This document shows positions 1 through 36,638 of a DNA stretch of 36,638 bases, one piece after another. The translations under genes were made by a program, and so were the position numbers. Source of the stretch: Planctomycetota bacterium (GTDB lineage: Bacteria; Planctomycetota; Planctomycetia; Pirellulales; Lacipirellulaceae); contig JAADGD010000228.1 in the NCBI GenBank assembly GCA_013152515.1, positions 673 through 37,310 on the forward strand. The letters are read 5' to 3'. The notes below the pieces were generated by a model. The model made no database searches. It saw only the letters and a list, made by a program, of their open reading frames with translations, and was not told the origin of the DNA. Positions within the stretch are counted from its first letter, which is position 1. Each line of letters starts with the position of its first letter.

Positions 1-563
1 GCGACAATCAACGCACGCTGCCCCTTGCCTAGCGGCGTCAGCAAATCCATCACCCGCGTACTGATTGGCTCAGGGCCGGTTTCGAGCTGAAACCATTGCT
101 CCGGCGTGATCGGCGTCAGTTGGTCGAAAGACTTCACTTCGACGTAGGCTTCGGGGGGCATGCCATCGACATCAAGCAACTCGCGAAGCCGCGGCCCTTG
201 CTGTTTGCGATGCCGCTGGACCATGCCGTGTAGCAAGAGCCCTTCGCGAAGGCCAAACTTTTCGATCATCGTGCCAGGCACGAAAGGGTCGGTCCGCTCA
301 CGCGTGAAATTCGTTGCCGGATTGCGAAGAAAACCGTAACCGTTGGGGTGCATTTCCAGCACGCCAGACCCAGGGATGAGCGGTAACGGATCGCTGTCGG
401 CGGCGTAATCGGGCTCTCTGTTCCGGTTGTCGTTGTACGAACCGCGCCGCCGATTTCCGCCGCGGCCACCCCGGCCGCCGCCGCCACCACGACCATTATT
501 GCTATTGTTGTTATTGTTATTGCGGCCCCGATATCTGCCGCCCGACCGTTGCTTTTTTGCCAT
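1..563 (-). CDS. rho: Transcription termination factor Rho, N-terminal part (3' end lies outside the window)
   Basis: Reverse-strand translation from ATG at 563: MAKKQRSGGRYRGRNNNNNNSNNGRGGGGGRGGRGGNRRRGSYNDNRNREPDYAADSDPLPLIPGSGVLEMHPNGYGFLRNP...FVPGTMIEKFGLREGLLLHGMVQRHRKQQGPRL...LTPITPEQWFQLETGPEPISTRVMDLLTPLGKGQRALIV. This matches the Rho cold-shock-like RNA-binding domain (GVLExxxxGYGFLR) and the RVxDLxxPxGKGQRxLIV segment. Absent from the ORF track because it is open at the window edge. Confidence 0.93.
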   Translation of the reverse strand, partial: MAKKQRSGGRYRGRNNNNNNSNNGRGGGGGRGGRGGNRRRGSYNDNRNREPDYAADSDPLPLIPGSGVLEMHPNGYGFLRNPATNFTRERTDPFVPGTMIEKFGLREGLLLHGMVQRHRKQQGPRLRELLDVDGMPPEAYVEVKSFDQLTPITPEQWFQLETGPEPISTRVMDLLTPLGKGQRALIV

Positions 564-581
564 CAGAAAGAAAATCCTAAA

Positions 582-619
582 TTTGCCCTAGAAACTTAAT
601 TTTGCCCTAGAAACCTAAT
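582..619. repeat. 19-bp direct tandem repeat (2 copies) just upstream of rho
   Basis: tttgccctagaaacttaat (582-600) followed directly by tttgccctagaaacctaat (601-619); 18/19 identical. Confidence 0.9.
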
Positions 620-809
620 TATTCCTTAGAAGTAGATCGCCCAAAAAGAACGCCTAACTAGCGGTTGCCTCTCGCTCGGCCCCCCGGCCTCGCTAGCTTC
701 CAGGAATCATGCAGGTCCACAATGGGACAGGTAGTATCGCTCCATCGATCTTCACACGTATCGTGTGCAAAAAAATCTCATCGTTGAGATTAAAAGACCC
801 CAGCAGCCC

Positions 810-877
810 AAGTTACGCCGGCCAAGTTACGCCGGCTAAAATTACGCCAGCTAAAATTACGCGGGCCAAGTTATGCT
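810..877. repeat. Short degenerate tandem repeat (14-15 bp unit, about 4.5 copies)
   Basis: aagttacgccggcc / aagttacgccggct / aaaattacgccagct / aaaattacgcgggcc / aagttatgct. Confidence 0.85.
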
Positions 878-1539
878 CGACTGGCAACTCGTATCTGGCG
901 GTCAAATGTCTTGCAGGACCTTTAAGTTGGCCACACTACCGAAGACATATCGCCGGTGACAAAGCAGCCGGTAACGAAAAAGCCGAAACATGGCCTGTAG
1001 AGCCTGCCGCCAATAAAAACACCAACTGGCCGACAAGGTGATGAACACTTCGGTAGTATTAGCCACCGCTGGCTCTGTGTCAAGCTAGCTTCGTAAAACT
1101 GCATGAATTCTTTGGACAATTCACGAAAGGCACCACACTGGACTCAACGAAATCGGGACGCGAGTGTACTCGATAAGCGATCGCCGACCTGATGGAGCCT
1201 CTAATGCAAGCAGGCAGAGCTGGCAGCGGGCAAAAAAATCGCCACCGCCGCTGTCAGGTCAGACAACTTGGGGGATTGACGTAAATACAATAGCAGAAAA
1301 GGGTTATGGTGAATTACTGGGGCCGTCATATCACTAATTGCGAGCCGATAGAGGCCAGGAAATCGGCAATGTTGGTCTAATCGTTCAATTTCAACAAAGT
1401 CCCAGCCCTCGCTAAACCGATCTATCCGAAAGCGGGCCCATTGCTTGCGGATAGGCACTTTATTATTTAGCTAAGTTATTTTAGCTAAGCCGCTGTACCA
1501 AGTTGCCTAATTAAACACTCACTTGCGAACGGAATCGCC

Positions 1540-2823
1540 ATGTTTACTCGACGTCTTCTCACGACGAACCTGATACTTGCCGTACTCAGTACAGCACTTT
1601 TTAGTGAAAGTGTCGAGGCAGGGCCGATTAACTGGCGGAACAATCTTGATGCTGCCAAGGTCGAAGCTGGCCGTACCGGCAAGCTCATCCTGCTGCACTT
1701 TTACACAACAAGCTGCGGCCCGTGCAAAAAGCTGGAACGCGACGTCTTTTCGCAACCACAAATTGCTGTCGCAATGCAGCGTGACTTTATCCCCGTGAAA
1801 ATCAACGCCGACCAAGCACCCGCGCTTGCGAACGCTTATCAAATTTCGCGTATCCCGACCGAAGTGATCCTTTCCTCGCAAGGCAGCGTTCTCCAAAAAC
1901 TGTCGTGTCCGTTGGAGCCCGCTGCCTATGGTGCCCAGTTGGCCAATGTAGCGCAGCATTATCGCGGACGCCCGGGCAATATCACCACATCTGTCCAAGC
2001 TCCCGTTAACTCTGCCTACTCTGGCCTGAGAATTGGTCAATCATACAACGCACAAACTGCGTCAGCAGTACCAACAGCGTACAAAGCACCTCAAGTGCCT
2101 ACCGTCACCCAAAATCCGTATGTCACTGCTGCTCCACCGACTGCACAGCAAACGGCCGCCGCTCCAGTTGCTCAGCAACAACCTGTTGCTCCGGTTACTC
2201 CAGCGAACGCCATGCCCAACAGTTATCGCAACCGCTACGCGGCCGTAGCGTCTGCACCGGTCGCCGCTAAGCACCCCCCAGTGACGCCAACAGCAACCGC
2301 TCCCCAGGTCGCCGCAGTTGCGCCTACCGCAGCCGCTCCGTCGACTACAGCAAGTACGACCGCACCGCCAGCCGCAACCACAGCACCGACAGTGAAACAA
2401 GTCGCTGCCGCTGCTTGGCCCCCCCAATTGCCAGCCGGCACGCCACCGCTGGCGTTTGATGGCTTTTGTCCGGTCAGTTTGCAACAAGCACAAAAGTGGG
2501 TTCGCGGCAACAAGACCTACGGTGCCATCCATCGTGGCCGCACCTATTTGTTCGTTGGCGAGGCTGAGCGTCAAAAATTCCTGGCTGCTCCCGACGCCTA
2601 CAGCCCCGTCTTCTCAGGCAACGACCCGGTCATGATGCTCGATGAAAATGTACAAGTCGCAGGCAGCCGTAAATTTGGCTGCTCCTACCAAGGCGCGTTT
2701 TACTTGTTTTCCAGTAAAGAAACGATGGACCGCTTCGCCAAACAGCCCGTGCAGTACTCCGCCGGTGTGCGCCAAGCGATGAACCACATGGACGCCTCTG
2801 CAAGCGGAACTATTCGGCGGTAA
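1540..2823 (+). CDS. Secreted thioredoxin-fold protein with Pro/Ala/Thr-rich linker and C-terminal YHS-like repeats
   Basis: N-terminal signal peptide; thioredoxin-like LILLHFYTTSCGPCKKLERDVF (CGPC) and cis-Pro RIPTEVIL; A/P/T/Q-rich linker; C-terminal LAFDGFCPVSLQQ...YGAIHRGRTYLFVGEAERQKFLAAPDAYSPVFSG and a second FGCSYQGAFYLFSSKETMDRFAKQPVQY unit typical of YHS-like domains. Confidence 0.85.
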   Translation: MFTRRLLTTNLILAVLSTALFSESVEAGPINWRNNLDAAKVEAGRTGKLILLHFYTTSCGPCKKLERDVFSQPQIAVAMQRDFIPVKINADQAPALANAYQISRIPTEVILSSQGSVLQKLSCPLEPAAYGAQLANVAQHYRGRPGNITTSVQAPVNSAYSGLRIGQSYNAQTASAVPTAYKAPQVPTVTQNPYVTAAPPTAQQTAAAPVAQQQPVAPVTPANAMPNSYRNRYAAVASAPVAAKHPPVTPTATAPQVAAVAPTAAAPSTTASTTAPPAATTAPTVKQVAAAAWPPQLPAGTPPLAFDGFCPVSLQQAQKWVRGNKTYGAIHRGRTYLFVGEAERQKFLAAPDAYSPVFSGNDPVMMLDENVQVAGSRKFGCSYQGAFYLFSSKETMDRFAKQPVQYSAGVRQAMNHMDASASGTIRR

Positions 2824-4483
2824 GGCATCCAGTCTGACCGCTTCGCCTCGCCTGAGTGCAAAGAATCAGCGCAGCCAACAGTGCCATCGTGCCGGGTTCT
2901 GGCACAGGGTTCAACAGGCTTGTCGCTGCCGATGCAGCGAAGGCTTCTCGTTGCCACTGCAAAAAATCAGCACCATCCACATCGCGATCGCCATTTGCAT
3001 CGCCTTCCGCGTGTGTTGCATCGGCTGATCTCCCAAAGCCTGCCTGCCAAAGAACGAGGTCATCGTTATCCACCTGCCCATCAACCGAGAAGTCAGCTGT
3101 ATTGCAAATCCCTGGTTGGCTACATTTCGCTAGGATGACCTGCGAAAACGGAGTCATCGCTACTTGGCTCCCGGCAAGTGGCGTAAAAGACCATTCCCCT
3201 TGGAGCGGCGAGGCTGCATTTGGCAGGAATTTACCCGTGGGGCCCGGAGTGGCAATCGAGAGACTGTTGGGTATGCCGATAGTGATCGTGTTGGCTTGGT
3301 CGGTGGCGTTGACGAGCCAAGATCCCCAGTCGAACTCCCAGGCGATCGCGTCATTCGCGTCAATCGCGGGTTCGACACCGTAGACGCCTTCCACCTCGGG
3401 GGTCGGCAAGTTGGGCGTGGAGCTGGTGGGTGTGACTTCGTTGTACCATTGGTTTCGAGCAAACTGAAAAGTGCTGGGTTCGGTTTCTGGTCCGATGTTC
3501 ACCGCGCGGTTGTACTCGCTGGGTGAATCGCGAAAGCGAATGATGTTGTCGTTGAATAGACCGTTTTTCGTGTCGACGATCGGCAACCCGGAATTCTCGT
3601 TAAGAATCCGCATGGTCCACGTACCGGGCCGCTCGATATAGTTGTGGCGAAACTCGCCCCCATCGATATTGACCCACGAAAAGGCCGAACTGCCACCGAG
3701 TACCACATTGCCTTCCGCCGTGATGTTTTTTGCCTCGTACCCCGAATCACCGTCGATAAATCGAAAAAATTGTGATCCGGTAGAACCGCCAGCTTGAATG
3801 GCCCGACCGTCACCAATGGGCAGGTCGATCCGATTGGCTCGAATCGTGATGTTTTTGCTGCCGCCTTTGGGGCGAATCCCCGAGCCACTCACGCCGAACG
3901 AACTGGTGTGAAGCCAAGAGTTCTGGATTAATCCGTTATGCGAACCGACCATGTCGATCGCACTACCGCCGTCGCCCCAGTCGTCGACTTCGACGCGATC
4001 GATTAAAAAACCAACGACGCCAGAGAGCTTGATCCCGTCTTGATTGCCGGTGCTGCCGGCACGACGCACGACGATGTTGCGAAGTGTGAGGTTCGTCGTG
4101 GGAGTGGCGAACGACCCGCCATCATCGAAGTTCAGGCCGTTGAAGATGCCATCCTCAAAGATCAAATCTTCGATCGTGACATCTTGCGAATCGACCAATT
4201 GGATGTTTGTGTTGCCGCCCGAGATGACGGCGCGATTGGCAGGGTCAACGCTACGGACGGTGACGCCGGTAAGATTCTCCCGAAAAATCCCACCGGCGTA
4301 GGTGCCCGGTTGGAGTAAAATGTTGTCACCAACACCTGCCGTCTGGAACGCACTGTGCAATTCGGCCGTCGTCGACACGACGAGATCGACCGCCAAGCAA
4401 ACGGTGCTTGTCGAGACCAACAGCGAGGCAAGAAAAAATCTCGCCCAGGATTGATAGTTTGCCATGTTCTCCATTGCCTCCAA
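2810..4483 (-). CDS. Secreted right-handed parallel beta-helix protein (PL6/chondroitinase-B-like) with dockerin-like repeat and PEP-CTERM sorting signal
   Basis: Signal peptide; beta-helix pattern (ELHSAFQTAGVGDNILLQPGTYAGG..., TNLTLRNIVVRRAGSTGNQDGIKLSG, SKNITIRANRIDL); dockerin-like DFSVDGQVDNDDLVLWQ...GDANGDRDVDGADFLQWQ; C-terminal VPEPGTMALLAALILCTQARR. The true start may be the Met at 4465. Confidence 0.78.
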   Translation of the reverse strand: MEAMENMANYQSWARFFLASLLVSTSTVCLAVDLVVSTTAELHSAFQTAGVGDNILLQPGTYAGGIFRENLTGVTVRSVDPANRAVISGGNTNIQLVDSQDVTIEDLIFEDGIFNGLNFDDGGSFATPTTNLTLRNIVVRRAGSTGNQDGIKLSGVVGFLIDRVEVDDWGDGGSAIDMVGSHNGLIQNSWLHTSSFGVSGSGIRPKGGSKNITIRANRIDLPIGDGRAIQAGGSTGSQFFRFIDGDSGYEAKNITAEGNVVLGGSSAFSWVNIDGGEFRHNYIERPGTWTMRILNENSGLPIVDTKNGLFNDNIIRFRDSPSEYNRAVNIGPETEPSTFQFARNQWYNEVTPTSSTPNLPTPEVEGVYGVEPAIDANDAIAWEFDWGSWLVNATDQANTITIGIPNSLSIATPGPTGKFLPNAASPLQGEWSFTPLAGSQVAMTPFSQVILAKCSQPGICNTADFSVDGQVDNDDLVLWQAGFGRSADATHAEGDANGDRDVDGADFLQWQREAFAASAATSLLNPVPEPGTMALLAALILCTQARRSGQTGCLTAE

Positions 4484-4506
4484 GACGGTCGGTCTCGTAC
4501 TTTACC

Positions 4507-4776
4507 TCACCGCCCGACATACCACGAGCGATCGTGTCCTTGTGATCCAGGATAGGGACCGAAGAATCCGTCCAAGATGGCGCTACGCGAATGCGTCTCA
4601 TGTAGTTTCTGCGAACTGTTATTTTTCCAAGAGGGCGAATTCGTATGATAGCTGGTCGTGCGAGTCCTCCGCGCGCGGAGGAAGAAGCCTCGACGCCGGG
4701 CTGCATCAGCTTCGGCAAGATCGACAACCAGGGTGGAAATCAATAGGAGTGCAGTGACAACGATTCGGCGGATCAT
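4507..4776 (-). CDS. Small secreted basic protein (hypothetical)
   Basis: From internal Met at 4776: MIRRIVVTALLLISTLVVDLAEADAARRRGFFLRARR..., a plausible Sec signal followed by a basic tail; no recognised domain. Confidence 0.4.
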   Translation of the reverse strand: MIRRIVVTALLLISTLVVDLAEADAARRRGFFLRARRTRTTSYHTNSPSWKNNSSQKLHETHSRSAILDGFFGPYPGSQGHDRSWYVGR

Positions 4777-4948
4777 GGGAGTTCTCCAAAAAAGACAGGC
4801 AGAGCAGGCAAGTGTCATTGTAAGCAAATTATTGTGATTCGGTCAATTTCCTGGTGAGGCTTCTCGAGTATTTTCATGGTAAACTATACTTTACTTTTCC
4901 CTTCTAACTTGGATCTGCTAAACGGTCCCTCCTATCCATACAGGCGAC

Positions 4949-6112
4949 ATGACTTTCGACGCTTCTCACAAAACTAGCCAGCGGTTCGTGTCGCTCGACG
5001 CCTTTCGTGGGTTGACGATCATGCTGATGATCTTGGTCAACAATCCAGGCGATTGGGGAGCTATCTATTGGCCGCTGCAACATGCCCAGTGGCATGGTTG
5101 GACGCCGACCGATTTGGTGTTTCCGTTTTTTCTGTTCATCGTCGGTGTCGCGATTCCACTTGCGCTGGGCAAGCGCAAGGAGTCGACCGAGCGAAGGTCG
5201 TTAGTGGCGCATATTGTCTGGCGGAGCGCGGTTCTCTTTGGCCTCGGATTGATGCTGTCCGGTTTTGGGATGTTATTCAAATTGGGTCCAGACTTCGGTG
5301 TCGGCGAGCTATTGTCCTCGCTTCGCATTCCGGGTGTGTTGCAGCGGATTGCCCTTTGTTATTTGACGGTTTCACTGTTGTTCCTCTTCACGAAGCGTAG
5401 CGCACTCTATGTTGTTGCAGCAATTTTGCTGCTAGGCTATTGGGCGTTGATGATGCTGGTTCCCGTGCCAGAGTACGGGGCGGGAAAGATCGACGGCCAC
5501 GACACGCATCTCGCCGCGTACGTCGACCGCGCAGTACTCGGGACGAACCATTTGTGGGCGTATGCCGAAACTTGGGACCCCGAAGGCCTGCTCAGCACAC
5601 TGCCAGCAATGGCAACGACGTTGTTTGGCGTCTTCACCGGCCTTTGGCTGAAGCGAGATCAATCGCAGGCAGTGCGACTCCGCGGGTTGTTGCTCGCAGG
5701 AATCGTGTTGGTGGCCATCGGCTGGGGTTGGGGGCTGGTTTTTCCAATCAACAAAGCGATTTGGACGAGCAGCTACGCCGTTTTTACCGCAGGACTGGCG
5801 ATGCTGGTGCTTAGTTTGTGCGCGTTAGTGTTCGACGTCTTTTCGTGGAAACGCTTAGCCCTCCCGTTGCAAATCTATGGCGTCAACGCGCTGACTGTGT
5901 TCGTCATGAGTGGCCTCGTGGGGCGATTGTTGGGCATTCTCCAAGTTGGCAACGACTCGTCGATCTCGCTCAAAGAGTGGCTCTACGAAAATCTCTTCCA
6001 CTCGTGGCTCACCGACAAAAACGCCTCGTTGGCCTACGCGGTCACATGGGTTCTCGGCTGGTTCGTCGTACTGGCGATCATGTACCGTAAGAATTGGATT
6101 ATCAAAGTTTGA
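4949..6112 (+). CDS. DUF5009 / heparan-alpha-glucosaminide N-acetyltransferase-like membrane protein (NagX-like)
   Basis: RFVSLDAFRGLTIMLMILVNNPGDWGAIYWPLQHAQWHGWTPTDLVFPFFLFIVGVAIPLAL is the N-terminal signature of the COG4299/HGSNAT-like family; multi-TM. Confidence 0.88.
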   Translation: MTFDASHKTSQRFVSLDAFRGLTIMLMILVNNPGDWGAIYWPLQHAQWHGWTPTDLVFPFFLFIVGVAIPLALGKRKESTERRSLVAHIVWRSAVLFGLGLMLSGFGMLFKLGPDFGVGELLSSLRIPGVLQRIALCYLTVSLLFLFTKRSALYVVAAILLLGYWALMMLVPVPEYGAGKIDGHDTHLAAYVDRAVLGTNHLWAYAETWDPEGLLSTLPAMATTLFGVFTGLWLKRDQSQAVRLRGLLLAGIVLVAIGWGWGLVFPINKAIWTSSYAVFTAGLAMLVLSLCALVFDVFSWKRLALPLQIYGVNALTVFVMSGLVGRLLGILQVGNDSSISLKEWLYENLFHSWLTDKNASLAYAVTWVLGWFVVLAIMYRKNWIIKV

Positions 6113-6220
6113 CGGGTGGCTGTGGTATTACTCGATTTTCTTTGCCGATGTGTTAAACTCGAAGGAGTTTTACGCTGGAGAATTCACTCTCTAATTGCAA
6201 CGCTTGAAATACACTTTTCC

Positions 6221-6297
6221 ACCAAACCGCGCCCGTAAGGAAGCGTCCGATTGAGTTAGACGCCCGTTTGGACACTCCCTAACGGTCGCGGTTCGGT
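6221..6297. repeat. Dispersed inverted repeat, family 1, copy 1
   Basis: Arms accaaaccgcgcccgtaaggaagcgtcc (6221-6248) and ggacactccctaacggtcgcggttcggt (6270-6297), complementary with a few mismatches; related to copies at 8635-8710 and 27786-27862. Confidence 0.85.
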
Positions 6298-6350
6298 GAT
6301 TTGGCGTTGAAGTTTGAACTCGCCTCCCCTATCAATTCCTGAGAACAGCC

Positions 6351-7382
6351 ATGTACTCCCTCGCAAGAAAAGCCTCCTGTTGTTGTGTTTCGATAATCTT
6401 CCTGTTTGCCTTCTTCGTCGCAACTAACCCAATCCTTGCTGCCAAAGTGGGCGAGCAGATTGAGCGCAGCGGCGACGAAATCATGGTCTGCGGCCAGTTG
6501 TTTCACACGACGGCGCCGGTCGTGCTTTGGACCGATCCCCAAGGCTACGACGCCTATCGTGTTGAGCGTCGATTTGGTGATCTCGAAAACTCTGCCTGGG
6601 AAGAGTCGGTGAAGGGAGCCTCCTCGCTCGACTCGCCCAACCGATACGGAATTCGCAAAGATCAGCTCACCGCCAAGCAGCTTGAGCAAGTTCGCGGCGG
6701 CGGGTGGACTTTGCCGTTGCTGAAAGACGTGGTTGATCAGTTTGTCATGCACTACGACGTTTGCGGCGTCAGTCAGCAGTGTTTCAAGGTGTTGCACGAC
6801 CGTCGTGGCTTGAGCGTGCATTTCATGCTCGACATCGATGGTACGATCTATCAAACGCTTGATCTCAAAGAACGCGCCTGGCACGCGACGATCTCGAATT
6901 CGCGGTCGGTGGGTGTCGAAATCGCCAGCATCGGCGCGTACCCCACCGGTAAGCAAGAAGTACTGAAAAAGTGGTATTTTCCCGCGGACGATGGCGGCAC
7001 GCTGCTTCGTCCGCCCCGAACGTTGGGGCATCTTGGCCTGCGGACCGTGCCTTTTTACGGACGTCCAGCCCGCCCCCAGCCGATTGTCGGCACCGTCCAA
7101 GGCGTCGAGCTAACGCAGTACGATTTTACGCCCGAGCAGTACGACTCGCTCATCAAGCTAACGGCAACGCTGTGCCATGTTTTTCCGAAGATCAAGTGCG
7201 ATTACCCCCGTGATAAACAGGGCATGCTGATCACCCGCGTGTTGCCCAAGAAACAATGGAAAGCTTTCCAGGGTGTCTTGGGGCACTATCACGTGCAGAA
7301 GAACAAAACCGACCCAGGCCCAGCCTTCGACTGGGAGAAAGTAGTCGGTGGGGCCGAACAGTTGTTGGACAAGACAAAATAA
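6351..7382 (+). CDS. Secreted N-acetylmuramoyl-L-alanine amidase (Amidase_2 / AmpD-PGRP fold)
   Basis: Signal peptide (SCCCVSIIFLFAFFVATNPILA); QFVMHYDVCG...GLSVHFMLDIDGTIYQTLDLKERAWHATISNSRSVGVEIASIG; C-terminal GHYHVQKNKTDPGPAFDWEKV matches the third zinc-ligand/KxDPG motif. Confidence 0.93.
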   Translation: MYSLARKASCCCVSIIFLFAFFVATNPILAAKVGEQIERSGDEIMVCGQLFHTTAPVVLWTDPQGYDAYRVERRFGDLENSAWEESVKGASSLDSPNRYGIRKDQLTAKQLEQVRGGGWTLPLLKDVVDQFVMHYDVCGVSQQCFKVLHDRRGLSVHFMLDIDGTIYQTLDLKERAWHATISNSRSVGVEIASIGAYPTGKQEVLKKWYFPADDGGTLLRPPRTLGHLGLRTVPFYGRPARPQPIVGTVQGVELTQYDFTPEQYDSLIKLTATLCHVFPKIKCDYPRDKQGMLITRVLPKKQWKAFQGVLGHYHVQKNKTDPGPAFDWEKVVGGAEQLLDKTK

Positions 7383-7490
7383 AGGTTGCATCACCTGTGC
7401 GATCGGACGCTCATGTGCGCAAATGCGGGAGAGAATTGCGCTAAAGCCTAGCCGTTGCCTACGGCGAGTTGATAGAATGCTCATACAGTT

Positions 7491-8201
7491 GTGAAATCAC
7501 CCCTTACAAATTCCGGGTACGGAGAACTACCAATCGTGTCAACAAAACATGCTTTCCTTCGCTTGAAGTTTATTTCGACCATCATGGCGCCTTTAGTTTT
7601 GTTTGCAGCGATTAGCGGTTGTGGCAATGGAGCAGTACGGATAAAGCCGCCGTCAATTAACGCCAATTCCGCCGCAGCCAAGGCAATTGAGCTTTACGAC
7701 ACGAACGGAGATGGAACTCTGGACAGCGCCGAACTGGAACAATCGCCCGGATTGAAAGCAGCGATGAAAACTGTCGATACGGACGGCGATGGTCAGGCGA
7801 GTGAGAGCGAAATCGCCGACCGGATTAAGTCTTGGCAAGCGACGAAGGCTGGAATCTGTGTGGTGAACTGCTTTATTACGCTCGACAAAAGGCCACTCGA
7901 GGCGGCGTCGATTACTTTTGAACCCGAGTCCTTCCTCGGTGATCAAATCCGGACGGCAATCGCCTACACAGACAGTAGCGGAGCCTTTAGCCCCAGCATC
8001 CCGAAAAAGGACCGACCTTCGCCAGAGATGCCTTTTGGGATTCAGCTAGGCTTTTTCAAAATCCGTGTTTCCAAGGAAGTCAATGGAAAAGAAACCATTC
8101 CAGCGATCTACAACTCAGAGACCACCCTGGGCCAGCAGATCGCCACAGACGACCCAGCCATCATTCGCCAGAAGATAGTCCTAAATCTCAAGAGTCGCTA
8201 A
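7491..8201 (+). CDS. EF-hand domain lipoprotein with C-terminal transthyretin-like region
   Basis: Lipobox-like FAAISGCGN; EF-hands YDTNGDGTLDSAELE and VDTDGDGQASESEIADRI; C-terminal ITLDKRPLEAASITFEP...YTDSSGAFSPSI. Confidence 0.75.
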   Translation: MKSPLTNSGYGELPIVSTKHAFLRLKFISTIMAPLVLFAAISGCGNGAVRIKPPSINANSAAAKAIELYDTNGDGTLDSAELEQSPGLKAAMKTVDTDGDGQASESEIADRIKSWQATKAGICVVNCFITLDKRPLEAASITFEPESFLGDQIRTAIAYTDSSGAFSPSIPKKDRPSPEMPFGIQLGFFKIRVSKEVNGKETIPAIYNSETTLGQQIATDDPAIIRQKIVLNLKSR

Positions 8202-8236
8202 GTTCGACTTTCGCATTTTCCCTAGGAAAGATTGCT

Positions 8237-8340
8237 CGCGAATGACGCGAATCAACGCGAATGAGTATGTGGAGTCTTAATTTCTATAGGGACCGATCGC
8301 TCGCTGTCGGGATCAAAGAACTTGATTCGCGTCATTCGCG
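8237..8340. repeat. Intergenic inverted repeat with internal ~10-nt periodicity (family 2, element A)
   Basis: Perfect 18-bp arms cgcgaatgacgcgaatca (8237-8254) and tgattcgcgtcattcgcg (8323-8340); left arm continues as quasi-tandem GCGAATGAC-GCGAATCAAC-GCGAATGAG. Confidence 0.88.
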
Positions 8341-8634
8341 GGCAAAAAACTGCGAAAGCTGAACTAAGACGAGCAGTGGATTGAAATTACCCGCAGTCAG
8401 CAGTACAACGGGACGATGGGCAGCGGGACTGAGGGAAACGTCGTAGAGGATTTTCGTTCGGTCCTAGACTCTGACTGGGAACGCACTGCTTCAGGGTCGA
8501 TGCCGTCTTCCAAAGCGGGCAGAACAGGAAAATCTCTTTTGAGGATCAATGGTCACTCGCTTGCCCGGCACTTCCTCAATAGTTCTTTCAATGGCCATGA
8601 CTGTTGACAAAAAACTATTGAAAGCGACTTTTCT

Positions 8635-8710
8635 CCGAACCGCGCCCGTAAGCAAGCGTCTGGTTGAGCTAATACTTCTGTGGGAACGCTTCCTAACGGG
8701 CGCGGTTCGG
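8635..8710. repeat. Dispersed inverted repeat, family 1, copy 2
   Basis: Arms ccgaaccgcgcccgtaagcaagcgt (8635-8659) and acgcttcctaacgggcgcggttcgg (8686-8710), 2 mismatches over 25 bp. Confidence 0.9.
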
Positions 8711-8811
8711 CATTCCCCTCGTGAGCGAAGGACTTCAGTCCGTAACTCACGAAACTCTTCAACCCACCGGCTTCCGGTCGGTAGTCGTTGAGTTTACGTA
8801 TCGAGCGATCC

Positions 8812-9990
8812 TTACTGTAAGTCGCCAACTCCTACAGCACCGCCGTCTAAACGGTTTCCCAAGGAGAAATGAACCCTGAAATCAACGTCGTAGCTGACGC
8901 TCTGAACGGATCCATCGCAAAAAGTCATGTGAAATGCAGAAGGGTGAGCGCTGCCAAAGAGGCCTTCAGGTAGTCGCGGGCCGAAGCCTGCTCCGTCCTG
9001 TCGTGGTTGCCAGCGTTCGGCATCGATTTCTTGCTGTGCTGCTGGTTTCGGACTGATTCGATCGGGGCCCCACACTCTGCGTTGATTGTCCCACTCATAG
9101 CCAGCATACATCGATTGATTATCGCCATAGCTGAACCCAGGGTCGTTTCGGCTGTTCTTGCCATCATATCCATCCAGTTCTACCCACTTTTCACCAAGGA
9201 GGTAGGTGTTGGAAGTTCCATCTTCGATCCGCTGCATTTTGAGTTCACTTCGAAAGTACATGATACCAGTTTGACAGTTGGAAAGGCCACCTCGAAAGTC
9301 GGCGCGACGATCACCACTTGCAGAGCAATAATCCGTGTTCGGCCATTCAGCGGTTTCAGCTTGTGCATAGGTAGAAATTGAGGGAAATAAACTATCACCT
9401 GAGAATTGAGTCGCATCTCCTGAACTTGCAGCATAGTCGCTCTTGGCAACGCCTTCGCTAGCTGCTCTTGATGAAAGGAGAGACAATTGACCACCAAAGC
9501 CGTTGCGTATCGAGTTCCACTGACCAGCGAGAGACAATTGTTGGCCACGACGAGAGGGGCAAGAAAACATGGACAGCGGAGTTTGATTCACCTTCGTGAT
9601 TGCCTGGTCATACGCTCTCGAGCTGTGATCCATGCCAGATCCCAGCGAGCGCAAATTACCCGCTTCGACATAATCTAAAACGTTGTAGATCCAAGAACCA
9701 GGTTGATTTTTTCCATAGCCACGATCGGGGTCACCGACATACCAAAGTCCCCAGCCACCGGAGGGAAACTTGTTGTGAGTGCTTTCAAAGTTCAAACAGG
9801 CCAAACCGATTTGTTTGAGATTGTTTCGACATTGAATCCTTCGCGCCGCTTCACGAGCTGCCTGAACTGCTGGCAGCAAGAGCGCCACGAGTACGCCGAT
9901 AATGGCGATGACTACCAAAAGCTCGACGAGCGTGAATGCACTCTTGCGGCGCAATTGATCTTTCAAGGCGAGAGTTCTCTTTTTGACCAT
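8812..9990 (-). CDS. DUF1559 family type II secretion pseudopilin-like protein
   Basis: N-methylation motif [58 protein letters not shown]-terminal H-x9-DG-type segment [24 protein letters not shown]. Confidence 0.96.
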
Positions 9991-10380
9991 GACAGTAATA
10001 CTCCTGAGATCTCAATGAAATGACTAGGCTTTGAAATCAGTCTAACGCGAAAGTTCGGCAGGACGTGACGAGGTACGAACATCAGGCTCGACAAAAAAAA
10101 GATCGACCAAAAACTTAGCTAGCCTGCAGATAACTCTATTCTTGAAAGAATCGCCCAATTAGGCAACGCGTATCAGCGCAATGTTGCCTCGTTTTTGCGC
10201 ATTGGCGATGCGGTAACCGGCATGAATATGGAATCACCCCTGTAATTGCAAGCGATTCTACTTGTCTGCATCGCAATGAAGTATTCCCAGCAAAAGCAAA
10301 AAAACGACCCAGACCAGGGCGACAGTGCCCGGCCTGCGCGTTCGTAAGTTTCCTCAGCTTGTTGTTACTAGTCAAGCCAA

Positions 10381-10417
10381 TTAGCGACGTCACTTAGCGA
10401 CGTCACTTAGCGACGTC
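10381..10417. repeat. 13-bp tandem repeat (about 2.8 copies) spanning the stop codon of the adjacent gene
   Basis: ttagcgacgtcac / ttagcgacgtcac / ttagcgacgtc starting at 10381, 10394 and 10407; the TAA stop of the minus-strand ORF is at 10407-10409. Confidence 0.9.
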
Positions 10418-11331
10418 GACGAGCCAACATGCCGATAAGGCCCATGCCCATCAACATAATCGAGGCGGGCTCTGGAATCACTTCAACGACTCTAAAATTG
10501 TCGAAGACTCCGAACTGCGAGTCGCCAGGGCTTGCTACGGACGAGAAGACGTCGGCATAGCTAAAGCTGGCCAATCCACCAGGGGCAGCGCCCCCTGCAT
10601 TCGAGTCGTCTGCATCACCAATCGAAGGGCCTTGAATCACGATATCGCCATTGATGGAAATCTGAGTCGTTCCATTGAAAGTGACGATCGACAAAGTGAC
10701 CCATTGGTTACCAGCAACACCGTCACCACCGAGCCCTGCGACACCGTCGTACAAAGGTGCGTTTGTGCCGCCTAACAGGTACGTCGAAGAGGAATTGTTC
10801 ACAGGAACAGAAGCCGAAGGATCAGTGCCACCAGGACGCGACCAACGCCAGTCAGAAGACGAGCCACCATCGCCAGTGTGCGAGAGGTAGGTACCGTCAC
10901 CAGCAATCGGCGCGAAAATCGTAAACGGAGTTGCACCTGTGCTACCGAGACCGACACTACCAAATTCGGTGGTGCCACGTACCGGTAACGCCCATGTACA
11001 TGTCCACGGTGACGCGAGCATTGGCAGGGATAGGAGTGTTATTGAAAAGTGTAGCAGCGCTTGCTGCACCAGCGGTTCTATTAGCGGTAATACGCACACC
11101 TAAGGTTGAGGCATCGGTGGTATTAGGAGCGGGCGCAATGCCGTCAGCGGAGTAGTCATACGCCCAAATGACCTCATGGTCAGCACCAAGAGCTACTTCT
11201 GTAAAGCTCCCGGCCGAGGCAGCAGTATTCAAGTCGTCATCAACTAACTGGGCTGACGCGCCAGCCACAAAACTCAATCCAATCGCTAACACTCCCAAAG
11301 AGCAGATAGCACGCAATGTGTTCGTTCTCAT
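10407..11331 (-). pseudogene. PEP-CTERM protein gene split by an apparent single frameshift
   Basis: ORF 10957-11331 (-) carries the signal peptide and N-terminal domain (MRTNTLRAICSLGVLAIGLSFVAGASAQ...TVDMYMGVTGTWHHRIW*). The overlapping ORF 10407-11099 (-) carries the continuation TTEFGSVGLGSTGATPFTIFAP...VIPEPASIMLMGMGLIGMLARRRR. Start-to-stop length is 925 nt (3n+1). Confidence 0.75.
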
Positions 11332-11470
11332 GAGACATCCCCTAAAAAAAGAAAAAGAGCAGCCCGATCTAGCAAGAAATTACGATTATCCCAGTTGCTA
11401 CTGAGGAAGCTGCCAATGACAAACCCTCAAGAAATTTTGACTTAGAAAAATCCACCTATTCAAAAACCTA

Positions 11471-12757
11471 TTATCGAGACCTGAAGCGTACGCCAGTAAG
11501 GCCCACCAATCCCATCGCGACGAGCAGCAGGCTCGTCGGTTCAGGCACGGCGTTGGTCGAAAGAGCTTGCAATGCGCCAGCTCCGTATTGTCCTTGCCAA
11601 GCGGTCAAGTCGGACGCATCGACATTGCCATCACCATTAGCGTCGCCATCAGCAAGCAGTGCGGTTCCGTCATCAATGCCGTTTCCTCGCTGCCAAGCCA
11701 GGAAATCGGCTCCGTCCACGTCAGAGTCACCGTTGAAGTCGGCGTTTTCGGCGACGAATACTTCAACCTTGACGTTGTCGACCAACGTAAACAGTAGATC
11801 AATCGCTTCAAAATTAGCAGAGACACCACTATTGATATCCGAGTGCCCAAAAAGGATGTTCGATCCGCCGACAGGAATGGCAAAATTCGACGTGTCAAGT
11901 TGAATGAGATCAATGCCATCGACCGCCCAGGTAACGATGTCGCCAACCTTTGTTATCGTATGCTCGCGCCAAGCGTATCCCAAGACACCAGTGTCTGTGA
12001 CGTTTTCGGGAGCAGCGGTTAGCTGAGTTGGAAACAACAACGATTGAGCAGCTGTGGGGGCCTCTGGGCCGAAATTATCAGCATAGAGTGAGGCCGAATT
12101 GTTTCGAGATCCTGCAAAATAAGTTGCATCAGCATCTGCGGGAATATCGATGGGTAACTGGTAGCTGACCGATCGATCTGAGGAATAAACTCGATAGTCG
12201 GAACCGGAGTCGCCATCGGTGGTAGATCCAAAGAAAACACTATCAACATCTCCAGGATAATTTACCGTAGTACCAGAGGACATGATCCCGCCGTAGCCCA
12301 GGTTGGTGCCACCGCTAGATTGGCCACGGATGATTCCGCCACCAGCCGGGAAAGGATCATCCGCCGGAACGAAAGTTACGCCCTGGTAACTCTGCCACAT
12401 GTCGTAACTAAGGACATAGTCGCCGGTAAAGCTTTGGCCGTTTGGCGAGACACTGAATCCGCCAAAAATACCGTCAAACAAATTCGCTTGTAGAAACATG
12501 CCACGCCCCGTAGTCTCACCAGGATCGGAGTTGGGAGCAAGAGGAATGCCGACGTGGCCAGCTGCGGCCGACGTAGCCGAGGTGTAATCAAAGAAAAAAT
12601 TGGCGAATTCGTCGGTGGGACCATCGAAGACAGACCAATTTGCGGTATCGTCGACTTGGAAATCCTGTGAATAGAGTACCTGCCCAAGCGATGGCTGGGC
12701 AACTAAAGCTAATAGGCACGAAGAGACGGCACCTACCAGGAAATGTTTGATTCTCAT
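11471..12757 (-). CDS. PEP-CTERM protein with dockerin-like type I repeats
   Basis: Signal peptide MRIKHFLVGAVSSCLLALVAQPSLGQ; DFNGDSDVDGADFLAWQ...GDANGDGNVDASDLTAWQGQYG; C-terminal VPEPTSLLLVAMGLVGLTGVRFRSR. Confidence 0.88.
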   Translation of the reverse strand: MRIKHFLVGAVSSCLLALVAQPSLGQVLYSQDFQVDDTANWSVFDGPTDEFANFFFDYTSATSAAAGHVGIPLAPNSDPGETTGRGMFLQANLFDGIFGGFSVSPNGQSFTGDYVLSYDMWQSYQGVTFVPADDPFPAGGGIIRGQSSGGTNLGYGGIMSSGTTVNYPGDVDSVFFGSTTDGDSGSDYRVYSSDRSVSYQLPIDIPADADATYFAGSRNNSASLYADNFGPEAPTAAQSLLFPTQLTAAPENVTDTGVLGYAWREHTITKVGDIVTWAVDGIDLIQLDTSNFAIPVGGSNILFGHSDINSGVSANFEAIDLLFTLVDNVKVEVFVAENADFNGDSDVDGADFLAWQRGNGIDDGTALLADGDANGDGNVDASDLTAWQGQYGAGALQALSTNAVPEPTSLLLVAMGLVGLTGVRFRSR

Positions 12758-13066
12758 GAGTCTGATCCTAACTTGATTCTAAAGACGTTGAATGGAGTTC
12801 CGTTACTCAGTTCTGCATACACAAACGACGGACACTGACTGGGCCACACAACCGCCGAAGTCTGCGGAGCCAGCTTCTTCACTACATCCATCATAAAGCA
12901 GAACTCCAAAAGTACGAAACAAAAAGTGCGCAAAAGTTTCCCTACTTTGCGCAGTTCAATGTGGTCCGCCACAGAAATACGCAGGCGATTATGGCCCTCG
13001 CCCTAAGTTGTGTGTGGCAAAGGATCTACGGCCCCGTCTTTCAGCCAATTTCGCTCTGCCGCTCGC

Positions 13067-16000
13067 CTAAAAGCCAGCGATTCGCAAACTGATCCTCTCG
13101 TCGAGGCCGAGTTCAGCAAAGGCATCTTGCTTGGCGCTTTCGCTTTGTTGGTGCTCTTGGATCGGGGAGGGAGCATTGGACTGCCTGACGGTTGAGCGGA
13201 GTACGTGACTCGTCGGAATGGCTCTCTGAACTGCTTCTTGGACTGTTTCGCGAGCGACGAAGTTATGATTACTGCGCTGGGAAGCGGTCGATTTCGGAAT
13301 TAGGCTAACGCGCTGCGCTAGGGCAGACAGTAATTGGGTGTCGAGTCTTTGTGTGTCCGTTGACTCTGAAGTGATCGCCGATGCTGCGCTGGTCGCGAGA
13401 GCAAGTACCGTCGCGGTAGCATATTGCGTCTGCCAGATGACCAGATCGTCGGCATCGACGTTGGTGTCGCCGTTGGCGTCGCCTTGCTCTAACGTGGCAG
13501 TTCCCATCGTTCCAAAACCACGTTGCCAAGCGAGAAAATCGCTACCATCGATGTCGCCATCGGCGTCGAAGTCGCCATTTCCGGTGACAGGAGCAGGCAC
13601 TACGATTCGTACCGCATCAGCGATCGCGACCGAGCCGCCTGAACTCGCCCCAGCATCGAGTAAAATGCTGCGCGCGCCGGCAGAAAAATCAAAATTGCCC
13701 AGCGAGACCCAGACAAGGTCGTCCGTTTTTTGACTGATGCTGACCGTTTCGATGCCGCCCCCAGTATCGATTTGGTAGACCGTGTCAGAGGTCCGATTGG
13801 AGCCGGAACGGAATTGCACAAAAACTTCGCCTTGCCCGGCAAAAGGCAACCCAAAATTCCATTGGGCTGTCGCAGCAGCACCAGCCGGGGCAAAGCGATA
13901 CGAAGTACCATTAAAGCCGGTGTTGCCCGCAGTTGACCAACTGCCCGTTTCGGCATAAATCGGAGAGCCGTCATCGTTATCAAGGATCAGTTCAACATCA
14001 GACAGCGTTACCTCGAAGTCGAAAAAATCGAGCACCCTGGAAAAAACGGCCGTGCGATCCGCGTCGCTGGTGATCGTCTCGAAGGGGAAAGCGAAATTAA
14101 CCAGCTTCGTCGACGCTCCGCTGTCATATTGAATAGCCGCTCCACCACCTGCGCCACCAACGTAATTTAGCGCACGTGTGGCACCTCCCAACTCTGTAAT
14201 CACGTCGGGGAAATCGGCGTCGTAAAACAACGTGCCGTCGTCGAATGAAAAAGAAAGCCCTTCGAATATCGACCCGACTGCGCCGGCCACGTTATAAGTG
14301 TTGGCATCGTCGCTGACATAGTCGGCTCGCAGGCTATCGTTATAGAATGTCGTGCCGCCCGCTTGGGCATCTAAGTCCCAGCCGATTTCAGTGCCCGAGA
14401 CAAACAACTGCCCTCCGTTGTTCAGGTAATTCCCGACCAACGATTGCTCGGCACCATCGAACGTCGAATCGACTGTCGATTCTTCGCCAGAAATCCAAAC
14501 GACCGCCTGATAGTTCGACAGCAACACATCGCCTGCGATCACTGCTTCGTTCGAAGCGGTGTCGACCACGAGATCGGGTGAGCTCGCTTCGATCGCCTCG
14601 GCCACTTGCACGGAGTAGTCGAACGAATTGCTCTGACGAGGGCGTACTCGCTCGGCACCTGCTTGTACCGGGTTTTGTTGGCGGCTGAGGCGGTCGAAAC
14701 CGTTGACGATCAAGATGCCTTTGGGACCCGCATTTGGCAGCGCTGCAACGACTTCCGAACCAGCGCTCTCGCCGCCCGCGTTGACCGCCACTACCTTGAA
14801 ATAATAGGCTCCAGCGCTGGGATCGAGGCCGGTCAACGTGTAACTCGCGGTGGCTCCGCCCGCAACGAAAGTTCCTCCGTCGAAGCCGTAGCCATTGGTC
14901 GAGCCGTAGATGCGATAGCCTGTGGCAGTGCCGCCGTTATAGGTGTTTGCCACCGGCGGCGTCCAGGAAACGGTCACGCTATCCGCACCGGCGGTTTCGG
15001 CGCGGACATCGGTCACCTTGCCCGGCAACATGGTGATCGGTGTAACGCCACCATCGACGTTGTTGAAATACCTAACGACGCCTTGATAGGTGGCGCGGGC
15101 GATAGCGTCGCGAACGTCGGCATCGCGCATCAATGAGGCATCGAGTTGACTGTCGTGGAAGCCGGTCTCGACGATGGTCGCGTCGAATTCGTTGTTGATG
15201 ACCGAGTTGTTGATCTCCCCATAGTTAAAGGTGGCCTGAAATGTGACGTTCGAGCCTCGGTTAGACCAGTTGTACTCGAATTGGCCATTTTGATCGACGA
15301 GGTCGTCGTTGACCTCTTGACCTAAGAGTTGAGCTAGTAGTAATTGATTGGGTGTATCGCCCCCATTCGCCGTATTATGAAGCGCCACGACGCCTCGCCC
15401 GCCTCCGGCGTTGGAATGGAAGCTGATAAACAAACGATCCGAAAGCGCCCCATCCGCCTCACGGTTCATGTATTCGGCATAGCGCGGTGTTGCAGAGACG
15501 GTTGCCGAGCGGTCGTTACTGCTGGTGCGATATTCGCTCGTCGAGATTCCCTGCGAGTTGGATACTTGCCATTCTATCCAGTAGAGTCCCGCCTCGTCTT
15601 CGCGACTGCGTCCCGAGGTCGTGCCACTTTGGACGACGTCCCCCATGCCGTTGCCGAAACGAATCATGTCGGCGATCACCACGCTGCCATTGGGGTCGGC
15701 AGAGCGGTTGCTGATGTCAACATACCCGTCGGTGCCCGCCTCGAAATAGTAGCTGCCCAGATAGACCATGCCATTGCCAACGCGGCGATGATTCACCGTG
15801 ACCTCGGTGATTCCGCCAGAGTGCCTGATCCGATATAGCTGATCGGCGACGCGGTCGGAGCCGTATCTTGCCCAAGAATATACGGGATAGAAGCCGCTTT
15901 CCGGGATATTGGGCCGATAGCGGGCAAACGCGGTCTCGGTCACCGACTTGCTGGCAAAGCGATACGGCACATCGCCCGCATCGCCAAAATAAATCGACGA

Positions 16001-16498
16001 CGAGCTATCGGTCCAAGCTCCGGAGAAGGTGACTTCGGTGTCGTCGTTGTCGAGTACGACTTCGTTGGATTGATTGCCAATGGGTCGCATCGGTACCACG
16101 GTCGCCCCGGCACGGAAAATGTAGTCCGCAAAAAAAGTCGCCTGATCTTGGTTGCCGAGGTCCTCGATCATGTTTAGCAGCAGCGGACGTTGGAAGGACC
16201 AGTCGCCGGCGTTAGGGAAATCACCCGTGATGCCGTGTCCAGCGTTGACGTAGATGATTTTCCCGGAAAGCGCCCCGTCGGGCTGCGTGCCGACATCGAC
16301 CAAGCCAGCAGCGGCGAGTAGATCGCGTCGCTCCAGGGTTTCAAACGTCAGCGATCTCTCGGGGGACAGCGGAGCGCCCGGAGAGTTTGATGTGGACAGG
16401 GATTTCGCGCATCGCCAGAGGCGAGCCAAGGAGTGTTGCATCTTGATGTTCCGGTACAGAATTCCGCGTTTCGTTGAGTGCGTAGGAAACGCTCCCAC
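13067..16498 (-). CDS. Large secreted N-acetylmuramoyl-L-alanine amidase (Amidase_3) with golvesin-like domains, FN3, GATase-like domain and dockerin-like repeat
   Basis: GKIIYVNAGHG, DRLFISFHSNAGGGRG and NEFDATIVETGFHDSQLDASLMRDADVRDAIARATYQGVVRYF are Amidase_3 landmarks; VTFSGAWTDSSSSIYFG...VADMIRFGNG and YAETGSWSTAGNTGFNGTSYRF...IADAVRIV are golvesin/xanthan-lyase-like; FN3 VTDVRAETAGADSVTVSWTPP; dockerin-like GDFDADGDIDGSDFLAWQ...GDANGDTNVDADDLVIWQ; N-terminal FETLERRDLLAAAG. The true start may be the internal Met of MQHSLARLWRC. Confidence 0.87.
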   Translation of the reverse strand: MGAFPTHSTKRGILYRNIKMQHSLARLWRCAKSLSTSNSPGAPLSPERSLTFETLERRDLLAAAGLVDVGTQPDGALSGKIIYVNAGHGITGDFPNAGDWSFQRPLLLNMIEDLGNQDQATFFADYIFRAGATVVPMRPIGNQSNEVVLDNDDTEVTFSGAWTDSSSSIYFGDAGDVPYRFASKSVTETAFARYRPNIPESGFYPVYSWARYGSDRVADQLYRIRHSGGITEVTVNHRRVGNGMVYLGSYYFEAGTDGYVDISNRSADPNGSVVIADMIRFGNGMGDVVQSGTTSGRSREDEAGLYWIEWQVSNSQGISTSEYRTSSNDRSATVSATPRYAEYMNREADGALSDRLFISFHSNAGGGRGVVALHNTANGGDTPNQLLLAQLLGQEVNDDLVDQNGQFEYNWSNRGSNVTFQATFNYGEINNSVINNEFDATIVETGFHDSQLDASLMRDADVRDAIARATYQGVVRYFNNVDGGVTPITMLPGKVTDVRAETAGADSVTVSWTPPVANTYNGGTATGYRIYGSTNGYGFDGGTFVAGGATASYTLTGLDPSAGAYYFKVVAVNAGGESAGSEVVAALPNAGPKGILIVNGFDRLSRQQNPVQAGAERVRPRQSNSFDYSVQVAEAIEASSPDLVVDTASNEAVIAGDVLLSNYQAVVWISGEESTVDSTFDGAEQSLVGNYLNNGGQLFVSGTEIGWDLDAQAGGTTFYNDSLRADYVSDDANTYNVAGAVGSIFEGLSFSFDDGTLFYDADFPDVITELGGATRALNYVGGAGGGAAIQYDSGASTKLVNFAFPFETITSDADRTAVFSRVLDFFDFEVTLSDVELILDNDDGSPIYAETGSWSTAGNTGFNGTSYRFAPAGAAATAQWNFGLPFAGQGEVFVQFRSGSNRTSDTVYQIDTGGGIETVSISQKTDDLVWVSLGNFDFSAGARSILLDAGASSGGSVAIADAVRIVVPAPVTGNGDFDADGDIDGSDFLAWQRGFGTMGTATLEQGDANGDTNVDADDLVIWQTQYATATVLALATSAASAITSESTDTQRLDTQLLSALAQRVSLIPKSTASQRSNHNFVARETVQEAVQRAIPTSHVLRSTVRQSNAPSPIQEHQQSESAKQDAFAELGLDERISLRIAGF

Positions 16499-16685
16499 TG
16501 AACATGGTCGTTGTCAATGGAATCCATTGTAACTTGAATTGTCCAATAGCCGAAGTGTTTCGCGTAGCCAAATTGAGGTGAAATCTATCGCCCATGCGCA
16601 CTCGACCTGACACTGCTGCGCAATGCTCACCTATTTTGGTGATTCCCCGTTGGTTCGTACTTTGATCTTAGTGATAATATCCTGG

Positions 16686-18404
16686 ATGAAAACTCACCAT
16701 TGGATTACTTCGATTTGGCTAAGCGGCGTCCTCTTGGGGGTTGCGATTCCCCTAGGAGACTCGATTGCTGCCGACCAGTGTGTCGTGGCAGCGGTCCAGC
16801 CATTGGCCGTTGATGCCGGCATCGCCGCTTTCCGCGCAGGCGGCAACGCGGTCGATGCCGCCGTGGCGACGGCACTGACTTTGGGAGTGGTCGACAATCA
16901 CAACTCAGGCTTGGGAGGCGGTTGTTTTGTGTTGATCCGCACTCCTGACGGATCTTTAATCGCCATTGATGGTCGCGAAAAAGCGCCCTCTGCCGCTTCG
17001 CGAGATATGTTTCTTCGTGATGGCAAGGCGCAGCCTGAGTTAAGCACCGTGGGGCCGTTGGCGGTGGGAGTGCCCGGCGCACTGGCGGCGTACGCGAAGG
17101 CGTTGGAAAAGTGCGGCGAGCGTCAACTCGGTGATCTATTGTTGCCAGCGGCTGAGTTGGCTGAACACGGATTTCCGATCGACCGCATCTATGCTGCCAA
17201 GCTCAAAGACAAGGCGGAGACGCTTCAGCGATTTCCTGGCAGCCGCACAACATTACTAAAACCAAACGGCACCGCCTATCGCGAGGGCGAAATCCTCCGT
17301 CAGCCCGATCTCGCCCGATCCTACAATCAAATTGCCAAGCATGGCATCGACTGGTTTTATCGAGGAGAATTTGCCGAGCGGGTCGGTCAGTGGATGAAGG
17401 CCAATGGCGGGATTCTCACTGCAGAAGACTTTGCCAACTACCAAGCGGTCGAACGCGAGCCGATTGTGACAATCTACCGCGATTTCAAAATCGTCGGATT
17501 CCCACCCCCAAGCTCGGGCGGTGTGCATGTTGCTCAGATTCTCAACATGCTTGAACAATTTCCGCTGGCTGACGAATATCGGAAAAATCCCGTCACCGCG
17601 TCCCACTTGATGCTCGAAGCGATGAAGTTTGCCTTTGCCGACCGTGCGTATTGGTTGGGGGACGCCGATTTCGCCAAAGTGCCGCGCGGGTTAGTTGACA
17701 AAAGCTACTGCCAAACGCTGGCCGCGCGCATCCGCCGAGATGCTCTCGCCGAGGTTCCCAGGCACAGCACGCCGCCGCGCGCGACGAGCGATCTATTCGG
17801 CAAACATACCACGCACATCGCTGCGGCCGATTCGGCAGGCTACTGGGTGGCCATCACCGCCACGGTCAACACGAGCTTCGGCTCGAAAGTGATCGTACCG
17901 GGCACAGGGATCGTGTTGAACAACGAGATGGACGACTTTTCGAGCCAGCCAGGCGTGCCGAACGCTTTTGGTTTGATCGGGGCAGAGAACAATTCCGTCG
18001 CCCCGGGCAAACGGCCCTTGTCGAGCATGAGCCCGACGATTGTTCTTGATGCCAACGATCAGCCAGTGCTAACGGTCGGTGCGGCGGGCGGACCGAAAAT
18101 CATCACACAGGTCGTGCAAACAATCATCCGTCGGCTCGATTTTGGCCAATCGCTCAGCGACGCGGTGGCTGCACCCCGATTGCACCATCAGTGGCAACCA
18201 GATCGAGTGTTGGCGGAAGAAGCGGTGCCGGAAAAAATTCTAACGGGGCTGAGAAAAATCGGCCATCAGATTCGCACGATCTCCGCCAGCGGCGTCACGC
18301 AAGCGGTCGGGCGCGACGAGCAAGGCGAATTGGTTGGGGTTCACGATCCTCGTGTGCCGGGTAAGGTTGGGTATGCGGAGTTGGAGTTGGAGGTGGCTGA
18401 GTAG
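16686..18404 (+). CDS. ggt: Gamma-glutamyltransferase (Ntn-hydrolase)
   Basis: GLGGGCFVLIRTPDGSLIAIDGREKAPSAASRDMFL; SSGGVHVAQILNMLEQF; catalytic-Thr region TTHIAAADSAGYWVAITATVNTSFGSKVIVPGTGIVLNNEMDDFS; PLSSMSPTIVLD...GAAGGPKI. ORF is open from 16623; the Met at 16686 precedes a signal peptide. Confidence 0.95.
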   Translation: MKTHHWITSIWLSGVLLGVAIPLGDSIAADQCVVAAVQPLAVDAGIAAFRAGGNAVDAAVATALTLGVVDNHNSGLGGGCFVLIRTPDGSLIAIDGREKAPSAASRDMFLRDGKAQPELSTVGPLAVGVPGALAAYAKALEKCGERQLGDLLLPAAELAEHGFPIDRIYAAKLKDKAETLQRFPGSRTTLLKPNGTAYREGEILRQPDLARSYNQIAKHGIDWFYRGEFAERVGQWMKANGGILTAEDFANYQAVEREPIVTIYRDFKIVGFPPPSSGGVHVAQILNMLEQFPLADEYRKNPVTASHLMLEAMKFAFADRAYWLGDADFAKVPRGLVDKSYCQTLAARIRRDALAEVPRHSTPPRATSDLFGKHTTHIAAADSAGYWVAITATVNTSFGSKVIVPGTGIVLNNEMDDFSSQPGVPNAFGLIGAENNSVAPGKRPLSSMSPTIVLDANDQPVLTVGAAGGPKIITQVVQTIIRRLDFGQSLSDAVAAPRLHHQWQPDRVLAEEAVPEKILTGLRKIGHQIRTISASGVTQAVGRDEQGELVGVHDPRVPGKVGYAELELEVAE

Positions 18405-18452
18405 GGTCGTCGGGTGAGTGTTTGCTGTACGTCGGACCGCGTGGCGGGCCGG

Positions 18453-21400
18453 CTATTTGTTTTTCTGCATTTGCTTTGCCACTTGCTCGACTTTGCGCAT
18501 GACGCGTAGTAAATTTTTCCCGAGGATTTTTTCGATGTCGGCCTCGCTGTAGCCGCGGTCGAGCAAGGCTTGGGTGATGAGTGGATAAGTGCTAACATCT
18601 TCCAACTGTTTGGGCAGCACCGACACGCCATCGTAGTCGGAGCCGATACCGACATGGTCGATGCCCGCGATCTTCACGATGTGATCAATATGGTCGATCA
18701 GATCGTGAATCGTGCCACGGGGCATCGGTCGCGTACTTCGCCATTTGGCGACCGCCGCGTCGATCGCTGCCTTGTCGTCACCAAGCAGCTTTTCTTGCTC
18801 GCGACGGTAGGCAAAGCTTTGCGTATAGATGTCTGCCGCCGCAGGCACGACAAATCCGGAGAAAAAATTGACCATCACCACGCCCTCATTCTTCGCGACG
18901 AGCTTCAGCACATCGTCGGGCACGTTCCGCGGATGATCGGCTACCGCCCGCGCAGACGAGTGCGAGAAAATGACCGGTGCTTGGGTGATTCGCAGCGCGT
19001 GCTTCATCGTGTCGGGCGAAACGTGCGACAAGTCGACCATCATGCCGAGTCGATTCATCTCGCGCACGACGTCTTCGCCGAAGGCCGTCAGCCCCCCGTT
19101 GCGAAACTCGTCGGTCGCCGAATCGGCCCAGTCGAGCGTGTCGGAATGCGTAAGCGTCATATACCGCGCGCCTAGCTTGTAGAGTTGCCCTAGCACGTTC
19201 AACGAGTTCTGAATGCAGTGTCCCCCTTCGACGCCGATCAGCGAAGCGATTTTTCCCGATTGGTGGATTCGCTTGATGTCGTCTACAGTCAGTGCCCGCT
19301 CAAAGGTTTCTGGATAACGGTCGATCATGGCGTGAACCATCTCGATTTGCTCCAATGTCGTAGTCAGCGCGCTGCCATCGTACGCCGTACTGGCAGGCAC
19401 CCAGACCGACCAAAACTGCGCGCCGACGCCACCCTTACGAAGGCGAGGAATATCGGTTTGCAGCTTTTTTTGCGACTGAGAAATGTCAAGCTTGTCGAAC
19501 GAGAGCGAGCCATTTTTTCGCAGTTCCCACGGCAAATCATTGTGCCCGTCGATCAGGAGGGCCGATTGATGAATTTTTCTCGCAGCATCTGTCAGCACGA
19601 CCGGTGGTCTTTCGGTGCTTTTCTTGCCGAGTTGCTGCCATGCCCAGCGAAATAAATTTCGTGTGTCAGCGTACCGCGCGTCGGTCGAACTCGAACCAAG
19701 CACCACGACCAACAACGACTTATCGCCACGCGTGCCATACGAAACGAGACACGACCCAGCCGCACTCGTCGTGCCCGTCTTTACGCCGCCGTAGCCTTCG
19801 GTGCGTAGCAGTCGGTTCGTGTTTTTCCAAACAAGGTTCCGCTTGTATCCTTCCGGCCCTTCGACCGTGCAGCCATGCTCGACGGTGCCGACGATCTTAC
19901 GAAACAAAGGTTGCCGCATCGCTAGGGTCGAAAGCGTGAGCAAATCGCGCGGGCTGGTCTTGTGTTTGGGCGAAGTGAGACCGTTGGGATTCTCAAAGCT
20001 CGACTTGTCCATGCCTAGTCTTTGTGCGGTTTGATTCATCGCGTCGATGAACTGGTCGTAAAAATCTCCCTCGTCGGCATTTCCACCCGCAGCCAACCGC
20101 TCGCCAAAATGCTCGGCCAGCGCAACCGACGCATCGTTGCCCGAGGGTAGCAGCAGACCGTAAAGTAACTCGCCAACCGAGACTTTTTCGCCAACACGAA
20201 CACCGGCGGTTGAGCCGATCGTGTCGTCGGCTCGCTGCGAAAAGGTTACGATTTCTTCCAACACCGCCGTGTCTTTTTCGGCCAAGGTTGTGACAAGAAA
20301 CGCGGTCATGATTTTCGTGGTGCTGGCCATGTCGCGCGCTTCGTTTTCGTGAAACCCCCACAGCAGTTTTCCTGTTTGCCCGTCGCCGATCGCCCAAGCT
20401 TTGCAGGTGACAAAAGGCGTACCTGTCAGGGGGTCGGCGGGTCGTTTTGCGATTTTTCTGGCATTGATGACCGACGGGGCGGGCTGGTTCGGGTCTTTGG
20501 TCAAAAGAGGCCCTAGCGCTTCCCAGGTTTTGGCGTCGACTTGGCCTGAGTCGGGTAATTGGTTGGCACGCTGAAATGCTTGGACGGCACGTTCAGTGTT
20601 CGGGCCAAAATCGCCATCGACGCCGATGTCGACAGAAGGTTTTGTGCGCGCATTGAGCGTTCGTTGCAGCGCTTCGACCAAGTGCCCGCTAGAGCCAATC
20701 GCCAAGGGTTGAGGCTTACTGAGATCGCTGAAAGCCTTCGCAGGATTAAAATAATCGTACGCCGCGCGGGCGATCTTGCCGCCGAGGACTTGAGCCGCGT
20801 TGTCGCTCGACCAGCTTCGGTCTTCGTTCTCAGCGGTCAAAACACAAACGACGATCGGACCGCTGGGACTGTCGATGATGCCGGCGTCGGCGCGCACTGC
20901 CGAAACCGACCCCGATTTGTGCGCGAACTTGGTGTTTGGCGGCAGATCGCGGGCACACATGTTTTTGCTCTCGCACTCGTACAGATGGGCGAGCATTTGT
21001 TGACTGGCTGCCTTGCTAACCAGCTTGCCAGCGTGCAGCTTTGTGAACAGCCGTAGCATGTCTGCGGCAGACGTACTTCCTAGGCCGAATTGCTTGCTAC
21101 GTTCAGGGAAAATTGAAGTGTCGCGTCGGAAAACCTGGGAGTGAAGTTTTGTGGCAGGGCAGTCCAAACTTTCCATTCGTTGGGCTGTGGCGGGTAGACC
21201 CACTTGGTCGATGACGAGGTTGGTGGCGGTGTTGTCAGAATAGACAATCATCAAGTGCATCGCATCGTTGAGAGAGAGCGTCGCCCCCGGCGAAAAATGC
21301 GGCGTGAGAATGCCCGATCCGGGAACTTTGTCCTCGTCGCGAAGCGTGATTTTCTGCTCCAGGTCGAGATTGCCCGCTTCGATCGCCTGATAGGTGGCGA

Positions 21401-21701
21401 TCATCAGTGGGAATTTGATCAAGCTGGCGGTCGGCATCGGCTCTTCGGCCCGATGTGTGAACGACTCGCCACTCGGCAGGTGAACGATCGCAACGCCGAC
21501 TTTTCCATCATGCGCGTCAATCAACGGCTGAACCTGCTTAGTCAAGTCGCTAGCGGCGTAGCAAGGAGATGTGCTGACCAGTAGACAGGTTGCGAGCAAG
21601 AAAAGCTTTCGGCAATTGTTGCAAAAGTACCGCCGATGGACACCGAGGAACGCAGATAGAACTAGAAGGAAATGGGAATATCTGCGTTTATCGGCGTCCA
21701 T
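18453..21701 (-). CDS. Multidomain peptidoglycan hydrolase: class A beta-lactamase-like serine hydrolase + PG_binding_1 + S11 D-Ala-D-Ala carboxypeptidase + M19 membrane dipeptidase
   Basis: Beta-lactamase-like: TASLIKFPLM (SxxK), YSDNTATN (SDN), HKSGS. PG-binding: GSSGHLVEALQRTLNA...GVDGDFGPNTERAVQAFQRANQLPDSGQVDAKTWEAL. S11: MASTTKIMTAFL (SxxK), PSGNDASVALAEHF (SxN), GVKTGTTSAAGSCLVSY (KTG). M19: LIDGHNDLPWELR, IGVEGGHCIQNSL, MVDLSHVSPDTM, PVIFSHSSARAV, HVGIGSDYDGV. Exact start codon uncertain. Confidence 0.93.
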   Translation of the reverse strand: MDADKRRYSHFLLVLSAFLGVHRRYFCNNCRKLFLLATCLLVSTSPCYAASDLTKQVQPLIDAHDGKVGVAIVHLPSGESFTHRAEEPMPTASLIKFPLMIATYQAIEAGNLDLEQKITLRDEDKVPGSGILTPHFSPGATLSLNDAMHLMIVYSDNTATNLVIDQVGLPATAQRMESLDCPATKLHSQVFRRDTSIFPERSKQFGLGSTSAADMLRLFTKLHAGKLVSKAASQQMLAHLYECESKNMCARDLPPNTKFAHKSGSVSAVRADAGIIDSPSGPIVVCVLTAENEDRSWSSDNAAQVLGGKIARAAYDYFNPAKAFSDLSKPQPLAIGSSGHLVEALQRTLNARTKPSVDIGVDGDFGPNTERAVQAFQRANQLPDSGQVDAKTWEALGPLLTKDPNQPAPSVINARKIAKRPADPLTGTPFVTCKAWAIGDGQTGKLLWGFHENEARDMASTTKIMTAFLVTTLAEKDTAVLEEIVTFSQRADDTIGSTAGVRVGEKVSVGELLYGLLLPSGNDASVALAEHFGERLAAGGNADEGDFYDQFIDAMNQTAQRLGMDKSSFENPNGLTSPKHKTSPRDLLTLSTLAMRQPLFRKIVGTVEHGCTVEGPEGYKRNLVWKNTNRLLRTEGYGGVKTGTTSAAGSCLVSYGTRGDKSLLVVVLGSSSTDARYADTRNLFRWAWQQLGKKSTERPPVVLTDAARKIHQSALLIDGHNDLPWELRKNGSLSFDKLDISQSQKKLQTDIPRLRKGGVGAQFWSVWVPASTAYDGSALTTTLEQIEMVHAMIDRYPETFERALTVDDIKRIHQSGKIASLIGVEGGHCIQNSLNVLGQLYKLGARYMTLTHSDTLDWADSATDEFRNGGLTAFGEDVVREMNRLGMMVDLSHVSPDTMKHALRITQAPVIFSHSSARAVADHPRNVPDDVLKLVAKNEGVVMVNFFSGFVVPAAADIYTQSFAYRREQEKLLGDDKAAIDAAVAKWRSTRPMPRGTIHDLIDHIDHIVKIAGIDHVGIGSDYDGVSVLPKQLEDVSTYPLITQALLDRGYSEADIEKILGKNLLRVMRKVEQVAKQMQKNK

Positions 21702-21702
21702 T
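21635..21702. repeat. Inverted repeat (family 2, element B) overlapping the 5' end of the multidomain hydrolase ORF
   Basis: Arms gatggacaccgaggaacgcagata (21635-21658) and tatctgcgtttatcggcgtccatt (21679-21702), complementary with few mismatches. Confidence 0.88.
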
Positions 21703-21735
21703 GATGATTCACCTTTTTGTCATGCGTTATTCGTT

Positions 21736-22770
21736 TTACGGGGCAATCAACTCGACGCCGCTGCCGTTGCCCTTCGGGTAGCGACAAACACCGCGTTCGA
21801 CAATCGCGCCGGTGGCAATGTCCTGGGCCAGCAAAGCAGCGCCGTCCATGTCGACATAGTCGAGCAGCGGCAGCAACTGGGCAATCGCCGAGATGCCGAC
21901 GGTCGACTCGGTCATGCAGCCGACCATCACTTTGAGGCCCAGCTCTCGCGCGACATCGATCATCCGACGCGCTGGCGTCAGCCCGCCGCATTTGACGAGC
22001 TTGATGTTCACGCCGTGAAAATGGCCGTGACAGGCGGCTACATCAGATTCTTGGATACAGCTTTCGTCGGCAATGATCGGCAAGGCCGAGTGGGCCAATA
22101 CTTTTTTGTGCCCATCCCAATCGTCCGCCCTCAGCGGTTGCTCAAGGAATTCGACGTTTAGCGACTTTAGCTCTTTGGAATTGCGAATCGTCTCGTCCAC
22201 GCCCCAGCCGCAATTCGCGTCGACGCGAAAGACTGCCGAAGTATGTTTTCGCAGTTCGCGGATAATCTCCAAATCGTTGGACGTGCCAAGCTTGATCTTG
22301 TAAATGGGCCAGTCGGGTACTTCGTTTAGTTTCGATACCATCACCTCGACCGTATCGATGCCGATCGTAAAGTTCGACACCGGCGTTTTTGAATTGTCTA
22401 AGCCCCACAACTGATAGACCGGCGCACCTTGCTGCTTGCCCCACAGATCGTAAGCCGCTTGGTCGAGTGCGCACAGCGCAAAGGGACAATCGCGTAACGG
22501 GCCGCTCACTTCGGCCCAAAGCTGCTCGGGATTGAGCGGATGCTGACCTTCGACGATGTCACGCACCGACTCCAAGGCGAGCTGCATCTTCTCGAGCGTC
22601 ATACCGTAGTACGAGTTGGTCGTCGCCTCGCCGTAGCCAGAATGCTGCCCGTCGTGAAGTTCGACGATCAGCGTCGGCTGCACATCGGTCGATTCGCGAG
22701 AAATCGTAAACGTGTGCCGCAGCGGAAGATCAAAAGTATGCGTCGACAGTTTCAATTGAGAGATCGCCAT
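21736..22770 (-). CDS. Enolase-superfamily dipeptide epimerase (L-Ala-D/L-Glu epimerase-like, or DgcA-type N-acyl-D-Glu racemase)
   Basis: TLIVELHDGQHSGYGEATTNSYYG; IYKIKLGT; FRVDANCGWGVDETI; VEFLEQPLRADD; PIIADESCI; GVNIKLVKCGGLTPARRMI; MVGCMTESTVGISAIAQL...DMDGAALL. ATG at 22770 shares its A with the upstream TGA stop. Confidence 0.92.
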   Translation of the reverse strand: MAISQLKLSTHTFDLPLRHTFTISRESTDVQPTLIVELHDGQHSGYGEATTNSYYGMTLEKMQLALESVRDIVEGQHPLNPEQLWAEVSGPLRDCPFALCALDQAAYDLWGKQQGAPVYQLWGLDNSKTPVSNFTIGIDTVEVMVSKLNEVPDWPIYKIKLGTSNDLEIIRELRKHTSAVFRVDANCGWGVDETIRNSKELKSLNVEFLEQPLRADDWDGHKKVLAHSALPIIADESCIQESDVAACHGHFHGVNIKLVKCGGLTPARRMIDVARELGLKVMVGCMTESTVGISAIAQLLPLLDYVDMDGAALLAQDIATGAIVERGVCRYPKGNGSGVELIAP

Positions 22771-23852
22771 CAAGAGGCCGCCAACTGCGGCAACATCGCT
22801 TGAACTGCCTGTACGAGTTCTTCAGGCCCGTGTCGAATCACGTCGCACACCGGCAGCCCTAACTCGCTGCGGATCTTTTCTCGCTCTGCTTCGGCTTCTT
22901 CTGCCGAAACATTGTGGCTATTCATCGCCACACCGATCACCTTGGACGGGCCCATCAGGTTGGCCATCGTTTCGTAGACCTCGATCAGCTTGGAAAGAGA
23001 GTGCAGCGGCACATGCTCCATGCCATTCACCTTCTTGCGTCCAACCTCGTAGCACATGATCATGCCGTGAGGCATACAGCCATGCAGCAAGCTGAGCGTG
23101 ACACCGGAATAGCGAGGATGTGCGAGACTCCCCTGCCCTTCGATCAAAAGGATGTCGTGGTGTTGATTCGCCAGGATGAGCTTTTCGACCGCCCCGCTCA
23201 CAAAATCGGCAACGACGCAGTCGATCGGTGCACCTTCGCCTTCGATCATGATGCCGGTCTGGCCTGTCGCGACAAATTTCGACTTGTGTCCTGCACGCTT
23301 CAAGGCATGGGCAATTTCCAACGACACCAACATTTTACCCAGGCTGCAGTCTTGCCCAACGGTGTGGATTCGCAGACACTCTTCGCGGATATTTAGCCGG
23401 TCGGCCACGTCGCGTTCATTGTTTTTGCGAACATCAATCAGACGGACGCCTTTCGCCTGCGCCGCTTTGCAAAAATCGGCGTCATGGGAAAGAAAGTCAT
23501 GCAGGCCCGACACAATATCCATGCCTCGATCGATGGCCTCCAAAATAACGCTACGCCAAGCCTCTGGCATTCGCCCCCCAGGAGGCGCGATGCCGAGCAT
23601 CAAAGCATTGGCTTCGGGCACCGCGTCGAGACTGGCCACGACCGGTATCTCGCCACCGGTACCGAGTAGCTGTTGGGCCGTTTTCCCCACCTGCGTGGTG
23701 TCGAGCAAGGCGAGGACATCTTCGGGCTTGTAGCGAATCACCGAGGCAGCCGTCTTGGCGGTGATCGGTTCGCTATGACCTTCGGTTAAAATGATCAAGC
23801 GACGTTCGCCTAGTTTCTTCTCGGCAGATTGGTTCCGTGATTTGTCAGTCAT
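22770..23852 (-). CDS. DUF1611 family protein (P-loop/Rossmann; DgcN-like)
   Basis: ALMLGIAPPGGRMPEAWRSVILEAIDRGMDIVSGLHDFLSHD; RLIDVRKNN; RIHTVGQDCSLGKMLVSLEIAHALKRAGHKSKFVATGQTGIMIEGEGAPIDCVVADFVSGAVEKLIL; LLIEGQGSLAHPRYSGVTLSLLHGCMPHGMIMCYEVGR; these are characteristic of DUF1611. Confidence 0.92.
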   Translation of the reverse strand: MTDKSRNQSAEKKLGERRLIILTEGHSEPITAKTAASVIRYKPEDVLALLDTTQVGKTAQQLLGTGGEIPVVASLDAVPEANALMLGIAPPGGRMPEAWRSVILEAIDRGMDIVSGLHDFLSHDADFCKAAQAKGVRLIDVRKNNERDVADRLNIREECLRIHTVGQDCSLGKMLVSLEIAHALKRAGHKSKFVATGQTGIMIEGEGAPIDCVVADFVSGAVEKLILANQHHDILLIEGQGSLAHPRYSGVTLSLLHGCMPHGMIMCYEVGRKKVNGMEHVPLHSLSKLIEVYETMANLMGPSKVIGVAMNSHNVSAEEAEAEREKIRSELGLPVCDVIRHGPEELVQAVQAMLPQLAAS

Positions 23853-24120
23853 TCAACTACTTAGTCGGGGTTAGATGGTGCGTGAGGCGATACCGGAACG
23901 CCTTTCGCACCAGTTGAACTGGTTGCTTGTTTCTCTCTATTGAAGTGTAATGAGAACAGGCTGAGGGGAAAAGAGTTCGGAAGAAATAAACGAGAGAGAT
24001 TCACGATATCGTTGCTCAACTTCTATGATATCCGCTAGGAGTCACTCAATGGGAATCCTTTTAACGGGAAGTGAACCGAATACTTCGCGATTTCGCGCAA
24101 GGCCCTATTGCGATCGCGCA

Positions 24121-25692
24121 TCAAGCTCCTGCTGTTGCACCAGAGAACAAGAGCTTGGCCAACGCACGTTGCGAGGCGGGCACGTCGCTGAACGTGCAAA
24201 GTTTTTCTTTGGCACCGTCGTATTTTTGCAAAGCCTCGGGAGTGCCTAACGATGCCAGCACGCACGGTTGCTGTCGAGTGAGTTGCTCGACGAAGGTGTG
24301 TTGCTCGGGTAACAATCCAAAAGCGTGCCAAGCGGCCGGTTTGACGATGATTGCCACGAGCACTTGCTCGGTATTCGCAGCGTGCGAAAGCACTCGCTCG
24401 AAATCTTCTGGCTGACTGCGCGGGCCGAGTTCGTGATACTCGCTGTTCGGCACGATTGCTTTCAGCGCGGCGCCGAGTGGTTGTTGCGGTGGATCGAGGT
24501 GCGATTCATAGGGGCGCACCAGAATAGCGCACACTTTTTGCTTCGGATCAAACGGTAATCGTTTGCCCTCGCCGGCGAGAGTCCGTATCGATTCCGTGGC
24601 GACTTTGTTGGCCAATGCGTCCGTCTTTTCTGCCAGCGAAGTATCCTCGGCAGGCCCTTCGTTTTCAAACATCAACCGTTTCAGACGCCAGAGCCTCGCA
24701 AAAGCTTCTTCAACACGTCCTTCCGGTAGCTCGCCAGCATTTACGGCTGCTTCGAGCGCGTCGAGTGTCGTTTGCGGCTTAGCAACATCGAGCAAAATAT
24801 CGACTCCCGCTAGCAGCGTCGCGACCGCCAGCTCTCCTTCACTGGCGCATTGCGATTTCACGCCCTCCATCAGCAAACTATCGCTGACAACGGCTCCTTC
24901 AAAGCCCATTTGCTTGCGGAGCAACTCGATAAGTATCGGTTGCGAAAGTGTTGCCGGTGTGCCAGTGTCGTCCCAGGCTGGATAACAAACGTGCGCACTC
25001 ATGATCAGCGGCACGCCGGCCGCGATTGCTGCACGAAACGGGACCAGCTCGCATTGGTCCATCGTTTTGCGATCCGCGACGACTGTCGGCACAGCATGGT
25101 GTGAGTCTTCGTGCGTATTGCCGTGGCCTGGATAATGTTTTGCCGTACTCAGCAAACCGCCCGCCTGGCAGCCACGAATAAAGGCACTGACCAGCTGCGC
25201 GACGCGCTCAGGATTGTCGCCAAAGGCGCGCGTCGCGATGATTGGATTGCGCGGATCGACATTCACATCTGCCACCGGTGCGAACGCAATATGCAGACCA
25301 CTGTCGCGTGCATCGAGCGCGGTAAGCCGGGCAAATTCTTCAACGGTTTTTTCTGCGTCGTCCCCCAACGCCTCGAATGCCATCGCGTGCGGAAACAATC
25401 CAGGCCCATGCAGTTGCTGGCCGACACCGCGCTCGATGTCGGAGGCGACCAAAAGTGGTAGTTTGGAAATCGATTGCAGGCGAGCCAATGTCTCTGGGGT
25501 TTGGTCGCGCTGGCCGTTGAACACAATCAGGCCGCCAACGGGGCAATCGGGCAACAATTCGGCAATGCGCTCGGCATCTTGCTCAACAGTGCGCACCGGC
25601 GGCAGGTTCGAGCCGATACGCACAACAATTAACTGCGCGAGCTTTTCTCGCAACGTGGACGGAGGAGATAATTTAGTGGCAGGCTGGTTCAC
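24121..25692 (-). CDS. nagZ: Beta-N-acetylhexosaminidase NagZ (GH3), two-domain type
   Basis: GHxxTxxDSH-type catalytic loop KHYPGHGNTHEDSHHAVPTV; MSAHVCYPAWDDTGTPATLSQPIL; VVSDSLLMEGVKSQ (nucleophile Asp); C-terminal GH3_C-like domain; no evident signal peptide. Confidence 0.95.
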   Translation of the reverse strand: MNQPATKLSPPSTLREKLAQLIVVRIGSNLPPVRTVEQDAERIAELLPDCPVGGLIVFNGQRDQTPETLARLQSISKLPLLVASDIERGVGQQLHGPGLFPHAMAFEALGDDAEKTVEEFARLTALDARDSGLHIAFAPVADVNVDPRNPIIATRAFGDNPERVAQLVSAFIRGCQAGGLLSTAKHYPGHGNTHEDSHHAVPTVVADRKTMDQCELVPFRAAIAAGVPLIMSAHVCYPAWDDTGTPATLSQPILIELLRKQMGFEGAVVSDSLLMEGVKSQCASEGELAVATLLAGVDILLDVAKPQTTLDALEAAVNAGELPEGRVEEAFARLWRLKRLMFENEGPAEDTSLAEKTDALANKVATESIRTLAGEGKRLPFDPKQKVCAILVRPYESHLDPPQQPLGAALKAIVPNSEYHELGPRSQPEDFERVLSHAANTEQVLVAIIVKPAAWHAFGLLPEQHTFVEQLTRQQPCVLASLGTPEALQKYDGAKEKLCTFSDVPASQRALAKLLFSGATAGA

Positions 25693-25742
25693 TGGGCGTC
25701 TTCCGTTGTGTCAAAGTGACCGTTCATGGGTAGGCAAAAAAG

Positions 25743-25824
25743 GAAACGCTAATATCCGCTAATCAACACTAATCAAAACAAACATATCCAAACATTAGCG
25801 TTTATCAGCGTGCATTAGCGGTTC
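25743..25824. repeat. Intergenic inverted repeat with ~10-nt periodicity (family 2, element C) between ampG-like and nagZ genes
   Basis: gaaacgctaatatccgctaatcaacactaatc (25743-25774) versus cattagcgtttatcagcgtgcattagcggttc (25793-25824); imperfect complementarity. Confidence 0.82.
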
Positions 25825-25847
25825 ACTTTCTCAGGACTTGCGAACAG

Positions 25848-27722
25848 TCACGTTTCAGGTTCGTCCGTTTTCTTGCCAAATTCGGCGTCGAGTGGAATCA
25901 GCCAGCAGACGAAAAAGCTGGGAATCGTCGCTAGCATGACCCAGAGGAAAAAATGTTGATAGCCGATCAGTTCTTGCAACCAGCCGCTCATCATGCCGGG
26001 TATCATCATCCCTAATGCCATGAAGCCCGTGCAAATTGCGTAGTGGGCCGTCTGGTGTTCGCCCTGGGCGATGTAAAGCATGTACAGCATGTAGGCAGTA
26101 AAGCCGAAGCCGTAGCCAAACTGCTCGATCCCGACGGCTAGGTTCACCGCCCAATAGCTCTCCGGCTGCACTTGTGACAAAAAGACGTACACCGCATTCG
26201 GCAAGTTGATCGCGATGACCATCCACCCCAACCAGAATTTTAGGCCACGCTTCGCCGCGACTAGTCCGCCGAGAATGCCACCGAGGGTGAGCATTACGAT
26301 CCCGATAGTGCCATAGACAAAACCAACCTCAGTCGTGGTTAGGCTAAGTCCTCCATATTGACGACTGTCCAATAGAAAAGGTGCAGCCATTTTTGCGAGC
26401 TGTGCTTCTGAAAAGCGGTAGATTAACAAAAACGCCAGCACTGTCAGAATACGTGGTTTGCGAAAGAAGCTTGCGAAGGTGGCGAGGAACTCTTGGAAAA
26501 CCTGAACAAACCCTTGGTTTTGCATTTCACTGGCCGCGTCTGACTGCTCGGGTCTTGGCAAGGCAAAGGCATGATACGCCCCAAAAACGAGGAACAATCC
26601 GGCCAGCAGATAACACACGGTCACCCATGCGAGACGCGAATTCCCCGAGCGTGCCGAGAACACGGTCGTCACTTCTTGAGTCAGCTTCCGATCGAGCTGC
26701 ACAAGCACCGCCATCGGAAAGTCGCAATTGTTTTCGGTAATCGTAAAGCGATCTCCTTCGAGTAGGCGAATGTCATTGCTGCCAGAGGTTTTTTGAAGAT
26801 TGACGACGACTTCGGTGTCGGCTGCGACCGACTGGCTTATTCCTAGATAAAAAACGCCAACGTTTCCAGTTAGATTATCGACAGCCGCCGGTGGCTCGCT
26901 TGGCCCGAAACGTGTTCTTATTGAGTTCTCCAGCGATGTTAGCCAAGCAGCTTTTTCGTTTTTTTCGGCAGTCTTGGCCGTTGCTTCTTCTCCGTAGAAG
27001 TTGTGGGATATGTTCCATTCTCGCACTTTGGCGAGTAGTGTTTGAACCTCGTCAGCATCGCGCGGCTGAACACCAATCTGCAAGGTGACGGGATGTGCCA
27101 GCAATTCCATGCTGCTGCTGCCTTCGATCTCGACTTCCTTCGGGAGAAACTGAGCAACCGAAGTGATGTCAGGTGCTGCTTGCACGCGAAGTTCAAGATC
27201 AGCAAGGCCGGTCTGACTTTCCAGCAAGCCAGCCACCATCACCAACACTCCTTGGCCAACAATCATGGCGAGTCGGTAAAAAGTGCTTCGTATGCCCACG
27301 AACCAAGCCTGATCATGCGAAGACATCGCGATCATGTAAAAGCCATCGGCGGCAATGTCGTGGGTCGCGGAGCTAAAGGCGAGCAGCCAAAGAAACATGA
27401 GCGTGTACTGCAAAAAGCCGCTCGTAGGGATCGTCAGCGCTACGCCCGCCAAGCCTGCGCCGATGAGCAATTGCATCGCAACGATCCACCAACGCTTGCT
27501 GCGCAGAACATCAACCAGGGGGCTCCAAAAGGGTTTGATCACCCACGGCAGATAGAGCCAGCTCGTGTAGAGGGCGATTTTCGTGTTCGAGACGCCGAGG
27601 TTTTTGTACATGATCACCGAGACGATCATCACCATCACATACGGCAGCCCCTCTGCAAAATAGAGCGAGGGGATCCAAGTCCAATGATTTCGCGAAGGTT
27701 TAGGTGATTCTGTGCTTGGCAT
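25848..27722 (-). CDS. AmpG-like MFS muropeptide permease with large soluble insertion
   Basis: WIPSLYFAEGLPYVMVMIVSVIMYKNLGVSNTKIALYTSWLYLPWVIKPFWSPLVD is the AmpG-like MFS signature; multiple TM segments; about 190-residue hydrophilic insert after the fifth TM. ORF is open to 27761; Met at 27722 (MPSTESPKPSRNHW) preferred. Confidence 0.88.
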   Translation of the reverse strand: MPSTESPKPSRNHWTWIPSLYFAEGLPYVMVMIVSVIMYKNLGVSNTKIALYTSWLYLPWVIKPFWSPLVDVLRSKRWWIVAMQLLIGAGLAGVALTIPTSGFLQYTLMFLWLLAFSSATHDIAADGFYMIAMSSHDQAWFVGIRSTFYRLAMIVGQGVLVMVAGLLESQTGLADLELRVQAAPDITSVAQFLPKEVEIEGSSSMELLAHPVTLQIGVQPRDADEVQTLLAKVREWNISHNFYGEEATAKTAEKNEKAAWLTSLENSIRTRFGPSEPPAAVDNLTGNVGVFYLGISQSVAADTEVVVNLQKTSGSNDIRLLEGDRFTITENNCDFPMAVLVQLDRKLTQEVTTVFSARSGNSRLAWVTVCYLLAGLFLVFGAYHAFALPRPEQSDAASEMQNQGFVQVFQEFLATFASFFRKPRILTVLAFLLIYRFSEAQLAKMAAPFLLDSRQYGGLSLTTTEVGFVYGTIGIVMLTLGGILGGLVAAKRGLKFWLGWMVIAINLPNAVYVFLSQVQPESYWAVNLAVGIEQFGYGFGFTAYMLYMLYIAQGEHQTAHYAICTGFMALGMMIPGMMSGWLQELIGYQHFFLWVMLATIPSFFVCWLIPLDAEFGKKTDEPET

Positions 27723-27785
27723 CGTGCTATGGTTGTAAATTATGATGGGCCGAAGAACCAAAAAGCGTGAGATTCGTCATCAAAC

Positions 27786-27862
27786 ACCGAACCACGACCG
27801 TTAGGGAGTGTCCGATCAGGCTTCTCGCTTCGGCAAACACTCCCTAACGGTCGCGGTTCGGT
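27786..27862. repeat. Dispersed inverted repeat, family 1, copy 3
   Basis: Arms accgaaccacgaccgttagggagtgt (27786-27811) and acactccctaacggtcgcggttcggt (27837-27862), 1 mismatch over 26 bp. Confidence 0.93.
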
Positions 27863-27904
27863 TGAAAAGTACTTCTTGCATCACTTTACTGCCTCCTATC
27901 TCAA

Positions 27905-29497
27905 TTACTTCAAATCAAGAGTTGCCATCGGCCCTTCCACGCCGGTGCGACTGACTGCCGAGACGGCAATTTTCTTTGGCGAAGGAGAATTGCCATCCGC
28001 GTCGATTGCCCATCCGTTGACATGACCGGGAGAAACTTCAATCTTCCAATGGTCGTCGGTGAAAGTCCTGACCACCCAGAGCCACGGTGCCTTATCGTCA
28101 GACGAAACAAACGACACGGCCCGTTTGCCAGCCGTTTTTTTGAGTTGCAAAGTAGGCAACCCAGGCGATTCATCGCTTAGCCAGGACGAAGCGGGAACCA
28201 ACGCCGGCTTACCATAGGGGCCATCCTTCAACGCCTTTGCCATGCCCCGACGATCATCCATCAGCGCCTTCATGCTGAAATGCACGTTGCCTGTCGCGCC
28301 TGGATGTGCGCGCGTCAGCTCGATTTGCTGCGTGATCTCGCTTGTCGGCCAATTGCCAAGCTCTTCGATAGAAACGCGCGAAGTATAATTTCCGATCCAA
28401 AGATGTCGATGCTTCTGGTTCTGCTCGTGCCACCATTGCATCAGCACTGGATAGCTTTGACCGGGGCTTTCGATCTTCCAGTAAAGTTGCGGTGTGAGAT
28501 AATCGACCCAACCTTGGTTCCACCACTTTTTCGCGTCTGCGTAAAGCGAGGCATACGCGTCGAAACCTTGGATCTGCGGCGGATGCCCCGGACGCCAAAT
28601 GCCGAATGGGCTGATGCCGAATTTTACCCACGGTTTTACTTGGTGGATTTCGTCTGACAAGCGTTGAATCAAGCGATCGACATTCTGACGGCGCCAATCA
28701 TCGCGATCCAACGTGTTGCCTGCCGCCTGCGCCTGTTGCCAACTGCGATCGTCAGGGAACGGCACAAGCTGTTTTTTATCGTCTTTGATCTGGTAGGGAT
28801 AAAAGTAGTCGTCAAAGTGAATTCCATCGACGTCGTAACGGCTGACGACATCCAAGATCACCGCCACATTATGTTCGACAGCATCAGGCTCGCCTGGGTC
28901 AAGCCACAGATGCTTTCCGTACTTGCGAACGATGTGCGGTTTGGTCTTACTGACGTGCGTGGCAGCTAACTCCCCTTGGGAACCTGGATGGAGCGCTCGA
29001 TAGGGATTGAACCAAGCATGAAGTTCCAGTCCACGGCGATGCGCTTCGGCAACGGCGAATTCGAGCGGATCGTAAAACGGCTGAGGCGGTTGGCCCATCG
29101 TGCCGGTGAGATATTCCGACCACGGTTCCAGCTCCGAGGCGTACAACGCATCGCAGTGCGGGCGTACTTGGAAAATGATCGCGTTGAGGTTCAACTCGAC
29201 CGCTCGGTCGAGTATCGCGATCAGCTCTTGTTGCTGTTTTGCGGAGGAAAGTCCCCTTTGGGAAGGCCAGTCGATATTGGCGACGGTAGCCACCCAAGCG
29301 GCGCGGAATTCTCGCTGCGGTGACGGAACTTCCTCTGTTTCTTCGGCTGACAAGCAGCTCGGCAGCATCGTGCCGAGCGTGAAGAGAAAGAGGAACGAAA
29401 GAAATTTCGGGCAGAAGTGGCTATTGATTGGATTCACCGCTTTCGTTGCAACAGGTCGGATTGCATTCGAGGCATCAGAGAAGTGGCATTCTGACAC
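27905..29497 (-). CDS. Family 10-like glycosyl hydrolase (DUF187/GHL10; DigH/YddW-like)
   Basis: EFRAAWVATVANIDWPSQRGLSSAKQQQELIAILDRAVELNLNAIIFQVRPHCDALYASELEPWSEYLTGTMG...HAWFNPYRAL; VSRYDVDGIHFDDYFYPYQ; VKFGISPFGIWRPG. Confidence 0.93.
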   Translation of the reverse strand: MSECHFSDASNAIRPVATKAVNPINSHFCPKFLSFLFLFTLGTMLPSCLSAEETEEVPSPQREFRAAWVATVANIDWPSQRGLSSAKQQQELIAILDRAVELNLNAIIFQVRPHCDALYASELEPWSEYLTGTMGQPPQPFYDPLEFAVAEAHRRGLELHAWFNPYRALHPGSQGELAATHVSKTKPHIVRKYGKHLWLDPGEPDAVEHNVAVILDVVSRYDVDGIHFDDYFYPYQIKDDKKQLVPFPDDRSWQQAQAAGNTLDRDDWRRQNVDRLIQRLSDEIHQVKPWVKFGISPFGIWRPGHPPQIQGFDAYASLYADAKKWWNQGWVDYLTPQLYWKIESPGQSYPVLMQWWHEQNQKHRHLWIGNYTSRVSIEELGNWPTSEITQQIELTRAHPGATGNVHFSMKALMDDRRGMAKALKDGPYGKPALVPASSWLSDESPGLPTLQLKKTAGKRAVSFVSSDDKAPWLWVVRTFTDDHWKIEVSPGHVNGWAIDADGNSPSPKKIAVSAVSRTGVEGPMATLDLK

Positions 29498-29848
29498 GAT
29501 TCCAACCGGTGAACAACCTGCAAATGGGTGTCAGCGTTTCCTCTTTAGTTTTTTCTGACGCCAGCTACGCATAAAAAACTCGCTACGACAGTAGTGCCGA
29601 AGCAGGATGTTTCTCGAACAAAATAGTTGCCGAACCTTGCTCGTTGCACCAGCTCTAGGTACTACCCGATTCCTGTTCGGCGGGTCGCGAGACGCTCGCC
29701 TCACGACGACGCCCTTACGCTTCGCTAATCCTTCACCTCCATCAAGTTGGATAAGGGACTTCCACCCTGAAGTCGCGTATTCAAACGTCAAAATGCAACA
29801 CGTAGCGAAGCTCCGAATGAAAAACCTGCCTGGCAAACCAAACAAAAA

Positions 29849-29874
29849 CGCCTCGGCGCGAGAGCGCCGAGGCG
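29849..29874 (-). terminator. Rho-independent terminator for the minus-strand PEP-CTERM gene
   Basis: Perfect 11-bp GC-rich stem cgcctcggcgc / gcgccgaggcg with 4-nt loop (29860-29863); on the minus strand the stem is followed by TTTTTGTTT. Confidence 0.88.
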
Positions 29875-29909
29875 GCATGTTTTTCAAACAGACTAGGTGC
29901 CGAATCGTG

Positions 29910-30623
29910 CTACGCGCGATTTCGGCGAACCAGGGCCATTCCCATAGCGGCCATTAACAGCAAACCGGTTGTAGGCTCGGGAATAATCCTGCCGGCTGGA
30001 TCGTAGACGATATCGTCTATCAGTAGGACGGCATCTCCATCCACTGCCGTGCGAATGGCTATCGAATCGAGCTCGACGGTCGCTCCATCGATAGTTCCGT
30101 TTCCTAAGCCACTGCTGCCGTAGTAAGCGTCGAACGTAGTCCAATCGCTGTCGTCGGCCAGATTCCATTGGTAAAGACGCCATTGGCCGTCTGCAATCAC
30201 TGTTTTGGGTATGCCGATGTCGGCCGTACCTGGGTCATCTACAGCAAAGCCTACTTCCAAGCCCAGACCCGCGTAGGCCTGATCCAACTTTGCCCGAAAG
30301 CCGATATATCCCGTTGTCGGGACACCGACAACGAAGTGGCCGGCCCCGTTGGCGACGAATCGAGTGATCCACCCACCAGCCGAAGCGGGATCGTCGTTGA
30401 GTGTGAGTTCCGATGCTTGCGTCGAGCCGCCAACCCCATCGGCGACAAGTGCAATAGCCGAGGACGGAAGAATCCCGGATGTACTTCCCGAAAAGTTCGG
30501 GTCGAGGTCAAACGGCGCTCCGCCAGCCTCGTAGTCTTGAATCACAACAGTCGCTGCCGTGACCGGCAGCGCACATACTGCCAACAGGCAGATCGCAACT
30601 AAACACTTTTTCATCACGTTCAT
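29910..30623 (-). CDS. PEP-CTERM protein with beta-sandwich-like domain shared with the SpoIID protein
   Basis: Signal peptide MNVMKKCLVAICLLAVCALPVTA; GFAVDDPGTADIGIPKTVIADGQWRLYQWNLADDSDWTTFD...NGTIDGATVELDSIAIR...LLIDDIVYDP; C-terminal IPEPTTGLLLMAAMGMALVRRNRA. Confidence 0.88.
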   Translation of the reverse strand: MNVMKKCLVAICLLAVCALPVTAATVVIQDYEAGGAPFDLDPNFSGSTSGILPSSAIALVADGVGGSTQASELTLNDDPASAGGWITRFVANGAGHFVVGVPTTGYIGFRAKLDQAYAGLGLEVGFAVDDPGTADIGIPKTVIADGQWRLYQWNLADDSDWTTFDAYYGSSGLGNGTIDGATVELDSIAIRTAVDGDAVLLIDDIVYDPAGRIIPEPTTGLLLMAAMGMALVRRNRA

Positions 30624-30857
30624 TGGAACTTACTCCTTACTTTGCTAGAAACAGAAACAATGGTGCTAACCCAACAGATACTTTTTCGATTTAGACTAGT
30701 GAAAGATAAGCGAGTGACAGTGCGACGCGTCGGATCGAACACAAGGCTGGAAATAGCCGAGTCGAGATTCCCCTCATCGCTAGCCCTTCGCCCCTCTTTG
30801 CTCTAGATTAACAAGACATACCGTAATCCACAACTATTTCCGCGCATTTGTATCTCT

Positions 30858-32495
30858 TTAATGCGCACTAGGCGAAAGCCTAGGTGCCCACTGCCTTTTG
30901 GCCGCAAGGGCCCCAAGCCCTACCAATGCAATGAATAACGTATTTGGCTCTGGAACAGATTCCAGGCCAGATAACGCCGGAGTACTCAAATTGCGTTGCC
31001 AAACGAGAAAATCGCTGCCATCGACGTCGCCATCTTCGTCCGCATCGCCGTCGGAGATCTCCGCTGAGCCCGTGGTGCCCAAACCCGTTTGCCAATCGAA
31101 TAAGTCCGCGCCGTCAACCATTCCATCGCCATTGAAGTCGCCGGGCACAAGGGGTACGAAGACTGCTTGCGGATCCCAAAAGATATCGTCGAGATAGACC
31201 TGGGCGTCGCTGCTGCCAAGTAGCTGGATCGAATCAATCGTGACGTTCTCGCCATCGATTTGGCCATTGCCGGCGCCGATCCAGGCTTCCCAGTCGCTTG
31301 ACTCGTCGAGAAACCATTCGTACTTGCGCCACTGGTTATCGGCAATCACTTGTTTCAGCAGACCGCGATCGCCGGTTGTGGGGTCGTCTATTGCGATGCT
31401 TACTTGCAAGCCAGGATCGTCGGTTTTCAGCCAGAAGCCGACCGAGCCAATCGACTCGAATTGCAGGTTAGCGATGCGTGATGCGGCGTTGGAACTACCA
31501 CCGAAATCGCTGTAGCGCGTACCCGAAACATGCCGAACCAGAAAGTCGCCGCCAGCGACTTCGTCGTACGTAATATCAAGTAGTTGCGAATAGCCACCAC
31601 TGCGGGCTTCGACACTGGAACGTTCCGCAGTCGAGCCGGCAACGTTGGCGGATGTGCTACCCGAGAAGGTTGGCTCACGATAAAAAGTGCCTTCGTTTCC
31701 GGCGATAGTTCCGTCGGTAATCCCCGAGTAGTCGTCGAAGTTGACGAGCGTCTTCAAACCGTAATTCACGCCCGTGCCCGCAGTCGTGGCTGTACGCAAC
31801 TGGATGTCGGCTCCGTAGTAATACTTCAGAATGTCGAGATACGAGACGCTATTGTCCGAGAGAAAGTCGGCGCCGTTTTGACTGCTTGCGCCACGGTTGG
31901 GCCAGTTGGGATTGGTCGTCATCCCTACAAACCCAAGCGTCGAGCCTTGATTCAATCCGCCCGTCAATCCATTAGTGTAGGTGTAAGTCACGAACCGCTC
32001 GGTGTTTGTCGAATCGGGATCACCCGGTCCGACAATCACGCCAGGAGCGTTGATGTCGAATGGCTGATTGGCATCGGGGATGGCCCCTGCCACATAGAAC
32101 GAGGCGATCAACACATCGTTTTGCGAGCCGATGTTGTCACGGACCCAAAGAATCTCGCCTTCGGTCGCCTGCGCCGCCTGCTGATGAATGCTTCCGGCGC
32201 TCCCTGCACAACTATAAACCTGGTCGTTCGTGCCATCATTGATGAACCCTTGCAAATTCATTTTGTAATAGGCAAACGTCCGGGCCGCGACTGCCTGGGC
32301 CTTGAGCGCCTCGAAGCTGGCCAAGCCATTTTCGCATTTCACGACGTTCGGTACGTAGTCAGATTCAGTGTCAACATTACCTGAGCCAGTCACGTTGATC
32401 GTAGGCAAGGCGTCGAACTGGGCGCAGGCATGGCTTGCGAAAAACAGAGCCAGCAAAAGCGGGAGAAAAAATGCCATCGCGCGCATGGTGTTCAT
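30858..32495 (-). CDS. Secreted SpoIID/LytB-domain protein with glycan-binding-like domain, dockerin-like repeat and PEP-CTERM signal
   Basis: SpoIID landmarks VVKCENGLASFEALKAQAVAARTFAYYKMN, NDQVYSCAG, ATEGEILWV...VLIASFYVAGA, YLDILKYYYGADIQL; dockerin-like DFNGDGMVDGADLFDWQ...DGDADEDGDVDGSDFLVWQ; VPEPNTLFIALVGLGALAAKRQ. Signal peptide from Met at 32495 (MNTMRAMAFFLPLLLALFFASHACAQ); ORF open to 32660. Confidence 0.88.
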   Translation of the reverse strand: MNTMRAMAFFLPLLLALFFASHACAQFDALPTINVTGSGNVDTESDYVPNVVKCENGLASFEALKAQAVAARTFAYYKMNLQGFINDGTNDQVYSCAGSAGSIHQQAAQATEGEILWVRDNIGSQNDVLIASFYVAGAIPDANQPFDINAPGVIVGPGDPDSTNTERFVTYTYTNGLTGGLNQGSTLGFVGMTTNPNWPNRGASSQNGADFLSDNSVSYLDILKYYYGADIQLRTATTAGTGVNYGLKTLVNFDDYSGITDGTIAGNEGTFYREPTFSGSTSANVAGSTAERSSVEARSGGYSQLLDITYDEVAGGDFLVRHVSGTRYSDFGGSSNAASRIANLQFESIGSVGFWLKTDDPGLQVSIAIDDPTTGDRGLLKQVIADNQWRKYEWFLDESSDWEAWIGAGNGQIDGENVTIDSIQLLGSSDAQVYLDDIFWDPQAVFVPLVPGDFNGDGMVDGADLFDWQTGLGTTGSAEISDGDADEDGDVDGSDFLVWQRNLSTPALSGLESVPEPNTLFIALVGLGALAAKRQWAPRLSPSAH

Positions 32496-32522
32496 GTTCC
32501 GAAGAAGGTCACCGATAAAAAA

Positions 32523-32559
32523 CCCGTGCCGCGGGCTGCCCTTTAAGCCGCGGCACGGG
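32523..32559. repeat. Perfect 12-bp inverted repeat upstream of the SpoIID gene
   Basis: cccgtgccgcgg (32523-32534) and ccgcggcacggg (32548-32559), 13-nt loop. Confidence 0.9.
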
Positions 32560-32572
32560 AGTAAGTTAGTTA

Positions 32573-32700
32573 GAACGTGTTTTGAAATGCTAATCGACTG
32601 TAGCCTCCGGCTCTGCCGGGGGACGGAAATTGAAAAAATACTACCCAAGGCACTATCCACCGGCGGAGCCGGGGGCTAAATCGGAATTTCAAAACATGTT
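32573..32700. repeat. MITE-like long imperfect inverted repeat
   Basis: Outer arms aacgtgttttgaaat / atttcaaaacatgtt (14/15 complementary); inner arms tagcctccggctctgccgg (32601-32619) / ccggcggagccgggggcta (32660-32678) with 2 mismatches. Confidence 0.8.
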
Positions 32701-32721
32701 CTTAGAAGCTTGATAGGTTTC

Positions 32722-33759
32722 TTAACGACGGCGAGCAGTGAACAGTCCAAAGACGGCCAACAGGACCAGCGAGGTAGTGGCAGGCTCGGGCACGGACGTG
32801 ACCAAGGGAATGTCGACCAGCTTTAGCAAAATGTTATCGAAGGCCGCAAACGCCGCATGGGGATTGCTACCACCCGACGAGGGGAGCGACGAAGGGATAC
32901 CAATTCGCAAATCTTCAAAACCGGCGAAGGTCGTTTCGATGAACACCGTGTCCGAAGCATCTACGCCAGGCGTCCCCACCCCAGGGACCGGATTTGTGGG
33001 ATCGTTCTTTACGCCATCGGCATAGAGGTCCAAACTAAAGACAATTTGATCGAGTCCGATCACCGCCTTGAAGGTATGAAACCCTGCACCGACCTCTTCC
33101 TGGGTATCGAGAGCGGGGTCCAAAGGATTGTCGACTTTCGTAGCATCGCCAAAACTGACCCAGTTCGGGTTACTTTCACCGCCTGTGAAGAATAACTGTG
33201 CACGATAGACAAATCCTGTGGGGTCATTATAAAGCCCCATTTCAATAATGTTTTCAACGGGAGCTAAGCTCCGCAGTCCAAGCGTAAGCCTTTTATTGGC
33301 CGACAAGGCATCGTCTCCCAGGTCGAAACTCAACTCCACGTTCTGCGTTGCAGTGGGGTAAACGTCGATCAGCGGATTGCCGTTCCAAAGGTTCACCGTA
33401 CCAGCCCCGGTTGGACTGCAAGTCGCCGCGTCGAGCGTTCCACAAAACTGGGCCGCCTGACCATCGATTCCTGGGTACTTCTGTTGATCAGGTCCATAAG
33501 CCGCTTGCCAAGCTGGGATGCCGGCAGGATTCGTTCGTTGAACTTCCAGGAAATCGGCACCGTCGGTACCTGGAATGACCGTATTGGCGTCGACAAGTTC
33601 CAGCCCATTGTTGAGGCCACTCTGCGAGGGCCATGCGCCCAGCAAATCAGTGTTGTTGTTATAGGACTCAAAATCCTCGTCCACGATCGTCGTATCGGCC
33701 AATGCAGGTAGGGGCAAAGTGAGAAGGACGGCTAGTGATAGTGCTGAGCGGATGTGCAT
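32722..33759 (-). CDS. PEP-CTERM protein (function unknown)
   Basis: Signal peptide MHIRSALSLAVLLTLPLPALA; C-terminal VPEPATTSLVLLAVFGLFTARRR; DTTIVDEDFESYNNNTDLLGAWPS...NLWNGNPLIDVYPTATQNVELSFDLGDDALSANKRLTLGLRS resembles a lectin/LamG-like beta-sandwich. Confidence 0.85.
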   Translation of the reverse strand: MHIRSALSLAVLLTLPLPALADTTIVDEDFESYNNNTDLLGAWPSQSGLNNGLELVDANTVIPGTDGADFLEVQRTNPAGIPAWQAAYGPDQQKYPGIDGQAAQFCGTLDAATCSPTGAGTVNLWNGNPLIDVYPTATQNVELSFDLGDDALSANKRLTLGLRSLAPVENIIEMGLYNDPTGFVYRAQLFFTGGESNPNWVSFGDATKVDNPLDPALDTQEEVGAGFHTFKAVIGLDQIVFSLDLYADGVKNDPTNPVPGVGTPGVDASDTVFIETTFAGFEDLRIGIPSSLPSSGGSNPHAAFAAFDNILLKLVDIPLVTSVPEPATTSLVLLAVFGLFTARRR

Positions 33760-33974
33760 GACGTTGTTCCTTTGATTTTCTCTTCAAGGTGTTGATTGCC
33801 TTCATTCTAGGGCGAACAGAGCAAAGACGAATCAGAAACGGTGGAGTCGTGCGATGATTGAACGCGCCCCATTCCGTTGTTTAATTCCTGGGCCTTTTCC
33901 CTCTCTCCATCATACCGAGACCCCCGAAAATAGCGAAACGGAATGTGCGCAATTTTTTATCGAACTTGCGCACC

Positions 33975-35225
33975 TTACCCGGTCGAACGGACGAGCTTTT
34001 TGCGGTACTCCAGCGGCGTTTGTCGGAATCGTTTGCGAAAGGCGACACCAAAACGAGTGGCGTTAGAAAAGCCGCAAGCAAGCGCGATTTCGCTGATCGG
34101 TAAATCGGTTCGAGAGAGCATCGCTTTGCCTTTTTCGAGTCGGACACGGCGAATCTCTTCGGCGGGCGAACGGCCAAGGTATTTCTGGAATTGAATTTCG
34201 AGGCTACGTCGCGAGACCGGCACTTCACGGAGAATATCTTTCACAGCGATGTCGTGGAAAGCATGCGTTTGGATATAGCGCAGCGCATGAACGACCACTT
34301 CGTCGTCGATGGCCAAGATGTCGGTTGACTGACGACTGATCACTCCCTCTGGCGGAACCAAGCGTGGCTCGGCAGAAGGTTGTTCGCCGAGCATCGTGCG
34401 ATCTAGCAGCGCCGCCGCTTCGTAACCAATGCGCTGCCCAGCGACCGCGATACTCGACAGTGGCGGCGTACACACATCGCACAGCAGTTCATCGGTATCC
34501 CCTGCCAAAATGGCGACTTCGTCGGGTACGCGGATATTGCTGAGATAGCAGATCTCGGCCAACTGGCGGCCACATTGAGCGTTGACCGTGAAGATGGCTA
34601 CGGGACTTGGCAACGAGGACAGCCAACGACTTACGCGACGTTGTTGTTCTCCCCAACCGATCTTGCGACCCACTCGATAACCCGGTTTGTATTCACGGCA
34701 GTCGAAGCCTGCCCGTTTGACCGTGGCGACGAATGCTTGCCCTCGCTTGGCCGAATACTTCCTGCTAGGAGGAGCAAAGTAGGCGAACTGCTCGAATCCA
34801 CGATCTCGCATGTGGCCAAACGCCAAGGCGGCCCGCTCTTGGTCGTCGGTCACCACATCCAAGATTCCGTCCAAACCTTCAAAGACCGTGTCGACATTGA
34901 CCGTGGGAAGCCCGCGCTCTCGAATCTGATCGAGCTGGGTGCGAGTCCCTATGCGAGCAATGATGCCATCGCCACTCCACAGATCGGGCAATGCCGATCG
35001 TTGTTCGTGATCGCGGGGGTCGATCAGCAGGTTCCAATGTCCATGATTCTGAGAATAGTCGGCGATTCCACGGATAACACTGCAGCCCCAGCTATCATCG
35101 GTTTCGACAAGCACCGCAATTTGGCGAATATGGTCACTCGGCTGCATAGTGGCGATCCACGGTTTGTTTTGAAGAACTAGGCTGTACTGGTCTCGTCTTT
35201 CCATCTTAGACAGATACATGCGCAA
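33975..35225 (-). CDS. XylR-type transcriptional regulator (LacI-like sensor + AraC HTH)
   Basis: IAVLVETDDSWGCSVIRGIADYSQNHGHWNLLIDP; TDELLCDVCTPPLSSIAVAGQRIGYEAAALLDRTM; AraC HTH DIAVKDILREVPVSRRSLEIQFQKYLGRSPAEEIRRVRLEKGKAMLSRTDLPISEIALACGFSNATRFGVAFRKRFRQTPLEYRKK. Start codon uncertain (Met at 35147 also possible). Confidence 0.93.
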   Translation of the reverse strand: MRMYLSKMERRDQYSLVLQNKPWIATMQPSDHIRQIAVLVETDDSWGCSVIRGIADYSQNHGHWNLLIDPRDHEQRSALPDLWSGDGIIARIGTRTQLDQIRERGLPTVNVDTVFEGLDGILDVVTDDQERAALAFGHMRDRGFEQFAYFAPPSRKYSAKRGQAFVATVKRAGFDCREYKPGYRVGRKIGWGEQQRRVSRWLSSLPSPVAIFTVNAQCGRQLAEICYLSNIRVPDEVAILAGDTDELLCDVCTPPLSSIAVAGQRIGYEAAALLDRTMLGEQPSAEPRLVPPEGVISRQSTDILAIDDEVVVHALRYIQTHAFHDIAVKDILREVPVSRRSLEIQFQKYLGRSPAEEIRRVRLEKGKAMLSRTDLPISEIALACGFSNATRFGVAFRKRFRQTPLEYRKKLVRSTG

Positions 35226-35359
35226 TTTCGAGAGGAAGAAACGTTTTTTTCACTTCTGGCGAATCTAGGTAACTGCTAAGCTAGTGGAAACTCCGAATCC
35301 CGGCTGGATTGCCTTGATGGGCAAGGGCTTCTCGTACTCTGATCGAAACGGGTGTTCCG

Positions 35360-36433
35360 ATGACAAAAGTAGCCATTGGCTTAATGAGCGGTACCTCTTG
35401 CGATGGCGTCGATGCGGCGCTGCTACAGACCGACGGCGAGAGCGATATCACTTTTCTCGGCGGATTAACGGTTTCTTACGGCAACGAACTGCGCGGGCGG
35501 CTACAGGAAGCTTCGCAACATGATGTACCGCTAACAGAACTTTTGCGTCTGGAACGCGAAATCACCGAGCATCACGTGCAAGCCGTTCGTAGTTTGTTTA
35601 ATGACTATCCGTCAGAAGCCAAGCAAGCCACAATCGTCGGCTTTCATGGCCACACGGTGCGACACATGCCGGGAGAAGCTCTCACGTTGCAAATCGGCAA
35701 CCCCTGGCTGTTGGCCAAAGAATTTGCTCTGCCGGTTATCTCCGACTTTCGACGTTGCGACATGGCAGCCGGCGGGCAAGGTGCCCCGTTGGTGGCAATG
35801 TTTCATCGAGCTTTGTTTGCTGACGAAGCCCGGCCGACGGTGGTGCTGAACCTGGGCGGTGTTGCGAACGTCACCTGGCTGGGCGAGAACGACGAGATCA
35901 TCGCCGGCGACTCGGGGCCTGGCTGCGGACTGATCGACGAATGGACGCAAACAATGGCCGACTTACCGCACGACATTGATGGACGTCTCGCCCTGGCAGG
36001 CAAGGTCGACGACGCGACGGTCGAGGCGGCTTTGCGTGCGGACTTTTTTGCCCAGCCTTTGCCCAAGGCGGCGGACCGTTACGACTTCGATCATGTGGAT
36101 GTCTCTACCCTAAGCGTCGAGGACGGTGCGGCAACTCTTTGCGCCGTGACTGCCGAGGCGATCTACCGCGCCGTCAAAAATTTGCCAGCCATGCCCAAGT
36201 ATATTTGGGTCACAGGGGGTGGGGTGCATCACCCAGTGATCATGAAAATGCTCGAAGACCGCTTCGGCGAGATCAAAAACATCCGCGAACGCGGCCTCAA
36301 CCCCGACACACTCGAAGCCGAGTGCTTTGCCTGGCTCGCCGTACGTCATCAACTACAACTCCCCCTAACGATCCCCGAAACCACCGGCTGCGAAAAGCCG
36401 ATCAGCGGCGGGGCGGTCGTGAATTTCGTTTGA
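35360..36433 (+). CDS. anmK: Anhydro-N-acetylmuramic acid kinase
   Basis: AIGLMSGTSCDGVDAALLQTDG; GFHGHTVRHMPGEALTLQIGNPWLLAKEFALPVISDFRRCDMAAGGQGAPLVAMFHRALF; VVLNLGGVANVTWL; AGDSGPGCGLIDEWT; WVTGGGVHHPVIMKMLEDRFG. Confidence 0.97.
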   Translation: MTKVAIGLMSGTSCDGVDAALLQTDGESDITFLGGLTVSYGNELRGRLQEASQHDVPLTELLRLEREITEHHVQAVRSLFNDYPSEAKQATIVGFHGHTVRHMPGEALTLQIGNPWLLAKEFALPVISDFRRCDMAAGGQGAPLVAMFHRALFADEARPTVVLNLGGVANVTWLGENDEIIAGDSGPGCGLIDEWTQTMADLPHDIDGRLALAGKVDDATVEAALRADFFAQPLPKAADRYDFDHVDVSTLSVEDGAATLCAVTAEAIYRAVKNLPAMPKYIWVTGGGVHHPVIMKMLEDRFGEIKNIRERGLNPDTLEAECFAWLAVRHQLQLPLTIPETTGCEKPISGGAVVNFV

Positions 36434-36570
36434 TGAGGCACGACGAACTTTTTTGCAAAGGTGCAAAAAACCCCGGCATCTCGGTGCAAAATGCGGCTGC
36501 TTTCTGCTCGCAAAATCTCGCTAACCTTGCCCTAGCAGACAACTCACTAGTACTACAGCGCAGGGTTATA

Positions 36571-36601
36571 ACCACGGATTTCACCGATGACCACGGATTT
36601 T
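36571..36601. repeat. Partial direct repeat (19-nt period) resembling the family 2 elements
   Basis: accacggatttcaccgatg (36571-36589) followed by accacggatttt (36590-36601). Confidence 0.7.
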
Positions 36602-36638
36602 GTCGAAGAAAAGCTGTCCACCTCACATCGCACCGCCT

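Follow-up and report, generated by a model that had tools for sequence, protein, structure and literature searches.

Gene content of the locus

The window, by which we mean the entire 36,638-nucleotide stretch of planctomycete DNA analysed here, carries a gene for a secreted SpoIID-type protein in a region that also encodes an AmpG-type permease, a NagZ-like hexosaminidase, an anhydro-N-acetylmuramic acid kinase (AnmK), amidases and a GHL10 protein, the last from what we take to be the family of E. coli DigH (Table 1). An alternative in-frame GTG lies upstream of the SpoIID gene's ATG, at position 32660. The interval between this gene and the next PEP-CTERM gene contains an imperfect inverted repeat (32563-32711; 26-nt arms, 81%, 97 nt apart), possibly a small palindromic element or a terminator.

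Table 1. Coordinates of the SpoIID gene, its encoded parts and neighbouring genes in the window
Feature	Position	Strand	Basis or remark
Amidase_2 (N-acetylmuramoyl-L-alanine amidase)	6351..7382	+	domain search
Amidase_3 with Golvesin_C, fn3 and dockerin-like parts	13067..16498	-	domain search
gamma-Glutamyltranspeptidase	16623..18404	+	domain search
Beta-lactamase-like/PG-binding/D-Ala-D-Ala carboxypeptidase (S11)/M19 dipeptidase polypeptide, 1082 aa	18453..21701	-	
Enolase-superfamily protein, L-Ala-D/L-Glu epimerase-like	21736..22773	-	domain search
DUF1611 protein	22770..23852	-	domain search
GH3 beta-N-acetylhexosaminidase, NagZ-like, no obvious signal peptide	24121..25692	-	domain search
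AmpG-type muropeptide permease	25848..27761	-	TIGR00901, E 5.4e-49, below curated cut-off
GHL10 protein	27905..29497	-	Pfam PF02638, E 2.6e-65
Stand-alone module copy with PEP-CTERM tail	29910..30623	-	homology to aa 246-444 of SpoIID protein; module part 29991-30557
SpoIID-type secreted protein, 545 aa	30858..32495	-	ATG start at 32495
PEP-CTERM sorting tail, aa 513-545	30858..30959	-	Pfam PF07589, above cut-off
Dockerin-like Ca-binding repeats, aa 451-503	30987..31145	-	Pfam Dockerin_1, below cut-off
Beta-sandwich module, aa 246-444	31164..31760	-	common to GHL10, GH25 and NAGPA proteins
Compact SpoIID catalytic domain, aa 25-235	31791..32423	-	Pfam/NCBIfam, AF2, Foldseek
E55 codon, candidate catalytic glutamate	32331..32333	-	invariance in 73 sequences; PDB SpoIID alignment
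Sec-type signal peptide MNTMRAMAFFLPLLLALFFASHACA, aa 1-25	32421..32495	-	read by eye from the sequence
PEP-CTERM protein without assigned function	32722..33759	-	adjoins SpoIID in most relatives
XylR-type regulator: sugar-binding domain and AraC HTH	33975..35225	-	domain search
AnmK, anhydro-N-acetylmuramic acid kinase	35360..36433	+	NF007141, E 2e-121, above cut-off; Pfam, E 1.8e-83

The DUF1611 gene overlaps the enolase-superfamily gene (21736-23852). This pair resembles the DgcN-DgcA pair for D-glutamate use, which would fit stem-peptide catabolism. At the place of the 1082-aa polypeptide, several relatives match only its first ~690 residues, and the AmpG-type permease has ~190 extra residues (aa ~187-377) that cannot be aligned in many relatives. 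A gene for an HGSNAT/DUF5009-type membrane acyltransferase (4949-6112), with a possible amino-sugar role, lies near an amidase gene.

The locus, with AnmK, the regulator, GHL10, AmpG, NagZ, the epimerase-like gene and the carboxypeptidase, is kept wholly or partly among relatives. SpoIID is found near AnmK and the regulator in 8 of the 13 genomes examined, the window's own included, and the fuller gene set surrounds it in G010, G018 and G016, with the genes still together in G016 though in a different order. In G031, G035, G019, G024 and G017, the SpoIID gene is separate from the locus.

Architecture of the SpoIID protein

The 545-aa protein runs from a signal peptide through the SpoIID domain, a beta-sandwich and dockerin-like repeats to a PEP-CTERM tail, and contains the motifs CENGLASFEALKAQAVAARTF, NDQVYSC, YLDILKYYYG and VPEP-hydrophobic-KR. 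The open reading frame agrees with the coordinates and motifs of the initial annotation, which gave no strand (it is the minus strand), and its account of a secreted SpoIID-domain protein with an extra beta-sandwich, a dockerin-like repeat and a PEP-CTERM signal was upheld at each point. The Pfam SpoIID model (PF08486) matches aa 45-116 with an E-value of 7.5e-11 (43 bits against a cut-off of 23). The match lies far above chance, since the full architecture is retained in 12 other full-length family relatives (59-81% identity). The beta-sandwich is homologous to the product of the next gene (E 3e-25) and appears similar to carbohydrate-binding modules (CBMs) in a low-confidence model. Dockerin_1 narrowly misses its Pfam gathering score over aa 451-503 (E 5e-4, 20.6 versus 22.9 bits), which makes "dockerin-like" the apt term. 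The Pfam PEP-CTERM match (aa 513-531, E 6.6e-5) is above cut-off and the same genome encodes an exosortase (PF09721, E 7.8e-40). The protein thus has both marks of a PEP-CTERM protein, a signal peptide by eye and a PEP-TM-basic tail by Pfam, and its tail and the genome's exosortase agree with the PEP-CTERM/exosortase system (PMC1569441).

Fold and conserved residues of the SpoIID domain

The NCBIfam SpoIID_LytB model (TIGR02669) matches the protein in two separate parts (E 2.9e-15) and falls short of its curated cut-off (56.9 versus 83.3 bits), owing to the loss of the central part of the canonical domain; some Myxococcota members of the same subfamily (L183, L192 and L180) pass this cut-off. 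The sporulation SpoIID equivalog (TIGR02870) gave 34 bits against a cut-off of 234.75, and this lack of an equivalog match together with the conserved recycling locus led us to reject a role in sporulation. SpoIID ranked first, weakly, in a single-protein sequence search of the PDB, and was reached at E 1.7e-7 with a profile of 13 relatives.

Structure prediction against SpoIID, proposed as a check in the initial annotation, was performed with AF2 on an alignment of 73 sequences and gave a domain model with a pLDDT of 94.8 and a pTM of 0.92; a full-length model from 13 close sequences (pLDDT 46) was set aside for the catalytic domain. Foldseek comparison of the domain model with the PDB returned seven matches at E<0.001, every one of them a SpoIID, from C. 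difficile and B. anthracis, or the germination lytic transglycosylase SleC. The top match was the SpoIID structure 5i1t (probability 1.0, E 2.9e-7). TM-scores to the PDB matches were moderate (0.45-0.56 by query length), as may be expected for a modelled domain missing a segment of its targets. SleC (PDB 9h68; probability 1.0) likewise has no alignable GHGVG stretch; it differs from the window protein in being a spore cortex enzyme and is barely alignable in sequence.

The candidate catalytic glutamate of the initial annotation, E55, is part of the E-x(n)-EALKAQ segment, aligns with the GEM glutamate of the PDB SpoIIDs and corresponds to E101 of C. difficile SpoIID, which is catalytic in an enzyme that works after the amidase SpoIIP (PMC6221140). 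Eight residues, E55, Y47, L64, Q67, A68, R72, Q92 and T111, are invariant across 46 subfamily members and 27 canonical SpoIIDs. A chance motif match is ruled out by fold and conservation. The same invariance, in subfamily members that are themselves divergent, makes it very improbable that the protein has kept the SpoIID fold only to bind glycan or build a matrix, with catalysis lost, as does the fusion of SpoIID to amidase domains, although loss of the GHGVG motif and flanking PEP-CTERM proteins with no recognised enzyme domain would be in keeping with such a role. We infer that SpoIID is catalytically active and prefers denuded strands. C54, which adjoins E55, and C96 are both present in 41 of the 46 subfamily members and both absent in 5 (p = 7e-7, a value that ignores kinship); their joint presence or absence suggests that they may form a disulfide in the subfamily.

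A compact SpoIID subfamily

Proteins with the window-type domain form a group of their own. A profile of this domain scores its members at 154-410 bits and canonical SpoIIDs at no more than 57 bits, and in a maximum-likelihood tree the window-type SpoIIDs make up one clade (support 100/100) on a long branch. Planctomycete members form a single clade (100/99), placed among Myxococcota members under midpoint rooting. Compared with the SpoIIDs of Bacillus and Clostridioides (PF08486, TIGR02669; PDB 4rwr, 5i1t, 5txu), the window protein has the same fold and catalytic glutamate and common motifs (the EALKAQAVAARTxA helix, DQVY and SQxGA/YxxILxxYY), but it belongs to this separate clade, has no sporulation context and adds a module and a sorting tail. 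The subfamily domain is also ~60-100 residues shorter, with the loss lying mid-domain, and the canonical GHGVG before SQxGA is absent: NRGxxSQNG stands at the site of GHGVG(M/L)SQ. Because of this replacement and the missing residues, chemistry or specificity may differ.

Window-type SpoIIDs were found in 14 of 44 genomes of the window's own family, in 58 of 284 sampled Myxococcota, with up to six copies per genome, and in only 3 of 341 sampled Planctomycetota, the window's genome counted. The initial annotation placed a SpoIID domain in a non-sporulator; this in itself is not surprising, since PF08486 matches occur in 306 of 345 sampled Planctomycetota genomes, where canonical SpoIIDs are common, and the domain is widespread elsewhere (PMC6635528). 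That the window type simply descends from the SpoIID common in the phylum was rejected, because it forms a clade apart.

The copy in a planctomycete of family f84 (G301; L198, L200) falls within the window's own family in the tree, a placement that suggests transfer of the gene. Four window-type SpoIID genes stand in tandem in one Myxococcota genome (G576, L202:5993-16751). With the window's genes as queries, the recycling locus was not seen around SpoIID in six Myxococcota and two f84 members. A literature search, with most subscription journals outside its scope, returned nothing for SpoIID paired with Myxococcota and no paper on SpoIID together with PEP-CTERM. The compact subfamily appears to be undescribed, as do its sorting tails, its fusions to amidases and the module that it shares.

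The beta-sandwich module

The module recurs across the window's planctomycete family (L045, L041, L039, L054, L217, L221 and others). Nineteen other module-bearing proteins have a recognised catalytic domain (7 GHL10, 10 GH25 lysozyme and 2 NAGPA), in a set chosen for resemblance to the full window protein and not for function. No Pfam match, CBM included, falls within aa 246-444, and a low-confidence model of the module finds fold matches to many CBMs. These matches and the conserved aromatics W389, Y392, W394 and W402 point to glycan binding. Since the module is found on GHL10, GH25 and NAGPA enzymes, aa 246-444 is probably a wall-glycan-binding region, and as a candidate binder of peptidoglycan strands occurring across four catalytic families it offers a handle for finding wall-glycan enzymes.

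The occurrence of the module on GH25 lysozymes also bears on the type of cleavage. The protein could be a hydrolytic muramidase acting on denuded strands, similar to the SpoIID of Waddlia chondrophila, and leaving reducing MurNAc ends that would not feed AnmK directly. The altered NRGxxSQNG motif would suit this, and Waddlia SpoIID provides a precedent, with anhydro products from peptidoglycan but muramidase activity on denuded strands (PMC6635528). We regard this as rather unlikely, given that the nearest solved folds are annotated as lytic transglycosylases and that the gene is linked to the one for AnmK, which acts on an anhydro sugar. The 1,6-anhydro form of the product, as suggested in the initial annotation, is putative, with a chance that we put at about even.

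Association with peptidoglycan recycling

Within the 44 family genomes, AnmK and AmpG accompany SpoIID in all 14 carriers, as does a strong MurQ match (partial in G022); a GHL10 gene is present in 13 of them and was not found in the incomplete genome G022. Where AnmK is missing (10 family genomes), so are AmpG, SpoIID and any strong MurQ match. Recycling does not require SpoIID, as 20 of the 34 AnmK genomes are without the window type, and the association of SpoIID with AnmK is modest (Fisher p 0.018, without phylogenetic correction). MurQ of the window's genome is on another contig; in several relatives it lies ~1 kb from AnmK. The recycling route is thus present or absent as a whole, and SpoIID is an accessory to it. 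The proposal that its products enter AmpG, NagZ and AnmK gains from the conserved neighbourhood with these genes and GHL10, and has to be qualified in that SpoIID is dispensable to the route and unlinked from it in several genomes.

We consider it likely that the window protein is a PEP-CTERM-sorted compact SpoIID, held in place by its module, that is predicted to cut peptidoglycan strands by means of E55 and to feed AmpG, NagZ, AnmK and MurQ. The protein would be exported and sorted via its PEP-CTERM tail. Amidases encoded in the same region would most likely strip peptides from the glycan strands first, after which SpoIID would cut the strands, with E55 as acid/base, while the beta-sandwich and perhaps the dockerin-like repeats hold the enzyme on the glycan. 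The freed saccharides would be imported by AmpG and pass through NagZ, AnmK and MurQ in cytoplasmic recycling, or would be scavenged.

It is improbable that the protein acts on the peptidoglycan of septa or of separating cells and that co-regulation alone accounts for the recycling genes around it. Waddlia SpoIID and E. coli DigH do work at septa (PMC6635528, PMC12288456), but the PEP-CTERM tail, the lack of SpoIID in 30 of 44 family genomes and the mobility of the gene between lineages argue against it. Waddlia SpoIID is likewise a SpoIID domain in a non-sporulating PVC bacterium, likened here by description and not by sequence; it differs in being septal, and no sorting tail was seen in its description (PMC6635528).

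Sorting signals and the source of the substrate

The preferred reading, a strand-cutting enzyme that supplies the recycling route, has to be weighed against the location of the protein, since surface sorting may put SpoIID out of the periplasm, the compartment that supplies AmpG. One proposal sends PEP-CTERM proteins to the outer membrane or across it (PMC1569441), and a use on wall material from outside the cell would then be favoured; if the tail exports SpoIID beyond the outer membrane, foreign wall debris and not the cell's own wall may be the substrate. Lineages append their own surface-sorting signals to the same SpoIID domain. In Myxococcota, window-type SpoIID proteins can have a MYXO-CTERM tail (L180 above cut-off, L169 below), Golvesin_C and SLH domains are also attached to the window-type domain, and Amidase_2 is fused to it in L183 and L192 (Pfam) and in L194 and L196 (read from sequence). 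Such fusions are as expected if the substrate is amidase-stripped strands, as for SpoIID after SpoIIP (PMC6221140).

It is accordingly a serious possibility, to which we give somewhat less than an even chance, that the protein is a surface enzyme which scavenges or attacks foreign walls with secreted amidases, the locus being a catabolic island. The lineage-specific PEP-CTERM and MYXO-CTERM tails and SLH domains would fit, as would the secreted amidases and peptidases and the XylR/AraC-type sugar-sensing regulator encoded in the region, and the Myxococcota genomes with up to six copies. On the other side, cells also ordinarily recycle their own wall through AmpG, NagZ, AnmK and MurQ. More tentatively still, horizontally spread, surface-displayed SpoIIDs of Myxococcota and some Planctomycetota might, with amidases, digest the walls of other bacteria by a chemistry altered through NRGxxSQNG, with a new peptidoglycan-glycan-binding module interchangeable among SpoIID, GHL10, GH25 and NAGPA enzymes.

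Known roles of SpoIID are in sporulation and in septal wall remodelling in Chlamydiales. A third use, in which the enzyme is exported to digest wall glycans for reuse, is suggested by a distinct branch with lineage-specific sorting tails and with amidases as partners. The locus outlines a route for peptidoglycan salvage in a phylum with a cell wall that was long a matter of debate. GHL10 (PF02638) is an enzyme family distinct from SpoIID, with no sequence relation seen between them, and DigH is a denuded-glycan hydrolase (PMC12288456). The GHL10 gene lies in the same locus as SpoIID, and GHL10 proteins carry the same C-terminal module.
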